Shown piece by piece: positions 1-64,000 of a stretch of 64,000 bases of DNA. Below the pieces are notes generated by a model. The model was not told where the DNA came from. It worked only from the letters and a program-made list of their open reading frames with translations, and did not search any database. Origin of the DNA: Roseateles oligotrophus (lineage in GTDB: Bacteria; Pseudomonadota; Gammaproteobacteria; Burkholderiales; Burkholderiaceae_C); contig NZ_JACHLP010000001.1 of the NCBI RefSeq assembly GCF_014204525.1, forward strand, positions 248,001 to 312,000, read 5' to 3'. Position 1 is the stretch's first letter. The number at the start of each line of letters is the position of its first letter. The translations under genes were made by a program, and so were the position numbers.

Positions 1-332
1 AGGCGGGTGGCCTCCACCGCCGCACCGGCGGCGCGCAGGGCGGCGGCCCAGGTATGCGGGTTGGCCACGGTGTCGGGGTCCATGGAATGGCTGTTGCCGG
101 AGCTGGCACAGGCCTGCAAGACCTCGGCCAGCTCGGCCACATAACCATGGGTGTGGGCCCGCTCCACATCGGCCAGATCGACCCGCGGTGCCGCCAGCCG
201 CACCAGGGTTTCGCCGATGCCGCTGGCGATCAGCCAGTCCTCGATCGCATCCAGGCGCTGCGGGCATTCGGGATGGCCGGGGCCCATATCGTGCCGGTGA
301 CAGTCGGGGTGGCTCAGATAGGCAGTGGACAT
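1..332 (-). CDS. Histone deacetylase family protein (5' part, cut by window edge)
   Basis: Only the first 110 residues are present; the gene runs off the left edge. The protein begins MSTAYLSHPDC and carries the N-terminal pattern of class II histone-deacetylase-like amidohydrolases: HDMGPGHPECPQRL near residue 15, then a VERAHTHGYV segment. In this family the zinc-dependent enzymes deacetylate acetylated amines such as polyamines, acetoin-pathway proteins or lysines. The catalytic HH and zinc-ligand region lies beyond the edge, so activity cannot be judged. The ATG at 330-332 is the first in-frame start. The gene diverges from the moxR-like gene at 396 across about 63 bases. Confidence 0.85.
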   Translation of the reverse strand, partial: MSTAYLSHPDCHRHDMGPGHPECPQRLDAIEDWLIASGIGETLVRLAAPRVDLADVERAHTHGYVAELAEVLQACASSGNSHSMDPDTVANPHTWAAALRAAGAAVEATR

Positions 333-395
333 GGGCAGCGAAGACAAGTCTCTCTTGATTGAATTGAGCGTCAAAGTTTTTGCTATGGTGCGCGC

Positions 396-1334
396 ATGAC
401 CGCCGCCACACGCCAACAAAGCACCCAACTCTTGACCGCCCTGCAACAGCAGATTAGCACGATCATCAAAGGCAAACCGCAGCAGATCCGGGACTGCGTG
501 GCCTGCCTGATTGCCGGCGGCCATCTGCTGATCGAGGATCTGCCCGGGGTCGGCAAGACCACCCTGGCCCATGCCCTGGCCATCTCCATGGGCTTGAAAT
601 TTTCGCGCCTGCAGTTCACCGCCGACCTGATGCCCTCCGACCTGCTGGGCGTCAGCATTTACGAGCGGGAAAAGGCGGCCTTTGTCTTCCACCCCGGTCC
701 GGTATTCGCCCAGGTCTTGCTGGCCGACGAGATCAACCGCGCCGGCCCCAAATCGCAAAGCGCCTTGCTGGAGGCCATGGAAGAAAACCAGGTCAGCGTG
801 GATGGCACAAGCCATGCCCTGCCCCAGCCCTTCTTCGTCATCGCCACGCAAAACCCCAGCGAGCAGCTGGGCACCTACCCGCTGCCGGAGTCGCAGCTGG
901 ACCGCTTTCTGATGTGCATCTCGCTGGGCTACCCCGACCAGGCCGCCGAGCGCGAGCTGCTGCTGGGCCAGGACAGCCGCGAGGCCTTGCGGGCCCTGCC
1001 AGCGGTGATGAGCCCGGCCGATGTGCTGCAGGCCCAGGCCGATGTGCGCGCCATCCATGCCGCGCCGGCCCTGCTGGACTATCTGCAGGCCCTGATCGCC
1101 GCGACCCGCTCGGGTCAGTGGTTTGCCGAAGGCCTGAGCCCGCGTGCCGGCCTCGGTGTGCTGCGCGCCGCGCGCGCCCGCGCCCTGCTGGACGGGCGCG
1201 ACTTTGTGGCGCCCGACGATGTGCAAGCCATCCTTCCCCAGACCATCGCCCACCGCCTGCGGCCCAAGCCCGGCAGCGCCCGTGGGCCGCGCGAGCAGGT
1301 GCGAGCCATGCTCGAAGCCATTCCCCTTCCCTGA
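396..1334 (+). CDS. MoxR family AAA+ ATPase
   Basis: This is a 312-residue AAA+ ATPase of the MoxR/RavA class. A Walker A motif (LPGVGKTTLAHAL) lies near residues 50-62, a Walker B motif (LLADEINRAGPKSQ) near 113, and a sensor-1 region (FFVIATQNPSEQ) near 150. MoxR proteins are thought to act as chaperones that mature or insert metal cofactors, or that assemble neighbouring membrane complexes. It is the first gene of a moxR / DUF58 / transglutaminase cluster, a widespread arrangement whose exact job in betaproteobacteria is unknown. The DUF58 gene starts 20 bases downstream. A TATGGT hexamer at 384-389 could be a -10 element, but I see no good -35. Confidence 0.93.
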   Translation: MTAATRQQSTQLLTALQQQISTIIKGKPQQIRDCVACLIAGGHLLIEDLPGVGKTTLAHALAISMGLKFSRLQFTADLMPSDLLGVSIYEREKAAFVFHPGPVFAQVLLADEINRAGPKSQSALLEAMEENQVSVDGTSHALPQPFFVIATQNPSEQLGTYPLPESQLDRFLMCISLGYPDQAAERELLLGQDSREALRALPAVMSPADVLQAQADVRAIHAAPALLDYLQALIAATRSGQWFAEGLSPRAGLGVLRAARARALLDGRDFVAPDDVQAILPQTIAHRLRPKPGSARGPREQVRAMLEAIPLP

Positions 1335-1354
1335 CACCTGCACGCTCAGTTTTA

Positions 1355-2371
1355 ATGTTAGGTTTCTCACCTCCGCGCCGCTGGCAGGCCTGGTTGGCCG
1401 CCCGTCATCCGCTCAGCGACAGCACCGAGCTGCTGCAGCGCAATATCTATATCCTGCCCAGCCGCGCCGGCCTGGCCTTCTGCCTGACCCTGGTCCTGCT
1501 CTTGATCGCCTCCATCAACGACCAGCTGAGCCTGGGCTATCTGCTGACTTTTTTGCTCACCGGTGCCGGTCTGGCCTCCATGCAGCAGACCCATGCCAAT
1601 CTGCGCGGCCTGAGCCTGGACCTGAAAACGCCCGAGCCCGCCTTCGCGGGCCAGGACCTGCAGCTGGAGCTGCGCCTGCACAACCCCGGCACCGCCCGTT
1701 ACGGTATCGGCCTGCGGGTCCAGCGCGGCGCGCCGGGCTTCGAGTCGGCCAGCGAGGAAATCGCCTGGACCGATGTGCCCGCTCTGGGCCACGCCATCCT
1801 GCATCTGCGCCTGCCGGCGGGCACGCGCGGCCACAAGCATCTGCCCACGCTGCAAATCATCAGCCGCTTCCCGCTGGGCCTGTTCCGCGTCTGGAGCGTC
1901 TGGCGGCCGGCCGCCCAGGTCTGGGTCTACCCCCAGCCGGAGACGCCCGCTCCGCCCTTTACCCTCAGCTATGCGGGCGAGGAGGCGCAGCCGCAGAACT
2001 CAGCCACCCCAGTCGGCCCGCCCGGTCAGGGCCAGGACTTCGAGGGCGTGCGCCCCTACCAGCGCGGTGACTCCCTGCGCCAGGTTTTGTGGAAAAAAGC
2101 CGCCCTGAGCATGGAGCAAGGCACGCCCCTGTGGGTACGCGAAACCCGGGCACCGGCCCAGCACGCGCTGTGGCTGGACTGGCGCGACGCCGCCCCGCTG
2201 GACGCCGAGGCAGGCCTGTCGCGCCTGACGGCCTGGGTGCTGGCGGCCGAGAAGCTGCAAGCGCCCTACGGCCTGCGCCTGCAGGCCCAGGTCCTGCCCC
2301 AGGACCTGGGGCCTCAGCACAAGCGCCAATGCCTGGAACTGCTGGCCAGCCAGCAAGGCGGCCGCGCATGA
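1355..2371 (+). CDS. DUF58 domain-containing membrane protein
   Basis: The protein has 338 residues and starts MLGFSPPRRW. The ATG at 1355 is chosen because upstream in-frame sequence is antisense-like and overlaps moxR. Two adjacent hydrophobic segments (about residues 35-80, GLAFCLTLVLLLIASINDQ then YLLTFLLTGAGLASM) anchor it in the membrane. The C-terminal half contains the DUF58 core, with VRPYQRGDSLRQVLWKKAA near residue 235, resembling the MIDAS-less von Willebrand-type fold. It sits between the MoxR ATPase and the transglutaminase gene and shares an ATGA overlap with the latter, so translation is probably coupled. The biochemical function is unknown. DUF58 proteins are proposed partners or substrates of MoxR. 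Confidence 0.9.
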   Translation: MLGFSPPRRWQAWLAARHPLSDSTELLQRNIYILPSRAGLAFCLTLVLLLIASINDQLSLGYLLTFLLTGAGLASMQQTHANLRGLSLDLKTPEPAFAGQDLQLELRLHNPGTARYGIGLRVQRGAPGFESASEEIAWTDVPALGHAILHLRLPAGTRGHKHLPTLQIISRFPLGLFRVWSVWRPAAQVWVYPQPETPAPPFTLSYAGEEAQPQNSATPVGPPGQGQDFEGVRPYQRGDSLRQVLWKKAALSMEQGTPLWVRETRAPAQHALWLDWRDAAPLDAEAGLSRLTAWVLAAEKLQAPYGLRLQAQVLPQDLGPQHKRQCLELLASQQGGRA

Positions 2372-4461
2372 GCACGCGCCTTGGCCTGGCCCTGGCCCAG
2401 CAATCGCGCGAATGCCGCGACACCTTGTTCCTGCTTGGCGGCATCGCCGCCACCCTGATTCCCCATGCCGGCCACCTGCCGCTGTGGGCCAGCGCCATCA
2501 CCGCCCTGGTACTGCTGTGGCGCGGCCTTTTGGCCTGGCGAGGCCAGGCCTTGCCGGGGCGCTGGCCGCTGCTGGCCGTGCTGGCGGTGTCGGTGGCGCT
2601 GACCTGGCTCAGCCACCGCAGCCTGATAGGCCGCGAGCCCGGCGTCACCATGCTGGTGATGCTGATGGCGCTGAAGACCCTCGAGCTGCGCGCCCGCCGC
2701 GATGCTTTTGTGGTGTTCTTCCTCGGCTTTTTTCTTGTGCTGACGCACTTTCTGTACTCGCAAAGCCTGCTGAGCGCCCTGTGGACTCTGCTCAGCGTCT
2801 GGGCCTTGCTCAGCGCCCTGGTGCTGGCCCAGATGCCGGTGGGCCAGCCCAGCCTCAGGCTGGCCGCCGGCCTGGCGGCGCGCAGCACCTTGTTCGGCCT
2901 GCCGGTGATGGTGCTGCTGTTTCTGCTGTTTCCCCGCATCGCGCCGCTCTGGGGCATACCGGCGGACTCGGTGGGCCGCACCGGCCTGTCCAACACCATG
3001 GCCATGGGCGCCATGGCCGAGATCGCCAATGACGACAGCATCGCCATGCGCCTGCGCTTCCAGGGCCCGCCTCCGCCGCCACAGACGCGCTACTTCCGCG
3101 GCCCGGTGCTGGCCCAGTTTGATGGCCGCGTCTGGCGGCCGGCCACACCGAGCACCAGCGGCTGGCCGGGCAGAAGTGAAGCCCTGCAAGTGCGTGGCCC
3201 GGCCCTCAGCTATGAGCTGACCCTGGAGCCGCTGCGCCTCAAGACCCTGCCCCTGCTGGAGATGAGCCCCCAGCAGGCCGGCGCCGAGCTGCTGCTGGAC
3301 GAGATGACGCTGCGCCGCGAGCCCGAGCTGCAGTGGAGCGCGCCCCGCCCCATCACCGAGCGCCTGCGCCTGAACGCCCAGGCCTTTCTGGACTACCGCC
3401 ACGGCCCGACCCAGGCCCAGCTGAGCCTGCAGAACTATCTGGAGCTGCCGCCCGGCTTCAACCCGCGCAGCCTGGCCTGGGCCGCGGCCCTGCGCCGCGA
3501 ACCCCGCTTCCAGGCGCTGGAGCCGGCCGCCCTCGGCCCCGCCCTGGTGCAGGCCGTGCTGCAGCACATCCGCAGCGCGGACTTTGTCTACACCCTCGCC
3601 CCCGGCCGCTACGGCGAGATCTCACCCCATCTGATCGACGAGTTCTGGCTGGACCGGCGCCTGGGCTTTTGCGAACACTTCTCCGGCGCTTTTGTCGTCG
3701 TGATGCGGGCCCTGGGCATTCCGGCCCGGGTGGTGACGGGCTTCCAGGGCATGGACGCCGAGCCGCAAGACGGTTTCTGGATCGTGCGCAACAGCAATGC
3801 CCATGCCTGGGCCGAGGTCTGGCTGCAAGGCCAGGGCTGGCAGCGCGTCGACCCCACGGCCGCAGTGGCGCCCGAGCGCATCCAGCAAGGCCTGGCCCTG
3901 CAGCCCCAGGCCGGGGCGATTGCCGGCGCCCTGGGCCAGCTCAGCCCCACGCTATGGCTGAGCCTGCGCGGCGGCTGGGAGGCCCTCAACAACCGCTGGC
4001 AGCAAGCGGTGCTGAACTACTCGCGCCAGAACCAGTTCGACCTGCTCAAAAGCCTGGGCGTGGCCGCCCCCGACTGGCTGGCCCTGGGCCGCCTGAGCGC
4101 CTTGCTGATCGCCGCCATCGCCTTGGGCGCGGGCCTGTGGACGCTGTGGCGCTCCGGCGCGCTCTGGACCCGCGACCCCTGGCTGCGCCAGCGCGAGCAG
4201 GTGATGCGGCGGCTGCGCCGCCTGGGCCTGCAGGCCCAGGCCCACCAAGGGCCGCGCGAATGGGCGCGCCAGCTGCAAAGCCGTTTTGGCGCCGTGAGAA
4301 CCGACACCGCCGTGCATTTGCTGCTGCAGCTGGAGAGCCAGCGCTACGGCCCGCAAGCCAGCACACGGCCGCCGCCCTGGCGGGCGCGCCTGCGTTGGCG
4401 GCGAGAATTCGACCAAGCCCTTCAATCCATCGCCCGCCCCAAGCCTGCCAGCCGCCCATGA
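2368..4461 (+). CDS. TgpA-like membrane transglutaminase (DUF3488 / transglutaminase core / DUF4129)
   Basis: This 697-residue protein starts at the ATG overlapping the DUF58 stop codon. The N-terminal 190 residues form about six transmembrane helices (DUF3488 type). A periplasmic transglutaminase core follows, with a visible catalytic triad: Cys435 in GFCEHFSGAF, His479 in NSNAHAWAEVW and Asp495 in VDPTAAVAP. A last transmembrane helix near residue 575 is followed by a cytosolic DUF4129-like tail. The relative TgpA of Pseudomonas aeruginosa is essential and affects the cell envelope. Its position after moxR and DUF58 and before mltB supports an envelope role. The substrate is not known. Confidence 0.9.
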   Translation: MSTRLGLALAQQSRECRDTLFLLGGIAATLIPHAGHLPLWASAITALVLLWRGLLAWRGQALPGRWPLLAVLAVSVALTWLSHRSLIGREPGVTMLVMLMALKTLELRARRDAFVVFFLGFFLVLTHFLYSQSLLSALWTLLSVWALLSALVLAQMPVGQPSLRLAAGLAARSTLFGLPVMVLLFLLFPRIAPLWGIPADSVGRTGLSNTMAMGAMAEIANDDSIAMRLRFQGPPPPPQTRYFRGPVLAQFDGRVWRPATPSTSGWPGRSEALQVRGPALSYELTLEPLRLKTLPLLEMSPQQAGAELLLDEMTLRREPELQWSAPRPITERLRLNAQAFLDYRHGPTQAQLSLQNYLELPPGFNPRSLAWAAALRREPRFQALEPAALGPALVQAVLQHIRSADFVYTLAPGRYGEISPHLIDEFWLDRRLGFCEHFSGAFVVVMRALGIPARVVTGFQGMDAEPQDGFWIVRNSNAHAWAEVWLQGQGWQRVDPTAAVAPERIQQGLALQPQAGAIAGALGQLSPTLWLSLRGGWEALNNRWQQAVLNYSRQNQFDLLKSLGVAAPDWLALGRLSALLIAAIALGAGLWTLWRSGALWTRDPWLRQREQVMRRLRRLGLQAQAHQGPREWARQLQSRFGAVRTDTAVHLLLQLESQRYGPQASTRPPPWRARLRWRREFDQALQSIARPKPASRP

Positions 4462-5606
4462 CTCTTGCCCTCCTGCCGCCGCCCTGCCGCCTTCTGTTCC
4501 AGACCCGCTTGCTCAGCCTGACGCTTGCCCTGGGGGCCTTCAGCCTGCACAGCCATGCCGGTGAAGCCCACAAGCCGGTCAAGGCCGCCCCGGCCAGCCA
4601 GCACAAGAAAAATACCAGGGCCGCCAACAAGCCCGGCAAGCCCCTGGGCGAGCGGCCCGAGATCCTGCGCTTTGCCGCCGAACTGGCCAAGGAGCAGGGC
4701 TGGGACGAGGCCAGCCAAAAGCGCGTGGAGAGCCAGCTGGCTCAGGCCCTGAGCCTGCCCCTGGTGCAGCGCCTGATCATGCCCGCAGCCGCGGGCACGG
4801 CCAAGGACTGGGCCGCCTACCGCGCCCGTTTCGTGGAGCCGCGCCGCCTGCAGGCCGGCCTGGCCTTCTGGGAGAAAAACGCCGCCAGCCTGGCCAAGGC
4901 CGAGGCCCAATTCGGCGTGCCGGCCGAGCTGATCGCCGGGCTGATCGGGGTGGAGACTTTTTACGGCCAGATCACCGGCGGCTTCCGCGTCATCGATGCC
5001 CTGGCCACCCTGGCCTTCGACTTCCCCAGCGGCCGCAGCGACCGCAGCCCCTTCTTCCGCAGCGAGCTGGCCGAGTTCTTCAAGCTCTGTCGCCGCGAGG
5101 GCCTGGACCCGCTGAAAATCAAGGGCAGCTTCGCCGGCGCCCTGGGCTGGCCGCAATTCATGCCCGGCAGCTGGAACCGCTACGCCATCGACTTCGACGG
5201 CGATGGCCATGTCGATCTGATCAATAACCAGGCCGACGCCATCGGCAGCGTCGCCAACTACCTGGCCCAGCATGGCTGGAAACCCGGCCAACCCACCCAC
5301 TACAGCCTGGCCATGCCGGTCGAAACCTCGGCCCGTGCCAGCCTGCTGGCCCCCGACATCAAGCCCAGCTTCACCCTGGCCCAGCTGCAAGCCCTGGGCG
5401 CCCAGCCCTCGGAGGCGGCGCTGGAGCACACAGGCCTGCTGGCCGTGGTCGAGTTGCAGAACGGCGAGGCCGCGCCCACCTACTGGCTGGGCACCGAGAA
5501 TTTTTATGCGCTGACGCGCTACAACTGGTCCAGCTATTACGCGTTTGCGGTGATTGATCTGGGGCGCACCCTGGCCAATCTGCGCAAGGATCAATCCGGC
5601 CGCTGA
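4458..5606 (+). CDS. mltB: Lytic murein transglycosylase B
   Basis: The protein has 382 residues, and its ATG overlaps the transglutaminase stop codon. An N-terminal hydrophobic stretch (LLFQTRLLSLTLALGAF) ends at SHAG, consistent with a signal peptide; there is no lipobox cysteine, so it is probably soluble in the periplasm, unlike E. coli MltB. The catalytic Glu is Glu166 in GVETFYGQITG. Other MltB family landmarks are GALGWPQFMPGSW, DGHVDLINN and the C-terminal FYALTRYNWSSYYAFAV. MltB cleaves the MurNAc-GlcNAc bond of peptidoglycan to give 1,6-anhydro products. The last 16 bases overlap the 3' end of comEC on the other strand. Confidence 0.93.
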   Translation: MTLALLPPPCRLLFQTRLLSLTLALGAFSLHSHAGEAHKPVKAAPASQHKKNTRAANKPGKPLGERPEILRFAAELAKEQGWDEASQKRVESQLAQALSLPLVQRLIMPAAAGTAKDWAAYRARFVEPRRLQAGLAFWEKNAASLAKAEAQFGVPAELIAGLIGVETFYGQITGGFRVIDALATLAFDFPSGRSDRSPFFRSELAEFFKLCRREGLDPLKIKGSFAGALGWPQFMPGSWNRYAIDFDGDGHVDLINNQADAIGSVANYLAQHGWKPGQPTHYSLAMPVETSARASLLAPDIKPSFTLAQLQALGAQPSEAALEHTGLLAVVELQNGEAAPTYWLGTENFYALTRYNWSSYYAFAVIDLGRTLANLRKDQSGR

Positions 5607-8137
5607 ATCCCCTCGCCTTCGAACCCGGGGCCCATGGGCTCCGATGTGGAGGCCGGATAGGCATGCCAGTAGCGCCTTTCCCGCTGCCGCCAACACAAGC
5701 CCTCGCCCGCCTCGCTGCGCCAATGCCAAGCCCCGCAACCGGGCGAGTCCAGCACCTCCACGCCCTGCGCCTGATAACGCGCCAACACCACGGGTGCCGG
5801 GTGGCCGAAGCGATTGCGGTAGCCGGCCTGCGCCAAGGCCCAGCGCGGCGCCACCGCCGCCAGAAACTCGGGTGTGGATGAGGTCTTGCTGCCGTGGTGC
5901 GGCAGCAGCAGCCACTCGCTTTGCAGGGCCGCCGGCCCCAGCTCACGCAGCAACTCCAGCTCTTGCGCCGCCTCCAGATCGCCGACCAGCAAGGCCGTGC
6001 GGCCCGATTGGCTGCGCAGGCGCAGCACGCAGGACATGGCATTGCTTTTGAGCCCCTGCTCGTAGTGCTCGGCACGCGGATGCAAGACCTCGAAACCGAC
6101 GCCGTCCCAGACCCAGCGCTGCCCCTGCTCGCAGCGGCGGGTGGCAGTTGCTTGCGCGTGCAAGGGATGGCCGGTTTCCAGCGAGCTGAGCAGCCTGCCG
6201 ACCGGCATGCCGGCCAGGATGGCGGCGGCGCCGCCCACATGGTCGCTATCGCGGTGGCTCAGCATCAGCATGTCCAGCTGGCTCACGCCCAGGGTGCGCA
6301 GCAAGGGCAGCAGCACGCGCTGGCCGGCGTCTATGCCCGGCGCATACTGCGGGCCGCTGTCGTAGAGCAGGCTGTGCGAGGCGGTACGCAAGAACACGGC
6401 GTTACCCTGGCCGATGTCGGCGGCCAGGATCTCGAACTCGCCCGCCGCGGGCTGCGGCGGCGCCGGCCACAGCAGGGGCAAGGCCAGGGGCAGGCCCAGC
6501 AGGCGCAAGCGCCAGGGCACAGGCAGGATCAGCAGCACGCCCGCCAGCAGGCCCAAGGCCTGCGCCCACAGCGGCGCCACAGGCAGCGTCCAAACCGCCC
6601 AGGGCCAGGCGGCCAGCATGCGCAGATAGGCCATCAGCAAGGCCACCATGGCCTCGGCCAGCATCCAGAGCGGCGGCAACAAGGCGCCCGCCAGCGCCAG
6701 CGGCGCGATGACAAAGCTGACCAGGGGAATCGCCAGCAGATTGGCCAGCAGGCCGACCAGGGAGAGCTGCTGAAAGAACAGCAGGCTCAGGGGCGCCAGG
6801 CCCAGGGTGGCGACCCACTGGCTGCCCAGACCACCCAAGAGATGCTGGCGCCAGCCCTTGGCCGCCTTGTCTTCGCCCGCGCTCGCCATCAACAGCCCCA
6901 CGGCCACAAAAGACAGCCAGAAGCCCGCCTGGCTGATGGCGAAAGGATCAATCGCCGTCACCAGCACGGCCGCCGCCAGCAGGCACAACCCCCAGGGCCA
7001 GCGCAGGCCCAGGGCCCGCAGCGCGGCCAGGCTGGCCAGCATCCAGACCGTGCGCTGGGCCGGCACGCCCCAGCCCGAGAACAAGGCATAGGCCAGGGCC
7101 GCCAAGACCCCGCCCCAGCGCGCCGCGGCCGGTGCCGGCCAGGCCTGGCACAGGCGGGCGCTGCGCCGCCACAGCCAGCCCATCAAGCCCTGGGCGGCCC
7201 AGGCGAACATGGTGACGTGCAGGCCGCTGACGCTGAGCAAATGCGCCACCCCGGTGTCGCGGAACAAGGCCCAGTCCGATCTTGCGATGGCGGCTTGATC
7301 GCCCAGGCTCAGGGCCGCCAGGATGCCGGCCTGGGCGGGATCGGCCACGCGGCGCTGCAGGGCTTCGCGCAGGCTTTGGCGGGCGCCGTCCAGGCTGTAC
7401 CAGGGGGCGGGCTGCAGGCACCGCAGCAGGGCGGGCCGCTGGCTGCGCACCACACCGCTGCCGCGCAGGTCTTGCTCGAACAGCCACAGCTCGTAGTCGA
7501 AGGCATGCGGGTTCATCAAGCCATGCGGCTGCTTCAAGCGCGCCACGACTTGCCAGCGCTCACCCGCCCGCAGAGCAGCTGCGGGCTCGCCGGGCTCGGC
7601 ATACCAGCTCAGCAGCAGGCGATGGGGCAGCACGGGGCTCAGGTCTTGCCCCTGGGGCTGGGCCGCATCGCGCGCCGAGGCCAGCTCGAATTCGAAGCGC
7701 CAGCCCGGCGCGCCGGCCATGCCTTGCACGGCCGTGGGCAGGGAGTCCACCCGGCCTTGCAGCAAGACATCGCGGCCCTCCCAGGCGGCCGGCACGGCCT
7801 GGCGCAAACGCAGCTCGGCGCGCCAGGCCATTTGCGCAAATGCCAGCAAGCCCAGGCTCAGGGCGAGGCAAAGCATGGCGGCCCGAGGCCATGGCCGCCG
7901 CCAAAAAAACAGGCTCACAGCCAAGCCAGCCAGGCCCAGCAATGCAAAGCCGGCAATCGCCCCCGGGCCGGGCAATGCCGGCAATTGCTGCAGCAAGGCC
8001 AGGCCCGCCAGCCAGGCCAAGGCAGGCAGGCTCCACAACAGCGGGCCGGGCGGCCTGCTCAGGCTGGAGACAGAGGTTTGAGGCAAGGCAAGCTCGGCAA
8101 AAAGGAGGCAGGCCAAAGACGCCGGAGCCGCAGGCAA
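5591..8137 (-). CDS. comEC: DNA internalization competence protein ComEC/Rec2
   Basis: About 848 residues with the three-part ComEC layout. The N-terminal region has hydrophobic helices and an OB-like soluble part (DUF4131). The central competence domain has many helices and the conserved VAHLLSVSGLHVTMFAW. The C-terminal metallo-beta-lactamase domain carries LMLSHRDSDHVGGA, the HxDxDH-type metal motif, plus LLPHHGSKTSST. ComEC forms the inner-membrane channel for single-stranded DNA during transformation. No ATG fits the N terminus; the listed start is a TTG at 8137, and the true start could differ slightly. The gene is convergent with mltB, overlapping 16 bases. Confidence 0.92.
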   Translation of the reverse strand: MPAAPASLACLLFAELALPQTSVSSLSRPPGPLLWSLPALAWLAGLALLQQLPALPGPGAIAGFALLGLAGLAVSLFFWRRPWPRAAMLCLALSLGLLAFAQMAWRAELRLRQAVPAAWEGRDVLLQGRVDSLPTAVQGMAGAPGWRFEFELASARDAAQPQGQDLSPVLPHRLLLSWYAEPGEPAAALRAGERWQVVARLKQPHGLMNPHAFDYELWLFEQDLRGSGVVRSQRPALLRCLQPAPWYSLDGARQSLREALQRRVADPAQAGILAALSLGDQAAIARSDWALFRDTGVAHLLSVSGLHVTMFAWAAQGLMGWLWRRSARLCQAWPAPAAARWGGVLAALAYALFSGWGVPAQRTVWMLASLAALRALGLRWPWGLCLLAAAVLVTAIDPFAISQAGFWLSFVAVGLLMASAGEDKAAKGWRQHLLGGLGSQWVATLGLAPLSLLFFQQLSLVGLLANLLAIPLVSFVIAPLALAGALLPPLWMLAEAMVALLMAYLRMLAAWPWAVWTLPVAPLWAQALGLLAGVLLILPVPWRLRLLGLPLALPLLWPAPPQPAAGEFEILAADIGQGNAVFLRTASHSLLYDSGPQYAPGIDAGQRVLLPLLRTLGVSQLDMLMLSHRDSDHVGGAAAILAGMPVGRLLSSLETGHPLHAQATATRRCEQGQRWVWDGVGFEVLHPRAEHYEQGLKSNAMSCVLRLRSQSGRTALLVGDLEAAQELELLRELGPAALQSEWLLLPHHGSKTSSTPEFLAAVAPRWALAQAGYRNRFGHPAPVVLARYQAQGVEVLDSPGCGAWHWRSEAGEGLCWRQRERRYWHAYPASTSEPMGPGFEGEGIQRPD

Positions 8138-8235
8138 GGCGGCCGGCCGGTGTAGGATGCCCGCCAGCCGATGCTAGCGATTGCCACCCGGCAGCGCAGC
8201 CGCAATGTTCACCTGTCTTTTTGCCGAGTACCGCC

Positions 8236-8727
8236 ATGAGCTCCAGCGCCCCCGTTTCCGTTTACGACACCCTCAAGACCTTGGGGCTCGAATTGCCCCC
8301 GCTGGCCGTGCCGGTCGCCGCCTATGTGCCTTTTGTGCGCACCGGCAATCTGCTCTTCATCTCCGGCCATATCGCCAAGAAGGACGGCAAGCCCTGGGTG
8401 GGCCAGCTGGGCCGTGACACCGATACCGCCACCGGCAAAGCCGCCGCCCGCGCCATCGCCATCGATCTGATGGGCACCCTGCACGCCGCCGTGGGTGACC
8501 TGAACAAGGTCAAGCGCATCGTCAAGCTGATGAGCCTGGTCAATAGCACGGGCGATTTCACCGAGCAGCATCTGGTCACCAATGGCTGCTCCGAGCTGCT
8601 GGCCGAGGTCTTCGGCCCCAGCGTGGGCGCGCACGCCCGCAGCGCCTTCGGCGTGGCCCAGAACCCCATGGGCGCTTGCGTGGAAATCGACATGATTGTC
8701 GAGCTGGCCGACGAAGGCCAAGCCTGA
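8236..8727 (+). CDS. RidA family protein (YjgF/YER057c/UK114)
   Basis: The 163-residue protein shows the RidA fold signatures: LLFISGHIAKKDGKPWVGQLG, NKVKRIVKLMSLVNST and ARSAFGVAQNPMGACVEIDMIVEL near the C terminus. The Arg in HARSAFG corresponds to the active-site Arg of RidA enamine/imine deaminases. At 163 residues it is longer than the roughly 130 of classical RidA, matching the longer subgroup. Such proteins hydrolyse reactive 2-aminoacrylate-type imines or serve related roles. The ATG at 8236 is preferred because upstream sequence is antisense to comEC. The stop codon overlaps the dsbB start as TGATG, so the two are probably cotranscribed. Confidence 0.9.
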   Translation: MSSSAPVSVYDTLKTLGLELPPLAVPVAAYVPFVRTGNLLFISGHIAKKDGKPWVGQLGRDTDTATGKAAARAIAIDLMGTLHAAVGDLNKVKRIVKLMSLVNSTGDFTEQHLVTNGCSELLAEVFGPSVGAHARSAFGVAQNPMGACVEIDMIVELADEGQA

Positions 8728-9218
8728 TGTTTTTGGCCCGCTCCAAACTGCCGGCCCGGGCCCTGGGCCTGATCTGCCTGGCCAGCCTGGCCGCCCTGGC
8801 CGCCGCCCTGATCGCCCAGCACGGCTTTGGCATCCGCCCCTGCCCCTGGTGCGTGCTGCAGCGCGGCGTCTTCATGCTGATCGCCCTGGCCGCCGGCCTG
8901 GGCTGGCTGCTCAAGCGCCAGCGCGGCCTGCGCCAGGCAGCGCTGGGCCTGGTGGCCTTGCTGAGCCTGGCCGGCGTGGCGGCGGCCTACTACCAGCACG
9001 AGGTCGCCAGCAAGCTGGCCTCCTGCGATATGACCCTGGCCGACCGCATCCTCAGCGCCCTGGATCTGGAAACCCGCCTGCCCAGCGTCTTCATGGTGAC
9101 GGCCTCCTGCAGCCAGGCCTCGGCCTACCGCCTGCTGGGCCTGCCCTATGAGTTGTGGAGCGGCCTGCTCTTTCTGGGCTTTGCCGGCCTGAGCCTGCTG
9201 GCCCTGCGCAAACGCTGA
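8727..9218 (+). CDS. dsbB: Disulfide bond formation protein B
   Basis: The product is a 163-residue inner-membrane protein with four predicted helices. It has the CXXC pair in RPCPWCVLQR near residue 35 and a second cysteine pair in the periplasmic loop (ASCDMTLADR and TASCSQASAY). These four cysteines are those that reoxidise DsbA and pass electrons to quinone. The ATG at 8727 overlaps the ridA stop. A longer in-frame start at 8676 would lie inside ridA and adds a charged, non-hydrophobic extension, so it is rejected. No dsbA is nearby. Confidence 0.94.
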   Translation: MFLARSKLPARALGLICLASLAALAAALIAQHGFGIRPCPWCVLQRGVFMLIALAAGLGWLLKRQRGLRQAALGLVALLSLAGVAAAYYQHEVASKLASCDMTLADRILSALDLETRLPSVFMVTASCSQASAYRLLGLPYELWSGLLFLGFAGLSLLALRKR

Positions 9219-9297
9219 GCAAACGCTGATCGAGGTCAAGGCAGCGCCCCTGCCTTGTGACTAAGCTGGAGCGCTTGAGCCACCCAGCACGCCCGCC

Positions 9298-10563
9298 ATG
9301 CACAAGAGCCAAAGCCCAAGTTTGACCTCCTCCCCCGATGTCCTGATCGTCGGCGCCGGGCCGGCCGGCCTCAGCATGGCCTGCGCCCTGGCCGACGCCG
9401 GCATCCGCTCCTGCGTGCTGGAGGCCGCGCCGCTGGCCAGCCTGGCCGCGCCGGCCGAGGACGGGCGCGAGATCGCCCTCACCCACCAGGGCATTGCCAT
9501 CCTCAAGGCCCTGGGCCAGTGGGATGAGATCCCCGCCGAAGAAAAAGCACCGCTGCGCCAGGCCCATGTCTTCAACGGCCAGGGCGAACCCGGCGCGCAA
9601 AGCTTTCTGGGTTTTGACGCCCAGGGCTCGGGCGGCGATCTGCTGGGCCAGTTGGTGGCCAACCACTGGCTGCGCCAGGTGGCCTACCAGGGCGCCTTGC
9701 GGCGTGGCGAGCTGATCGAGATCCGCGCCGGCCAGCGCGTCGCGGGCCTGAGCCTGGGCGAAACCCAGGCCAGCGTGACGCTGGACAGCGGCGAAACCCT
9801 CAGCGCGCCCTTGGCCGTCGCCGCCGACAGCCGCTTCTCCGCCACCCGCCGCGCCGCCGGCATCGGCGCGCAGATGCGCGACTTCGGCCGCAGCGTCCTG
9901 CTCTGCCGCCTGCAGCACAGCCAGCCCAACCAGGGCATTGCGCTGGAATGCTTCCACTACGGCCACACCCTGGCCCTGCTGCCGCTGAATGGGGATCGCA
10001 GCTCCCTGGTGCTGACGATCGCGGCCGATCAGGCCAGCGAGATGATGGCCTGGGACGAGGCCCGCTTCCTCGCCTGGGTGCGCATCCAGGTGAACGGCCG
10101 CCTGGGCGACTTGAGCCTGGCCGGCCCACGCCACCTCTACCCCCTGGTGGCCACCTACGCCCACCGCTTTGCCACCCAGCGCCTGGCCCTTGTGGGCGAT
10201 GCCGCCGTAGGCATGCACCCGGTCACGGCCCATGGCTATAACTTCGGCCTGTACAGCGTCGAGCTGCTGGCCCGCATCCTGGACCAGGCCAAGAAAAAAG
10301 GGCAAGACCTGGGCGACGCCGCCGTCCTGCAGCACTATGCCGCCGAGCACCGCCGCCGCACCTGGACGATTTACCAGGGCACCAATGCCGTCGTGCGCCT
10401 GTTCACCGATGACAGACCCGCCGCCCGCCTGCTGCGCCGCGGCGTCATCCAGGCGGCCCAGCACCTGCCGCCGCTGAAGGCCGCCATCACGGCCCAGCTG
10501 ACCGGCCGCCGGCCGGGCTTTTTGCGCCAGTTGCAAGCCCTGCGCGCGGATTTGGGGCGCTGA
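9298..10563 (+). CDS. ubiM: FAD-dependent ubiquinone biosynthesis hydroxylase, UbiM-like
   Basis: The protein has 421 residues and belongs to the UbiH/UbiF/VisC flavin monooxygenases. A Rossmann FAD motif (VLIVGAGPAGLSMACAL) lies at about residues 16-32, and the second FAD motif (LALVGDAAVGMHPVTAHG) near residue 300. UbiH and UbiF usually have a HTxxPxxGQGxN version of that second motif; the MHPVTAHGYNFGL form seen here is, to my recollection, typical of UbiM, which hydroxylates the ubiquinone ring in some Neisseria and other proteobacteria. Which ring position it hydroxylates cannot be read from sequence. It stands alone between dsbB and a Fur-controlled operon. The C-terminal tail after residue 390 is basic. 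Confidence 0.72.
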   Translation: MHKSQSPSLTSSPDVLIVGAGPAGLSMACALADAGIRSCVLEAAPLASLAAPAEDGREIALTHQGIAILKALGQWDEIPAEEKAPLRQAHVFNGQGEPGAQSFLGFDAQGSGGDLLGQLVANHWLRQVAYQGALRRGELIEIRAGQRVAGLSLGETQASVTLDSGETLSAPLAVAADSRFSATRRAAGIGAQMRDFGRSVLLCRLQHSQPNQGIALECFHYGHTLALLPLNGDRSSLVLTIAADQASEMMAWDEARFLAWVRIQVNGRLGDLSLAGPRHLYPLVATYAHRFATQRLALVGDAAVGMHPVTAHGYNFGLYSVELLARILDQAKKKGQDLGDAAVLQHYAAEHRRRTWTIYQGTNAVVRLFTDDRPAARLLRRGVIQAAQHLPPLKAAITAQLTGRRPGFLRQLQALRADLGR

Positions 10564-10620
10564 ACCCGGATCAGCCAAACACCCGGTGTCTGCAGGGTTA
10601 TGTCCGGCCTGATTTGCAAT

Positions 10621-10635
10621 TGAGAATAATTATCA
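10621..10635. promoter_or_regulatory. Fur box upstream of the ZIP / orfX / SOD operon
   Basis: The 15 bases TGAGAATAATTATCA match the Fur 7-1-7 consensus TGATAATNATTATCA at all but one position. The site stands 93 bases before the ZIP start codon in an otherwise GC-rich stretch, making it conspicuous. Fur with iron would repress the operon, so it should be expressed under iron limitation. That fits a manganese-type superoxide dismutase downstream. Confidence 0.8.
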
Positions 10636-10727
10636 TTTAATATCAATCCAGCCGGCATTCGCCCGCGCCTGCAGCCAGGGGCCCACCCAAGCCAAGCCAT
10701 CTTTCATGCCTTGGATTGGAGGCCCTC

Positions 10728-11648
10728 ATGCCCAGTACCGCCGTGCTGCCCGCGGCAGCCGAAACAGCGCCGCCCACCACTTTGGGTCTGAGGCTGAGGC
10801 CGCGCCAACTGCTAGGCCTGGCCATCGTGGCCGCGGGAGCCCTGGCCGGCCTGGCCCTGGCCTGGGCGCAGCTGCGCACCTTTCCACATACCGGCCAGGC
10901 CTTGCAAGCGGGCGCCGTGGCCGCCCTGGCCACGGCCCTGGGCGTGCTGCCCATATTGCTGGCCCGCGCGCCCAGCCAGCAAACCCTGGACGGCTTGCTG
11001 GGCTTTGGCGCCGGCGTGATGCTGGCGGCCTGCTGCTTCTCCCTGCTGATTCCGGCCCTGCAAGCGGCCCAGGAGACCGGCCGCTGGCTGGGCGCCCTGC
11101 AGGTGGGCGCCGGCCTGCTGCTGGGTGCCGGCGCCATGATGGGGCTGGAACGCGTGCTGCCCCACGAGCATTTCTACGGCGGTGCCGGCACCCTGGGACC
11201 GGCTCGCCTGCGCCGCCTGTGGTTGTTTGTGTTTGCGATTGCCTTGCACAACATCCCCGAGGGCCTGGCCATCGGCGTGGCCGCCGCCGGCACCGACGCC
11301 AGCCGCGCCGCCGCCCTGGCCACCGGCATTGCCATCCAGGACTTGCCCGAGGGCCTGGTGGTCGCCCTGGCCCTGGTGTCCGTGGGCATGCGGCGCCGCT
11401 ACGCCGCCCTGGTGGGCGCGGCCTCCGGCCTGGTGGAGCCCGTCGCCGCGGTGCTGGGTGCCGCTGCCCTGGGCCAGGGCAGCGCCCTGCTGCCCTGGGG
11501 CCTGGCCATGGCCGGCGGCGCCATGCTGTTCGTGATCAGCCACGAAATCATTCCCGAATCGCACCGCCAGGGCCATGAGCGCCATGCCACCGGCGGCCTG
11601 CTGCTGGGCTTCGTCCTGATGATGGTGCTTGACACCGCCCTTGCCTGA
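10728..11648 (+). CDS. ZIP family divalent metal transporter
   Basis: The 306-residue membrane protein has about eight hydrophobic segments. The two ZIP metal-binding helices are visible as ALHNIPEGLAIGVAAAG near residue 180 and IAIQDLPEGLVVALALV near residue 210; the His/Asn/Pro/Glu residues line the metal path in this family. It probably takes up manganese, zinc or iron. The ATG at 10728 is preferred over an in-frame TTG at 10716 because a GGAGG ribosome site sits just upstream of it. Downstream lie a small conserved gene and a superoxide dismutase. A ZIP gene also neighbours the Fur-regulated sodM locus of Pseudomonas aeruginosa, which suggests metal supply for the SOD. Confidence 0.9.
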   Translation: MPSTAVLPAAAETAPPTTLGLRLRPRQLLGLAIVAAGALAGLALAWAQLRTFPHTGQALQAGAVAALATALGVLPILLARAPSQQTLDGLLGFGAGVMLAACCFSLLIPALQAAQETGRWLGALQVGAGLLLGAGAMMGLERVLPHEHFYGGAGTLGPARLRRLWLFVFAIALHNIPEGLAIGVAAAGTDASRAAALATGIAIQDLPEGLVVALALVSVGMRRRYAALVGAASGLVEPVAAVLGAAALGQGSALLPWGLAMAGGAMLFVISHEIIPESHRQGHERHATGGLLLGFVLMMVLDTALA

Positions 11649-11657
11649 GAGAAAACC

Positions 11658-12116
11658 ATGCATTGCCCCGAAACCAGTTGGAAGCAGTTGACCCTCAGCG
11701 GCAACGAACTGTTCGAACGCGGCCTGCACCGCCAGGCCATGCAGACCTATGAAGACGCGCGCACGGTGGCCTTGCAGCATTTCCAGGCCTGGAGCACACC
11801 CGCAGACGCAGTAGCCGCCGTGGTGGTGAGTTATCTCAATCTGTCGGAGGCCCAGGCCCGCAGCGGCTGCCTGGCGCAGGCCAGTGTCTCGCTCTGCACC
11901 CTGCATATGAGCTTGCTGCATGCCCGCGCCAATACCGAGCTGAGCTGCTGCCTGCGCAACGCCGCCCAGTCCCATCTGCGTGAAAGCCATGCCGCCTTGC
12001 TGCGCTTTCAAGACCTGCATGGCGACTGTCCGCAGGTCCGCCATTGGCTGGAACAAAGCTATGTCAGCCAAGCCGCGACCGAGCCCGAAGCGGGCCAAGC
12101 ACGAATCCTCCACTGA
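11658..12116 (+). CDS. Conserved hypothetical protein, orfX-like, in the SOD operon
   Basis: The 152-residue soluble protein is largely helical and contains many Cys and His residues. Its opening (TLSGNELFERGLHRQAMQTYEDARTVA, here shown only in part as NELFERGLHRQAMQTY) resembles a TPR-like helix pair, and DAVAAVVVSYLNLSEAQA follows. It lies 9 bases after the ZIP gene and 12 bases before the SOD gene. By position and general features it resembles orfX, the small gene next to Fur-regulated sodM in Pseudomonas aeruginosa. No function is established. A role in SOD metallation or assembly is only an inference from the neighbourhood. Confidence 0.75.
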   Translation: MHCPETSWKQLTLSGNELFERGLHRQAMQTYEDARTVALQHFQAWSTPADAVAAVVVSYLNLSEAQARSGCLAQASVSLCTLHMSLLHARANTELSCCLRNAAQSHLRESHAALLRFQDLHGDCPQVRHWLEQSYVSQAATEPEAGQARILH

Positions 12117-12128
12117 AACACAGCACCC

Positions 12129-12721
<593 letters not shown>

Positions 12722-12743
<22 letters not shown>

Positions 12744-13375
12744 AACCGGATCGTTTGCGCCGCCAGCGGCGCATCCGAGCGGTCCAGCAGGATGCAGGGC
12801 TTGCCGGTGCGCCGGCAATGGTCCTGCACCCGCCAGTAGTCGCCGTGGCTGAGGCAGCCGGTCTGGCAGATGACCAGATCGGCCTGCTGCAGATAGGCGT
12901 CCAGGCCCGGCTCGTCAGCCCGAGTGGCCTGGGCATCGAAGCGCTTGAAGCGCGCGAAGCTGCCGCCCACCCACTCCACCACGCTTTGCGCGGCCAGCTC
13001 ACGCGACTCCTCCCGCCCTATGCACAGCACGGCCTTGGCCGGCGTGCGGAACTGGGCGCGGGCACGCTCGCGCAGCAAGTCCTGCACGCGCTGCAGCAAG
13101 CCCTCCACCCGCTGCGCCAGCTGGCGCCGTGGCCCCAAGCCCGGCATGGCGGCGGCCAGCTCGGCGCTGTCCTGCTGGGCAAAGGCCAGCGCCGACTCCC
13201 GCGCGATAAGGCGGGCCCGCAAGCGCATCTGCTCGGCCTGCAAACGCGCAATCTCAGCGGCCTGGCGCTGGATCAGCTCGCTGCAGCGCTTTTGCACCCG
13301 GCCATACTCGGCCAGCAAGACGCCATGGTCCTGGCTTAAATCGGAGAACAAAGAGGTCGGAGAGGTATTGCGCAT
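12722..13375 (-). CDS. DUF2325 domain-containing protein
   Basis: The 217-residue protein has an N-terminal coiled-coil-like region (residues 15-95, rich in Gln, Arg and Glu) and a C-terminal DUF2325 domain: [20 protein letters not shown], then [33 protein letters not shown] and a final [13 protein letters not shown]. The domain resembles a small Rossmann-like fold of unknown function, with three conserved cysteines. The gene runs convergently with the SOD gene, and a Fur-like site lies in its upstream region, so it may belong to the same iron or oxidative-stress response. The start ATG at 13375 is the first in frame. Confidence 0.82.
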
Positions 13376-13410
13376 ATGAGGCCATCGGCGGGTTTGCCTT
13401 GCATCATAGA

Positions 13411-13425
13411 TGCGAATAATTCCTA
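13411..13425. promoter_or_regulatory. Fur-like site upstream of the DUF2325 gene
   Basis: The sequence TGCGAATAATTCCTA matches the Fur 7-1-7 consensus at 9 of 14 informative positions. It shares the core GAATAATT, and the following ATTTA, with the stronger Fur box at 10621. It stands 36 bases before the DUF2325 start codon, in the only AT-rich patch of the 76-base gap. It is weak on its own, but better in context. Confidence 0.45.
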
Positions 13426-13451
13426 TTTATAAAAGGCCTACTCCGTCTCCG

Positions 13452-15296
13452 TCAATTGCCTCTCACCACCCCGTCGCGGCGCGGATCGGCGGCGCCAAAC
13501 CAGCCGCCATCGCGCCGCTCTATGGCCTGGATGCCGCTGGGCAGATCGGTCTCGACCACCCGCTGGCCGCGGGCCCGCAGACCGGCGATCGTGCTGGCCG
13601 GGAACAAGCCGCTCTCCAGCAGCAAGGACCCGCTGTTGAATCCGCCGAAATTCGGCAGGGCCACGGCCTGCTGCACATCCATGCCCCAGTCCTGGGTGGC
13701 GATCAAGGTCTTGGCCACGTAGTGGATGATGGCCGGCCCGCCCGGCGCGCCCAAGCTCATCAGCAAGCGCCCGTCGCGGCGGTCGAACACCAGGGTCGGG
13801 CTCATGCTGGAGCGCGGGCGCTTGCCCGGCTCGACCCGATTGGCCACCGGCCGGCCCTGGGCATCGCGCGGGGCCAGGGCGAAGTCGGTCAGCTGGTTAT
13901 TGAGCAGGAAGCCACCGGCCAGGCCGCTGCCGCCGTCGCTCATGATGCGGGCACCAAAGCCAGCCTCGATGGAGCTGGTCATGGCCAGGGCGCGGCCCTC
14001 GCCGTCCACGATGCTGATATGGCTGGTGCCGTGCTCGGGCTGCTCGGCCTGCGAGGCCCAGGCCAGGCTGCGGCCGCCGGGCCGGCCCGGCTGGGCCGTA
14101 CCGGCGGCCTGCTCGGTGATCAGGGCGGCACGGGTGCGCAGATAGTCGGGCGCCAGGAGGCTGCGCCAGTCGCCGGCCGGCGCGGGGACAAAGTCGGGGT
14201 CGGCGATGTACAGGGCGCGATCGGCAAATGCCAGGTTGGCGGCCTCGGCATAACGATGCAGCCAAGCGTCACCCGGCAGCCCCTGCGCCAGCACCTGGCT
14301 CGGCTGCTGCGGCGCCAGCATGGTCAGGATCTGCATCAGAGTCAGATGGCCGGAGGACGGCGGCGGAAAGCCGCAGACCCGCCAGGCGGCCCGCCAATCG
14401 CTGCACAAGGCCTGGCGGAACTTGGGGGCGTAGCCGGCCAGATCGGCCTCGCTGAGCCGGCCCGGATTGCCCGGATGCTCGCGCACCCGGCGCACGATGT
14501 CGCGCGCCACCGGGCCCGTCAAAAAGGCATCGGCCCCGCCCGCGGCCACCTGGCGCAGCACGGCCGCCAGGGCCGGGTTGCGCAAGAGATGACCGGCCGG
14601 CCAGAGCTGGCCCTGGGCGTCGTAGAAATAAGCGGCGGCCTGGGCGTCCTTGATCAGAAAGCGGTCCTGCTTCAAGAGGCCCACGCTGCGGGCCGTCAAC
14701 GCATAGCCCTGCTCGCTCAGGCGGATGGCGGGCTCGAACAGCCGCGCCCAGGGCAGCTTGCCGAAGCGCGCATGGGCTTGCTCCAGCATGCGCAGCAGGC
14801 CCGGCGTGCCCACCGAGCGCCCTCCCACCACCGCTTGGCTATACGCCATGGGCTGGCCATCGGGCTTGAGGAAGAGCGCTTCGTCGGCGGCGGCCGGTGC
14901 GGTCTCGCGGCCATCGAGGGCGCTGACGCTGTGGCCGTCCCAGTACATCAGGAAAGCCCCGCCGCCGATGCCGCTGGACTGCGGCTCCACCAGGCCCAGC
15001 ACCAGTTGCACGGCGATGCCGGCATCCATGGCCGAGCCGCCGGCATCCAACATTTCCTGCCCGGCGGCGGCGGCCAGAGGATGGGCGGCGGCCACGGCCG
15101 CATGGCTGTTGCGCCAGCCCGGCTTGGCCTGCCAGGCGACGGCGGCTTCGGGATTCTGGAGGGCTTGGGCGGCGGGGCCGGGCTGGCCCATGTGCCCGCA
15201 GGCGGCAAGTGCCAGCAGGGCCGTGAACAGCAAAGCTTGGGTGGGGCGGGCGAACGGTTTCAGGGCGTGGGCCTTTGCTGCAAATGGTTCCAACAA
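13452..15296 (-). CDS. ggt: Gamma-glutamyltransferase (glutathione hydrolase), lipoprotein-type signal
   Basis: About 614 residues. The catalytic Thr that becomes the N terminus of the small subunit after self-cleavage is in PEHGTSHISIVD, and the oxyanion and substrate region (GKRPRSSMSPTLVF, LGAPGGPAII) follows. GGT hydrolyses glutathione and gamma-glutamyl compounds in the periplasm. The N terminus reads ALLFTALLALAACGHMGQ, ending in a LAAC lipobox, so the protein is probably lipid-anchored, which is unusual. No ATG fits. A TTG at 15296 is used here; TTG at 15293 or a CTG at 15263 overlapping the upstream stop are alternatives. It overlaps the end of the GGDEF-EAL gene and is likely in its operon. 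Confidence 0.85.
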   Translation of the reverse strand: MLEPFAAKAHALKPFARPTQALLFTALLALAACGHMGQPGPAAQALQNPEAAVAWQAKPGWRNSHAAVAAAHPLAAAAGQEMLDAGGSAMDAGIAVQLVLGLVEPQSSGIGGGAFLMYWDGHSVSALDGRETAPAAADEALFLKPDGQPMAYSQAVVGGRSVGTPGLLRMLEQAHARFGKLPWARLFEPAIRLSEQGYALTARSVGLLKQDRFLIKDAQAAAYFYDAQGQLWPAGHLLRNPALAAVLRQVAAGGADAFLTGPVARDIVRRVREHPGNPGRLSEADLAGYAPKFRQALCSDWRAAWRVCGFPPPSSGHLTLMQILTMLAPQQPSQVLAQGLPGDAWLHRYAEAANLAFADRALYIADPDFVPAPAGDWRSLLAPDYLRTRAALITEQAAGTAQPGRPGGRSLAWASQAEQPEHGTSHISIVDGEGRALAMTSSIEAGFGARIMSDGGSGLAGGFLLNNQLTDFALAPRDAQGRPVANRVEPGKRPRSSMSPTLVFDRRDGRLLMSLGAPGGPAIIHYVAKTLIATQDWGMDVQQAVALPNFGGFNSGSLLLESGLFPASTIAGLRARGQRVVETDLPSGIQAIERRDGGWFGAADPRRDGVVRGN

Positions 15297-18235
15297 CTTT
15301 TCATCACGATAGCGCGCAAAGCCTCGGCATCGATGGGTTTGGCCAGGAAATACGCGGCGCCCCCTAGGTTGATGGCATCCCGCATCACCAGCGGATCCAT
15401 GCTGGCCGTGACCAGCACCCGCACCGTGTCGGGCATCAGCTGCTTGAGCGAGGCCAGCAGCTGGATGCCGTTCTCGCCCGGCAGGCCCTGGTCGACGATG
15501 GCCATGGCGAAGCGGTGTTGATGGAAGAGCTGGCGGGCCTGCTCGGCACTGCGCGCGCACACGACCTTGACGCCGTAGCTGGCCAGCAGGTTTTCCATGA
15601 TCTCCAGCGAGACCTCGTGGTCCTCCACCAGCAAGACCACCGGCACCTCGTCCGCATGCATGAAGAGGCTGGGGTCCAGCAAGGTGGGCTGCTTGAACAA
15701 GCTCTCCACCTGCTCGGGCGCTTGCGGCCGGCCGACCAGATAGCCCTGCACCTCGTCCACATTGAGGGAGAACAGGATGATGGCCTCCTCCTCCGTCTCC
15801 ACCCCCTCGGCAATGGCGCGCATGTGCAGGTTGTGGGCCAGTTGGATGACGGCGGCGACGATGGCGCGGTCCTGCGGGTTCTTGCTGAGGCCGCGCACAA
15901 AGCCCTGGTCGATCTTGAGCCTTTCGGCCGGGAAGCTGCCCAGATAACCCAGATTGGAGTAGCCGGTGCCGAAGTCGTCGATGGCCAGCAAGATGCCCAG
16001 ACCGCGCAGCTGCTGCATCAGCGCCAGGCTGGCCTTGGGGTCGCGCAGAGCCAGGCTCTCGGTCACCTCCAGCTCCAGCACCCCCTCGGGCACGCCATGC
16101 TTTTGCAGGGTCTGGCGCAGCTCCAGCAGGAACTCGGGGTCGGAGAACTTGGTCGCCGCCAGATTCACCGCCACCCGTATCCAGCCATGGCCGGCGGCGG
16201 CCCAGGCCGCCATCTGCCGGCAGGCTTCGTCCAGCACAAAAGAGTCCACCAGATCGATCAGATGGGCCTCCTCGGCCATGGGCAGGAACTGGCTCGGCCC
16301 CAGGCGGCCGTACTCCGGCGACTGCCAGCGCACCAGGGCCTCCAGGCTGACCAGGGTGCCGCTCTTGAAGTCCACCTGGGGCTGGTACTCCAGGAACAGC
16401 TCGCCCTTGGGAATGCCTTCACGCAAGCGCATCTCCATCTGCAGGCGGCGGTCGATGGCGGCCTGCATCTCGGGCGAGAAATGCGCCAGCACCGAGCCGC
16501 CGCGGGACTTGGCCTCGTACATGGCGATGTCGGCACGCTTGAGCAGGGTTTCGGTGTCCTCCCCATCGTCCGGGAAGATGGCCACGCCCACGCTGCCGCC
16601 CAGGGTGTGGGACTCGCCCTGCACGGCCACCGGCGCGGCCAGGGCCTGGCAGATGCGCGCGCCAACCAATTCGATATCGGCCCGCGCAATGCCTTCGCAA
16701 GCCACGACGAACTCGTCGCCACCCAGGCGGGCCACGGTATCGCCCTCGCGGGCCAGCCGGCTCAGGCGCTGCGCCATCTCGCGCAACACCTGATCGCCGG
16801 CGCTGTGGCCCAGGCTGTCGTTGATGTATTTGAATTTATTCAGATCGATGAAGAAGAGCACGATCAGGCTCTCGCTGCGCTTGGCGCGGGCGATGGCGTG
16901 ATTGATGCGGTCCAGCAGCAGCAGCCGGTTGGGCAGATCGGTCAGACCGTCGTGGGTGGCCTGGTAGTGCAAAGCATCCTCATGGCGCCGCTGCTCGCTG
17001 ATGTCGATGCGGATGGACACAAAGCGCACGATCTGCCCCTCGGCACCGCGCTGCGGCACGATGGCCGAGTCCACCCAGTACAAATCCCCCGATTTGCTGC
17101 GATTGCAGATCACATCGCGCCAGACCTCGCCCTTAGAGATGGTGGCCCACATCTGCTCAAAAAAGCCCTGCGGGTGCTGGCCCGAGTTGACGATGCGATG
17201 GTCCTGGCCCAGCAACTCCTCCCGGCTGTAACCGCTGATCTCGACAAACTTCTGGTTCACATGGGTGATGCGGCCCCGGCGGTCGGCGACGGAGACGATG
17301 GCATGCAGATCGATCGCCTGGATAAAGGTGGACAGCTCGGCAAAAGCCTGCTCCACCCCCTGCTTGGCCTCGAGTTCCAGCACGGCGCTGCGGGATTCCA
17401 GCTCGGCCTGGGCCAGCTGATGCTCGGTCTGCAGCAACTCGCGCTGCTGCAGGCCGAGCTTGAGCTTGAACCAGACCAGGGCGGCAAAGCTGGCGGCGAA
17501 GATGGCGAAGAAAAACAGCATCGCCGTGTCAATTTCATTGCCCGCCAGCGCTTCCGCCTTGTCCAGCGGGATGGTGACCGACAAGGCCCCCAACAGCTGA
17601 TGCTGAGCGAACTGCCGCTGCGCGGCCACGCCGGCAGCCAAGCGCCTGCCGATGATTTCAGGGCGCTTCTCATAACTGTTATGGCAGGCGGCACAACTCA
17701 GCTGCGAAGCCGGGTCGGCCGACAGATAGCGCAGCACCCGCCGCCCGTTCTGTGTTTCAAAACGCGACACCGCCTTCCACTGGATGGGCGTGGCCGGCGC
17801 GGCCTGGTCCTGCGCCTCCAGCTGCGGCCAGGCCCAGCGCAGGAAATCGTCGTGCAGGCCCTGGTTCTCGGCCAGATTCCATTTGCTGACGGGCTGGTAC
17901 TGGTAGAGCCAATCGGCCTGGCGCGAGGAGGCCTCACCCACCAGCTTGAGGAACTGGGCCGGTATCGGCACATGGCCGGGCTGCTGGGCCGATTCCGCGC
18001 TGGCGCCAAAACCGTCCTTGGCCAGCTTGCCCACCACCTCGGTGCTGTAGACCGAACGCGCCGTGCTGGCCTGGCTGGCGACGATCTCGGCCACTACCAG
18101 GGCCTCGTGTTCGAGCGTCTTGTTGATGGCGTCGCGCACCACGAAATAGCCCATCAAACAGGCCAAGGCGAACACGGCCAGCAACACCCCCAGGGTGCGA
18201 GAGATCTGGACTCGGGTCCTGGACACCAAACTCAT
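15260..18235 (-). CDS. Membrane c-di-GMP sensor: DUF3365-like heme domain, PAS, GGDEF, EAL, receiver
   Basis: About 991 residues. A first membrane helix (residues 13-33) and a second (about 237-258) flank a periplasmic domain of DUF3365/Tll0287 type that carries CAACH near residue 181, a c-type heme motif. A PAS domain (about 305-415), a GGDEF domain with intact RLGGDEFVV and an upstream RxxD inhibitory site, and an EAL domain with LEALVRW, EVTES and IDDFGTGYSNLG follow, so both synthesis and hydrolysis of c-di-GMP are possible. The C terminus is a receiver domain (LLVEDHE, phosphoacceptor Asp in AIVDQGLPGENG). The ATG at 18235 has a GGAG site; the in-frame TTG at 18256 is less likely. Confidence 0.9.
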   Translation of the reverse strand: MSLVSRTRVQISRTLGVLLAVFALACLMGYFVVRDAINKTLEHEALVVAEIVASQASTARSVYSTEVVGKLAKDGFGASAESAQQPGHVPIPAQFLKLVGEASSRQADWLYQYQPVSKWNLAENQGLHDDFLRWAWPQLEAQDQAAPATPIQWKAVSRFETQNGRRVLRYLSADPASQLSCAACHNSYEKRPEIIGRRLAAGVAAQRQFAQHQLLGALSVTIPLDKAEALAGNEIDTAMLFFFAIFAASFAALVWFKLKLGLQQRELLQTEHQLAQAELESRSAVLELEAKQGVEQAFAELSTFIQAIDLHAIVSVADRRGRITHVNQKFVEISGYSREELLGQDHRIVNSGQHPQGFFEQMWATISKGEVWRDVICNRSKSGDLYWVDSAIVPQRGAEGQIVRFVSIRIDISEQRRHEDALHYQATHDGLTDLPNRLLLLDRINHAIARAKRSESLIVLFFIDLNKFKYINDSLGHSAGDQVLREMAQRLSRLAREGDTVARLGGDEFVVACEGIARADIELVGARICQALAAPVAVQGESHTLGGSVGVAIFPDDGEDTETLLKRADIAMYEAKSRGGSVLAHFSPEMQAAIDRRLQMEMRLREGIPKGELFLEYQPQVDFKSGTLVSLEALVRWQSPEYGRLGPSQFLPMAEEAHLIDLVDSFVLDEACRQMAAWAAAGHGWIRVAVNLAATKFSDPEFLLELRQTLQKHGVPEGVLELEVTESLALRDPKASLALMQQLRGLGILLAIDDFGTGYSNLGYLGSFPAERLKIDQGFVRGLSKNPQDRAIVAAVIQLAHNLHMRAIAEGVETEEEAIILFSLNVDEVQGYLVGRPQAPEQVESLFKQPTLLDPSLFMHADEVPVVLLVEDHEVSLEIMENLLASYGVKVVCARSAEQARQLFHQHRFAMAIVDQGLPGENGIQLLASLKQLMPDTVRVLVTASMDPLVMRDAINLGGAAYFLAKPIDAEALRAIVMKSCWNHLQQRPTP

Positions 18236-18307
18236 CGAGACTCCGTTCACGAACAAGCGCCAACACTGCCAGCATCAAAGCATGCAAGCGCTGCTGAGCA
18301 GCCAGCA

Positions 18308-18333
18308 AAAAGGTCGGCAATCGCCGACCTTTT
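18308..18333 (-). terminator. Intrinsic terminator after the CoA-transferase operon
   Basis: A perfect 11-bp stem (AAAAGGTCGGC / GCCGACCTTTT) with a four-base loop lies 32 bases past the scoB stop codon. A and T runs on both sides would make it work in either direction. It separates scoAB from the downstream GGDEF-EAL gene. Confidence 0.85.
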
Positions 18334-18364
18334 AATGCAATACTGAGTCCGCAAGTCTCAGGGA

Positions 18365-19003
18365 TTAGCCCAGGGGCACGCCCGTCTTGGCCTGCACCTG
18401 CTCGCGCGTCACGCCCTCGGCCAGCTCCACCAGCTTGAGGCCTGCGGGCGTCACGTCCATCACGGCCAGGTCGGTAATGATGCGGTTGACCACGCCCACA
18501 CCGGTCAGCGGCAAGGTGCAGCTGGGGATGATCTTGAGGTCTTCGGTGCCGTCCTTCTTGCGCGCCACATGCTCCATCAGCACGATCACACGCTTGACGC
18601 CGGCCACCAGATCCATGGCCCCGCCCATGCCCTTGACCATCTTGCCGGGGATCATCCAGTTGGCCAGATCGCCCTTCTCGCTGACCTGCATGGCGCCCAG
18701 GATGGACAGATTGATCTTGCCGCCGCGAATCATCGCGAAGGAATCGTGGCTGCCGAAGATGCTGGAGCCGGCGATGGTGGTCACCGTCTGCTTGCCGGCA
18801 TTGATCAGGTCGGCATCGACCTCCTCCTCGGTCGGAAAGGGGCCAATACCCAGCATGCCGTTCTCGCTTTGCAGCCAGACCTCTTTGTCGGCCGGCACGA
18901 AGTTGGCCACCAGGGTGGGGATGCCTATGCCCAGATTGACGTAGAAGCCGTCTTCCAGTTCCTGCGCCGCGCGGGCCGCCATTTGGTCTTGTGTCCAGGC
19001 CAT
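18365..19003 (-). CDS. scoB: 3-oxoacid CoA-transferase subunit B
   Basis: The 212-residue beta subunit of a succinyl-CoA:3-ketoacid CoA-transferase type enzyme. The catalytic glutamate is Glu47 in [12 protein letters not shown], preceded by [15 protein letters not shown]. Further signatures are [23 protein letters not shown] and [20 protein letters not shown]. It moves CoA between succinyl-CoA and acetoacetate or related 3-oxoacids, linking ketone-body or fatty-acid breakdown to the TCA cycle. The start is ATG at 19003, two bases after the scoA stop; a longer reading frame upstream is a shadow of scoA. A strong terminator follows. Confidence 0.94.
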
Positions 19004-19005
19004 GA

Positions 19006-19710
19006 TTACTCTCCCTTCACGGTGACCGTGCGTTTTTCGATGCGCTTCTCTGGGTGGGGGTTGTGCACGATGCGGTGCACATAGATGCCTGCCAGATGGA
19101 CCGAGTCCGGGTCTATGCTGCCGGTCTCGACGATTTCTTCGACCTCCACCACCGTCAGCTTGCCGGCCATGGCCACGGCCGGGTTGAAGTTGCGTGCCGT
19201 GCGACGGAACAGCAGATTGCCGCTCTTGTCGGCCTTCCAGGCCTTGACCAGGGACAGCTCGGGGTTCAGCGCCCGCTCCATCACATAGGTATGGCCGTCG
19301 AACTCGCGCAACTCCTTGCCCTCGGCCACCAGCGTGCCCACACCGGTGCGGGTGTAGAAGGCCGGGATGCCGGCGCCACCGGCGCGCAGCTTCTCGGCCA
19401 GCGTGCCCTGGGGCGTGAATTCCAGCTCCAGCTCGCCGGCCAGGTATTGGCGCTCGAACTCCTTGTTCTCGCCCACATAGCTGGAGATCATCTTCTTGAT
19501 CTGCCGCGTCTCCAGCAACTGGCCGAGGCCGAAGCCGTCCACGCCGGCATTGTTGGAGATCACGGTCAGGTTCTTGACACCGGTATCGCGCAAGGCCGCG
19601 ATCAGCGCCTCCGGGATGCCGCAAAGCCCGAAGCCGCCCACCGCCAACAAAGCGCCGTCACTGACGATGCCCTGTAGCGCGGCGGCCGCGCTGGGGTAAA
19701 TCTTGTTCAT
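19006..19710 (-). CDS. scoA: 3-oxoacid CoA-transferase subunit A
   Basis: The 234-residue alpha subunit. The CoA-binding glycine-rich stretch [19 protein letters not shown] lies at about residues 19-37, followed by [21 protein letters not shown] and [22 protein letters not shown], all standard for this subunit. It forms a heterotetramer with ScoB, encoded two bases downstream. The ATG at 19710 has a GGAG site nine bases upstream. A 21-base inverted repeat lies 43 bases before the start codon and could be a regulator site. Confidence 0.94.
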
Positions 19711-19752
19711 AAAGGGGTTCTCCGCTTGTTTAGGAGTCTGTCAGGCTTGACG

Positions 19753-19773
19753 CTCTTGCAATGGCGGCAAGAG
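19753..19773. promoter_or_regulatory. Inverted repeat upstream of scoAB, possible operator
   Basis: CTCTTGC and GCAAGAG form a perfect 7-base inverted repeat with a 7-base spacer. It lies in the 248-base gap between scoA (minus) and a thioesterase gene (plus). The size and placement suit a dimeric repressor, but no regulator gene for it is evident. Confidence 0.4.
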
Positions 19774-19958
19774 TACTACCGATGGGGGGCTAAATGGCTT
19801 ACGTAGATTCGCCTAAGCTGAGGCCCGCAGTCCACGGGGCTTGCGCCGCGCCGGCCCCTGGGATAGCTGCGCGAGCAGGCTCACCGGCAGCCCCGCCACC
19901 CTGCGACACAATACGCTGCTCCTGCCCCTTCGCCCCGCCTCCTTCCCAGCCACCCGCC

Positions 19959-20366
19959 ATGCCTCTCAACGCCCAAGACCTGCAAGCCGCCATCCCCAGG
20001 ATCTTTGCGCCCTGGATTCAAGCCTTGCGCCTGCAAGTGCTGAGCGCCGACGCGGACGGCGTCGTGCTCAGGCTGCCGGTGGACCCGGCCCTGGTCCATG
20101 TGGGCCAGGTGATGTGCGGGCAGGCGGCGATGGCGGCGGCGGACACGGCCATGGTGCTGGCCTTGATGAGCAGCCTGGGCGAGTTCAAGCCCATGACCAC
20201 CGTGCAGCTGCAGACCTCGTTTCTGCGCCCCATCGCCGGCGCGTCCTGCACCGTCAGCGCCAAGGTGCTGCGCCGCGGCAAGAAGCTGGCGTTTGGCAGC
20301 ATAGACATCCATGACGCCGAGGGCCGCCTGGCCGCCCAGTCCACCACCACCTACGCCCTTCTCTGA
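19959..20366 (+). CDS. PaaI-like hotdog-fold thioesterase
   Basis: The 135-residue protein has the single hotdog domain of PaaI/YdiI acyl-CoA thioesterases. The helix carrying HVGQVMCGQAAMAAADTAMV lies near residue 48, followed by MTTVQLQTSFLRPIAGASC and a C-terminal FGSIDIHDAEGRLAAQSTTTY. Such enzymes hydrolyse aryl- or acyl-CoA; the substrate cannot be read here. ATG at 19959 is chosen because the longer frame upstream has no homology-like pattern and crosses the scoA promoter region. The PAS-LuxR gene starts 18 bases after its stop. Confidence 0.85.
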   Translation: MPLNAQDLQAAIPRIFAPWIQALRLQVLSADADGVVLRLPVDPALVHVGQVMCGQAAMAAADTAMVLALMSSLGEFKPMTTVQLQTSFLRPIAGASCTVSAKVLRRGKKLAFGSIDIHDAEGRLAAQSTTTYALL

Positions 20367-20384
20367 CATCCGCCCGAACGACTC

Positions 20385-20939
20385 ATGCCACTGGACTACC
20401 GAACCGCTTTCGACCACGCCCCCATCGGCCTGGTGCTGTCCGCCAAACGCCTGATCAAGGACTGCAACCGCCAGCTGCTGACCATGTTTGGCGCCGAGCG
20501 CGAGCAGCTGATAGGCCAGAGCTTCGAGGTGCTCTACCCCAGCCTGGATGAGTTCGAGCGCACCGGCGCCCGCATCGTGGCCAGCCTGGACGCCGACGGC
20601 TTTTATGCCGACGACCGGGTGATGCGCAGAGTTGCCGGGCCACACAGAGGCCAGCTGTTCTGGTGCCATGTCTCGGGCCGCGCCATCAACCCGGCCGACC
20701 CTCATGCCGAGGGCATCTGGAGCTTTGAGGACTTGTCGGCCCACCGCAAGCTCAAGGCCGACCTGACCGCACGCGAACGCGAGATCGCCGCCCTGCTGAT
20801 CGAGGGTCTGACCAGCAAGCTGATCGGCAAGCGCCTGGCCATCAGCCCGCGCACCGTCGACGTGTACCGCGCCCGCCTGATGAAGAAATACGCCGCCGCC
20901 TCCACGCCGGAGCTGATTCACAAGCTGCTGGTGGCCTGA
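20385..20939 (+). CDS. PAS domain and LuxR-type HTH transcriptional regulator
   Basis: This 184-residue regulator has an N-terminal PAS domain (residues 6-115, starting TAFDHAPIGLVL) and a C-terminal LuxR/FixJ helix-turn-helix (LTAREREIAALLIEGLTSKL, then ISPRTVDVYRARLMKKY, about residues 125-180). There is no receiver domain and no phosphoacceptor Asp, so it probably senses a small ligand or redox state directly through PAS. It is 18 bases after the thioesterase and may be in its operon. Its last 22 bases overlap the end of the convergent methyltransferase gene. Target genes are unknown. Confidence 0.85.
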   Translation: MPLDYRTAFDHAPIGLVLSAKRLIKDCNRQLLTMFGAEREQLIGQSFEVLYPSLDEFERTGARIVASLDADGFYADDRVMRRVAGPHRGQLFWCHVSGRAINPADPHAEGIWSFEDLSAHRKLKADLTAREREIAALLIEGLTSKLIGKRLAISPRTVDVYRARLMKKYAAASTPELIHKLLVA

Positions 20940-21625
20940 CTCAGCTGGTAGATGAAGAAATCCGCCGGTGAGCCGGTCCGGTAGTCGCCCCGGTAGGGAT
21001 AGCGGTTAGGGATGTGTTCCAGCAATTGCCAGCCCGGCTGCTGCAGCCGCAGCCAGGCCGTGAAGGCCCGGTGCCGGACATGGGGCTCGCTTGTGCCGGG
21101 CGGACTGTCGAAGTCGCTGGAATAGATGATCACATAGTGGGTCGAGGCCGCAAACAGCTGGCGCAGATAGCGCTCGAAGACCTCGTCCTCCACCAGGTGG
21201 TAGAGCACATCGAGCGAGAGCGCCAACTCGGCCGTCTCGCCCGCGTATTCGCTGACATGGGCAAAGCGCTTGCTCGTGTCGGCGGCGAAGCGCCGGCGGC
21301 ATGCGGCCACGGCGCTCGCGCTGATGTCCAGGCCCAGGTATTGCGGGTAGCGGGCCAGGCTCAGCTGATTGCCGTCGCCACAGCCGAACTCGATCACCTG
21401 GCTCAGGCCATGGGCGGCCACAAAACCATTCAGCACCTCGGCCTTGAACTCGGCAAACAAGGCATAGGAGCCCACGCCGGAATTGCCGCCCTGGGCATAG
21501 CGCGACTCCCAGTAGCTGCCCGAGTCGGCAAAGCGCTGGGCCCGGCGGCGCGCCGAGCTCCAGGCCCACCAGCGCTGCCGCAGCCTCGCCAGCAAAGGAA
21601 ACTTGGCCAGCAACCAGAGCTTCAT
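20918..21625 (-). CDS. Class I SAM-dependent methyltransferase
   Basis: The 235-residue protein has the SAM-binding motif VIEFGCGDGNQLSL near residue 83, then a YLGLDISASAVAACRRRF acidic-loop motif and LALSLDVLYHLVED. The N terminus is basic and weakly hydrophobic. The fold is clear, but the substrate is not; similar proteins lie in surface-polysaccharide or unknown contexts. It stands alone between a PAS-LuxR gene, which it meets tail to tail, and the DUF779 gene. Confidence 0.82.
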   Translation of the reverse strand: MKLWLLAKFPLLARLRQRWWAWSSARRRAQRFADSGSYWESRYAQGGNSGVGSYALFAEFKAEVLNGFVAAHGLSQVIEFGCGDGNQLSLARYPQYLGLDISASAVAACRRRFAADTSKRFAHVSEYAGETAELALSLDVLYHLVEDEVFERYLRQLFAASTHYVIIYSSDFDSPPGTSEPHVRHRAFTAWLRLQQPGWQLLEHIPNRYPYRGDYRTGSPADFFIYQLSQATSSL

Positions 21626-21697
21626 GGCGCACCTCCTGAACAGCTCGCACCAGCCTAAACACGGGCGCGGCGGCTGTCCATTCGGTGATGTACGTGC

Positions 21698-22078
21698 TCA
21701 GCCGCGCCCGCTGGCCACGATCTGCGCCCACTCGGCGTCCTCAAACAGGCGCGAGCGGGTCAGAAAGCGCTGGCCCGTCGGCCCTTCGAGCGAGAACATG
21801 CCGCCCCGCCCCTCCACCACATCGATGATGAGCTGGGTGTGGCGCCAGTACTCGAACTGCGACTCGCTGATGTAGAAGGGCATGCCGCCGATCTCGCCCA
21901 GATGGCGGTCGCCCGCCCCCACCAGCAGCTCGCCGGCGCCGTAGCACATGGGCGCGCTGCCGTCGCAGCAGCCGCCGGACTGGTGAAACATCAGCGGCCC
22001 ATGCTCACCCGCCAGCCGGGCAATCAAGGCCAGGGCGGCCGGGGTGGCCACGACCTGGGGAACATCATCGGTCGACAT
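21698..22078 (-). CDS. DUF779 protein, aldehyde dehydrogenase partner
   Basis: The 126-residue protein belongs to DUF779, recognised by MFHQSGGCCDGSAPMCYGAGE near residue 28 and GMPFYISESQFEYWRHTQLII. The CC and C residues look like a metal or redox site. DUF779 genes are regularly found next to ExaC/AldB-type aldehyde dehydrogenases, as here, where it follows the dehydrogenase gene by 14 bases. The biochemical role is not established. Start ATG at 22078; a longer in-frame upstream stretch belongs to the antisense of the aldehyde dehydrogenase end. Confidence 0.88.
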   Translation of the reverse strand: MSTDDVPQVVATPAALALIARLAGEHGPLMFHQSGGCCDGSAPMCYGAGELLVGAGDRHLGEIGGMPFYISESQFEYWRHTQLIIDVVEGRGGMFSLEGPTGQRFLTRSRLFEDAEWAQIVASGRG

Positions 22079-22092
22079 GGGCCCGCCCCGGT

Positions 22093-23613
22093 TCAGAAAA
22101 AGCCCAGCGCCTTGGGGTCGTAGCTGACCAGCAGATTCTTGGTCTGCTGATAGTGGTCCAGCATCATCTTGTGGTTCTCGCGGCCTATACCCGATTGCTT
22201 GTAACCGCCGAAAGCGGCATGGGCCGGATAGGCGTGGTAGCAATTGGTCCAGACCCGGCCGGCCTGGATATGGCGGCCCATGCGGAAGGCGGTATTCATA
22301 TCGCGGCTCCACACGCCGGCGCCCAGGCCGTAGAGCGTGTCGTTGGCAATCGCCAAGGCCTCCTCCTCGTCCTTGAAGGTGGTGACCGAGACCACCGGGC
22401 CGAAGATTTCCTCCTGGAAGATGCGCATCTTGTTATGGCCCTTGAAGACCGTGGGCTGGACGTAGAAACCGCCCTCCAGATCGCCCGCCAGCTGCTTGCG
22501 CGCACCGCCCGTCAGGCAGCTGGCGCCCTCCTGCTTGCCCAGGTCCAGATAGCTGAGGATCTTCTGCAACTGCTCGTTGGAGGCTTGCGCGCCAATCATG
22601 GTGCTCATGTCCAAGGGGTTGCCCTGCTTGATGGCGTTGACGCGCTTGATCGCACGCTCCATGAACTGCTCGTAAATGCTCTCCTGGATCAGGGCGCGCG
22701 AGGGGCAGGTGCAGACCTCGCCCTGGTTCAGCGCGAACATCGCAAAGCCTTCCAGCGCCTTGTCAAAAAACGCATCGTCCTTGGCCAGCACATCGGCGAA
22801 GAAGATATTGGGCGACTTGCCGCCTAACTCCAAGGTGACCGGGATCAGGTTCTGGCTGGCGTACTGCATGATCATGCGACCGGTGGTGGTCTCGCCGGTG
22901 AAGGCGATCTTGCCGATGCGCGGGCTGCTGGCCAGGGGCTTGCCGCATTCCAGGCCAAAGCCATTGACCACATTCAGCACGCCCGGCGGCAGCAGGTCGC
23001 CGATCAGCTCCATCAGCACCAGGATGGAGACCGGCGTCTGCTCGGCCGGCTTGAGCACCACGCAGTTGCCGGCGGCCAGGGCCGGGGCCAGCTTCCACAC
23101 CGCCATCAAGAGCGGGAAGTTCCAGGGAATGATCTGGCCCACCACGCCGATGGGCTCGTGGAAATGGTAGGCATAGGTGTTCTCGTCGATCTCGCTGATG
23201 CCGCCTTCCTGCGAGCGCACGCAGCCGGCGAAGTAACGGAAATGGTCGACGGCCAGGGGCAGGTCGGCCAGCGTGGTCTCACGGATGGGCTTGCCGTTGT
23301 CCCAGGTCTCGGCGGCGGCCAGCATGGGCAGGTTCTGCTCCATGCGGTCGGCGATTTTGTTGAGGATGTTGGCGCGCGTCGCCGGCGAGGTCTTGCCCCA
23401 GGCGGCCTTGGCGGCATGGGCGGCGTCCAGGGCGCGTTCGATGTCCTCGGCGCTGGAACGCGGGATCTCGCAGAAGGCGCGGCCGGTCACCGGCGTCACG
23501 TTCTCGAAGTAAAGGCCCTTGACGGGGGCCACCCACTCACCATTGATGTAATTGCCGTAGCGCTTCTTGAAAGCGACGGGGGTGCCAAATTTTCCGGGTT
23601 CGAGCATGTCCAT
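22093..23613 (-). CDS. exaC: NAD-dependent (acet)aldehyde dehydrogenase, ExaC/AcoD type
   Basis: The 506-residue cytosolic enzyme oxidises aldehydes to acids. Catalytic Cys301 lies in [13 protein letters not shown] and the general base Glu262 in [11 protein letters not shown]. The cofactor region includes [20 protein letters not shown] and [12 protein letters not shown]. The start ATG at 23613 ([20 protein letters not shown]) is typical for this subfamily; the longer upstream frame is rejected. It is the first gene of a two-gene unit with DUF779 and has a good sigma-54 promoter 72 bases upstream. In the island it should remove the aldehyde made by the periplasmic PQQ dehydrogenase. Confidence 0.93.
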
Positions 23614-23685
23614 CTGAGGTCTCCAAATCGAGGTTGGGCGGGGTTTGCATAGCCCCGGCGATTGCCGGGCGGCACAAGCCCTACT

Positions 23686-23700
23686 GCAGCTTGCGTGCCA
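23686..23700 (-). promoter_or_regulatory. Sigma-54 promoter of the aldehyde dehydrogenase gene
   Basis: On the minus strand the sequence TGGCACGCAAGCTGCA matches the -24/-12 consensus TGGCACG-N4-TTGCA with one change in the -12 box. The GG and GC doublets have the required 10-base spacing. The predicted start of transcription is near 23675, leaving about 60 bases of leader. Confidence 0.82.
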
Positions 23701-23809
23701 GGTCTTGCCTCGGCCCACAAACCGCGGGCGCAGCGCCGCTGGCACGGGGTCGGCCAAGGGTTTACGCGGGCCAGGCCCGGCGGTTTGTTCCATTTATGAG
23801 CAAGCTTGA

Positions 23810-23824
23810 GCGCACGGTTCTTGC
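23810..23824 (+). promoter_or_regulatory. Weak sigma-54-like promoter before the SoxYZ-like gene
   Basis: GCGCACGGTTCTTGC has a perfect -12 box and CACG in the -24 box, but the TGG is degraded to GCG. If used, transcription would begin near 23836, only just before the AAGGAG ribosome site of the gene at 23854. A second poor match with intact TGGCACG lies at 23740 but lacks a -12 box. Confidence 0.35.
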
Positions 23825-23853
23825 TTCGCTGAACAGCAAGGAGAACAAGCCCC

Positions 23854-24636
23854 ATGCAAACACCCACCCTCATCCCCTGGCTGCTGAGCGCCCTGCTGGC
23901 CGGCGCACCACCGGCCGGGGCGGCCACTGCGGCCGAACGAGACCCCCTGGGCTCCATGCAATGGCCCGCCTTGCGCGACGAGTTCCTGGGCGCCAAGGCG
24001 AAGGTGGGCTTCGACCCGCGGGTGCAGGTCCACAGCCCGGCCTTTGCCGAGGATCCGATGAATGTGCCGGTCAGCGTGGAGGTGCAGGGCCTGGGCGAGG
24101 TGGAGCTGATCCTGGTGCTGGTGGACCGCAACCCCATACGCAAGGTGCTGGAGTTCTACCCCCTGGACGCCCTGCCCGCGCTGAGCTTTCGCTTCAAGCT
24201 GGAGCAGGCCAGCCCGGTGCGCGCGGCGGTGCGCACCCGCGACGGCCGCTGGCATGTGGGCAGCAGCTGGGTCGAGTCCGCCGGCGGCGGCTGCTCCGCC
24301 CCGGCCAGCAGCCGCAGCGACGGCAGCTGGGCCCAGCATTTGGGCCAGGTCAGCGCGCGCCGCTTCAGCGGCCTGGCCCAGCCCAGCGGCACCCGCCTGC
24401 GCCTGCGCGTCATGCACCCCATGGACACCGGCCTGGGCGGCGGCGTGCCGGCCTTCTACCTCAAGCAGCTGCAGCTCAAGAACGCCCAGGGCCGCACGCT
24501 GAGCCGGCTCAAGACCTTCGAGCCGGTCAGCGAGAACCCCATCTTCAGCTTCGACTTCGCCAGCCCCCTGGCCGGGGCCCTGCGGCTGCAGGGCAGCGAC
24601 AACAACGGCAACCGCATCGAAGGAGCGATTCCATGA
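23854..24636 (+). CDS. Quinoprotein dehydrogenase-associated SoxYZ-like carrier protein
   Basis: The 260-residue exported protein has a signal peptide (LLSALLAGAPPAGAATA). It fuses a SoxY-like domain (about residues 30-150) to a SoxZ-like domain (155-260). The SoxY part ends in ESAGGGCSAP with Cys147, equivalent to the C-terminal GGC swinging-arm cysteine of SoxY that carries sulfur intermediates. Such fusions form a family that occurs with PQQ dehydrogenases, where their cargo is unknown. The stop codon overlaps the start of the metallohydrolase-like gene (ATGA), the usual partner. An AAGGAG ribosome site precedes the ATG. Confidence 0.85.
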   Translation: MQTPTLIPWLLSALLAGAPPAGAATAAERDPLGSMQWPALRDEFLGAKAKVGFDPRVQVHSPAFAEDPMNVPVSVEVQGLGEVELILVLVDRNPIRKVLEFYPLDALPALSFRFKLEQASPVRAAVRTRDGRWHVGSSWVESAGGGCSAPASSRSDGSWAQHLGQVSARRFSGLAQPSGTRLRLRVMHPMDTGLGGGVPAFYLKQLQLKNAQGRTLSRLKTFEPVSENPIFSFDFASPLAGALRLQGSDNNGNRIEGAIP

Positions 24637-25589
24637 AGCCCGCCCTGCTGCTGGCCCTGACCCTGGCCCTGGCCACCCAGACCAGCCTGGCCGGCCCGGC
24701 CGCCGACCCCGCCACGCTGGACTACCGGCTGCAGGCCCGCGCCCTGGCGCCCGACGTCTATGTGGTGGAAGGCGCCAATGCCGACTTCCAGCTCGCCAAC
24801 GGCTGCAACATCATCAATACCGGCTTCATCGTCACCGAGGCCGGCGTGCTGGTGATCAATACCGGGCCCTCGCGCCGCTACGGCGAGCAGTTACGGGCGC
24901 TGATAGCGCGCACGACGACGCGGCCCCTGCTGCAGGTGCTGCTGCTCAACCAGCACCCCGACTACTTCCTCGGCAACCAGGCCTTTGCCGATGTGCCCCG
25001 TCTGGCCAGCGCCGCCACCCGCAGCGCGATGGCCGCCAACGCGGCCAGCTATGAGAGCAATCTCTACCGCCTCTGCGGCGACTGGATGAAGGGCACCGAG
25101 ACCTTGCTGCCCGACGGCCCCGTCCGGCCCGGCGTCCAGCAGCTGGGCGCCCATGAGATCGAGCTGCTGGAGCTGGACGGCCATACCGAGAGCGATCTGG
25201 TGCTGATCGATCGCAGCGCGGGCGTGGTCTTCGCCGGCGGGCTGGTCTTCAGCCAACGCGTGCCCACCACGCCACATGCCAGCCTGGCTCCGTGGCAAGC
25301 CGGCCTCAAGACCCTGGCCGCCCTGCCCTACCCCTGGTGGGTGCCCAGCCATGGCGGCGTGGACGCGGCGCGCGATGGGGCGGCCATCGCCATGACCCAG
25401 CGCTATCTGAGCTGGCTGGACCAGCGCTTTCGCAGCGCCGCCGAGCAAGGCCTGGACATGATGGAGCTGCTGCGCCAGCCCGTGCCCGAGGAATTCCGCC
25501 GCTGGGCCGCGTTCGAGACCGAGTACCTGCGCAATGTGGCCCATCTCTACCCGCGCTACGAGCAGGCGCAGCTCCTGAAAACCCCCTGA
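24633..25589 (+). CDS. Quinoprotein relay metallohydrolase-like protein (SoxH-related) with degraded metal site
   Basis: The 318-residue protein has a signal peptide ending near residue 20 (QTSLAG) and a metallo-beta-lactamase fold related to SoxH. The canonical HxHxDH motif reads NQHPDY here (residues 106-111), so two histidines are lost. GHTESD keeps its histidine, the GD of the next motif reads GG (FAGGLVF), and VPSHGGV keeps its histidine. A classic two-zinc hydrolase is therefore doubtful, and the protein may bind one metal or act structurally. It overlaps the SoxYZ-like gene by four bases and precedes the PQQ dehydrogenase by 190 bases. Confidence 0.8.
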   Translation: MKPALLLALTLALATQTSLAGPAADPATLDYRLQARALAPDVYVVEGANADFQLANGCNIINTGFIVTEAGVLVINTGPSRRYGEQLRALIARTTTRPLLQVLLLNQHPDYFLGNQAFADVPRLASAATRSAMAANAASYESNLYRLCGDWMKGTETLLPDGPVRPGVQQLGAHEIELLELDGHTESDLVLIDRSAGVVFAGGLVFSQRVPTTPHASLAPWQAGLKTLAALPYPWWVPSHGGVDAARDGAAIAMTQRYLSWLDQRFRSAAEQGLDMMELLRQPVPEEFRRWAAFETEYLRNVAHLYPRYEQAQLLKTP

Positions 25590-25704
25590 GGCTGGCGGCA
25601 GGCTGGAGCAAGCGGCGCGCTGCCGCTGTTCGAGGATGTAGCAATCGGAGGGCCGCTACCGGCCTGGCTGGGCGGTTTCGGCTCGATTTCCAGCGAGTTT
25701 TGGA

Positions 25705-25719
25705 TGGCACGTTTGTTGC
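25705..25719 (+). promoter_or_regulatory. Sigma-54 promoter of the PQQ alcohol dehydrogenase gene
   Basis: TGGCACGTTTGTTGC is a perfect match to the -24/-12 consensus TGGCACG-N4-TTGC. It starts 75 bases before the start codon, with a predicted transcription start near 25731. The rest of the 190-base gap holds a TGTTC half-site at about 25637 but nothing else I can assign. Confidence 0.9.
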
Positions 25720-25779
25720 GATCAGGCAGGCATCCGCGGGCAACCCGGACCCTTCCCCATCAAACCAACGGAGACCTCC

Positions 25780-27573
25780 ATGCGCATCCCCCCCGCCACC
25801 TTGCTGACGACCCGCCTGAGCCTGGCCTGCCTGGCCTGCTGTGGCAGCGCCCTGGCCGCCGGCGTCAGCGACCAGATGATCCAGGACTCGCCGCGCAGCG
25901 GCGCCAGCGTGCTGTCCTCGGGCCTGGGCACGCAAGGCCAGCGCTACTCCCCGCTCAAGCAGGTCAGCACGGCCAATGTGAGCCGCCTGGTGCCGGCCTG
26001 GGCCTTTTCCTTCGGCGGCGAGAAGCAGCGCGGCCAGGAGTCCCAGCCCCTGATCCATGAGGGCAAGATGTTCGTCACCGCCTCCTACTCGCGCATCTAC
26101 GCGCTGGACGCGGCCACCGGCAAAAAGCTGTGGAAGTACGAGCACCGCCTGCCCGAGGGCATCATGCCCTGCTGCGATGTGGTCAACCGCGGCGCCGCCC
26201 TGTTCGACAACCTGGTCATCTTCGCCACCCTGGACGCCCAGCTGGTGGCCCTGGACCAGGCCAGCGGCGAGGTGGTGTGGAAGGAAAAGATCGACGACTA
26301 CGCCGCCGGCTACTCCGCCACCGCCGCGCCCCTGATCGCCGGCGGCCTGCTGCTGACGGGTTTGTCGGGCGGCGAGTTCGGCGTGGTCGGCCGGGTCGAG
26401 GCGCGCGACCCACGCACCGGCCAGATGGTCTGGAGCCGTCCCACCGTCGAAGGCCATATGGGCTACCGCTACGACAAGGAGGGCAATAAAAGCGAGAACG
26501 GCATCTCCGGCACCACCAATAAGAGCTGGCCCGGCGACTTGTGGAAGACCGGCGGCTCCGCCACCTGGATGGGCGGCACCTACGACGCCAAGACCGGCCT
26601 GGCCTATTTCGGCACCGGCAACCCGGCGCCCTGGAACAGCCATCTGCGCCAGGGTGACAATCTGTTCTCCTGCAGCACCGTGGCCATCGACATCAAGACC
26701 GGCCAGATCAAATGGCATTACCAGGGCACGCCCAACGATGCCTGGGACTTCGACGGCGCGAATGAATTCATCACCTTCGATATGGACGGCAAGCGCCTGG
26801 GCGGCAAGGCCGACCGCAACGGCTTCTTCTACGTCAACGACGCCACAACCGGCGAGCTGAAGAACGCCTTCCCCTTTGTGCGCAAGCTCAGCTGGGCCAG
26901 CGGCGTGGACCTGAAGACCGGCCGACCCATGTTCATCAAAGAGAACCGCAGCGGCGACCCCACCGCCAGCAGCGACGGCAAAAAAGGCAGCTCGGTGTTC
27001 GCCGCGCCCGGTTTCCTGGGCGGCAAGAACCAGATGCCCATGGCCTACAGCCCCGATACAAAACTCTTTTACGTGCCCGCCAATGAATGGGGCATGGAGA
27101 TCTGGAACGAGCCCGTTACCTACAAAAAAGGCGCGGCCTATCTGGGCGCGGGCTTCACCATCAAGCCGCTCAATGAGGATTACATCGGCGCCCTGCGCGC
27201 CGTCGACCCCAAGACCGGCAAGATCGTCTGGGAGGTCAAGAACAACGCGCCGCTGTGGGGCGGCGTGCTGACCACGGCCGGCAATCTGGTCTTCTGGGGC
27301 ACGCCCGAGGGCTTTCTGAAGGCGGCCGACGCCAAGACCGGCAAGGTGGTCTGGGAATTCCAGACCGGCTCCGGCGTCGTCGCCCCGCCCGTCAGCTGGA
27401 TGCAGAACGGCGAGCAATACATCAGCGTGGTCTCGGGCTGGGGTGGTGCCGTGCCGCTATGGGGCGGCGACGTGGCCAAACGCGTCAACTTCCTGGAGCA
27501 AGGCGGCATGGTCTGGGTCTTCAAGCTGCCCAAGACCGGCGGCGGCAGCGCCAAGCTGGCCTCGGCCAAGTAA
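25780..27573 (+). CDS. PQQ-dependent alcohol dehydrogenase, predicted lanthanide type
   Basis: The 597-residue periplasmic quinoprotein has a signal peptide ([14 protein letters not shown]) and an eight-bladed propeller of methanol/ethanol dehydrogenase type, without a fused cytochrome domain. The vicinal disulfide that sits over PQQ is Cys131-Cys132 ([11 protein letters not shown]). The catalytic Asp is Asp323 in [11 protein letters not shown], and a second acid, Asp325, follows at +2. That Asp-X-Asp pattern marks lanthanide-dependent enzymes (XoxF, ExaF, PedH), while calcium enzymes usually have Ala or Ser at the second place. It oxidises primary alcohols and passes electrons to cytochrome c. 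A strong sigma-54 promoter precedes it, and a HiPIP gene follows by 35 bases. Confidence 0.92.
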
Positions 27574-27608
27574 CTCTCCACCTCAGCAGCCAAGACAAAG
27601 GACTCCCC

Positions 27609-27926
27609 ATGGAGCACAGCAAAATCTCGCGCCGTCAACTCCTGATCGCCCCGGCCGCCCTGGCCAGCAGCAGCCTGGCCCTGGCGCAAAACGGCCCGGC
27701 CCGGGTCGAGGAAGACAGCGAACAAGCCCAGGCCCTGGGCTATCGCCACGACACCCTCAAGGTCGACGCCAAGAAATACCCCAAGCACCAGGCCGCCCAG
27801 CATTGCGCCAACTGCACGTTCTGGCAGGGCAAGCCCAACGAGCCCTGGGCCGGCTGCGCCATGTTCGGCCGCAAGCAGATCGCCAATGCGGGCTGGTGCC
27901 AGGTGTGGGCCAAGCTGCCCGCCTAA
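27609..27926 (+). CDS. High-potential iron-sulfur protein (HiPIP), Tat-exported
   Basis: The 105-residue protein has a twin-arginine signal (KISRRQLLIAPAALASSSLA, cleavage near residue 26). The four [4Fe-4S] ligands are Cys66, Cys69, Cys83 and Cys97 (HCANCTFW, WAGCAMFG, AGWCQVW), with the spacing typical of HiPIPs. HiPIPs carry electrons in the periplasm at high potential. Its place 35 bases behind the PQQ dehydrogenase suggests that it accepts electrons from the enzyme or from cytochrome c-550, which is an inference. Confidence 0.92.
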   Translation: MEHSKISRRQLLIAPAALASSSLALAQNGPARVEEDSEQAQALGYRHDTLKVDAKKYPKHQAAQHCANCTFWQGKPNEPWAGCAMFGRKQIANAGWCQVWAKLPA

Positions 27927-27945
27927 GCCCTGGCCTTTGCCAAAA

Positions 27946-27971
27946 GCGCCCGGCATCCAAACCCCGGGCGC
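27946..27971. terminator. GC-rich hairpin between convergent genes
   Basis: GCGCCCGG and CCGGGCGC form a perfect 8-bp stem with a 10-base loop, 20 bases after the HiPIP stop and 16 bases before the end of the opposing TonB receptor gene. No T run follows on either strand, so termination is only likely. Confidence 0.4.
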
Positions 27972-27986
27972 CTACGCTTCAGTTCT

Positions 27987-30497
27987 TCACTCCGCAAACT
28001 CATAGCGCAAGCCCAGCCAAGCCGCGCGCGGCGCACCGGGGGCAAAAAAGGTGGCGTGGATCAGCGGGTAATCGCCGTTGGCATTGGCCGGCAGGGGCCG
28101 GGCGCGGTAATTGCCCTGGGCGTCGAAGGCATTGGCGCCCAGCTGGGCCGCCGTGCTGTAGCGGGTGTCGAACAGGTTCTTGATCTGCACAAAGAACTTG
28201 AGCCCGCTATGGGCCGGGCGGTAGTCCAGGCCCAGATTCAGCAAGGCATACCCCGCCGAACGGCCGGGGCCGGTGTAGAAGACGCCGTCGGGCCGGTGCT
28301 GGCCGTTTTCGTTGCCGCGTGCCGTGGCGCCAGCGCTGGCCTGCAGGTCCAGGCCCAGATTCCACTGCGGGCTGACGCGCCAATCCAGCGTCAGCTTGAG
28401 CTGCTGGCGCGGCAGCAGGGGGATGCGGTCGCCCGGGCGGATCTGGATCACGCCCTCCAGGCCGGGCAGGCCGGCCTGGGCACTCTCGTTGCTGCTATTG
28501 CCCGTGCCGCCGACCTGCTCGGCGCTTTGGTAGGTAGCGTCCAGCAGGCTCAGATTGGCGCCCAGGCGCAGATCCCGGTGGGCCTGCCACTGCAGACTGG
28601 CCTCCAGGCCCTGGCGGCGGGTCAGGCCGAAGTTGCGGAAGTAGCCGAAGCCGCTGCTGTTGTCGGCCACAAAGAGCAGATCGTCGTGGTTATCGGCCCG
28701 GAAGGCGCCCAGATGCCAGTCCAGACCGGCCCAGCGACCTCTTGCTCCCAACTCCCAGCTGTGGGTGATGACCTGGCGCAGCGGCGGGTCACCGGCCATG
28801 GCATTGGGCAGCTTGCAGGGGCTGGCCGGGTCGGCACAGCCCAGCTCCACCGAGGTGGGCGCACGCGCGCCCTGGCTGGCGCTGGCGTAGAGCTGGAGCG
28901 CGGGCGAAAGCGCATGCGTCAGGCCCAGGCCGGGGTTGAAGTGGCTGAACACATGCTCGCCGTCCAGCGAGCCCGTGCCGCCGCCCGGCCTGATCTGGTC
29001 GCGGTTGCTGATTGCCGCACGGTTGTAGCGGCCCGACAGCGTCAGCAGCGTGGCCGGGCTCAGGCTCAGCGCGCTGCTGGCGAAGAGGCTGGCCGTGTGG
29101 CCGCGGCTGCGCAGATCGACGCGGGCGTCAAAGGCATCCTCCGAATTCTGGCTGCCGTCGGCAAAGGCGCCGGGGCCTTCAAGACCGCTGACCGTGCGAT
29201 CCGGATTGATGAAGCCGAACTGCGTGCTCTGCTGGAAATCGACCCGGCTCCAGTCCAGGGCCGCGCCCAGCAGCCACTGCGATTTCAGCCCCGCCCACTG
29301 CGACTCGCCGGCCAGCTGCGCGCCCAGGCCGGCATGCTGCTGCAGGCTGTGTGTGCGGTTGAGCAGGCCGTTGCATTTCTCGTTGGGTTCCTCGTTGAGC
29401 AAGACATTGGCAATGCAGCGCCAGCGCGGGAAAGGCGTGTTGGCGGCATTCGCACCCGCGGCCGGGTAGCCGCTATAGCCGGCCGCGGCCAGGGCCTCGC
29501 GCTCCTCCGCATTGGGTTGGTAGACGGACTGGCCCAGCGCTTCCTCGTTGATATCGCCGTTCAGCGTGTCCGTCGAAATACGGCGGTAGAACAGATTGCC
29601 GCTGAGCCGCATGCCGCCGGCCAGGCCTTGGTTCAGCTCCAGATTGAGCAGCTGGGCCCGGTTGCGAGTGGTATCGGGCGCCGTGTAGATGCTGCGCCAG
29701 TCGCGCGCCAGCGCACCCTGCTCCTGCAGGCCGTTGCCGCTCAGCTCGTTGCCGGCCAAGGCCAGGGCGAGGCGCAGCTCGGCCGCGCCCACACGGCCGC
29801 CCAGCTTGGCGAAGAGCTGGCTCTGGTCCGAGGGCGAGGCCGCCCGCCAGCCCTGCTCGTGCAGGCGCTTAGCCGTGACAAACCAATGCCGTTGCGGGCT
29901 GCCGCCGCCGCTCTCGAATTCAAGCAGCACCCGCCGGTGGCTGCCGCCGCTGAGCTGCAGGGCGCTGCCCGGGCTGCTCAGGCCGGTCTTGGTCTGCAGG
30001 GCCAGCGCGCCACCCAGGGTGTTGAGACCAAACAGCGGGTTGCTGCCCGGCATCAGCACGGCCTGCTCGATGGCGCTGCTGGGGATCAGATCCCAGCTCA
30101 CGACATCGCCAAAGGGCTGGTTCAGGCGCACACCGTCCAGATAGACCGACAGGCCTTGCGGCGTGCCCAGCAGGGGCGAGGCGCTGAAGCCGCGGTAGTT
30201 CAGATCGGCCTGCAGCGGATTGCCCTGGGCCTCGTTCAGGCTGACGCTGGCCAGGTTGCGGGCCAGATAGTCCGGCAGGTCCAGGGCCTGGCGGCGCTGC
30301 AGATCGGCCGCGCCCAGGCTTTGCACCAGGCCGGGCATCTGCTCGCGCGCCAGCGCGCTGCCGCGCAGCGGCGAGCTGCTGATCACCTCCACCCGCGGCA
30401 GCTGGGTGGGCTCGGCCCGGGCCGTGCCGGCGCAGAGCAGGCTCAGGGCGGCGGCCAGCCAGGCCGGCGGCAGGGGCTGGGAACTAGGGCTGTACAT
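27987..30497 (-). CDS. TonB-dependent outer membrane receptor, ligand unknown
   Basis: The 836-residue protein has a signal peptide (PAWLAAALSLLCAGTARA), an N-terminal plug domain (about residues 35-165, with LVQSLGAADLQRRQALDLPD and SVYLDGVRLNQPFGDVVSWD) and a long beta-barrel ending YEFAE. It starts at ATG 30497, with GAGGAG seven bases upstream; an in-frame extension to 30539 is rejected. It lies 42 bases behind the PqqB-like gene on the same strand, so the two are probably one unit. In a lanthanide-type PQQ locus a receptor for a metal chelate is an attractive idea, but nothing in the sequence proves it. Confidence 0.87.
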   Translation of the reverse strand: MYSPSSQPLPPAWLAAALSLLCAGTARAEPTQLPRVEVISSSPLRGSALAREQMPGLVQSLGAADLQRRQALDLPDYLARNLASVSLNEAQGNPLQADLNYRGFSASPLLGTPQGLSVYLDGVRLNQPFGDVVSWDLIPSSAIEQAVLMPGSNPLFGLNTLGGALALQTKTGLSSPGSALQLSGGSHRRVLLEFESGGGSPQRHWFVTAKRLHEQGWRAASPSDQSQLFAKLGGRVGAAELRLALALAGNELSGNGLQEQGALARDWRSIYTAPDTTRNRAQLLNLELNQGLAGGMRLSGNLFYRRISTDTLNGDINEEALGQSVYQPNAEEREALAAAGYSGYPAAGANAANTPFPRWRCIANVLLNEEPNEKCNGLLNRTHSLQQHAGLGAQLAGESQWAGLKSQWLLGAALDWSRVDFQQSTQFGFINPDRTVSGLEGPGAFADGSQNSEDAFDARVDLRSRGHTASLFASSALSLSPATLLTLSGRYNRAAISNRDQIRPGGGTGSLDGEHVFSHFNPGLGLTHALSPALQLYASASQGARAPTSVELGCADPASPCKLPNAMAGDPPLRQVITHSWELGARGRWAGLDWHLGAFRADNHDDLLFVADNSSGFGYFRNFGLTRRQGLEASLQWQAHRDLRLGANLSLLDATYQSAEQVGGTGNSSNESAQAGLPGLEGVIQIRPGDRIPLLPRQQLKLTLDWRVSPQWNLGLDLQASAGATARGNENGQHRPDGVFYTGPGRSAGYALLNLGLDYRPAHSGLKFFVQIKNLFDTRYSTAAQLGANAFDAQGNYRARPLPANANGDYPLIHATFFAPGAPRAAWLGLRYEFAE

Positions 30498-30539
30498 GGT
30501 CGTTCTCCTCGAATTGTTTGATGGGCTGACTCGGGGCAC

Positions 30540-31295
30540 TCACAGCTCGATCACCATGCCCTCATAAGCCAGCTCGGCATGAGCCGGCACACCCGCATCC
30601 TGCGGGCCGAGCAGGATGCGGCGACCCGCGGCTTGCTGCGGGCCGGCCTGGGCGTCCAGCAGCCAGCAGTCCGCCGGCTGGGCCCAGAACAGGCCGCAGG
30701 CCTCGGCATCCAGCTCGGCCAGGGGCTCGGGGCCAGGACCGGCGGCGTCGAAGGCCGTGCCGGCCAGGGCGGGGGCAAACACCAGGCATTGGCCGCTGCG
30801 ACCGTCCTCCACCCGCAGGGCGATGTGGTCACCGACCCGCGGCTCGCGCCGCCGCGCATGGGAGGGCCGCAGCCCCGGCACGGCCTGGGCCTCGAAGCGC
30901 AGGCCCTCGAAGCCGGGGATGCTGAAGCCGGCGCTGCGCTCACAACCTGCCACCGGCAAGGGGTGCCAGTGCACGGCGCAATACGGCTCCAGCATGGGCA
31001 GCAGGGGCAGGCCCTCGGTCAGGTCCTCGAACACCAGGGGCGTGGCATAGACCTCCAGCGGCCTGTGCTCGCGCAGGCTCAGCAAACCCAGCACGCTTTG
31101 CAGCTGGGCGTCCAGCAGCAGCAGGGCCTGGATGGCGCCGCCGGCCTGCAGCGCGGGATGGGCGCGCAGCTGATGGGCGATGTCGGGCGAGGCATTGATC
31201 AACAGCCAGGCGCGGCCGTCGAGCGACAAGGCCACCGAACCCTGACGCGCCGGCCGGCCCCCGCAAGCCCCCGACCCCAGCACCAGGATCTTCAT
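30540..31295 (-). CDS. PqqB-like protein lacking metal-binding residues
   Basis: The 251-residue protein resembles PqqB of PQQ biosynthesis. It opens MKILVLGSGACGGRP and continues with LLINASPDIAHQLRAHPALQ, then GLLSLREHRPLEVYATPLVF and LPLLPMLEPYCAVHWHPL, all aligned with PqqB blocks. PqqB is normally about 300 residues; the Cys-rich WNCNCPNC segment is absent, and the DAEIDH metal motif reads DAQLQS. A catalytic role is unlikely. There is no signal peptide, so it is cytoplasmic. It precedes a TonB receptor gene in the same direction. A role in handling imported PQQ is only a hypothesis. The ATG at 31295 is preferred over the upstream frame start. Confidence 0.75.
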   Translation of the reverse strand: MKILVLGSGACGGRPARQGSVALSLDGRAWLLINASPDIAHQLRAHPALQAGGAIQALLLLDAQLQSVLGLLSLREHRPLEVYATPLVFEDLTEGLPLLPMLEPYCAVHWHPLPVAGCERSAGFSIPGFEGLRFEAQAVPGLRPSHARRREPRVGDHIALRVEDGRSGQCLVFAPALAGTAFDAAGPGPEPLAELDAEACGLFWAQPADCWLLDAQAGPQQAAGRRILLGPQDAGVPAHAELAYEGMVIEL

Positions 31296-31388
31296 GGCCC
31301 GGCCCCGCCGCCGCGCCGAGGCGGCAGGATATTTGCTTGCGGCCAGGGCCGGCGCCCCTGCCTCCACCCTGTCTTGAAAGTGCTTCTC

Positions 31389-32492
31389 ATGCCCCAGCTA
31401 ACGCAATATCCATGCCGCAGGCCTGCAAACGCGAAACCAGGCACAGGCAAGGTCGAACCCTGCGCCAGGCTGCAACGCTTTTGCTGCAGTCTGGAGCAGG
31501 CGCTGTCAGGGCTGCTACTGCTCGCCGCCTGCGTGCTGGGCCTGGGCGCGGCGCCCCCTGTCTCGGCGCAGGAGGCCGCCCCCGCTTGCGCCGCCGAGGC
31601 GGCAAGCTGGCCACCGCTGCTGCCGGTGGCCCCCGGCCTGTGGCGGATCGCGGCCGCCCGCGGCGAGCCCGATGCCGGCAACGGCGGCTTGACCAGCCAG
31701 CTCTTCGTGGCCGAAGACGGCACGGCCCAGGCAAGCCTGTGGCTGGTCGGCAGCGGCCCCACGCCGGCCTTTGCCGCCCGCCTGGCCTGCGCCCTGCAGG
31801 CCCGCTTCGGCCGGCTGCCCGGCGATGTCATCAACAGCCGGGCCACGCCCGAGCTGGCCATGGGCAATATCGCCTTCGAGCCGGCCCGCATCTGGGCCCT
31901 GCCCGAGGTGATGGCCTTGATGAACAAGCGCTGCCAGCTGTGCCAGGACAAGCTGCGCGCCAAGCTGGGGCCGGTGGCGGGGGCCAGCCTGCTGCCGGCC
32001 ATCATCCGCACGCCCACCCAGGCCGTGCAGGCGGCCGAGCTGGGGCCTTTCGAGTGGCTGAATCTGGACCGCGGCATGGGCGAGCATGTGCTGGTCTTGC
32101 GCCACCGGGCCAGCGCCACGGTGCTGGCCCAGGGCCTGCTGTGGGCCGGCGATGTGCCCGATCTGCTGAAGAGCCGCAGCGATCTGATGCTGGCCGCCCT
32201 GCGCACATTGCAAGGCTTTGCGGGCCCGGCCCTGCTGCTGGGCGAGCAAGGTGAACCCGGCCAGGCGGCGGGTGAAGGGCCGGGCAGCCTGGCCGGCCAT
32301 ATCGACTACATCGAACAGCTGCGGGCCCGGGTCTGGGCCCAGCTGAGCGCGGGCCGGGCGCTCGATGTGCAAGACCCCGCGCTGGCCCTGCCGGCCTTTG
32401 CCGCCCTGCCCGGCTACGCCCTGCGCCACCCGCTCAATCTGCAGCAGCTGTGGAAGGAGCTGGAGCCCCTGCTGTTCCAGCCCAAGCCTTGA
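31389..32492 (+). CDS. Exported SoxH-like protein with strongly degraded metallo-beta-lactamase motifs
   Basis: About 367 residues from ATG 31389. A hydrophobic export segment (SGLLLLAACVLGLGAAPPV) lies at about residues 40-58, after an unusually long basic N terminus, so the true start may be further downstream. The body aligns with quinoprotein-relay metallohydrolases (VAPGLWRIAA, GDVINSRATPELAMGNIAFE), but HxHxDH reads RATPEL, and the last His motif reads LLGEQGE. Only the GD-like Asp (WAGDVPDL) is retained. A CQLC pair near residue 180 could bind metal or heme, or form a disulfide. Function unknown. It diverges from the PqqB-like gene. Confidence 0.65.
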   Translation: MPQLTQYPCRRPANAKPGTGKVEPCARLQRFCCSLEQALSGLLLLAACVLGLGAAPPVSAQEAAPACAAEAASWPPLLPVAPGLWRIAAARGEPDAGNGGLTSQLFVAEDGTAQASLWLVGSGPTPAFAARLACALQARFGRLPGDVINSRATPELAMGNIAFEPARIWALPEVMALMNKRCQLCQDKLRAKLGPVAGASLLPAIIRTPTQAVQAAELGPFEWLNLDRGMGEHVLVLRHRASATVLAQGLLWAGDVPDLLKSRSDLMLAALRTLQGFAGPALLLGEQGEPGQAAGEGPGSLAGHIDYIEQLRARVWAQLSAGRALDVQDPALALPAFAALPGYALRHPLNLQQLWKELEPLLFQPKP

Positions 32493-32550
32493 TTCCTGAT
32501 CTGCCACCCCCAAGTCCTGCCCTCCAAAACGATTGTTTCGAGGGGGTTGC

Positions 32551-33033
32551 ATGGCGGAGACGCTCTGGTGGGTCTTGAGTATTGGCTTGATCGGCCTGGG
32601 CCTGCTCGGCACGGTGCTGCCGGCCTTGCCGGGCACGGCCCTGGTGCTGGGCGGCATCGTGCTCGGCGCCTGGGTGGGCGACTTCCAGCAGGTGGGCGGC
32701 TGGAGCCTGGCCTTGATCACGGCCCTGGCCGTGCTGGCCTGGGTGCTGGACTATGTGGCCGGGCTCCTGGGTGCGCGCAAGGCCGGTGCCAGCAAGCAGG
32801 CGATCGCTGGGGCCGCTTTGGGCACGTTGGCGGGCCTGTTCATGGGCCTGGTCGGCGTGTTCTTCATGCCCCTGCTGGGCGCGGCCCTGGGCGAATACCT
32901 GGCCCGCAAGGACGAGGCGCGGGCGCTCAAGGTCGGTCTGGCCACCTGGCTGGGCATCATGGTGGGCCTGATCGCCAAGGTGGTGCTGGCCTTCATGATG
33001 ATTGGCGTGTTCGTGATTGCCTTGCTGGTTTAG
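32551..33033 (+). CDS. DUF456 family small membrane protein
   Basis: The 160-residue protein is mostly hydrophobic with about four to five helices and a glycine-rich DUF456 core (GLGLLGTVLPALPGTALVLG, then ALGTLAGLFMGLVGVFFMPL and LGAALGEYLARKDEARALKV). Its biochemical function is unknown. ATG 32551 has a GAGGGGG ribosome site. It sits 58 bases after the SoxH-like gene and overlaps the end of the sigma-54 activator gene by four bases, tail to tail. Confidence 0.85.
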   Translation: MAETLWWVLSIGLIGLGLLGTVLPALPGTALVLGGIVLGAWVGDFQQVGGWSLALITALAVLAWVLDYVAGLLGARKAGASKQAIAGAALGTLAGLFMGLVGVFFMPLLGAALGEYLARKDEARALKVGLATWLGIMVGLIAKVVLAFMMIGVFVIALLV

Positions 33034-35111
33034 CCCTCGGCCGGCCCGGCGTTCCAGTGCAGCTTGCGGTAAATCGTGTTGCGGCTGATACCCAACTGCT
33101 TGGAGGCGGCCGAGATATTGCCACCGACGGCCGCCAGGGCGGCGCGGATCATCTCGATCTCGGCCTGCTCCAGGGTCTGGCCCAGGCTGGCCTCCTGGCT
33201 CAACGGGATGCGGCTGGCGCGCATGGCGGCCTCGGCCTGCTGCAGCGAGGCAGCGGGCGGCTCCGCAGCGACCGCCGGCAATTCCTGCACGGGCATGACG
33301 GCCACGGACGCCGGCTGAGGCCTGGCGGCGGCGGCGCGGCCCAGGCTGGCCGCGGCGTCCTCCAGGAAATCGTCGGACAGATGGGCGGGGGTGATCTGGG
33401 CCTCGCCGGCCGACATCACCGCCGCCGTGCGCAAGACATTGGCGAGTTGGCGGATATTGCCGGGCCAGTGATAACTGGCAAACAGCGCGGCCACCGGCGG
33501 GCTCAGCGTGGGCGCGTCCTGCGGGCGCTCGGCCAGCAGGATGCGGCGCACGATGGCGTCCAGATCGCTGCGTTCCCGCAGGGCCGGGATGCGCACGGCC
33601 AGGCCGTTCAAGCGGTAGTACAGGTCTTCACGGAAGCTCTGGGCGGCAATCATCTCGCGCAGATTGCGGTGGGTGGCACAGAACACCGCGATGTCCACCG
33701 GGATGGACTTGGCCGAGCCCAGCGGCGTGACGCTGCGCTCCTGCAGCACGCGCAGCAGCCGCGCCTGCAGGGGCAGAGGCATATCGCCGATCTCGTCCAG
33801 GAAGAGCGTGCCGCCATTGGCCTGCAGGATGCGGCCGCTGGCGCCCTTGCGGCGCGCGCCGGTGAAGGCGCCGTCCTCGTAGCCGAACAGCTCGGCCTCG
33901 ATCAGGCTCTCGGGGATGGAGGCGCAGTTGACGGCCACAAAGGGCTGGCGCGCCCGCTTGGAATCGACATGCACGGCGCGCGCCAGCAATTCCTTGCCGG
34001 TGCCGGTCTCGCCGAGGATGAGCAGGGGGATGTCGCGGTCCAGCACGCGCTGGATTTTCTGCACCAGGGTATCGACCTGGGCGTCGCCGGTGCGCAGGTA
34101 TTGCAGGCCCGAGAGCTTGGCCGCCGGCGCCGGGCCGGCGGCCTCGGCCTGCGGCTTGACCGGAGCGGCCGGGGCCGGCTCGGTGTCCAGCAGGCCCAGG
34201 CCCGCCACCACGGGGCGGGAGGGCCAGTCGAAGCGGGCCGTGACGTAAAAGCTCTGCCCGCTGGCCAGACTCAGCCGCATCGGGGCCGACAAAGGCATGC
34301 GGAAATGGTCGTAGACGGCGGCCGTGCTGGTGCCCAGCAGGCTGGTCAGGGTCTGGGCACGCAGGGCCGCGCCGCTCAGGCCCAAGAGGTCGAGGGCGCC
34401 GCGGTTGGCGCCCAGCAGCTTGCCGTCGGGGCCCACGACCAGAATGCCCTCCAGCAAGGTGCCGATGAACTCGGCCCGGCTGTGGAAGTGCAGGCGCAGG
34501 CGATTGTTGTAGTCGTCGCTGAGCCAGTGGTTCTCAATCATCCGGGCCGACATGCGCACCAGGCCCATGGTGTGCTGGTGGTAGCTGCGGTGGTCGCCCG
34601 TCACGTCCAGCACGCCCAGCATATTGCCGCGCGGGTCGAAGATGGGCGCGGCCGAGCAGGTCAGGAAGTTGTTGGCATGCATGAAGTGCTCGGGCCCATG
34701 GATCAGGGTGGGCGAGCCCTCGAACAAGGCCGTGCCGATGGCGTTCGTGCCCCTGGAATGCTCGGCCCAGTTGGCGCCCGGCGCCAAGGCCACCTTGTCG
34801 GCGCGGGCCAGGAAATCGTCGTCCCCCACCGAGTGAAGAATGGTGCCGGCGGCATCGGTCAGCACGATCATGCTTTCGGTATTGACGATCTGCTCGAACA
34901 GCATGTGCATCACCGGCGCGGCATGCAGATAGAGGCGCTGGTTGCGCTCGCGTGCCAGATTGAGGTCGCTGCGCACCATGGGTTCGAGCTCGCGCTGTTC
35001 GCTGCGCGACAGGCCCAGGCCGCTGCTGCGCTGGTGCGAGCGCTCGATGAACTCGGCGCGCGGCAGCACGGCGGCCAGCCCGAGCGCGGGATTGGAAGTC
35101 GTAGACATCAT
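33030..35111 (-). CDS. Sigma-54-dependent transcriptional activator, AcoR type (GAF / PAS / AAA+ / Fis)
   Basis: About 693 residues. A GAF-type sensor domain (about residues 60-205, with MIVLTDAAGTILHSVGDDDF and GTNAIGTALFEG as in AcoR) is followed by a PAS-like segment (215-300). The AAA+ domain has Walker A GETGTGKE at 367-374 and the sigma-54 contact loop GAFTGA at 414-419. A Fis-type helix-turn-helix ends the protein (AVGGNISAASKQLGISRNTI). AcoR relatives control acetoin, alcohol and aldehyde genes. Three -24/-12 promoters in this island make it the likely local activator. ATG 35111 has a GAGGAAG site. Confidence 0.92.
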   Translation of the reverse strand: MMSTTSNPALGLAAVLPRAEFIERSHQRSSGLGLSRSEQRELEPMVRSDLNLARERNQRLYLHAAPVMHMLFEQIVNTESMIVLTDAAGTILHSVGDDDFLARADKVALAPGANWAEHSRGTNAIGTALFEGSPTLIHGPEHFMHANNFLTCSAAPIFDPRGNMLGVLDVTGDHRSYHQHTMGLVRMSARMIENHWLSDDYNNRLRLHFHSRAEFIGTLLEGILVVGPDGKLLGANRGALDLLGLSGAALRAQTLTSLLGTSTAAVYDHFRMPLSAPMRLSLASGQSFYVTARFDWPSRPVVAGLGLLDTEPAPAAPVKPQAEAAGPAPAAKLSGLQYLRTGDAQVDTLVQKIQRVLDRDIPLLILGETGTGKELLARAVHVDSKRARQPFVAVNCASIPESLIEAELFGYEDGAFTGARRKGASGRILQANGGTLFLDEIGDMPLPLQARLLRVLQERSVTPLGSAKSIPVDIAVFCATHRNLREMIAAQSFREDLYYRLNGLAVRIPALRERSDLDAIVRRILLAERPQDAPTLSPPVAALFASYHWPGNIRQLANVLRTAAVMSAGEAQITPAHLSDDFLEDAAASLGRAAAARPQPASVAVMPVQELPAVAAEPPAASLQQAEAAMRASRIPLSQEASLGQTLEQAEIEMIRAALAAVGGNISAASKQLGISRNTIYRKLHWNAGPAEG

Positions 35112-35250
35112 GGTCTTCCTCAGAGTTTTGTTGTGTGCCGCCCCCTGAACAGCGGGTGCGGCTTGCCTCTCGCGGCCTGAACCGGCATCGGGCTTCAGGC
35201 TCTGTCCTCTTTTGAGTTCCCACCCTGATGCTGCGGGCTGGAGCAAAGCT

Positions 35251-35295
35251 TGTCCATGGAACATTCCCCAGCTTGATCTGTGTCAGTCTGGAACA
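35251..35295. promoter_or_regulatory. Candidate activator-binding sites upstream of the cytochrome c-550 promoter
   Basis: Two similar interrupted palindromes lie between the divergent activator and cytochrome genes: TGTCCATGGAACA (35251-35263) and TGTCAGTCTGGAACA (35281-35295). The half-site ATGGAACA recurs as TGTTCCAT at 23786-23793, about 90 bases upstream of the aldehyde dehydrogenase -24 box. They could be enhancer sites for the neighbouring activator. Confidence 0.45.
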
Positions 35296-35304
35296 GCCCT
35301 CGTG

Positions 35305-35320
35305 TGGCATGGTCCTTGCA
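35305..35320 (+). promoter_or_regulatory. Sigma-54 promoter of the cytochrome c-550 operon
   Basis: TGGCATGGTCCTTGCA matches TGGCACG-N4-TTGCA with one mismatch and correct GG-to-GC spacing. Transcription would start near 35331, about 39 bases before the cytochrome start codon. The remainder of the 258-base gap holds the candidate activator sites. Confidence 0.85.
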
Positions 35321-35369
35321 CAAGCGGCGGGTGTCAGCTTTCCCCCAACCCTTCCAAGCGGAGACCCCC

Positions 35370-35873
35370 ATGCACAAGCCTGCCCCCATCCATTCCTCGC
35401 GCCGCGGCTGGGCGCCCGGCATCGCCCTGGCCCTGCTGCTGGCCAGCGCGGGGGCCTGGAGCCATGGCGACGTCACGCCCCAGGTGGTGGACACCAGCGG
35501 CCTGCCGCGCCTGGGCGAGGGCTGGCGCAATCAAAACCCCTACCGTGCCAACGAGGCCGCCATCAAGGTCGGCAACTCGGCCTACGGCCAGAACTGCGCC
35601 CGCTGCCACGGGCTGGACGCCATCTCGGGCGGCATCGCCCCGGATCTGCGCAAGCTGGACAACGACTGCAGCGCCCTCAAGGACGCCAAGCGCCGCGAGG
35701 CCTGCGTCAAGGACAACGACGAGTACTTTCTGAGCACCGTGCGCCATGGCCGCAGCCGCAATGGCGCGGTCTATATGCCGCCTTTTGAGAGCACCTTCGA
35801 CCAGGAGGCGATCTGGGCCATCAAGAGCTATCTGGAAAGCCGCCGCGAAAAAGCCCTGCAGGTGACGCCATGA
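35370..35873 (+). CDS. pedF: Cytochrome c-550, PedF type
   Basis: The 167-residue exported monoheme cytochrome has a signal peptide (GIALALLLASAGAWSHG). The heme motif is Cys76-X2-Cys79-His80 (NCARCHG), and the likely axial Met is Met136 in VYMPPFES. The C-terminal FDQEAIWAIKSYLESRREK matches the PedF family, the electron acceptor of PQQ ethanol dehydrogenases in Pseudomonas. It starts at ATG 35370 behind a sigma-54 promoter and overlaps the binding-protein gene by four bases. Confidence 0.9.
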   Translation: MHKPAPIHSSRRGWAPGIALALLLASAGAWSHGDVTPQVVDTSGLPRLGEGWRNQNPYRANEAAIKVGNSAYGQNCARCHGLDAISGGIAPDLRKLDNDCSALKDAKRREACVKDNDEYFLSTVRHGRSRNGAVYMPPFESTFDQEAIWAIKSYLESRREKALQVTP

Positions 35874-36700
35874 GCATAGACCGCCGCACTCTGCTGGCCG
35901 CCCTGGCCACGGGCTGGGCCAGCGGCGCCCAAGCCAATGCCGCCACCGGCATGGACAAGCTGCGCGCCCGCGGCAGCCTGCGGGTGGGCATCTACCAGGA
36001 CATGCCGCCCTTCCACGTCAAGGGCCGGGGCATCGATGTGGATCTGGCCCAGGCCCTGGCCCAGGCCTTGGGCCTGCGGCTGGAGCTGCTGCCCTTCCAT
36101 GCCGACGAGAATATGAACGACGATCTGCGCAATATGGTCTGGAAGGGCCATTACCTGGGCTATGGCCCGGCCGATGTGCTGATGCATGTGCCGGTGGACA
36201 AGCCCTTGATGGACGCCACGCCCCAGGCCCTGATCTTCGCGCCCTATTACCGCGAGCGCATCGTGCTGGCGCGCCGGCTCGCCCGCCTGCCCCGGCTGGA
36301 GCAGCTGTCCCAGCTGGGCGGCGAGACGGTGGCCGTGCCGGGCCAGAGCCTGGCCGGCTGGCTGCTGCTGGGCGCAGACGGCGGCGCCTACCAGAACCAG
36401 CTCAACACCCACTGGAAGAACGGGGCCGAATGCGCCCAGGCCTTGCTGCGCGGCGAGTTCGCCGCCGCCGCGGGCCTGGCCTCGGAGCTGGAGTCGGTGC
36501 TGCGCGGCCAGGCCGGCTTCGCCATCGAGCCCCTGCCCCTGCCGCGCGCCCCGCGCCAGGGCTGGGCCACCGGCCTGGCCGTCAAGAAGGACGCCGTCGA
36601 ACTGGCCCAGGCCCTGCAATACGCCGTCAACACCCTGGCCGCCGATGGCGGGCTGGGCCGCATCTTTGAAACCCATCACCTGAGCTGGCAAACCCCATGA
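35870..36700 (+). CDS. Quinoprotein-associated periplasmic substrate-binding protein (XoxJ/MxaJ-like)
   Basis: The 276-residue protein has a short export signal (SIDRRTLLAALATGWASGAQA) and a type 2 periplasmic binding fold: LRVGIYQDMPPFHVKGRGID, LAQALAQALGLRLELLPF and a second lobe starting GGETVAVPGQSLAGW. Proteins of this family accompany PQQ dehydrogenases (XoxJ, MxaJ) and are thought to help their maturation rather than feed an ABC transporter; no permease gene is nearby. It overlaps both the cytochrome gene before it and the receptor gene after it by four bases each, so the three are translationally coupled. Confidence 0.85.
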   Translation: MSIDRRTLLAALATGWASGAQANAATGMDKLRARGSLRVGIYQDMPPFHVKGRGIDVDLAQALAQALGLRLELLPFHADENMNDDLRNMVWKGHYLGYGPADVLMHVPVDKPLMDATPQALIFAPYYRERIVLARRLARLPRLEQLSQLGGETVAVPGQSLAGWLLLGADGGAYQNQLNTHWKNGAECAQALLRGEFAAAAGLASELESVLRGQAGFAIEPLPLPRAPRQGWATGLAVKKDAVELAQALQYAVNTLAADGGLGRIFETHHLSWQTP

Positions 36701-38847
36701 GCAAGCCCTGCTTTGCATTGACCCTGCTGCATCGCCAGCTGTCGGCCGGCCTGGCTCTGCTGAGCATCACGGCCCAGGCCCAAGCCCAGCTTGGCGGCCC
36801 GCCCGCCAGCCTGGAGCGGGTGGTGGTCAGCGCCACCCGCAGTGAGGCCCAGGCCTTCGACGTGCCGGCCGCCATCAGCCGGGTCGATGGCGAGGAGCTG
36901 CGCGAGCGCCGCGCCCAGGTCAATCTCTCGGAGGGCCTGGCCGTCGTGCCCGGCCTGCTGGCGCGCGACCGGCAGAACTATGCCCAGGACACGCAGATCT
37001 CGCTGCGTGGCTTTGGCGCCCGCGCCAGCTTCGGCATCCGCGGCCTGCGGCTTTATGTGGACGGCATCCCCGCCACCCTGCCCGATGGCCAGGGCCAGAT
37101 CAGCCATGTGGACCTGGCCTCGGTGGCGCGCATCGAGGTCTTGCGCGGCCCGGTCTCGGCGCTGTACGGCAATTCCTCGGGCGGGGTGATCCAGGTCTTC
37201 ACCGAGGACGGCGCCGGACCAAAGCGCCTGGACCTGAGCCTGAGCAAAGGCGCGGACGGCCTGCAGCGCGTCGCCAGCCGGTTCAGCGGTGCCAGCGGCG
37301 GCTTCAGCTATCTGCTCAGCCTCAGCCAGTTCGACACCGACGGTTACCGCGAGCACAGCCAGACCCGGCGTCGCCTGGGCAATGCCAAGCTCAGTTGGCG
37401 GCCCGACGAGGCCAGCCGGCTGAGCCTGGTGCTCAATCGCGTGGACCTGCCGCTGGCCCAGGACCCGCTGGGCCTGACGCGCGCCCAGATGGAGGCCGAC
37501 CCACGCGGCGTCGACCCCGCCGCCCTCAGCTTCGACACCCGCAAGACCATGGCCCAGAACCAGCTGGGCCTGGTCTACGAGCGCCAGCTGAATACCGGCA
37601 ACAAGATCCTGGCCACGCTCTACGGCGGCAGCCGCAGCACGACGCAATTCCAGTCCATCCCGGTCGCCACGCAGAAGAATCCCCTGCACCCCGGCGGCGT
37701 GATTGATCTGGAGCGCGACTACCGCGGCGCCGATCTGCGCTGGAGCCTCAGCAGCGAACTGCTGGACGGCCCTCTGCAAATGGTTGCCGGCCTGGCCTAC
37801 GACCAGCTCAAGGAAGAGCGGCGCGGCTACCTCAACTACGTCGGCAACAGCCTGGGCGTGCTGGGTGAGCTGCGCCGCAAGGAGCACAACGAGGTCAGCA
37901 ATACCGACCCCTATCTGCAGCTGAGCTGGCAGGCCGCGCCCGGCTGGAACCTCAACGCCGGCCTGCGCCACACCCGCGTGCGCTTCAAGTCCAGCGACGC
38001 CTACATCACGGCCGCCAACCCCGACGACAGCGGCAGCGCCGACTACCGCGCCACCCTGCCCGTGCTGGGCCTGCTGTGGAGCGCCGCGCCCGGCCTGCAT
38101 CTCTACGCCTCGGCCGGCCGCGGCTTCGAGACGCCCACGCTGAACGAGCTGTCCTACCGCCCGAGCGGCGGCACGGGCCTGAACTTCGAGCTGCAAGCCG
38201 CCCGTAGCAAGAGCCTGGAGCTGGGGCTGAAGGCGCGCGGCGCGGCCTTGGGTGAACTCGATCTGGCCCTGTTCCAGACCCAGACCTCGCAGGAGATCGT
38301 CACCCAGACCAATGTGGGCGGGCGCGCCACCTTCCAGAACGCCGGCCGCAGCCGCCGCCTGGGCCTGGAGCTGGCCTGGCGCAAAACCCTGCTGCCGGAC
38401 CTGCAGGCGCAAGCGGCCTTCACCCACCTGGACGCCGAGTACCGCGACACTTTCATGACCTGCACGGCCACACCCTGCACCGCCGCCAAGCAGCCCATCG
38501 CGGCCGGCAACAAGATCCCCGGCATCGCCAAGCGCTCGCTCTTCATGGCCCTCAACTGGGCGCCGCCCCAGGGCTGGCGCGCCGGGCTGGAGGCGCGGGC
38601 GCTGAGCCGGGTCTTCGTCAACGACCTCAATAGCGACGCCGCGCCCGGCCACGGCCTGCTGAGCGCCAACGCCGGCTATCTGCTGAGGTTGGGCGTTTGG
38701 GAGCTGAATGGTTTTGTGCGCGTGGACAATTTGTTCGACCGCCAGGTGCCGGGCTCGGTCATCGTCAACGATGGCAACAACCGCTTCTTCGAACCCGCAC
38801 CGGGCCGCAACTGGCTGGCCAGCGTCTCGGCCGCAATGAGGTTCTGA
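36697..38847 (+). CDS. pqqU: TonB-dependent PQQ receptor, PqqU/YncD type
   Basis: The 716-residue outer-membrane receptor has a signal peptide ending near residue 30 (AQAQAQ). It matches E. coli YncD in long blocks: RQNYAQDTQISLRGFGARAS, RLYVDGIPATLPDGQGQ, SARVEVLRGP-type plug end (VARIEVLRGPVSALYGNSSG), AGRGFETPTLNELSYRPSG and the C-terminal PGSVIVNDGNNRFFEPAPGR. YncD has been shown to import PQQ and is now called PqqU. Here it is in one operon with cytochrome c-550 and a XoxJ-like protein, exactly where a PQQ importer would be useful. The start overlaps the previous stop. Confidence 0.88.
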   Translation: MSKPCFALTLLHRQLSAGLALLSITAQAQAQLGGPPASLERVVVSATRSEAQAFDVPAAISRVDGEELRERRAQVNLSEGLAVVPGLLARDRQNYAQDTQISLRGFGARASFGIRGLRLYVDGIPATLPDGQGQISHVDLASVARIEVLRGPVSALYGNSSGGVIQVFTEDGAGPKRLDLSLSKGADGLQRVASRFSGASGGFSYLLSLSQFDTDGYREHSQTRRRLGNAKLSWRPDEASRLSLVLNRVDLPLAQDPLGLTRAQMEADPRGVDPAALSFDTRKTMAQNQLGLVYERQLNTGNKILATLYGGSRSTTQFQSIPVATQKNPLHPGGVIDLERDYRGADLRWSLSSELLDGPLQMVAGLAYDQLKEERRGYLNYVGNSLGVLGELRRKEHNEVSNTDPYLQLSWQAAPGWNLNAGLRHTRVRFKSSDAYITAANPDDSGSADYRATLPVLGLLWSAAPGLHLYASAGRGFETPTLNELSYRPSGGTGLNFELQAARSKSLELGLKARGAALGELDLALFQTQTSQEIVTQTNVGGRATFQNAGRSRRLGLELAWRKTLLPDLQAQAAFTHLDAEYRDTFMTCTATPCTAAKQPIAAGNKIPGIAKRSLFMALNWAPPQGWRAGLEARALSRVFVNDLNSDAAPGHGLLSANAGYLLRLGVWELNGFVRVDNLFDRQVPGSVIVNDGNNRFFEPAPGRNWLASVSAAMRF

Positions 38848-38848
38848 G

Positions 38849-39379
38849 ATGGACACCCCCGCCTACGAGCGCCGCATCCGCTGGCTGCATGCCTTGATGG
38901 CCCTGGCCTTGCTGGCGCAACTCGTCTTCGGCTTTGCGCTGAACGAGATCGCGCCGCGCGGCACGCCGGCGCGCGGCCTGGTGATCAATCTGCACAAGTC
39001 CTGCGGGCTGCTGCTGCTGGGCCTGGCGCTGCTGCGCCTGTACTGGCGCCAGCGCGGGCCCGCGCCGGGTTGGCCGGTGAGCATGAGCGCCTGGCAAATC
39101 CGGGCCGCGGTCTGGGGCCACCGCGCCCTCTACGCCTGCATGCTCTTGATGCCGCTGAGCGCCTATCTGGCCTCCAACTTCAGCAAGCATGGGGTCAAGT
39201 TCTTCGGCCTGCTGCTGCCGCCCTGGGGGCCTGAACTGCCCGCCGTCTACAGCGTCTTCAACGGCTTTCACAAAGGTCTGGCCTGGGTCTTCACCGCCCT
39301 GATCCTGGGCCATATCGCCATGGCCTTGAAGCACCACTTGGTGGACCGCGACGGCCTGTTGCAAAGAATCAAACCCTGA
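38849..39379 (+). CDS. Cytochrome b561-type membrane protein
   Basis: The 176-residue protein has four transmembrane helices and heme-ligand histidines in each relevant helix: IRWLHALMALALL, INLHKSCGLLLLG, WGHRALYACMLL and LGHIAMALKHHLVD. It therefore looks like a di-heme b-type quinone or cytochrome reductase subunit. It starts one base after the receptor stop. In this operon it could pass electrons between the quinone pool and periplasmic carriers. Confidence 0.88.
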   Translation: MDTPAYERRIRWLHALMALALLAQLVFGFALNEIAPRGTPARGLVINLHKSCGLLLLGLALLRLYWRQRGPAPGWPVSMSAWQIRAAVWGHRALYACMLLMPLSAYLASNFSKHGVKFFGLLLPPWGPELPAVYSVFNGFHKGLAWVFTALILGHIAMALKHHLVDRDGLLQRIKP

Positions 39380-39393
39380 AGCCGGAGAATCAC

Positions 39394-40335
39394 ATGCTCA
39401 TCCGCAACCTGCTGGCCCCACTCGCCCTGCTGCTTGTCAACAGCGCCTGGGCCGCGCCCTTTGCCTATGTGCCCAACGAGGGCTCGGGCACGCTCAGCGT
39501 CATCGATACCGCCACCGACCAGGTGGTGGGCGAGATCAAGGCCGGCACGAAGCCGCGCGGCACCGTGATCAGTCTGGACGGCAGCCGCGCCTATGTCAGC
39601 GATCAGCCCAATAACCGCCTGCTGATGCTGGACCTGAAGACCCGCCAGCCCGCCGGCCAGATCGCGCTGGGTGAATCGCCCGAGGGTCTGGGCCTCTCGC
39701 CCGACGGACGCTGGGTGGTGGCCGCCATCGAGGAGAGCAAGGAGGTGGTCTTCGTCGACACCCGCAGCCAGACCAAGGCCTTTGTCGTGGCGGTGAAGGG
39801 CAAGAACCCCGAGCACGCCGTCTTCAGCCCGGACGGCGCCCAGGTCTTCGTCAGCGCCGAGGAGGGCGAGGCGGTGGATGTGATCGATGTGGCCACGCGA
39901 CGCCAGATCGGCCAGGTGCCGGTGGGCGCGCGGCCGCGCGGCATCGGCTTTTCACCCGACGGTGCGCGGGCCTACGTCGCGGCCGAGAATTCCAGCGAGG
40001 TTTATGTGATTGACCGGGCCAGCCTGACGGTGGCCGCCAAGATCCCGGCCGGCCTGCGGGCCAATGGCATTGCGGTGAGCCCGGATGGCCTGCAGGTCTA
40101 CATCTCCAACGGCGGGGCGGCCAGCGTCTCGGTGCTGGATGCCCGCACGCTGCAAATCGTCGCCACCATTGCCGTGGGCCAAAGGCCCTGGAATATGGCG
40201 CTGACGCCCGACGGCAGAAAGCTCTACGTAGCCTGCGGCCGCTCCGGCGCGGTCTCGGTGGTGGACACCGAGACGCGAGCCAAGCTCAGCGATATCGCCG
40301 TGGGCAAGCTGCCCTGGGGGGTGGCGATTCGCTGA
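39394..40335 (+). CDS. PQQ-dependent catabolism-associated YVTN beta-propeller protein
   Basis: The 313-residue exported protein has a signal peptide (LLAPLALLLVNSAWA) and about seven YVTN-type repeats such as AYVPNEGSGTLSVIDTATDQ, GFSPDGARAYVAAENSSEVY and LTPDGRKLYVACGRSGAVSV. It belongs to the beta-propeller family that travels with quinoprotein alcohol dehydrogenases. It has no PQQ-binding Trp-docking pattern, so it is not itself a quinoprotein. Its role is unknown. It starts 14 bases after the cytochrome b gene and closes the operon. Confidence 0.88.
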   Translation: MLIRNLLAPLALLLVNSAWAAPFAYVPNEGSGTLSVIDTATDQVVGEIKAGTKPRGTVISLDGSRAYVSDQPNNRLLMLDLKTRQPAGQIALGESPEGLGLSPDGRWVVAAIEESKEVVFVDTRSQTKAFVVAVKGKNPEHAVFSPDGAQVFVSAEEGEAVDVIDVATRRQIGQVPVGARPRGIGFSPDGARAYVAAENSSEVYVIDRASLTVAAKIPAGLRANGIAVSPDGLQVYISNGGAASVSVLDARTLQIVATIAVGQRPWNMALTPDGRKLYVACGRSGAVSVVDTETRAKLSDIAVGKLPWGVAIR

Positions 40336-40344
40336 CTGACAGGC

Positions 40345-41031
40345 TCAGCGGGGCGAGTTGCGGCGACGCAAGGCCAGCAAGAGCAGGCCGGCGACGCTCA
40401 AGGCCCAGGTCGCGGGCTCGGGCACGGCAGCGACCGCGCCACCGACATAGAAATTCGTGTTGTTGCTGACGGCGGTGTTCAGCGCCGCCAGGCCAGCGGC
40501 GTTGAAGTTGACCGTTACCACGCTACCGGCGCTGCCGGCCGTCACCATCACCGTGCCATAGCTGATGCCCGAGCCCAGATCGTTGTAGAGGGCCACGCCC
40601 GAACCCAGCGAGGGATTGCCGCCGCTGACATCGAACAAGGTGTAGCTGATGCTGCTGGCCGGTGTGATGAAGCCGTTGCTGGGCTGGTTCAACACCAGGC
40701 TGGCGCTGCTGACCGGGCCGCTGAAGAGATTGTTGAAGTTGAAGGCGAAGTAGTTGTGGTACTCGGCATCGTTGCCGCTGCAGCTGTCGGAGCTGCCGCA
40801 CACACCGGCGATGAAGTTGGCGCTGCTGCCGCCGCCGTTATTGCTGCCGGTCTGGTCAACCCAGCCGCGGGAAAATTCGATCACCTGGCTGCTGCCATTG
40901 AGCTGCAGATAGTTGCTGGCCGTACCGCCGGAATAGGCGAAGGTCGCATTGCTGAGACCGGCCATGCTGAGACCCGAAACAGACAGGGCGCTGGCGGCAA
41001 CCAGAAGACGTAGAGATGAGATTGAAGACAT
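40345..41031 (-). CDS. PEP-CTERM sorting domain protein
   Basis: The 228-residue secreted protein has a signal peptide (LLVAASALSVSGLSMAG), a low-complexity Gly/Ser/Asn-rich body and the C-terminal sorting signal VPEPATWALSVAGLLLLALR followed by arginines. Such proteins are processed by an exosortase and usually go to the cell surface or exopolysaccharide matrix. No exosortase gene is in the window. It meets the beta-propeller gene tail to tail with nine bases between them. The two cysteines near residue 80 (GVCGSSDSC) may form a disulfide. Function unknown. Confidence 0.9.
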   Translation of the reverse strand: MSSISSLRLLVAASALSVSGLSMAGLSNATFAYSGGTASNYLQLNGSSQVIEFSRGWVDQTGSNNGGGSSANFIAGVCGSSDSCSGNDAEYHNYFAFNFNNLFSGPVSSASLVLNQPSNGFITPASSISYTLFDVSGGNPSLGSGVALYNDLGSGISYGTVMVTAGSAGSVVTVNFNAAGLAALNTAVSNNTNFYVGGAVAAVPEPATWALSVAGLLLLALRRRNSPR

Positions 41032-41154
41032 GACAACTCACTTTCACTGCTGTTGAACAAGGTGGGGAACACCTATTCAGAGTAGCCAGCCCGTTTCGTC
41101 GATGCACCCCAAAGGCTAGGGGAGGCAGGCCCCATCTCATCAATGGATAGCAGA

Positions 41155-41170
41155 GGAATACCCGTATTCC
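41155..41170. promoter_or_regulatory. Perfect inverted repeat upstream of the PEP-CTERM gene
   Basis: GGAATAC-CC-GTATTCC is a 7-2-7 perfect inverted repeat about 125 bases before the PEP-CTERM start codon. A second interrupted repeat, CCCC-N8-GGGG, lies at 41107-41122. Both fall in the 150-base gap between slyX and the PEP-CTERM gene, and either could be an operator. Confidence 0.4.
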
Positions 41171-41181
41171 GCCGAAGTATT

Positions 41182-41403
41182 TCAGTAGTGCGGCGGCAGC
41201 TCGTCGCGCAGGCTGCGAAAGCCCGGACCACTGCCCTGCTCCAGTTGCTGGGATTGCAGGCGGGCCAGTTCGCGGCCCAGGGCATCGATCTGCTGTTGCT
41301 GGCGCACGATGACCTGGTTGAGCTGCTCGACCAGGTCTTCGGTAAAGCTGGCCTTGATCTCCAGCTCGGTCAGGCGTTGCTCGGTGATGTTGTGTTGATC
41401 CAT
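41182..41403 (-). CDS. slyX: SlyX family protein
   Basis: The 73-residue protein is a short coiled coil: ITEQRLTELEIKASFTEDLV, LNQVIVRQQQQIDALGRELA and the conserved C-terminal ELPPHY. SlyX is a widespread small protein without an established function. ATG 41403 (MDQHNITEQ) is preferred over an in-frame ATG at 41427 because SlyX proteins begin close to the heptad region. It diverges from trhO. Confidence 0.88.
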   Translation of the reverse strand: MDQHNITEQRLTELEIKASFTEDLVEQLNQVIVRQQQQIDALGRELARLQSQQLEQGSGPGFRSLRDELPPHY

Positions 41404-41473
41404 GGCCGTATTGGACCCCATCCGCACCGAGGGTGAAAAAAGGCACTTGACGGAAGCAGGGCCGCGGCTTGCC

Positions 41474-41479
41474 TACAAT
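41474..41479 (+). promoter_or_regulatory. Possible -10 element of trhO
   Basis: TACAAT matches the sigma-70 -10 hexamer at five of six positions and ends 12 bases before the trhO start codon, so the transcript would be nearly leaderless. The only good -35 (TTGACG at 41447) has a 21-base spacer, which is too long. Confidence 0.4.
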
Positions 41480-41491
41480 CCCCCGCTCACC

Positions 41492-42289
41492 ATGCCAAAC
41501 ACCGCCTTGCCCATTCTCAATATCTCCGCCTACAAATTCGTGGGCCTGCCGGACTGCCTGGCATTGCGCGAGCAGCTCTTCGAGCGCGCCCAGGCGCTGG
41601 GCCTCAAGGGCACCGTGCTCTTGGCCGAGGAAGGCATCAATCTGTTTCTGGCTGGCGCGGCCGAAGGGGTGCACAGCTGGGTCAAGGCCTTGCAGGCCGA
41701 CGAGCGCTTTGCCGACCTCGCACCCAAGGAGAGCTGGAGCGAGGGCCTGCCCTTCCGCAAGCTGCTGGTCAAGGTCAAGCCGGAGATCATTCGCATGAAC
41801 CACCCGGCCATACGGCCGGACGCCCTGCCCCGCGCCCCCGCCCTGCCCGCCGCGACGCTGGCGCGCTGGCTGGCCCAGGGCCATGATGACGAGGGCCGGC
41901 CCGTCGTCACGCTGGACACCCGCAATGCCTTCGAGGTGGACTACGGCACGTTCGAGGGCGCGATCGACTGGCGCATCGCCAAGTTCAGCGAATTCCCCGC
42001 GGCCGTGCAAGCCCATCGCGAAGAGCTGCTGGGCAAGACGGTGGTGAGCTTTTGCACCGGCGGCATACGCTGCGAGAAGGCGGCCATCTATCTGCAGCAG
42101 CAAGACCTGGACGGCCCGGTCTATCAGCTGGAGGGCGGCATCCTGAAATACTTCGAGGAGACCGGCGGCCCGCATTACCAGGGCGCCTGTTTTGTGTTCG
42201 ACCAGCGCGAGGCGCTGGACGCCGGCCTGGCACCCTCGACCGACATCGTCCGCCCCGCTTCCGAGGCGCATCGCGCCAAGACGGCCTGA
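41492..42289 (+). CDS. trhO: tRNA uridine(34) hydroxylase TrhO (rhodanese domain)
   Basis: The 265-residue protein has an N-terminal acylphosphatase-like domain (ISAYKFVGLPD, KGTVLLAEEGINLFLAG) and a C-terminal rhodanese domain with the active-site loop FCTGGIRCEKAAIYL. The second Cys and the GIRCEK motif are hallmarks of TrhO/YceA, which performs oxygen-dependent hydroxylation of uridine 34 in tRNA to 5-hydroxyuridine. At 265 residues it is close to the usual size of bacterial TrhO. Start ATG 41492; the upstream in-frame ATG at 41402 lies in the slyX start region and is rejected. Confidence 0.93.
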   Translation: MPNTALPILNISAYKFVGLPDCLALREQLFERAQALGLKGTVLLAEEGINLFLAGAAEGVHSWVKALQADERFADLAPKESWSEGLPFRKLLVKVKPEIIRMNHPAIRPDALPRAPALPAATLARWLAQGHDDEGRPVVTLDTRNAFEVDYGTFEGAIDWRIAKFSEFPAAVQAHREELLGKTVVSFCTGGIRCEKAAIYLQQQDLDGPVYQLEGGILKYFEETGGPHYQGACFVFDQREALDAGLAPSTDIVRPASEAHRAKTA

Positions 42290-42312
42290 GCCCGGTTTCT
42301 CTGCCCAAGCCG

Positions 42313-43278
42313 GTGCCCAAGCTCTCCGAACTCCTGCCCCGCCTGATCGGTGTGGCCTTGCTGCTGTCCGCCCTGGGCTTTGCCGCCACCAAGGCGCCCG
42401 ACCGACCGCTGGAAAGCCTGGTCGGCCGCTGGGCCCTGCCGCCCTCGGAGTTTCTGGACCTGAACGGCCAGCTGCTGCACATCCGCGACGTGGGCCCGCG
42501 GGAGGACCCCGCGCCCCTGCTCCTGCTGCACGGCACCTCCAGCAGCCTGCACACCTGGCAGGGCTGGATCGATGGCTTGCAAAAAGCCGGCGAGCCGCGC
42601 CGCATCATCACGCTGGACCTGCCGGGCTTCGGCCTGAGCGGCCCGCAGGCCGAGGGTGATTACAGCAATGCGGCCTATCTGCGCCTGCTCGAGACCTTGC
42701 TGAAGCGCCTGGGCCTGCAGCAGGTCGTGCTGGGCGGCAACTCCCTGGGCGGCGAGCTGGCCTGGGAGTTCGCCGCCAGCCACCCGCAAAACGTCAAGGC
42801 CTTGATCCTGGTGGATGCGGCCGGCTATGCGCTGGCCCCCGACGCCATGCCGCTGGGCTTTCAGCTGGCCCGCCTGCCCTTGCTCAGCCATATGGGCGAC
42901 TATCTGCTGCCCCGCGCCCTGGTGGAACGCAGCCTGCATTCGGTCTACGGCGAGCCCAGCCGGGTCAGCCCCGAGCTGGTCGACCGCTATTTCGAGCTGA
43001 CCCTGCGCAGCGGCAATCGCCCGGCCTTGCGCCAGCGCTTTGCCCAGATGCAGCCCGGTGCCCATATCGACCAACTGCGCCAGCTGCGCCTGCCCACGCT
43101 GATTCTGTGGGGCGAAAAAGACCGCCTGATCCCGCCCAGCGTCGCCCAGGACTTCGCCCGCGATATATCGGGCAGCCGCCTGGTGATGCTGGCCGGCCTG
43201 GGCCACGTCCCGCAGGAAGAAGACCCGGCCGCCTCGCTGGCGCCCGTGCTGGATTTCCTGCATACGCTCAAACCCTAA
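42313..43278 (+). CDS. Alpha/beta hydrolase, membrane-anchored
   Basis: About 321 residues from a GTG at 42313, the best start because no ATG is available between the trhO stop and the fold. The N terminus is a single hydrophobic anchor or signal (LLPRLIGVALLLSALGF). The fold shows the oxyanion motif LLLLHGTSSSLHTW, the nucleophile elbow LGGNSLGGELAWE (Ser), the acid in LWGEKDRLIPP and the catalytic His in LAGLGHVPQEEDP. The substrate is unknown; esterase, haloalkane-like and peptidase members all look alike at this level. It starts 23 bases after trhO. Confidence 0.85.
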   Translation: MPKLSELLPRLIGVALLLSALGFAATKAPDRPLESLVGRWALPPSEFLDLNGQLLHIRDVGPREDPAPLLLLHGTSSSLHTWQGWIDGLQKAGEPRRIITLDLPGFGLSGPQAEGDYSNAAYLRLLETLLKRLGLQQVVLGGNSLGGELAWEFAASHPQNVKALILVDAAGYALAPDAMPLGFQLARLPLLSHMGDYLLPRALVERSLHSVYGEPSRVSPELVDRYFELTLRSGNRPALRQRFAQMQPGAHIDQLRQLRLPTLILWGEKDRLIPPSVAQDFARDISGSRLVMLAGLGHVPQEEDPAASLAPVLDFLHTLKP

Positions 43279-43363
43279 GAGCCAAGCCCTGATTCGCATT
43301 GCAAGATCAAAGCTTGGACATTTCCTCCCCATACCCTCCCCCAATCCCTTTCTAGGAGAGCTC

Positions 43364-44173
43364 ATGCAACGTCGTTCCCTGATCGCCCGCACCACCACCG
43401 CCCTGGCCCTGGCCGCCCTGGCTTGCAGCACTTTCAGCGTCCAGGCCCAGGGCCCGGAATGGAAGAAGATCCGCATCGGCGTGGAAGGCGCCTACCCACC
43501 CTTCTCCGAAGTGGGCGCCGACGGCAAGCTCAAGGGCTTCGAGATCGATCTGGCCCTGGCCTATTGCGCCGAGATGAAGGCCGAGTGCACCCTGGTGCAA
43601 CAAGACTTCGACGGCCTGATCCCCGCCCTGCAGGCCCGCAAGGTGGACGCCATCATCGCCTCCGTCTCCATCACCGATGAGCGCAAGAAGGTCATCGCCT
43701 TCTCCAAGCCCTACTACAACACGCCGGCCCGTTTTGTCGCCAAAAACGGCGTCAAGTTCGACCTGAGCCCGGCCGGCCTGAAGGGCAAGAAGATCGGCGT
43801 GCAAAGCGCCACCATCCACGAGGCCTATGCCGCAGCCATCTTCAAGCAGAGCGATATCGTGCGCTACCAGTCGCAGGATCAGGTCTTTCTGGACCTCAAG
43901 TCGGGCCGCATCGACCTGACCCTGGCCGATATGCCGGCCGCCGACTTCGGCTTCCTGAAAAAGCCCGAGGGCAAGGGCTTCGCCTTCGTCGGCCCCAACT
44001 TCGACGATGTGAAGTACTTCGGCGTGGGCTCCGGCGTCGGCATGCGCAAGGCCGATGAAAAGACCTTGGGCAAGAAGTTCAACGACGCCATCGCCGCCGT
44101 GCAGGCCAATGGCACATTCAAGAAGATCAACGACAAATACTTCGACTACGACATTTCAATCAAGCAGAAGTAA
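43364..44173 (+). CDS. Polar amino acid ABC transporter, periplasmic binding protein
   Basis: The 269-residue protein has a signal peptide (TTTALALAALACSTFSVQAQ) and the type 2 binding fold of the HisJ/ArgT group: IRIGVEGAYPPFSEVGADGK, LKGFEIDLALAYCAEMKAEC, IIASVSITDERKKVIAFSKP and KKIGVQSATIHEAYA. The Asp in LADMPAADF is the usual amino-group contact. It probably binds a basic or polar amino acid, or an acylated derivative given the enzyme gene downstream. It is the first gene of a five-gene transporter operon. Confidence 0.9.
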   Translation: MQRRSLIARTTTALALAALACSTFSVQAQGPEWKKIRIGVEGAYPPFSEVGADGKLKGFEIDLALAYCAEMKAECTLVQQDFDGLIPALQARKVDAIIASVSITDERKKVIAFSKPYYNTPARFVAKNGVKFDLSPAGLKGKKIGVQSATIHEAYAAAIFKQSDIVRYQSQDQVFLDLKSGRIDLTLADMPAADFGFLKKPEGKGFAFVGPNFDDVKYFGVGSGVGMRKADEKTLGKKFNDAIAAVQANGTFKKINDKYFDYDISIKQK

Positions 44174-44207
44174 TGCTTGGAGGCGTCGGGCGGCCGCCCG
44201 ACGCCGC

Positions 44208-44921
44208 ATGTTTGAACTCTCGAAAGATTCAATGCTGCACGGCTTTTTGCCCAGCCTGATCGAAGGCGCCGGGGTCACGCTGAGCGTGGCCCTGGCCTCT
44301 TTGGCCATGGCGATGATTCTGGGCTTGTTGGGCGCCCTGGCCAAATTGTCCAAATGGCGTTTCGCCCGTGGCCTGGCCCATCTCTACACCACCTTGATAC
44401 GCGGCGTGCCCGATCTGGTGCTGATGCTGCTGATCTTCTACGGCGGCCAAGTGGCGGTGAACAGCATCGCCCTCTCGCTCGGCCATGAGGAATACATCGA
44501 CATCAACCCCTATGTGGCCGGTGTGCTGACGATTGGCTTCATCTTCGGCGCCTATCTGACCGAGGCCTTTCGCGGTGCCTTTCTGGCCGTGCCACCGGGC
44601 CAGCGCGAGGCCGGCCTGGCCTATGGCATGAGCGGCTGGCAGATCGCCCGCCGCATCACCTTCCCGCAGATGTTCCGCCACGCCTTGCCGGGCCTGTCGA
44701 ACAACTGGCTGGTGCTGATCAAGAGCACGGCCATCGTCTCCGTCATCGGCCTGCATGACTTGATGACGCGCGGCCAGCAGGCAGCCGGCTCCACCCGCGA
44801 GCCCTTTGTCTTCTACCTGGCCGTGGCCCTGATCTATCTGGCCTTCACCAGCGTGTCCGAACTGCTGTTCGACCGGCTGCAGAAGCGCTTCTCCACCGGC
44901 GTGCGCAGGGGGTCGCTGTGA
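44208..44921 (+). CDS. Amino acid ABC transporter permease, HisQ type
   Basis: The 237-residue membrane protein has about five helices and the EAA loop (EAGLAYGMSGWQIARRITFP) where the ATPase docks. The early VTLSVALASLAMAMILGLLG and TLIRGVPDLVLMLLIFYGGQ are typical of HisQ/GlnP permeases. ATG 44208 is the first start after the binding-protein stop; the longer upstream frame is a shadow. It pairs with the next gene, which overlaps it by four bases. Confidence 0.92.
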   Translation: MFELSKDSMLHGFLPSLIEGAGVTLSVALASLAMAMILGLLGALAKLSKWRFARGLAHLYTTLIRGVPDLVLMLLIFYGGQVAVNSIALSLGHEEYIDINPYVAGVLTIGFIFGAYLTEAFRGAFLAVPPGQREAGLAYGMSGWQIARRITFPQMFRHALPGLSNNWLVLIKSTAIVSVIGLHDLMTRGQQAAGSTREPFVFYLAVALIYLAFTSVSELLFDRLQKRFSTGVRRGSL

Positions 44922-45607
44922 TTGCCTACGACACCATTCTTGAAAACCTGCCGCTCTACCTCAGCGGCGCCTGGACCACTTTTCAGCTGCTCGTGATTTC
45001 GCTGCTGCTGGGCCTGGCCCTGGCCATCCCGCTGGCGGTGCTGCGCAGCCTCAGCGGCAGCTGGATCTCGCGCGCGATCTGGCTCTATACCTATGTGTTC
45101 CGCGGCACGCCCATGCTGGTCCAGCTCTTCCTGATCTATTACGGCCTGGCCCAGTTCGAGGCGGTGCGCAACAGCGCCTTGTGGCCTTATTTCAGCTCGG
45201 CCTGGTTCTGCGCCTGCCTGAGCTTTGTGCTCAACACGGCCGCCTACACGACCGAGATCATCGCCGGCAGCATCCGTGCCCTGCCGGCGGGCGAGATCGA
45301 AGCCGCCAAGGCCCTGGGCATGAGCCGATGGGTGATGTTCCGCCGCATCGTCCTGCCCTCGGCCCTGCGCCGCTCTCTGCCGGCTTACAGCAATGAAGCC
45401 ATCTTCATGCTGCACGGCACGGCCCTGGCCAGCATCGTGACCATTCTGGACATCACCGGCGCGGCCCGGCGCGTCAACGCCACCCACTACATCCCTTTTG
45501 AGGCCTTCATCACGGCAGCCGTCTTCTACTTCCTAATGACCCTGACCCTGGTGGCCTTGTTCCACAAGGCCGAGGCCAAATGGCTGAAGCCGCTGCTGCC
45601 ACGCTAG
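44918..45607 (+). CDS. Amino acid ABC transporter permease, HisM type
   Basis: The 229-residue second permease starts with GTG at 44918, overlapping the HisQ-like stop. It has the standard helices (TTFQLLVISLLLGLALAIPL, YTYVFRGTPMLVQLFLIYYG) and an EAA loop in EIEAAKALGMSRWVMFRRIV. Together the two permeases form the membrane channel of a HisQMP-like importer. The desuccinylase-like gene begins eight bases downstream. Confidence 0.92.
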   Translation: MIAYDTILENLPLYLSGAWTTFQLLVISLLLGLALAIPLAVLRSLSGSWISRAIWLYTYVFRGTPMLVQLFLIYYGLAQFEAVRNSALWPYFSSAWFCACLSFVLNTAAYTTEIIAGSIRALPAGEIEAAKALGMSRWVMFRRIVLPSALRRSLPAYSNEAIFMLHGTALASIVTILDITGAARRVNATHYIPFEAFITAAVFYFLMTLTLVALFHKAEAKWLKPLLPR

Positions 45608-45615
45608 TGAGCCCT

Positions 45616-46740
45616 ATGCAAATCAAAGCCCACGCCCTGATCTCGCCCGCCCCGGGCACCCAGCGCGAGCTGATCTCCCTGCACTACGGCCAGCCCGCCG
45701 GCGAAGGGACGCAGAAAGCCTATATCCAGGCCTCCCTGCATGCCGACGAGCTGCCCGGCATGCTGGTCGCCCACCATCTGCGCCAACAGCTGGACGCGCT
45801 GCAAGCGGCCGGCCAGATCAGGGGCGAGATCATCCTGGTGCCCATGGCCAACCCGATAGGCCTGTCCCAGCATCTGCTGTACATGCATATGGGCCGCTTC
45901 GAGACCACGACCGGCGAGAACTTCAACCGCCACTACCCCGAGCAGACCGAGGCCGCGGCCCTGGCCGCCGAAGCGCAGCTGACGCAAGACGCCGCCCACA
46001 ATGTGCGGGTGCTGCGGCGCGAGCTGAAAAAAGCGGTGGATGAATCCCCGGTGGACACCGAGCTGCAGTCGCTGCGCCGCCGCCTGATGTCACTCAGCTG
46101 CGATGCCGACATCGTGCTGGACCTGCATTGCGACGCCCAGGCCGTCATGCATATGTATACCGAGATCCCCTGCTGGCCGGAGTGCGAGCTGCTGGGCCGC
46201 TTCATCGGCTCGCGCGTGGCCTTGCTGGCCCAGGAGTCGGGCGACAGCCCCTTCGACGAGGCCTGCTCCCAGGTCTGGTGGAAGTGGAAGCAGCGTTTCG
46301 GCGAGCGTTTCCCCATCCCCCAGGCCTGCATGTCGGTAACGGTGGAATTGCGCGGCGCCGCCGATGTGGAGCATGAGCTGGCGCGCCAGGATGCGCAGAA
46401 CATCATAGCCTTCCTGCGCTACCGCGGCCTGATTGCCGGCCCCAAGCCCGCCCTGCCCGACGCGGTGGGCGACGCCCGCCCCCTGGCCGGCAGCATGCCC
46501 ATCAAAGCAACGGCGACCGGCGTGCTGACCTTTGTCCGCCAGGTCGGCGAGCAGGTCGCCGCCGGCGATGTGCTGGCCCATGTGATCGACCCCATCACGG
46601 CCGAGGTCACCGAGCTGAAGAGCCCCGTGGACGGGCTCTTCTTCGCACGCGATTTCCTGCGCTTTGCCACCGCCGGCATGCGCGTCGCCAAGGTGGCGGG
46701 CAAAGAAGCAATCCGCACCGGCAAATTGCTGGGTGCTTGA
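45616..46740 (+). CDS. Succinylglutamate desuccinylase / aspartoacylase family zinc enzyme
   Basis: The 374-residue protein has the M14-like zinc site: QASLHADELPG (His and Glu ligands) near residue 41 and VLDLHCDAQAV near residue 165, with the substrate-binding Arg in ENFNRHYPEQ. The catalytic Glu is probably in SVTVELRGAAD. A C-terminal lipoyl-like beta-barrel (GVLTFVRQVGEQVAAGDVLA) ends it. The family removes acyl groups from N-acyl amino acids. It sits inside the ABC operon between permease and ATPase genes, which suggests that the imported compound is an acylated amino acid. The start could be ATG 45616 or GTG 45607. Confidence 0.88.
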   Translation: MQIKAHALISPAPGTQRELISLHYGQPAGEGTQKAYIQASLHADELPGMLVAHHLRQQLDALQAAGQIRGEIILVPMANPIGLSQHLLYMHMGRFETTTGENFNRHYPEQTEAAALAAEAQLTQDAAHNVRVLRRELKKAVDESPVDTELQSLRRRLMSLSCDADIVLDLHCDAQAVMHMYTEIPCWPECELLGRFIGSRVALLAQESGDSPFDEACSQVWWKWKQRFGERFPIPQACMSVTVELRGAADVEHELARQDAQNIIAFLRYRGLIAGPKPALPDAVGDARPLAGSMPIKATATGVLTFVRQVGEQVAAGDVLAHVIDPITAEVTELKSPVDGLFFARDFLRFATAGMRVAKVAGKEAIRTGKLLGA

Positions 46741-46751
46741 AAGAAGAACAA

Positions 46752-47519
46752 ATGACACTCAGTCTGCAAATCGAAGGCCTGCACAAGCGCTACGGCGAAC
46801 GCGAAGTGCTCAAGGGCGTGTCGCTGGCCGCCAAAAAAGGCGATGTGGTCACCCTGATCGGCTCCAGCGGCTCGGGCAAGAGCACATTTCTGCGCTGCAT
46901 CAACCTGCTTGAACAGCCCTACGAGGGCAAGCTCTCCCTGAATGGCGAGGAGCTGAAACTAACGCGTGACCGCGACGGCAGCCTGAAGGCCGCCGATGCC
47001 AAGCAGCTGCAGCTCTGGCGCGCCCGCCTGGCCATGGTGTTCCAGAACTTCAATCTCTGGGGCCACCGCACGGTACTGGAGAACGTCATCGAAGCCCCCA
47101 TCTACGTGCTGGGTGTGCCCAGAGCCGAGGCGATTGAAAAAGCCGAGGCCTTGCTGGCCCGGGTGGGCGTGGCCCATCGCAAGGACGTCTATCCCGCCCA
47201 GCTCTCAGGCGGCGAGCAACAGCGCGTGGCGATTGCCCGCGCCCTGGCCGTCGAGCCCGAGGTGATGCTGTTCGACGAACCCACCTCGGCCCTGGACCCG
47301 GAGCTGGTCGGTGAGGTGCTCAAGGTCATGCGCGACCTGGCCGCCGAAGGCCGCACCATGATTGTCGTGACGCACGAGATGGGCTTTGCCCGCGAGGTCT
47401 CCAACCACACCTTGTTCCTGCACCAGGGCCGGGTGGAGGAGGAAGGCCATCCGCGCGAAGTGTTGCTCAAGCCGCAAAGCCAGCGCCTGCAGCAGTTCTT
47501 GAGTGGCGGGCTGAAATAA
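46752..47519 (+). CDS. Amino acid ABC transporter ATP-binding protein, HisP type
   Basis: The 255-residue ATPase has Walker A GSSGSGKSTFLRC, the Q loop VFQNFNLWGHRTVLENV, the ABC signature QLSGGEQQRVAIARAL, Walker B VMLFDEPTSALDPE and the switch His in VVTHEMGFA. The insertion TRDRDGSLKAADAKQLQLWR is typical of HisP proteins. ATG 46752 has AAGAAG upstream; the in-frame TTG at 46737 is less likely. It is the last gene of the transporter operon and is followed at once by the 142-base palindrome. Confidence 0.94.
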   Translation: MTLSLQIEGLHKRYGEREVLKGVSLAAKKGDVVTLIGSSGSGKSTFLRCINLLEQPYEGKLSLNGEELKLTRDRDGSLKAADAKQLQLWRARLAMVFQNFNLWGHRTVLENVIEAPIYVLGVPRAEAIEKAEALLARVGVAHRKDVYPAQLSGGEQQRVAIARALAVEPEVMLFDEPTSALDPELVGEVLKVMRDLAAEGRTMIVVTHEMGFAREVSNHTLFLHQGRVEEEGHPREVLLKPQSQRLQQFLSGGLK

Positions 47520-47524
47520 GCCTC

Positions 47525-47666
47525 AGAGGGTGAGAACTTTTGTAGCGAGCGGTCGTCAGGCTAGGCGGACGGAGCGCAGGAACCGGAACGTACGCCTTGT
47601 ACGTGAGGATTCCGAGCACCGCCCAACGACGCATGGCGGCCGCGCAGTAAAAAGTTCTCACCCTCT
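47525..47666. repeat. 142-bp near-palindrome with perfect 17-bp terminal inverted repeats
   Basis: The ends are AGAGGGTGAGAACTTTT and its exact complement, AAAAGTTCTCACCCTCT. Between them the two arms are imperfectly complementary for nearly their whole length and close on ACGTAC-GCCTT-GTACGT at 47590-47606. The RNA would form a hairpin of roughly 60 pairs. It fills the whole gap between the convergent ATPase and DUF599 genes, so it may act as a two-way terminator. The sharp ends and the size also resemble a miniature mobile element or a dispersed intergenic repeat. Confidence 0.8.
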
Positions 47667-48400
47667 CAGTCCTTCGATGGGGCGTTGCCGGCCCCATCCT
47701 GCAAGACCTTCAGCACGTCCGAATGGAACTCGCGCTGGTAGAGCACAAAAATAACGCCCAGCGTGCCGGCCATAAAGGCCCAGGGTGAGAAGAACCAGCA
47801 GATGGCGGCAAAGGCCAGGTAGTAGGCGCGCAAGCCGTCGTTGAAGGTCTCGGCCGCCATGCCCATCAGGCGGCCGGCGCGGTCGGCAAAGTCTTCGCGC
47901 GACAGGTTCTGTTCGACAAAAGCCTCGGCCGAAGGCGCTGCCGCCACCAGCAAGGCGCCAAAAGTGTATTGGCGCATGCTCCAGGTGAAGCGGAAGAAGG
48001 CGTAGACAAAGATGCCGATCAGCAGCACCAGCTTCAGATCGAACACCAGGGCGCTGGTGCGGGCGGTAAAGGGCAATTCCTGCACCAGCTCGGTCGCCTT
48101 CTCGCTGGCACCCAGGCTGGCCAGCAGGCCGCCGATGATCAGGATGGTGGTCGAGGCAAAAAATGAAGGGCTGGTGGACAGGTTCTGCACCACCACGCCA
48201 TCGATCACCCGCACATCGCGGTAGGTGGTCTGCAGCATCCAGCGCCGCCGCTCGCGGTTGGTGGCCGCCAGCAGCGTGCCGTCGAACTGCGATTGCCGCT
48301 TGGCAAAGGCCGCATAGCCCAGCCAGCCGATAAAGAACAGCGCCAGCGCCAGCCAGTCGGCGGCGGGCAGGAAGTCGAGGACGGCAAGAAGATTCTTCAT
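47666..48400 (-). CDS. DUF599 membrane protein
   Basis: The 244-residue protein has about four transmembrane helices: WLALALFFIGWLGYAAFAK, TTILIIGGLLASLGASEK, LKLVLLIGIFVYAFFRFTWS and YLAFAAICWFFSPWAFMAGT. Conserved DUF599 stretches include RRRWMLQTTYRDVRVIDGVV and TFNDGLRAYYLAFA. Function is unknown. ATG 48400 is the natural start; the frame extends further upstream without a membrane pattern. Its stop codon touches the 142-base palindrome. Confidence 0.88.
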   Translation of the reverse strand: MKNLLAVLDFLPAADWLALALFFIGWLGYAAFAKRQSQFDGTLLAATNRERRRWMLQTTYRDVRVIDGVVVQNLSTSPSFFASTTILIIGGLLASLGASEKATELVQELPFTARTSALVFDLKLVLLIGIFVYAFFRFTWSMRQYTFGALLVAAAPSAEAFVEQNLSREDFADRAGRLMGMAAETFNDGLRAYYLAFAAICWFFSPWAFMAGTLGVIFVLYQREFHSDVLKVLQDGAGNAPSKD

Positions 48401-48465
48401 GTCCGAACTGTAAAACCTCCTGCCTCGGGGGCAAGCCAATTGATGGCGATCAAGCCAGCAAAATT

Positions 48466-49020
48466 TCAGGCCGCCCAGCGTGCCGTGACGGCGGCCACGC
48501 GCTGACCGAAGACCCTGGCCGTGGCCAGGTCGCCGGCAATCATTTCGTCCACCGAGGCGTCCGAGGGCGTGGCGGTCAACAAGCCGATGCTGGCCCCCAG
48601 ATTGTTCAGATCGTCGCGGCTCGCGGCCTTGCGATTGGCCGGTAGCTGGCCCAGGCCCGTCCACACCATGCCATGCTGCTGCGAGAGCGTGAACAGGTAT
48701 TGCAGAGTGGAGAACTTATCGCCGTTGAGCGAGGCGGAGTTGCTGAAGCCGGCCGCGATCTTGTCCTTCCAGCCCTGCGAGAACCAGATCTTGCTGGAGG
48801 CGTCGGCGAACTTCTTGAACTGCCAGGAGGGGCCGCCCATATAGGTCGGCGTACCGAAGATGATGGCGTCGGCCGCGGCCAGCGTGGCCCAGCCGGCCTC
48901 GCTCAGATGGCCCTCGGCATCGATGGGCAGCAATACCCCGCCGCTGCCCTCGGCAACGGCCTCGGCCACTTTCAAGGTATGGCCGTAGCCGCTATGAAAA
49001 ACAATCGCTATTTTGCTCAT
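48466..49020 (-). CDS. Flavodoxin family protein (WrbA-like NAD(P)H:quinone oxidoreductase)
   Basis: The 184-residue protein starts MSKIAIVFHSGYGHTLKVAE, a flavodoxin FMN phosphate loop. The FMN loops AIIFGTPTYMGGPSWQFKKF and FSQGWKDKIAAGFSNSASLN are as in WrbA-type proteins. It probably binds FMN and reduces quinones in the cytoplasm, though it is shorter than WrbA and single-electron flavodoxin roles remain possible. It is downstream of the pirin gene on the same strand, separated by 78 bases that include a hairpin. Confidence 0.85.
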   Translation of the reverse strand: MSKIAIVFHSGYGHTLKVAEAVAEGSGGVLLPIDAEGHLSEAGWATLAAADAIIFGTPTYMGGPSWQFKKFADASSKIWFSQGWKDKIAAGFSNSASLNGDKFSTLQYLFTLSQQHGMVWTGLGQLPANRKAASRDDLNNLGASIGLLTATPSDASVDEMIAGDLATARVFGQRVAAVTARWAA

Positions 49021-49054
49021 GGGAAGGTTCTTTCACTCTTGCTCTAACAAAGCA

Positions 49055-49081
49055 TTCAAGCGCGCTGGAGCGCCTCTTGAA
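49055..49081 (-). terminator. Imperfect hairpin between pirin and flavodoxin genes
   Basis: TTCAAG/CTTGAA and GCGCT/AGCGC form a two-part stem with small bulges, 18 bases past the pirin stop codon. There is no clear T run, so it may be a weak terminator or attenuator. Confidence 0.35.
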
Positions 49082-49098
49082 CACGAAAATCTGTGCCC

Positions 49099-49806
49099 TC
49101 AGGCCGCCAGATCGAACACCAGCACCTCGGCGTCCGCGCCGGCGCTCAGCTCGACCCGGGCCTCGTCACGCAGGGCCAGGGCATCGCCACCGCTGAGCCG
49201 CTGGCCATTGACCGTCAAGCCGCCGCGGATCAGATGCACATAGGCCAGGCGGCCGGCGGCCAAGGCCAGCTGCGCCTGTTCGGCGCCGTCAAACAAGCCG
49301 GCATAAAGCCTGGCATCGGCATGGATGCGCACCGAGTCCTGTTCACCGCTCTTGGACGCGAGCAAGCACAGCTGGCCGCGCTTTTGCGCCTCGGCAAAGC
49401 TGCGCTGCTCGTAGCTGGGCGGGATGCCGCGCTCCTCGGGCTGGATCCAGATCTGCAGGAAATGCGTCTCGCGGTCCTGCGCATGGTTGAACTCGCTGTG
49501 CATCACACCCTTGCCGGCGCTCATGCGCTGCACCTCACCGGGCCTGATCACGCCGGCCTGGCCCTGGCCAATGCTGTCCTTGTGGGCCAGCTCGCCGTTC
49601 AGCACATAGCTGATGATTTCCATGTCCTTGTGGCCATGGGTGCCGAAGCCGGTGCCGGCAGCGATGCGGTCCTCGTTGATCACCCGCAGGGCGCCGAAAC
49701 CCATGCGCTTGGGCTCGTAGTAATCGGCGAATGAAAAGCTGTGGAAGGACTTCAGCCAGCCGTGATCGGCATAACCGCGCTCGCAAGACTTGATCAGTTC
49801 AAACAT
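49099..49806 (-). CDS. Pirin family protein (bicupin)
   Basis: The 235-residue protein has the pirin N-terminal cupin with metal ligands in FGTHGHKDMEIISYVLNGEL (two His, one Glu nearby) and MSAGKGVMHSEFNH, then a C-terminal cupin. The opening HGWLKSFHSFSFADYYEPKR is typical of YhhW-like pirins. Some members are quercetin 2,3-dioxygenases, others redox-linked regulators. It diverges from a LysR gene 123 bases away, which probably controls it. ATG 49806 is preferred over the longer frame. Confidence 0.92.
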   Translation of the reverse strand: MFELIKSCERGYADHGWLKSFHSFSFADYYEPKRMGFGALRVINEDRIAAGTGFGTHGHKDMEIISYVLNGELAHKDSIGQGQAGVIRPGEVQRMSAGKGVMHSEFNHAQDRETHFLQIWIQPEERGIPPSYEQRSFAEAQKRGQLCLLASKSGEQDSVRIHADARLYAGLFDGAEQAQLALAAGRLAYVHLIRGGLTVNGQRLSGGDALALRDEARVELSAGADAEVLVFDLAA

Positions 49807-49929
49807 GATGGGTCGCTCTCCTTGAATGCCTTCACTGTAGAAGTCGGCCGGCCGGCCGGGGTCGCAGGCACTTGAAGCCAGCATTCAAATAAGATGAAGG
49901 GCCCAAGATTTCGCCCGCCCCTGCCTCCC

Positions 49930-50922
49930 ATGCAAACCCCTCCCAAGAGCCGCGCCCTCACCCCCGAGGCCCTGGCCATGATGGACGCCATCGCGCGCAG
50001 CGGCAGCTTTGCCGCCGCCGCTCGCGAGATGGGCAAGGTGCCCTCGGCCCTGACCTATAACGTGCGCCAGCTGGAAGAGGCCCTGGACGTGCTCTTGTTC
50101 GACCGCAGCTCCCGCCAGGCCGTGCTGACGGCCGCCGGCCAGGAGCTGCTGATCGAAGGCCGGCGCCTGCTCAGCGAGATGGACGGCGTGGCCAACCGGG
50201 TGCGCCGCATCGCCACCGGCTGGGAGAGCGAGCTGACCATCGCCATCGACGACGCCATCGCCCGCCGCGCCCTCTTCGATCTGATGGAGGCCTTCTACCA
50301 ACTGCCCGGCGACGACGGCAAAAACGGCGCCAGGCAAGGCCCGCCCACGCGGCTCAAGCTGCGCACCGAGGTCTTGTCCGGCACCTGGGAGGCGCTGCTC
50401 TCCGGCCAGGCCGATCTGGCCATAGGCACCTCGGCCCAACCGCCCGATGGCAGCGTGCACTGCGCCTTGCTGGGCGAGCTGGAGATGCTGTTCTGTGTGG
50501 CGCCCCACCATCCCCTGGCCAAGCTGGCACAGCCGCTGGAAGCCAGCACCATCGCCGCCCACCGCATCGTCGCCGTGGCCGACACCGCCCGCAGCCTCAC
50601 CCCCATGACCATAGGCGTGATGCCCGGCCAGGACGTGCTGACCATGCCCTCCATGGCCGCCAAGCTGGAGGCCTTGCTGCGCGGCATGGGCTGCGGCAGC
50701 CTGCCGGCCTCCATGCTGCGCCGCCATCTGGAAGCGGGCCGCCTGGTGCATCTGCAAACCGACCGCGGCCGCCGCATCATCCCCCTGCACTACGCCTGGC
50801 GCAATCACGGCGCCAACGGCGGCCAGCCGCCCGGCAAGGCGCTGAGCTGGTGGCTGCAACAGCTGGCCAGCCCCACCACCCAGCGCGCCCTGCTGGAGCA
50901 GCACGAGGGGCTGATTCTTTGA
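49930..50922 (+). CDS. LysR family transcriptional regulator
   Basis: The 330-residue regulator has an N-terminal winged helix ([20 protein letters not shown], then [20 protein letters not shown], about residues 10-65) and a C-terminal effector-binding domain with [13 protein letters not shown] and [20 protein letters not shown]. It is divergent from the pirin gene, the usual arrangement for LysR control; the 123-base gap should contain both promoters and the operator, though no clear T-N11-A palindrome stands out to me. The gluQ start overlaps its stop (TGATG). Confidence 0.9.
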
Positions 50923-51869
50923 TGAGCGCGGGCTGTTCCGCCTATACCGGCCGCTTCGCCCCCTCGCCCACCGGCCCCTTGCACGCGGGCTCGCTGGTGG
51001 CCGCCCTGGCCAGCTGGCTGGACGCGCGCGCCCACGGCGGGCGCTGGCTGGTCCGCATCGAGGACGTGGACCTGCCGCGCTGCCCCAAGGGCGCCGACCA
51101 ATTCATGCTGGCGCAGCTGCAGGCCTGTGGCCTGCTGCCCGACGAGGCGCCCATCTGGCAGTCGCAGCGCGGCGCGCTCTATGCCCAGGCCCTGGCCCGG
51201 CTGCAGGCCGACGGCTGGGCCTATGCCTGCGCCTGCTCGCGGGCCGATATCCAGCAAGCCCTGGCAGCGCAAAACGCCCTGCCCGGCCGCCATGCCGAGC
51301 GGGTCTATCCCGGCACTTGCCGCAGCGGCTTGGGTGGCAAGACGGGCCGCGCCTGGCGCCTGCTCAGCACGGCCGATCTTGCGGCCCGGCGAGACCTGAC
51401 CCTGGCCTGGCAGGACCGCCGCCTGGGCGCGCAAACGCAGAACCTCAGCCAGGCCGTCGGCGACTTTGTGCTCCAGCGTGCCGATGGGCTCTGGGCCTAC
51501 CAGCTGGCCGTGGTGGTAGACGACGCCGCCCAAGGCATCAGCGACATCGTGCGCGGCCAGGATCTGGCCGACAACACGCCGCGCCAGCTCCGCTTGCAAA
51601 CCTTGTTAGGCCTGCCGCGCCCGCGCTATCTGCACACGCCGCTGGTGCTGGGCGAGAACGGCGAAAAGCTGTCCAAGCAGAACGGTGCGGCGGCCCTGGA
51701 CCTGAGCGACCCGGCCGCCAGCCTGCGCGCCGCGGCCCGGCACCTGGGCCTGCATTTGAGCGGCGCCACCGTGGGCGAGGTTTTGGCCGAAGGCGTCGAG
51801 GCCTGGCGAGGATTTATGATGCCCGCCTCGCCGCTCGCGCCAGGCAGCGGCATTGCATTGAAGGAATAA
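50922..51869 (+). CDS. gluQ: Glutamyl-Q tRNA(Asp) synthetase
   Basis: The 315-residue enzyme is a truncated glutamyl-tRNA synthetase without an anticodon domain. The HIGH-like motif is in [20 protein letters not shown], and the KMSKS-like motif is [10 protein letters not shown]. Zinc-type cysteines lie in [10 protein letters not shown] and PGTCRSG. GluQ-RS glutamylates queuosine at position 34 of tRNA(Asp). The ATG at 50922 overlaps the LysR stop. The C terminus is separated by only two bases from the FKBP gene start. Confidence 0.92.
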
Positions 51870-51871
51870 AC

Positions 51872-52606
51872 ATGAACACCAGCCCCAGCGGCCTGCAATT
51901 TGAAGACACCGTGGTCGGCGACGGCAAAGAGGCCAAGTCCGGCCACGACGTCAGCGTGCACTACACCGGCTGGCTCTACACCAAGGACGGCGAAAATTGG
52001 GTGAAGGGCGCCAAGTTCGACTCCAGCAAGGACCGCAAGCAGCCCTTCAACTTCGAGCTGGACGGCGGCATGGTCATCCGTGGCTGGGACGAAGGCGTGC
52101 AAGGCATGAAGATCGGCGGCTCGCGCACCCTGGTGATCCCGCCCGAGCTGGGCTATGGCGCACGCGGCGCCGGCGGCGTCATCCCCCCCAACGCCACGCT
52201 GATCTTTGAAGTGGAGTTGCTGGGCGTCAGCGGCGGCAGCGAGCCCATCACGCTGAACCTGACGACGCTGGACAGCGGCCTGCAGTTCGAAGACACGAAG
52301 CTGGGCGAAGGCGCCGAGGCCAAGGCCGGCCAGCGCGTCACCGTGCACTACACCGGCTGGCTGTACAAGGACGGCGCGCGCGGCAAGAAGTTCGACTCCA
52401 GCAAGGACCGTGGCGACCCCTTCCGCTTCGGCCTGGGCGAGGGCGAAGTGATCCAGGGCTGGGACCTGGGCGTGCAAGGCATGAAGGTGGGCGGCACCCG
52501 CATGCTGGTGATCCCGGCCGAGCTGGGCTATGGCGCGCGCGGCGCCGGCGGCGTGATCCCGCCCAATGCCACCCTGCTGTTCGAGGTGGAGCTGCTGGCG
52601 GTTTGA
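51872..52606 (+). CDS. FKBP-type peptidyl-prolyl isomerase with two tandem FKBP domains
   Basis: The 244-residue cytoplasmic protein contains two complete FKBP domains (about residues 1-122 and 130-244). Both carry SVHYTGWLY or TVHYTGWLY, KFDSSKDR, GWD-GVQGMK and the C-terminal LGYGARGAGGVIPPNATL. The copies differ in the 40-60 loop, where the first has an extra TKDGENWVKG stretch. Single-domain bacterial FKBPs have about 115 residues, so this is an internal duplication. It has no signal peptide. It begins two bases after gluQ and ends with a clear terminator. Confidence 0.93.
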   Translation: MNTSPSGLQFEDTVVGDGKEAKSGHDVSVHYTGWLYTKDGENWVKGAKFDSSKDRKQPFNFELDGGMVIRGWDEGVQGMKIGGSRTLVIPPELGYGARGAGGVIPPNATLIFEVELLGVSGGSEPITLNLTTLDSGLQFEDTKLGEGAEAKAGQRVTVHYTGWLYKDGARGKKFDSSKDRGDPFRFGLGEGEVIQGWDLGVQGMKVGGTRMLVIPAELGYGARGAGGVIPPNATLLFEVELLAV

Positions 52607-52612
52607 TTCACG

Positions 52613-52637
52613 AAGAGGCCTCGATTGAGGCCTTTTT
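52613..52637 (+). terminator. Intrinsic terminator after the FKBP gene
   Basis: AGGCCTC-GATT-GAGGCCT forms a 7-bp stem with a four-base loop followed by TTTT, seven bases after the stop codon. The stem may extend by weak pairs on the outer side. Confidence 0.88.
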
Positions 52638-52696
52638 CCCGGGCTGCGGCCGCCCAGGCAGGCATAGCATGGTCAGACGATTTCAGGAGTTTGACC

Positions 52697-53458
52697 ATGG
52701 ACCTGCTCGATCTCCCCCACCTGCTGCGCTACTGGTCGGGCCTGCAATGGCAGGCCAATGTGCTGATGCTGCTGCATCTGCTGGGCGCCGGCCTGCTGGG
52801 CATGGTGCTGGGCTATGAGCGGGCCTTCCATGGCCGCGCCGCCGGCATGCGCACCTATGCCCTGGTCTGCATGGCCTCCACCGGCCTGATCATTCTGCTG
52901 GCCTATCCGCAGCAGTGGTTTGGCGGCCTGCAGGCCGGCGGCGTTAGCGCCCCCACGCTGGTGGACCCGACCCGGGTGGTGCAAGGCATCGTCACCGGCA
53001 TCGGTTTCCTGTGCGCCGGCGTGATCATGAAGGAGGGCATGAATATCAGCGGCCTGACCACGGCCGCCTCGATCTGGTCCTCCTGCTCGATCGGCGTGAT
53101 GGTGGGCATGGGCTTTTACCTCGCCGCCATCTCGCTGACCCTGCTCAGCGCCAGCCTGATGATGTGGGGCGCCAAGCTGGAAAGCCGTCTGCCCTCCCAC
53201 CCCGCCATCGCGGTGATGCTGCGCGGCGAAAAAGGGCGTGAGTTCAGCCAGGAGGAGCTGGCCAGCTTCTCCCGCGAGCTGGGCTATTTCTTCGCCCCCG
53301 GCTCCATGAGCGTGGCCTGCACCGAGGGCTGCGAGGAATGGCATTTCGTCTGCGCCTCCTTCCGCAACTACGGTGGCATGACACTGACCCGTTACTCAAG
53401 CAGGCTGAAGGCCATGCCCGGGGTGCTCGAGTACCGGGTCACGCACGCGCGCAACTGA
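52697..53458 (+). CDS. MgtC/SapB family membrane protein
   Basis: The 253-residue protein has about five transmembrane helices and the MgtC signature [20 protein letters not shown] with [20 protein letters not shown] and [20 protein letters not shown]. The C-terminal soluble domain (about 165-253) is ACT-like. MgtC proteins influence magnesium homeostasis, ATP synthase or survival in host cells. ATG 52697 has a CAGGAG site. The last 63 bases overlap the end of the EVE-domain gene on the other strand. Confidence 0.9.
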
Positions 53459-53875
53459 CATGGCCGCAGCGATCAGGTCCATATCGCGGGCACTGATCTG
53501 CAGCAGGCCGAAGCGCAGGGCATAGCCCCAGTTCTTCCTGCCGGCCGTGAAATCCAGTGCCGGCAGGAGCGGCGCGATGGGCGTCTCATGCGCCGACCAC
53601 CAGGCCACGTCACGCCGGTAGGGCACAAAGCCGCCGCCCATATCGAAGGCATAGGGCGCGGTCTCCCGTACCACACCCAGGGCCGTCAAGGCCTGCAAAC
53701 CATCCTTGCTGCCCATGCGGGTGCTGGGTGAGTAATAGGCCACTCGGTCGCCGGGTCTGAGCCGGCGCAAGGGCGCCGCCTTGCCGTGGCAGACCTGCAT
53801 AAAACCCTGGGCCCGGCCCAGGCGCACATGTTCGGCGCTGGCCACGGCCAGCCAATTCGATGGCGAGTGAGGCAT
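53396..53875 (-). CDS. EVE domain protein (UPF0310)
   Basis: The 159-residue protein matches the UPF0310/EVE family: [40 protein letters not shown] and [23 protein letters not shown] domains resemble PUA and YTH folds and can read modified nucleotides in DNA or RNA. Its 3' end overlaps mgtC by 63 bases, a large convergent overlap. The VOC gene lies 9 bases upstream of its start on the same strand, so the two are probably cotranscribed. Confidence 0.88.
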
Positions 53876-53884
53876 GGCCGGCTC

Positions 53885-54265
53885 CTATTGAGGGCAGAAC
53901 ACCCGCAGGCGGTGGCCATCCGGGTCGGCGGCCGTGAAGGTGTAGCCGAAGTCCATCTGCGTGGGTGCTTGCAGCATGCTGAGCCCCAAGGCCAGCCAGG
54001 CCTGGTGCGCGGCCTGCACCGCCGCGATATCGGGCAGGGCAAAGGCGAGTTCGCCGCTGGCATGCTGAGGCAGGCCCTCAACAGCGGGCTCGACGCCGGC
54101 GCGCGCCCACAGGCCCAGCTTGAGGCCGGAGTCCAGCGCAAACAGCGCGAAGCCGGGCGAGACCTCGACGGGCCCGCGGCCCAGGATGCGGGTGTAGAAG
54201 GCGGCGCTCTCCAGCGGCTTGGCGACGTAGAAGAGAAGGAAATTGGCTTGCAGTGCGCTTGTCAT
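53885..54265 (-). CDS. VOC (glyoxalase/bleomycin resistance) family protein
   Basis: The 126-residue protein has the paired beta-alpha-beta-beta-beta layout of the VOC superfamily: NFLLFYVAKPLESAAFYTRI, FALFALDSGLKLGLWAR, and a second half with ELAFALPDIAAVQAAHQAW and YTFTAADPDGHRLRVF. The C-terminal PDGHRLRVF keeps a metal-site-like residue context. The reaction is unknown. It lies between the WYL regulator and the EVE gene. ATG 54265 is preferred over the longer frame. Confidence 0.85.
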   Translation of the reverse strand: MTSALQANFLLFYVAKPLESAAFYTRILGRGPVEVSPGFALFALDSGLKLGLWARAGVEPAVEGLPQHASGELAFALPDIAAVQAAHQAWLALGLSMLQAPTQMDFGYTFTAADPDGHRLRVFCPQ

Positions 54266-54315
54266 GGCTGAAGTCCTTGAGTTGAAGAAGGCCTTCAGCG
54301 TAAGCAGGGCAAGTG

Positions 54316-55014
54316 TCAATTTCTGGCAGCAGCGATCTTCTCCTGCGCCTGCCATTCCTTCAGCAAGGCCTGGCGCGGCCGCGGGTAGCGCTGGCCCGTG
54401 TCCTGCAGGGCCTGGATGTGGTCGACGCGGAAATTACGCAGCGCCTGGCGCTGCTCGCACCAGGCCACGACCAGCTCGACCTGCTCGAAATAGCCCAGCG
54501 CAAAAGGCCAGATGCGGCGCTCGCTGAGCCGGCCCTTCAAGTCGCGGTAAGTCAGGCCGAGGATCTGCTCATCGCGTATGGCCGCCCGCAGGCGGGCCAG
54601 CCAAGGGCTCTCCGCGGGCTCGGCCGGGGCCGGCCCCACCAGCAAGGCATGGCTGTCCAGCTGATGCCGCGCTTCAGCGGGCAGCACGGCCGAGATCTTG
54701 TCCAGGGCGCGGCGCGCGGCCTCGGCCAGGCGGGCGTCCTTGCCGCGCTTGATGACCCAGCGCGAGCCCAGCACCAGGGCCTCCAGCTCTTCCGCCGTGA
54801 ACATCAGCGGCGGCAGCACAAAGCCGGGCTTGAGCAGATAGCCCAGGCCCGCCTCGCCCTCGATGGCGGCGCCCTGGGCCTGCAGGCTGGCGATGTCGCG
54901 GTAGAGCGTGCGCAGGCTGATGCCCAGTTGCTGGGCCAGGGCCGCACCGGCCACCGGCTGGCGGTGGCGGCGCAGCACTTGCAAAAGCTCCAGCAGGCGG
55001 GCGGCGCGCGACAT
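54316..55014 (-). CDS. YafY-type HTH and WYL domain transcriptional regulator
   Basis: The 232-residue protein has an N-terminal HTH_11 winged helix (MSRAARLLELLQVLRRHRQP, LGISLRTLYRDIASLQAQGA), a GLGYLLKPGFVLPPLMFTAE linker and a WYL-like effector domain (DLKGRLSERRIWPFALGYFE, VVAWCEQRQALRNFRVDHI). YafY regulators commonly control an adjacent VOC-type gene, as arranged here. It begins nine bases after the end of the SMC gene on the same strand, so it may also ride on that operon. Confidence 0.88.
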   Translation of the reverse strand: MSRAARLLELLQVLRRHRQPVAGAALAQQLGISLRTLYRDIASLQAQGAAIEGEAGLGYLLKPGFVLPPLMFTAEELEALVLGSRWVIKRGKDARLAEAARRALDKISAVLPAEARHQLDSHALLVGPAPAEPAESPWLARLRAAIRDEQILGLTYRDLKGRLSERRIWPFALGYFEQVELVVAWCEQRQALRNFRVDHIQALQDTGQRYPRPRQALLKEWQAQEKIAAARN

Positions 55015-55023
55015 GGTGCCGAC

Positions 55024-57843
55024 TCAGTCGTAGACCGACTTCTCCGCCCGCCGCGCCAGCACCGCGATGGGCGGCGCCCAGCGCTCGCCGCGCGCCTTCT
55101 TGCTGGTCACCAGGGTGATCTCGGAGGGCTCGAAGACCTCGACGTTATGGGTGATGGGCGTGGTCAGCAAATACTGGGCGCGGGTGGAGCGCAGGAAGTG
55201 GCCGACCAGTTGGATATTGCGCACGTCCAGATGGGCAAAGGGCTCGTCGATGAAGACGAAGCCACCGGCGCTGTCGTCGTCCTTCATCAGGCCCACCAAG
55301 AGGATCAGGCTCTTCAAGACCTGCTGGCCGCCCGAGGCCTCGCCGTCGTTCAGGCCCACCTCGCCCTTACCGTCGAAGTTGAACTTGACCTGCAGGCCGG
55401 CCTGGGCCAGCACCATATCGTCGTTGTCCAGATGCGGCAGCTCGGCCACGGCGATGACGCCTGCCAGCTCGCCCAGCTCCTGCACATTCTTTTTGTAGCG
55501 GCGCACGGTGGCGCGCAGCACATCGATATAGCGTTCGCGCGCATTGAAGGCGGCGATGCGGGCCATCTCATTGCTGGCGCGGCGGTCGTCCAGCTGGGCG
55601 CTTTGCTCCAGCACGGCCACGCTCATGCGGGCGTGGCGGTCCTGCACCTGGGGGTCGGTCTCCCAGACGCCGTTGTCCAGCTCGGCCTGCACATGGCGGT
55701 TGGCGATCTCGGCCTGCTTGGCGTTCTCGAACTCGTTGCGCAAGGCCTGCACGGTGCTGGCTAACACCCAGTTCGCCGGGAAGGCGGCACGCGCCGCGCG
55801 CGAGGCCTTGGCGGCCTGCACCAGCTCGGCATAACGGCTGCCATGCTCGCGCTGGGTGCGCGAAACATTGTCCTCGCTGGCCTTGAGCGAGGCCTGCGCC
55901 GCCTCGTAATCGCGCTCGCTGCGGGTGTGCTGGGTCAGCGCCCGGTCATGCTCGCCTTCCAACGCCGTCATGCGGCTGGAGGCCTCGATACGGGCCTGCT
56001 TGAGCGCGGGCAGGCGCTGGCGGCAGGTGGCGAATTCATCCGCCCGCTCGCCCAGCTCCTGGGCCGCCTTATGGCCCTGGGCGGCGCGCTGGGCGTCCTT
56101 GAGCTGGCGCTCGACCTCGGCCTGCTCCTTGGCCAGGCGGCTCAGCTCGCCGTCGTAACGGGCCAGCTCACTCTCCAAGGCCTTGCGGCGCGAGGCCAGG
56201 GCCGAGACGCCGAACTGGAAGTCGCGCGGCTCCACCCACAGGCTGCGGCCGCCGCGGGCATCGCGGTAATAGGCATCGGGCGTGATCCACTCGCCGCCCA
56301 CCTTGGCGCCGGCCTCGGTGTCCTTGACCCGGCGTATGCCACCCAGCTGACGCAAGAGCCAGGCCGGCAGCTTGGCATTGATCTTCAGCGCGGCCAGCAG
56401 GGAGTCTTGCGGCACCTGCGCCGGCGCATGCTCGCCCTCGGCCACGACGTAATGGCGATAGCGCTCGCGCGAGGCGAGTGCAAAAGCATGGGCCTCGTCT
56501 TTTGAGTGCTCCAGCACCACCACCCAGCGCGAGGGGCGCAACATGCCTTCGGCGGCGGCACGCCAGCTCTCGTCGGCGATGTCGATGCAATCGGCCAGCA
56601 CATGGTGGTGGATGCCGGCATCGTCCAGGGCGCGGCGGAAGCGCGTCACTTCAGGCGGCGGCGGTGGCAGGCGTTGGCCGCTCAGAGCCTCCAGCGCGAT
56701 CTGCGCTTTCTTGCTCTGGTCATTGGCGCGGGTGAAGCTCTCGCGCAAGCTGTGCTGGCGACCGCTCAGGTCCTCCATGCGCTGGGCCAGCTCCTGGGCA
56801 TCGGCCTCCACGGCGGCCAGGGCGCGCAGCTCTTCCTCGCGCTTGGCCAGCAGCTCCATCGGACGCTCGGCCTCGCGGGCGGCGTCGAAGGCGGCGCGGG
56901 TCTGCTTGCGCTCCTGTTCGATCTCGGCGAGACGGGTCTTGGCCTGCTCCGAGCCCTCGAACAGATTGTGCAGCTCGGCCCGGCGGGCGCTCAAAGACCG
57001 CTCGTCGGCGCGCGCAAACAGGCGCTGGCGATGCAGATCGCGCAGGCCCTGGGCCGTGCGCGCGCGCGCCTCGCTCCACTGCAGCACCGGCACGACCTCG
57101 GTGGCCAGGCGCTCGCGCTCGCGCAGGCGCAGCTGGTACTGCTGATAACTCGTGACGCGGTTGGCCAGGTCGGACAGCTGGGCTTGCGTGTGCGAAAGCT
57201 CGTGCGCGGCCTGCTCCACCTCCTTCAGCAGATGCTGCTGGTGGCTGCGGGCCTGGTCGTAGCGGTCCAGCACCTCCTGGTCGCCAAAGACCTCGAACAC
57301 CAGGCGCAGCAGCTCGCGCGGCGAGAGCTCGCACAGGCGGTCGGTCTGACCCTGCTCCAGCGCCAGCACGCGGCCGATGGCGCGGGTCAGGCCGGCGGCC
57401 TCCAGGCGGCGGCGCCAGGCCTCGATGCCCATCCAGTCCTTCTCGCCGCGGGCGGCGATGGCCTCGACCTCGTGCACCCCGTCCAGCATCAGATAGCGGC
57501 GCTGCCAATCGCCGCCATGGCGCTCGATGCGGCAGACCAGGGTCACCTGATCGGCGTAGAGCAAGGAGCTGGCAAACGGCCGCGAGCTGTTCTGCCGGCC
57601 GCGCGGGCGGTTGTCCACCAGGGCGCGCAGCCAGGCGGTTTCGGCGTTGGCGTGGCGGGCATAGGTCTTGTAGGTGCGGCCGCCCGAGCATTCCAGGCCC
57701 AGCAGGGTGCGCATGGCGTCCAGCAAGGTGGTCTTGCCCGAGCCATTGGGGCCGGCGATGGTGATGATGGCGCCGTCCAGCGGCATGGTGACGCGCTGGC
57801 AGTAGTCCCAGTGCAGCAGTTCTAAAGATTGCAGATGAAACAT
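55024..57843 (-). CDS. mksB: SMC-like ATPase of an MksBEF-type condensin
   Basis: The 939-residue protein has Walker A GPNGSGKT at 31-38, a coiled-coil arm from about 195 to 390, a hinge-like globular part (about 400-545), a second arm (550-720), the ABC signature GEASGGQQ at 834-841, Walker B GFVFIDEP at 861-868 and D-loop AHLD. It is thus a complete SMC ATPase with short arms, smaller than MukB (about 1,490) and near the size of MksB. It loads with kleisin and MukE-like partners, here encoded just upstream. Function in chromosome organisation or plasmid defence cannot be decided from sequence. Confidence 0.82.
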   Translation of the reverse strand: MFHLQSLELLHWDYCQRVTMPLDGAIITIAGPNGSGKTTLLDAMRTLLGLECSGGRTYKTYARHANAETAWLRALVDNRPRGRQNSSRPFASSLLYADQVTLVCRIERHGGDWQRRYLMLDGVHEVEAIAARGEKDWMGIEAWRRRLEAAGLTRAIGRVLALEQGQTDRLCELSPRELLRLVFEVFGDQEVLDRYDQARSHQQHLLKEVEQAAHELSHTQAQLSDLANRVTSYQQYQLRLRERERLATEVVPVLQWSEARARTAQGLRDLHRQRLFARADERSLSARRAELHNLFEGSEQAKTRLAEIEQERKQTRAAFDAAREAERPMELLAKREEELRALAAVEADAQELAQRMEDLSGRQHSLRESFTRANDQSKKAQIALEALSGQRLPPPPPEVTRFRRALDDAGIHHHVLADCIDIADESWRAAAEGMLRPSRWVVVLEHSKDEAHAFALASRERYRHYVVAEGEHAPAQVPQDSLLAALKINAKLPAWLLRQLGGIRRVKDTEAGAKVGGEWITPDAYYRDARGGRSLWVEPRDFQFGVSALASRRKALESELARYDGELSRLAKEQAEVERQLKDAQRAAQGHKAAQELGERADEFATCRQRLPALKQARIEASSRMTALEGEHDRALTQHTRSERDYEAAQASLKASEDNVSRTQREHGSRYAELVQAAKASRAARAAFPANWVLASTVQALRNEFENAKQAEIANRHVQAELDNGVWETDPQVQDRHARMSVAVLEQSAQLDDRRASNEMARIAAFNARERYIDVLRATVRRYKKNVQELGELAGVIAVAELPHLDNDDMVLAQAGLQVKFNFDGKGEVGLNDGEASGGQQVLKSLILLVGLMKDDDSAGGFVFIDEPFAHLDVRNIQLVGHFLRSTRAQYLLTTPITHNVEVFEPSEITLVTSKKARGERWAPPIAVLARRAEKSVYD

Positions 57844-57846
57844 CGC

Positions 57847-58569
57847 TCAGGACTCGCTCTCGGGGTCTTGTTCTTCTTCGGGCAGGACTTCGGGCTGGCG
57901 CAGCTTGGCGAGCAGGGGCGCGGCCTGCGGGTCGGTGCTGCGCTCCAGCACATCGCCCAGGGCGCCGTCCAGGATGCGCGGGGCCAGGGTGTCGTAGTCC
58001 AGCAGCAGGTCCAGCAAAGGGCCTTCGGCAATGTCCTCGCCACGCCGTGTGATGAAGCCGTTACGCTCCAGCAGCTTGAGGTTGGCATCCAGGCGCATCT
58101 TCTTGCCCAGTTGGTTGCCGAAGTCGGCCAGCAGGCTGCGGTAGGAGATGGTGGGACTGACGCTGCTGGCCAGCGGTACGGGCTTGTCGGTGGCGAAGAA
58201 CTCGCCCTGCCCTTCTTCCTTGGCCTCGGCTCTTGCCACCTGGCGCTGACGCTTGGGCAAGACAATCAGCGACCACAGCACCACCAGCAAGGCCACGCCG
58301 TCGCGCGGCAGGTCCAGATTGTTATTGGCGGCCAGGCCGGTCTCGCCGAACACGGCCACCTCGGCCGGGCGCAGCATGGCCAGGCTGATGTGGTCGGCGT
58401 AAAGGTTGTCGATCACCCGCAGGCCCACGGCCGAGAGGCGCTCGCCCAGGGCCGTCCACACATCGGTATCGATCAGGGCGCGGCGCACCAGGGGGTGGTT
58501 GCGGGGCAGCCAGCGGCGTGCCAGCAATTGCGCCGCCAGTGCGGCGGCATCGTCCAGAGCAGCGCTCAT
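57847..58569 (-). CDS. mksE: MukE/MksE-like subunit
   Basis: The 240-residue protein has a winged-helix layout typical of MukE-like subunits: an N-terminal helical segment (LLARRWLPRNHPLVRRALID), a middle hydrophobic helix (GVALLVVLWSLIVLPKRQRQ) and a C-terminal winged helix (LDANLKLLERNGFITRRGED). The last 25 residues are acidic. Position between the kleisin-like and SMC genes (four-base overlap before, three-base gap after) supports the assignment more than sequence alone. Confidence 0.72.
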   Translation of the reverse strand: MSAALDDAAALAAQLLARRWLPRNHPLVRRALIDTDVWTALGERLSAVGLRVIDNLYADHISLAMLRPAEVAVFGETGLAANNNLDLPRDGVALLVVLWSLIVLPKRQRQVARAEAKEEGQGEFFATDKPVPLASSVSPTISYRSLLADFGNQLGKKMRLDANLKLLERNGFITRRGEDIAEGPLLDLLLDYDTLAPRILDGALGDVLERSTDPQAAPLLAKLRQPEVLPEEEQDPESES

Positions 58570-59987
58570 TCTTGGGCTTCCTTTGGCTTGGGCGTTCTTG
58601 TTTTTCTGGCTCGTTCGGGCTTGGGTGCTTTGTCAGGCTCCGACATCGGCACCTCGGCCGAAAAAGGCTCGCCGACCGGCTCCTTGGGCGGCGCATCGGT
58701 GCTGCGCAAAACGCCCTTGCTCATCCAGGCGATGTGTTCATCATCCACCTCGCCCTGCTCGGCCGACCACTGCACCCGCCAGGGCTGGCGGGCCATATCG
58801 CCGGTGGCCCCGCTCAAGTGCTGGGCCTGGGCATCGCCCAGCAAGGGCAAGAGCTGGGCGCGGTAGGAGGCGCGCGCATAACTGCCACCCAGCACGGCCG
58901 GGGCCAGGTCTTGCTCCATCTCGCCGGCCTCGGTCCAGCGCGCCAGCAAGGCCTGCATCAGCCCCATCTCGGGCGGCAAGCTCATCACCGCCAGCTCGCC
59001 CGCGGGCGCGCTCTGGGCGCTGGGCAGGGCCTCGGGCTCGGGGGGCTTGGGACGGTCGCGCTCGAACTCGGCCTCGGTGCTGTCCAGCAACTCGTGCTGG
59101 GCCACAAAAATCGGATGAACGGGCCGCGACAAGGCACCCAGGCTGAGGTTTTCCAAAAATGGCACGTTCTGCAACCAGCGCCGCACATCGGTGGTGGTGA
59201 TGCCGGTGGAGCCCAGGGTGACGCGTTGGCGGTCGGCCTGCTGCAGGGCGCGGTTGAACTGGCTGGCCATGGCCAGCAGGCGGGCCTGGGCCAGGCCCAG
59301 CTCGCGCGCCAGGCGTTCCAGCTTGGCATTGCCCTGCTCCTGGGCCTGCACCATGATGGCGGAGAGCGCCTCGCTGGCCTTTTCCACCAGGCTGAGCGCG
59401 CGGCCGAAACGCTGGCGGGCGCGGCGCAGATGGAATTCCGAGCCGCTGGCGATGGCGTCGGCAAACTCGTCGTACAGGCGCGAGAGCTGGGCCTGCAGAT
59501 GCTGCAGCTGGGCCGGGTCCAGCGTGCCCAGCTGATGGGCGCCGGCCACATTGGCCAGCAGGGCGCTCAGATCGGCATCCTGCACCGAGCTGCTCACCAG
59601 GGGCTGCAGCACGCCCAGCAGCTGCTGGGCCAGGGGGGTGACGCCGTACTGCTGGTTGCCGCCGTCCCAGGCCAGCAGCTCGGCCTCGCGCAGGCGCTTG
59701 AGCACCAGCTCCAGGGCCTCGTCGCGCAGGCTGTGGAAATGCTGGTTCAGCGTCTCGCGGCTGATGCGCGAGGCCGGCATGGCCATCACTTCCATAAAGA
59801 TCCAGACCCGCAGGCGCACCAGGGCCGCCGGGCCGTGGCACAGGGCCCGCATGGCGTTCAGCAAGCCCTCGTTGCGCTCCAACTGCCACCACAGCAAGGC
59901 CTCGGTGGGGGCGGAGCCTTCGCGGAAATAATCTTCAAAGCGCAGCTCGGACTCCAGCGAGTCTGCGCCTACCTCGTGTTCTGTCAT
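58566..59987 (-). CDS. mksF: MukF/MksF-like kleisin subunit
   Basis: The 473-residue protein begins MTEHEVGADS at ATG 59987. The N-terminal winged helix (LRVWIFMEVMAMPASRISRE) is followed by a long helical region with coiled coil (about 130-260). A C-terminal part carries WMSKGVLR and a basic, Pro/Lys-rich tail (KPERARKTRTPKPKEAQE). This layout matches MksF/JetA kleisins. It is the first gene of the operon, in the order kleisin, MukE-like, SMC that is usual for MksBEF and Wadjet. Confidence 0.72.
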   Translation of the reverse strand: MTEHEVGADSLESELRFEDYFREGSAPTEALLWWQLERNEGLLNAMRALCHGPAALVRLRVWIFMEVMAMPASRISRETLNQHFHSLRDEALELVLKRLREAELLAWDGGNQQYGVTPLAQQLLGVLQPLVSSSVQDADLSALLANVAGAHQLGTLDPAQLQHLQAQLSRLYDEFADAIASGSEFHLRRARQRFGRALSLVEKASEALSAIMVQAQEQGNAKLERLARELGLAQARLLAMASQFNRALQQADRQRVTLGSTGITTTDVRRWLQNVPFLENLSLGALSRPVHPIFVAQHELLDSTEAEFERDRPKPPEPEALPSAQSAPAGELAVMSLPPEMGLMQALLARWTEAGEMEQDLAPAVLGGSYARASYRAQLLPLLGDAQAQHLSGATGDMARQPWRVQWSAEQGEVDDEHIAWMSKGVLRSTDAPPKEPVGEPFSAEVPMSEPDKAPKPERARKTRTPKPKEAQE

Positions 59988-60018
59988 GGGGGCATTATCT
60001 CTGCCCGCGGCAACCCCC

Positions 60019-60402
60019 TCAGAACAAGCCCAGGGCCGCGCTGCGGGTGACCGAAGCACCGATCATATAAGCCAGGAACAGCAGGGACATGACATAGCCC
60101 AGGCTGCGGAACTCGCCCCGCCCCATGGCCCAGTGGGCGCAGACGGTATAGGCCAGCAGCGCGATCAGCTTGCCCGCCAGCCAGCCGTCGTACAAGGGAT
60201 TGTGGTGGCGCAAGGCCCACAGGCTCAGGCCGGTGACGGTCATCAAGAGGTCGTTGCCGAACACCACGACCCGCAGCCGCGCATCCATGGGCCAGGCCTG
60301 CTCGAACTGGAAGGCCAGGCCGCGCGCCAGGAACAGCGCCAGGCTGAACCAGCCCATCAAGGCGTGGATCTGGCTCATCTGTGAATCAAAGGAATACTCC
60401 AT
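60019..60402 (-). CDS. SirB2 family membrane protein
   Basis: The 127-residue protein has four transmembrane helices and the SirB2-like pattern IHALMGWFSLALFLARGLAF, VVFGNDLLMTVTGLSLWALR, LAGKLIALLAYTVCAHWAMG and GYVMSLLFLAYMIGASVTRS. Histidines in the first and third helices suggest a possible heme or quinone link, but the family function is unknown. ATG 60402. It is 32 bases upstream (in transcription order, before) of the mksF start and could be in the same transcript. Confidence 0.85.
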   Translation of the reverse strand: MEYSFDSQMSQIHALMGWFSLALFLARGLAFQFEQAWPMDARLRVVVFGNDLLMTVTGLSLWALRHHNPLYDGWLAGKLIALLAYTVCAHWAMGRGEFRSLGYVMSLLFLAYMIGASVTRSAALGLF

Positions 60403-60460
60403 AACGCCTCGGCCCCTCAGTCTTTCTAGACCCGAGCTTGGTCCAGCCCGGGCGAGGCTG

Positions 60461-61054
60461 TCAAGCCTGTTTGAGCAGGGGCGAGCAGAGCAGGATGAAG
60501 AGCAGCAGATTGCCCAGCACGCTGGCCCAGAACCAACGCCTGAAGCCCGGCTTGCTGGACTTGTGGCGCAGCAGTTGCTGGGCCAGCAAGGCGCCGGGCC
60601 AGCCACCGGCCAAGGCCAGCAGGTGCAGGGTGTTTTCCGACACCCGCCAATCGCCACGCCGGGCGGCACGCTTGTCGCCGGCATAGACGATGAAGCTGGC
60701 CAGGCTCAGGGCCATATACAGGCCCCAGACCGCCGGCGGCAGTTGCCAGGCCAGGTGGCAGACCAGGTAGAAGGCGGCAAACAGCGGTACCAGCCAGAGG
60801 CTGCGGGCGCTGGCGGCGGCGGCCGGCCGGGCGGGCACGGCAGCCTGCAAGGGCCTGACCTGGAGCGCCCGCCACTTGCCCTGCGCATCCTGCGCCAGTT
60901 CATAGCTCAGGCTCTGGCCCAGGCGCGGTGGCTCGGCCTGCAGGGCAAAGGCCTTGATATGGACGAACACGCGGCCCCCACCTTTTTGGGGGCTGATGAA
61001 GCCATAACCCTTGGCCTCGTCCCACTGGCTCAGCCGACCTTGTTCTCTTGCCAT
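60461..61054 (-). CDS. Cold-shock domain fused to DUF1294 membrane domain
   Basis: The 197-residue protein has an N-terminal cold-shock domain (residues 1-65: GRLSQWDEAKGYGFISPQKG, RVFVHIKAF) with RNP-like motifs, then a membrane domain of about four helices. The DUF1294 signature is FIVYAGDKRAARRGDWRVSE and LHLLALAGGWPGALLAQQLL. Such fusions are common in proteobacteria and their function is unknown. It is 58 bases downstream of the DEAD-box helicase stop on the same strand. Confidence 0.92.
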   Translation of the reverse strand: MAREQGRLSQWDEAKGYGFISPQKGGGRVFVHIKAFALQAEPPRLGQSLSYELAQDAQGKWRALQVRPLQAAVPARPAAAASARSLWLVPLFAAFYLVCHLAWQLPPAVWGLYMALSLASFIVYAGDKRAARRGDWRVSENTLHLLALAGGWPGALLAQQLLRHKSSKPGFRRWFWASVLGNLLLFILLCSPLLKQA

Positions 61055-61112
61055 GTCTTGCGCAAAGTAAAAAGGCCCGCGTCAACAGCGGGCCTTCCGG
61101 TTCAATCAAGCA

Positions 61113-62798
61113 TCAACGGCCGAAACCGCTGCGGCGCGGGGCGCCACCGGCGGGGCCGGCGCGCTTGGGACCGCGCGAGTCGAAGCCACCCGGGCGGCGA
61201 TCGCCACCGAAGCTGGGCTTGTCGCCGAAGGACTGACGGTCGCCACGGGGGGCAAACGCAGGCCTGTCACCACGCGGCGCGAAACCGCGGTTGTCGCCGC
61301 CACGGTCGAAGGAGGGGCGATCATTGCCGAAGGAAGGCCTGTCGTTGCCAAAGGCCGGACGCTCATTGCCGCGGTCGAACGACGGTGCGCGGTCGAAGGA
61401 AGGACGGGCATCCTGGCGGAAGTCGCCACGGGGGGCGAAACCTTCGGGACGGCCACCTTCACGGACGAAGGGCTTGCCACTGTCGCGATGGAAGGACGGC
61501 TTGCCGCCAAACTTATTGCCACCGAACTTGTTGCCGCCGCCGAAGCCGGGCTTGTTGCCCCAGCCTGCGCCACCGAAGCGAGGGCCGCGATCATCGAAGC
61601 TGCCGGCGGGCCGGGGCGGGAAGATGCGCGGTTCTTGCGTCTTGGGTTCCAGACCTTCGATCTGGGCCGAAGGAATGGTCTGGGTGGTGAACTGCTGGAT
61701 GCGGCGGATCATGGAAACATCATCACGCGTGGCCAGGGTCACGGCCAGGCCTTCACGACCGGCGCGGCCGGTACGGCCGATGCGGTGCACATAGTCCTCG
61801 GCCTTCATGGGCAGGCCGTAGTTGATCACGTGGGTGATGGTGGGCACGTCGATGCCGCGGGCGGCCACATCGGTGGCCACCAGCACGCGCACTTCGTGAC
61901 GGCGCAGCGCCATCAGCACGCGGTTGCGGCGGCCTTGCGGCATGCCACCGTGCAGGGGCGCCACGGCATGACCCAGCTCTTGCAGGCGCTCGGCCAGCCA
62001 GTCGGCGTCACGCTGGGTGCTGGTGAAGACAACGGCCTGGTCCAGGTCCTTGTCGGCCAGCAGATGCTCCAGCAATTGGTCCTTGTGATTGTTGTTATCG
62101 GCCCAGTGCAGGCGCTGGGTGATGTTCTCGTGGGTGTCGGTGTGCGAAGCCACGTCGATGCGCTGCGGATCGCGCATCAGATCATGGGCCAGGCGGCCGA
62201 CGTGGCCGGCGAAAGTGGCGCTGAACATCACGGTCTGGCGCTCGGCGGGGATGCGGTCGGCAACGAACTTGATGTCGTCGATGAAGCCCATGTCCAGCAT
62301 GCGGTCGGCTTCGTCCAGCACCAGGATCTCGACGTTATCCAGCACGCACTTGCCCGATTGCAGATGGTCCAGCAGACGGCCGGGGGTGGCGATCAGGATG
62401 TCCAGCGGGCCGCTCAGCTGGCGGATCTGCAGGGCGTAAGGCATGCCGCCCAGCACGGTAGCGATCTTCAGGCCGGGCACATGGCGGCCGTAGGTCTGGG
62501 CGGCCTTGGCCACTTGCATGGCCAGCTCGCGGGTGGGGCACAGCACCAGCACGCGGGGGCCGTAGTTCTTGCCACGGACGCGCTCTTGCTGAGTCGCGCG
62601 GCTGGCCAGGATCTTGCTGAGGGCCGGCAGGATGAAGGCGGCGGTCTTGCCGCTGCCGGTACGGGCCGAGACCATCAGGTCCTTGCCGGCGATGCCGGCG
62701 GGGATGGCCAGGGCCTGAACTTCGGTGGCGGTTTCGTAACCGGAATCCTTAACGGCACGCAGGATGGACTCGTGCAGGCCCAGATTTTCAAATGTCAT
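61113..62798 (-). CDS. rhlE: DEAD-box RNA helicase, RhlE type
   Basis: The 561-residue helicase has the Q motif, Walker A ARTGSGKT, VLDEADRMLDMGF (DEAD box), FSATF (SAT motif) and HRIGRTGR (motif VI). A Phe/Gly/Arg/Asp-rich tail from about residue 395, with many GxDRPSF and APRGD units, probably binds RNA without order. RhlE-type helicases help ribosome and mRNA remodelling in the cold. ATG 62798 (MTFENLGLHESIL) has an AAAGAAG site. The upstream leader is about 450 bases long. Confidence 0.93.
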   Translation of the reverse strand: MTFENLGLHESILRAVKDSGYETATEVQALAIPAGIAGKDLMVSARTGSGKTAAFILPALSKILASRATQQERVRGKNYGPRVLVLCPTRELAMQVAKAAQTYGRHVPGLKIATVLGGMPYALQIRQLSGPLDILIATPGRLLDHLQSGKCVLDNVEILVLDEADRMLDMGFIDDIKFVADRIPAERQTVMFSATFAGHVGRLAHDLMRDPQRIDVASHTDTHENITQRLHWADNNNHKDQLLEHLLADKDLDQAVVFTSTQRDADWLAERLQELGHAVAPLHGGMPQGRRNRVLMALRRHEVRVLVATDVAARGIDVPTITHVINYGLPMKAEDYVHRIGRTGRAGREGLAVTLATRDDVSMIRRIQQFTTQTIPSAQIEGLEPKTQEPRIFPPRPAGSFDDRGPRFGGAGWGNKPGFGGGNKFGGNKFGGKPSFHRDSGKPFVREGGRPEGFAPRGDFRQDARPSFDRAPSFDRGNERPAFGNDRPSFGNDRPSFDRGGDNRGFAPRGDRPAFAPRGDRQSFGDKPSFGGDRRPGGFDSRGPKRAGPAGGAPRRSGFGR

Positions 62799-63252
62799 AT
62801 CTTCTTTCAACAAAGCTGTGCCCCGCCTGCCGGGCGCGCCAAAAAAGCGCTGATGCAGACGAACGCACACGCTTGACCGCGCACAGCAAAGAAAAGCGCG
62901 CCAAGCCAGTAAGGTCGCCGGGAGAAAGCTCGCGTCGTGCGCCAGGTCTTGATGAGTCGGCAATGGTTTGCCGAGGGTGCCTGGGGCGGCGCCGGGGGAA
63001 CAGTCAAAGCGACGGCATCGCCGCCGACCGAACCCGAAGGGCGTTCAGCGCATCACCCAAGGTGGGAGCTCAAGATCACGACAGATGCAGCCTGAATGAA
63101 TCAGGTCCAAGGCACTGCGCGCTCATCTTGTCACTGCGCGCAAAGCTTCAAATCTTGAAGCGTCTGGGCAGCGGCCTGAACAGAGGTCAGAGGAGACGTA
63201 CGAAATGCAGGAGCAACAAGCACTAAAAACCAAGGCCCGCACTCCAAGCAAG
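62799..63252 (-). other. Long leader region of the RNA helicase gene, no gene seen
   Basis: About 450 bases between the helicase start codon and its likely promoter contain no convincing gene; a 144-codon frame on the plus strand has no protein-like pattern. The stretch includes a small perfect hairpin, GCTTCAA-ATC-TTGAAGC, at 63145-63161. Long leaders are common for cold-shock and RNA helicase genes and may control them. Confidence 0.5.
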
Positions 63253-63258
63253 CCTGCG

Positions 63259-63264
63259 ACTATA
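63259..63264 (-). promoter_or_regulatory. Possible -10 element of the helicase transcript
   Basis: TATAGT on the minus strand matches TATAAT at five of six positions and lies in an AT-rich patch. The -35 region is poor (TTTCCG at 17-base spacing). If used, the leader is about 454 bases long. Confidence 0.4.
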
Positions 63265-63308
63265 GCACACTAGGGTTTTCACGGAAAGTATTTTCTTTGG
63301 AACGCCAG

Positions 63309-63337
63309 GCCGGGGTGTGATTCCATCACGCCCCGGC
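63309..63337 (-). terminator. Hairpin after the SNF2-like gene
   Basis: GCCGGGGTGTGA and TCACGCCCCGGC pair over 12 positions (one G-U) around a five-base loop, 15 bases past the stop of the helicase-like gene at 63353. No T run follows, but the stem is long and GC-rich. Confidence 0.6.
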
Positions 63338-63352
63338 GGCCCGCAGGCCTGC

Positions 63353-64000
63353 TTATTCGGGCAACAAGCTGCACAGCAGGGCCAGCGACTGCATCCAGGC
63401 AGTCAGCGCTTCCCCTTGCAGCAGCCGCTGGCTGGCGTCACCGTCCAGGCTGCACAGGGGCAGCTCGGGCAAGACATCCATGGCCTGCAACATGGCCTGC
63501 TCCAGACCTTGCTGGGCTTGCAGCTGAATCAGCGGCAGGCCGCGCGTGTCCTCCTCGCACATGGCGGACAGACGGCGAGCCAGCAGCTCTTCGCTCCAGG
63601 GCAGCTCCAGATTGATCAGGCCCAGGCCGGCATCCGCGCCTTCGCTGATGAGCTGCAGGCCGGTGGCCGCGGCATCGCTGATCAGCAGCACTTGCACACG
63701 CTCGTCCTCGCGCCAACGGCCTGCCAGCGCCTGGCGCTCGGCCAGGCCTTGGTCGGCGCTCAGCTGCAGCAGCTCGAAGCCCTGGGACTGCAGGCGCCTG
63801 GCCAACAGGCTCAAGGCATCGTCCCACTGGCAGAACACCACCAGGCGCTGTGCGGCCACACCAAGCAGCTCACGCGCCACCGCGGCCACGGCGGCCAGCT
63901 TGGGCGCGTCCGCCGGCAGCTCGGCCGCGGCCGGAGCCAGCAGTTGCGGGCTGATGGCCAGGCGACGCAGGCTCTGTACGGCACGCGCCAGCGCCAGTTG
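63353..64000 (-). CDS. SNF2/DEAD-like helicase, C-terminal part (cut by window edge)
   Basis: Only the last 215 residues are present; the frame is open to the right edge. They form a RecA-like C-terminal helicase domain: RLVVFCQWDDALSLLARRLQ, then LSADQGLAERQALAGRW and motif V-like VLLISDAAATGLQLISEGAD with LINLELPW. The expected motif VI (QRxGRxxR) after LPW is not present and reads LLARRLSAM, so the domain is divergent. The rest of the gene, with the ATPase lobe, is outside the window. Confidence 0.75.
   Translation of the reverse strand, partial: QLALARAVQSLRRLAISPQLLAPAAAELPADAPKLAAVAAVARELLGVAAQRLVVFCQWDDALSLLARRLQSQGFELLQLSADQGLAERQALAGRWREDERVQVLLISDAAATGLQLISEGADAGLGLINLELPWSEELLARRLSAMCEEDTRGLPLIQLQAQQGLEQAMLQAMDVLPELPLCSLDGDASQRLLQGEALTAWMQSLALLCSLLPE

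Follow-up and report, generated by a model that had tools for sequence, protein, structure and literature searches.

The question raised by this locus is whether a single sensor could govern a whole pathway of alcohol oxidation through sigma-54. We consider it very likely, with a probability of roughly 0.85 as judged from sequence comparison, that one AcoR-type enhancer-binding protein, acting at four sigma-54 promoters, has an island of about 17 kb as its regulon. The island lies in a stretch of 64 kb of Roseateles oligotrophus DNA, the whole of which was analysed and is called the window here.

The activator and the genes of the island

The candidate regulator is encoded on the minus strand at 33030..35111. 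Pfam domains show an N-terminal GAF sensor domain (PF01590), an AAA+ domain (PF00158, 223.8 bits) and a C-terminal Fis-type HTH (PF02954, residues 646–684), and an exact GAFTGA motif is found at residues 414–419. This confirms the AcoR-type sigma-54 activator with intact GAFTGA that a sequence-only reading had placed here, with an uncertain start codon: the ATG at 35111 gives 33030–35111, and the frame is open up to an ATG at 35264. The AcoR-type assignment rests on the N-terminal GAF domain together with a linked aldehyde dehydrogenase gene; exaC is present in the island and also beside many homologues of the activator. The activator gene is the sole match of its kind in the genome at E <= 1e-100. 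For rpoN there is one match, and ten other full sigma-54 activators are encoded, the HTH regions of six of which were compared.

Next to the activator are the genes of a periplasmic oxidation chain. The exaC gene for acetaldehyde dehydrogenase (22093..23613, minus strand) matches NCBIfam NF050026 with 964.5 bits at a cut-off of 900. A PedH-like, PQQ-dependent alcohol dehydrogenase (TIGR03075) is encoded at 25780..27573 on the plus strand; among solved structures, 6zcv and 6zcw match it best along the whole chain (E 2.6e-247). Lanthanide-dependent (PedH/XoxF-like) PQQ dehydrogenases are recognized by a further Asp, located two positions downstream of the catalytic one. The enzyme has this residue in the sequence WDFDG, as does 6zcw, compared with WDFSG in 1flg, and is probably of the lanthanide type. 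The gene for a high-potential iron-sulphur protein (27570..27926, plus strand, PF01355) has an uncertain start codon; with GTG at 27570 it would overlap the end of the dehydrogenase gene, and it is probably part of the same transcript.

Two further groups of genes point to the supply of the cofactor. The plus-strand run begins with pedF (35370..35873) for cytochrome c-550 (TIGR04494, 197.4 bits, cut-off 122), followed by a periplasmic solute-binding protein (35870..36700, PF00497), for which NCBIfam gave weak matches only, among them the MoxJ-like TIGR03871. In third place, at 36697..38847, the run encodes a TonB-dependent protein (TonB2) that aligns over residues 32–716 with the solved PQQ transporter 9c4o (E 1e-188). 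Its by far best model is NF041535, where its 776.2 bits remain below the cut-off of 1200, so it is named PqqU-like only. On the minus strand a metallohydrolase gene (30540..31295) is related to solved PqqB; its 138 bits for TIGR02108 fall short of the cut-off of 245, and therefore it is called PqqB-like only. The next gene on this strand (27987..30539) encodes another TonB-dependent receptor, TonB1 (PF00593, PF07715), with weak similarity to PqqU (E 5e-16).

The -24/-12 promoters

Three -24/-12 sites had been proposed from the sequence, and all three can be read directly at their positions, except that the third ends at 35319 and not at 35320. P1 of exaC, TGGCACGCAAGCTGC, is at 23686..23700 on the minus strand (predicted +1 at about 23674), P2 of the PQQ dehydrogenase, TGGCACGTTTGTTGC, at 25705..25719 on the plus strand (about 25731) and P3 of pedF, TGGCATGGTCCTTGC, at 35305..35319 on the plus strand (about 35331), each supported by pattern, conservation and a joint scan for promoter and enhancer. 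P1 has CTGC in place of TTGC. A fourth unit, overlooked in the earlier reading, is P4, CGGCATGGATATTGC, at 31403..31417 on the minus strand before the PqqB-like and TonB receptor genes (predicted +1 at about 31391; conservation and joint scan). As expected for sigma-54 promoters, the sites have GG at -24 and GC at -12 at a fixed spacing, and these are kept among homologues.

With up to two mismatches the pattern occurs 47 times in the 64-kb window versus 43.0 expected, and, when position 7 is set to R and one mismatch at most is allowed, seven times versus 5.2. Thus, pattern matching alone proves nothing; it is conservation in relatives and the combined test of enhancer plus promoter that set these sites beyond chance. 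The scan of the genome for the same promoter type, which had been suggested as a check, was run and gave 14 exact matches to TGGCAYRN4TTGC versus two for a reversed control pattern.

Enhancer-type repeats

A motif search found the inverted repeat TGTTCCA-N3-TGGAACA in common to the proposed promoters, upstream of the -24 element; the DNA-binding domain of the activator was not used for its discovery. In the palindrome search, for which 37 upstream regions served as input (35 targets and two of CytB), the repeat scored 202 versus 24–30 in six letter shuffles. Over all genomes, 31 of 35 target upstreams have it at 12 bits or more, a count made within the sample; it is missing before exaC of L055, L062 and L064 and before pqqB of L053.

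In the window the repeat is found upstream of all four promoters, as would be expected of a common enhancer. We ranked these copies with a held-out matrix from 24 upstream regions, without the genome of the window and its closest island relatives L046, L047 and L057, and it places the four promoter repeats at ranks 1, 2, 3 and 5. The repeat of P1, TGCTCATAAATGGAACA, is imperfect and lies at 23786..23802 (centre about -120, rank 2), that of P2, TGTTCGAGGATGTAGCA, at 25627..25643 (about -96, rank 3, score 15.0) and that of P4, TGCTCCAGACTGCAGCA on the minus strand, at 31482..31498 (about -99, rank 5, score 14.5), where it overlaps the open frame of a divergent gene. P3 has two: a promoter-proximal one, TGTGTCAGTCTGGAACA, at 35279..35295 (about -44), which is the top-scoring site of the window, and a second, TGCTGCGGGCTGGAGCA, at 35229..35245 (about -94, rank 6, score 12.7), at the position of which L057 has a weaker repeat (10.8). 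Taken alone, the P2 and P4 repeats (15.0 and 14.5) do not stand out from the top sites of shuffled windows (mean 14.8, n=20). Joint scanning with the held-out matrix and the -24/-12 score gave exactly four pairs in 64 kb, compared with a mean of 0.10 and a maximum of three in 300 dinucleotide shuffles, none of which reached four; the thresholds of 14 (-24/-12) and 12 (repeat) were chosen after earlier scores, and the P4 pair (14.4, 14.5) is near them. Genome-wide there are 47 enhancer-like places, and a -24/-12 score of at least 14 within 250 bases occurs only at the island promoters; the dehydrogenase site lay at a locus edge in this check, and its pairing rests on the joint window scan.

Among the other enhancer-like places, the genome's own pqq operon was considered as a fifth target and rejected: the palindrome TGTGCCAATCTGGCACA, which precedes the likely start of pqqA by 29 bases, is not followed by a -24/-12 site, so that the repeat may have other readers. 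Three more places were inspected in their context (L105, L070 and L068); they fall within open frames or at their ends and were likewise rejected.

The proximal repeat of pedF might instead be an operator by which the activator represses its own divergent gene, with no action on pedF. In favour of this, no site of the window scores higher, and it is located in the interval that separates the divergent genes, at a distance of 168 bases upstream from the ATG at 35111; however, it is placed 8–9 bases before the -24 element in seven of eight close-clade pedF promoters, which argues for a role at pedF, and no sigma-70-like promoter for the activator gene was found at 35050–35420. We regard autoregulation without an action on pedF as rather unlikely. 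Both roles are compatible with each other, and this alternative touches one element, not the regulon.

Conservation in relatives and distant genomes

A -24/-12 score of at least 14 was found in 35 of 37 target upstreams versus 7 of 70 from ten other gene groups at the same loci, a count that leaves out the rows of MBL2, Mtase and DUF779 and whose members are not independent, since the promoters of relatives are homologous. All 11 exaC homologues scored at least 14.2, a value reached by 3.4% of random windows; the site is likewise present in eight of eight PQQ dehydrogenase homologues and, at 14.4 or more, in seven of seven PqqB or PqqB-like homologues. Upstream of SoxYZ and SoxH no convincing conserved promoter was found (1/4 and 0/5 with at least 14).

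Both elements were also found in four of four units of Variovorax WS11 and in two of two Piscinibacter units with readable upstreams, both outside the training set. In Variovorax the four matching units are carried by a plasmid, and the fourth of them precedes pqqA. Where the upstream region of a PedH-like dehydrogenase of at least 50% identity could be read, both elements are present at 11 of 12 loci (six of these 12 promoters are already in the above count), whereas unlinked dehydrogenases of at most 44% identity have them in none of 12. At the named loci both occur before 8 of 16 exaC homologues, three of five pedF and two of three PqqB genes. The dehydrogenase of Pseudoduganella (L169) has neither element, perhaps because it is located downstream of exaC on one strand. 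Among 17 genus relatives (E <= 1e-100) three have a close activator together with the dehydrogenase, one, a fragmentary genome, has the activator alone, and none the dehydrogenase alone. Sequence comparison thus shows the promoters and the repeats, how these are conserved and linked, and to which families the proteins belong.

The promoters could depend on sigma-54 and still have another partner, be it a different activator or an added LuxR-type regulator as for Azospirillum exaA. There are ten more full activators in this genome, and L057 has a LuxR-type two-component pair between its PqqB-like and TonB1 genes, but in the window these two genes directly follow one another and no two-component genes separate them, and the repeat recurs beside AcoR-type activators (not all of them) in distant genomes, including a Bacillus pair in which it is perfect. 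We consider another partner very improbable. Equally hard to sustain is the view that the -24/-12 matches are due to chance or belong to other activators, with ordinary promoters running the island and the activator controlling exaC only: AcoR-type proteins next to exaC may act so in many genomes, the window shows no enrichment of the -24/-12 pattern as such, and exaC occurs without dehydrogenase or pedF in 20 kb around the activator in the relatives L051, L054, L056, L058, L060, L062, L064 and L065, but the site is kept before PQQ dehydrogenase, pedF and PqqB genes, and joint enhancer-promoter pairs exist at exactly four places.

A proposed regulon

The coordination of alcohol oxidation by one sensor, as suggested earlier, is supported by repeats of one family at all three of the promoters first proposed, and to that regulon the fourth promoter, the PQQ uptake genes and the unusual pedF-proximal repeat are to be added. 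For a regulon under the AcoR-type activator we infer the binding of the activator to the repeats, the sigma-54 dependence, the extent of the operons and the signal. The latter would probably be the alcohol or the corresponding aldehyde, with the GAF domain as sensor. With signal, the activator would oligomerise on the TGTTCCA-N3-TGGAACA repeats centred about 94 to 120 bases upstream of the promoters, and would then remodel sigma-54 polymerase at all four. From P1 the acetaldehyde dehydrogenase ExaC would be made, from P2 the PedH-like, probably lanthanide-type alcohol dehydrogenase, from P3 the cytochrome PedF with the binding protein and the PqqU-like importer, and from P4 the PqqB-like protein with the second TonB receptor. 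The P3 repeat near -44, beside the polymerase site, may determine the level, or it may couple pedF with the control of the divergent activator gene.

More tentatively, we propose a joint reading of three parts. Lanthanide-type alcohol oxidation in Burkholderiales might be under sigma-54, cofactor supply included, in place of the LuxR-type control of Pseudomonas; in some genomes the fourth slot might be taken by PQQ synthesis, from pqqA onward, and elsewhere by the PqqB-like protein and TonB receptor; and the conserved repeat abutting the pedF polymerase site might be a governor or direct contact site, not a remote enhancer.

Enzyme, electron carrier and PQQ supply would thus be tied to one switch. 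The proposed regulon is compact and fully specified by four promoters, an enhancer consensus, an activator and a spacing rule, can be tested with reporters, and might serve as a biosensor of alcohols or aldehydes. It also offers a natural promoter set with an enhancer-type site near -44, on the question of how close to sigma-54 polymerase such sites can lie.

Comparison with known systems

The ped/exa clusters of Pseudomonas resemble the island in their PQQ alcohol dehydrogenase, PedF, binding protein, aldehyde dehydrogenase and control linked to PQQ supply, but are described as regulated by the LuxR-type AgmR and PedR2, in contrast to the AcoR-type sigma-54 activator found here; the main text of that paper contains neither 'RpoN' nor 'AcoR' (PMC12997753). 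The lanthanide-dependent activator of Pseudomonas pedH still counted as unknown in 2018 (PMC6115532). The same wiring for Pseudomonas pedH was rejected, as both elements are absent from all six orthologue upstreams in the Pseudomonas and Stutzerimonas genomes searched (three pedH-like, three pedE-like); the wiring thus differs from the Pseudomonas paradigm. The comparison started from 11 loci, of which L264 and L265 were left out; L255 is the Variovorax dehydrogenase again, with both elements, and L262 has the -24/-12 site without the repeat. At L263, where a Stutzerimonas dehydrogenase of 40% identity is encoded, the -24/-12 site scores 15.0 and the repeat 11.3, just below threshold. The proposed regulon suggests that the same PedH-type enzyme is under different regulators in Pseudomonas and Burkholderiales.

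In the top-ranked results of a literature search that covers few subscription papers, no AcoR-type regulon over a PQQ alcohol dehydrogenase and PQQ uptake is described. AcoR-type systems of acetoin/acetaldehyde catabolism include acoR/acoD of Cupriavidus. Another is AcoR-acoABCL of Clostridium (PMC6615313, Table 1), and such systems share with the island the GAF-AAA+-Fis HTH architecture, GAFTGA and a linked aldehyde dehydrogenase gene with a -24/-12 promoter; unlike in the acetoin systems listed there, the targets in the island are a periplasmic PQQ alcohol-oxidation chain and PQQ uptake, with four promoters. The exaA gene of Azospirillum brasilense is likewise a sigma-54-dependent PQQ alcohol dehydrogenase gene, but its reported partner is a LuxR-type regulator, whereas that of the island would be an AcoR-type enhancer-binding protein (Singh 2017, cited in PMC6115532). 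The PQQ importer PqqU is a further relative of the island, since the product of the third gene in the pedF run is homologous along its full length to the PQQ transporter of solved structure. A general lack of synteny is reported between PqqU and the pqq operon, four Burkholderiales genomes excepted, and unlike PqqU at large as described there, the importer of the island stands behind a predicted sigma-54 promoter, together with oxidation genes (PMC12124388).

Predicted sigma-54 promoters of the island and their conservation

The sequence-only reading had joined three -24/-12 promoters and one AcoR-type activator into a single sigma-54 regulon for alcohol oxidation. This interpretation is supported and extended by our analysis, which is comparative throughout: by conservation of the promoters, by a common upstream repeat and by a predicted fourth promoter. 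The three sites and the activator gene (33030–35111, minus strand) were found at the proposed positions, with one end coordinate off by one base. The activator has the expected intact GAFTGA motif and, by domain search, a GAF/sigma-54/Fis-HTH architecture, and further domain searches of the island identified ExaC acetaldehyde dehydrogenase, a PQQ dehydrogenase of the methanol/ethanol family and PedF cytochrome c-550. The genome holds one rpoN match. The sigma-54 activator domain is matched 14 times, 11 times strongly; a whole-length activator search at E <= 1e-100 returned only the island activator. Scanning the genome for the same promoter type, as had been proposed, gave 14 exact consensus matches versus 2 for the reversed control; by itself, the consensus is not enriched within the 64-kb window.

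For the conservation test, genes were mapped in 20 stretches around activator homologues of relatives and their upstream regions, if at least 100 bases long, were scored with a hand-made weight table, based on what we take to be the -24/-12 consensus (3.4% of 5000 random windows from the same loci reach 14.2). A score of at least 14 was reached by 11/11 exaC, 8/8 dehydrogenase (one dehydrogenase being only 35% identical), 9/11 pedF and 7/7 PqqB or PqqB-like upstreams; both pedF misses are second copies, 38–41% identical. Among ten further groups of genes from these loci, 7 of 70 upstreams reached it (SoxYZ 1/4, SoxH 0/5, HiPIP 0/5, TonB1 0/5, TonB2 1/7, activator 2/23, binding protein 0/7, YVTN 1/6, CytB 2/6, DUF456 0/2). 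The PqqB-like scores brought to light the fourth predicted promoter (31403–31417, minus strand), absent from the earlier list. Between exaC (22093–23613) and the dehydrogenase lie a SoxYZ-like carrier and a zinc metallohydrolase of quinoprotein relay families (23854–25589), neither with its own convincing sigma-54 promoter. After exaC, on the same strand, lies a DUF779 gene (21701–22054), an arrangement kept in many relatives.

A common putative enhancer repeat

An EM palindrome search in the 220 bases upstream of 37 promoters (35 target and 2 CytB) yielded TGTTCCA-N3-TGGAACA, with a log-likelihood of 202 versus 24 to 30 in six letter shuffles. The repeat reaches at least 12 bits in 31 of the 35 target upstreams, from which the matrix itself was derived and which are not independent, being homologous and in some divergent pairs sharing one repeat; it was missing at this level from exaC of loci L055, L062 and L064, pqqB of L053 and both CytB upstreams. 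With a held-out matrix of 24 sequences, which left out the window and the three island relatives nearest to it, the promoter repeats rank 1, 2, 3 and 5 in the window, with a second pedF repeat at rank 6; the site at rank 4 (17753) has no known promoter. Since the dehydrogenase and PqqB-like repeats alone have scores similar to that of the top site in a shuffled window (mean 14.8, 20 shuffles), the weight rests on the pairing of repeat and promoter. A joint scan for sites that score 14 or more on the -24/-12 table and have a repeat of 12 bits or more no further than 220 bases upstream finds exactly four places, at exaC, the dehydrogenase, pedF and the PqqB-like gene, versus a mean of 0.10 and a maximum of 3 in 300 dinucleotide shuffles, so four was never reached; the thresholds were picked with earlier scores known, and the PqqB-like pair lies near both. 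With position -12 assigned to the C of the -12 GC, predicted repeat centres lie at -120 (exaC), -96 (dehydrogenase), -94 (second pedF repeat) and -99 (PqqB-like) relative to +1, the exaC repeat being about two helical turns more distal. The divergent gene at 31419–32492, whose possible start overlaps the putative enhancer of the PqqB-like gene, weakly resembles quinoprotein relay metallohydrolase 1 (36.7 bits against a cut-off of 300).

In 7 of 8 close-clade pedF promoters (the window, L046, L047, L057, L059, L167 and L168; exception L048) the best repeat ends 8–9 bases before the -24 element, centred around -44; in four more distant pedF promoters the best repeat is not so placed. Enhancers of this type of sigma-54 activator normally lie further upstream. 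The proximal repeat may act at pedF as a contact or governor site, or it may serve as operator of the divergently transcribed activator gene.

With up to two mismatches the repeat occurs at 47 places in the genome, versus 14 for the reversed control. All were checked for -24/-12 sites within 250 bases, the dehydrogenase site falling on a locus edge here and resting on the joint scan instead. Outside the island none of the 47 has a site scoring 14 nearby (best 13.7), so the regulon appears local to the island, within reach of the repeat pattern. One 13.7 scorer, C1:213823, has a broken GG and is situated within an open frame.

Link to the PQQ cofactor

The closest solved full-length relatives of the dehydrogenase are 6zcv/6zcw, presumably PedH, and an Asp at the Ser position of ExaA (1flg), which we take to be calcium-type, suggests a lanthanide enzyme. 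The pedF run includes a full-length homologue of the solved PQQ transporter 9c4o (E 1e-188), scoring 776 bits with the PqqU model (cut-off 1200). The genome carries pqqC and pqqE outside the island, preceded by pqqA. A search of 11 relatives for pqqC (E <= 1e-40) was positive in four and negative in seven; six of these seven have a dehydrogenase at 53% identity or more, and hence may live on imported PQQ. The fourth -24/-12 site precedes a real pqqA, with pqqC nearby, in L055 (126 bases), L167 (79) and L053 (98, without a good repeat), from which the fourth slot is predicted to serve PQQ supply, by routes differing across genomes.

An enhancer-like palindrome (G000:C2:25772–25788, within locus L250, G000:C2:24500–30500) lies 29 bases upstream of the genome's own pqqA, with no accompanying -24/-12 site; the divergent gene beside it is sensor-kinase-like by eye. 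Several genes separate the PqqB-like gene from that of the TonB-dependent receptor TonB1 in two relatives (L057:9599–13692, where a LuxR-type two-component pair and a MotA/ExbB match below threshold are among them, and L047:8822–11401), none of which stands there in the window.

Distribution and comparison with known systems

Further loci examined for both the -24/-12 site and the repeat comprised 36 of at least 80 named ones and 23 from the relatives' activator/dehydrogenase search. Plasmid pVarWS11_2 of Variovorax sp. WS11 carries both elements at each of four units, those of exaC, the dehydrogenase, pedF and the pqq genes, as does Piscinibacter at both readable ones. PedH-like dehydrogenases (at least 50% identity, readable upstream) have both in 11 of 12 loci, six of the 12 being promoters already counted in the conservation test; the exception is Pseudoduganella, where exaC, DUF779 and dehydrogenase stand head to tail. 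Of 12 unlinked dehydrogenases of at most 44% identity, none has both. Across the named loci the counts are 8/16 for exaC homologues, 3/5 for pedF and 2/3 for PqqB. A Bacillus locus that combines an AcoR-type gene with one for an aldehyde dehydrogenase holds a perfect repeat, which argues that the repeat is probably ancient in part of this family of activators.

Eight named genomes were searched, five giving a dehydrogenase match; in those of Pseudomonas and Stutzerimonas, 3/3 pedH-like and 3/3 pedE-like upstreams (labelled by identities of 64–65% and 54%) had neither element. The individual pieces are already known. Neither their combination nor AcoR-type control of a PedH-like system together with PQQ uptake was described in the top-ranked literature matches.
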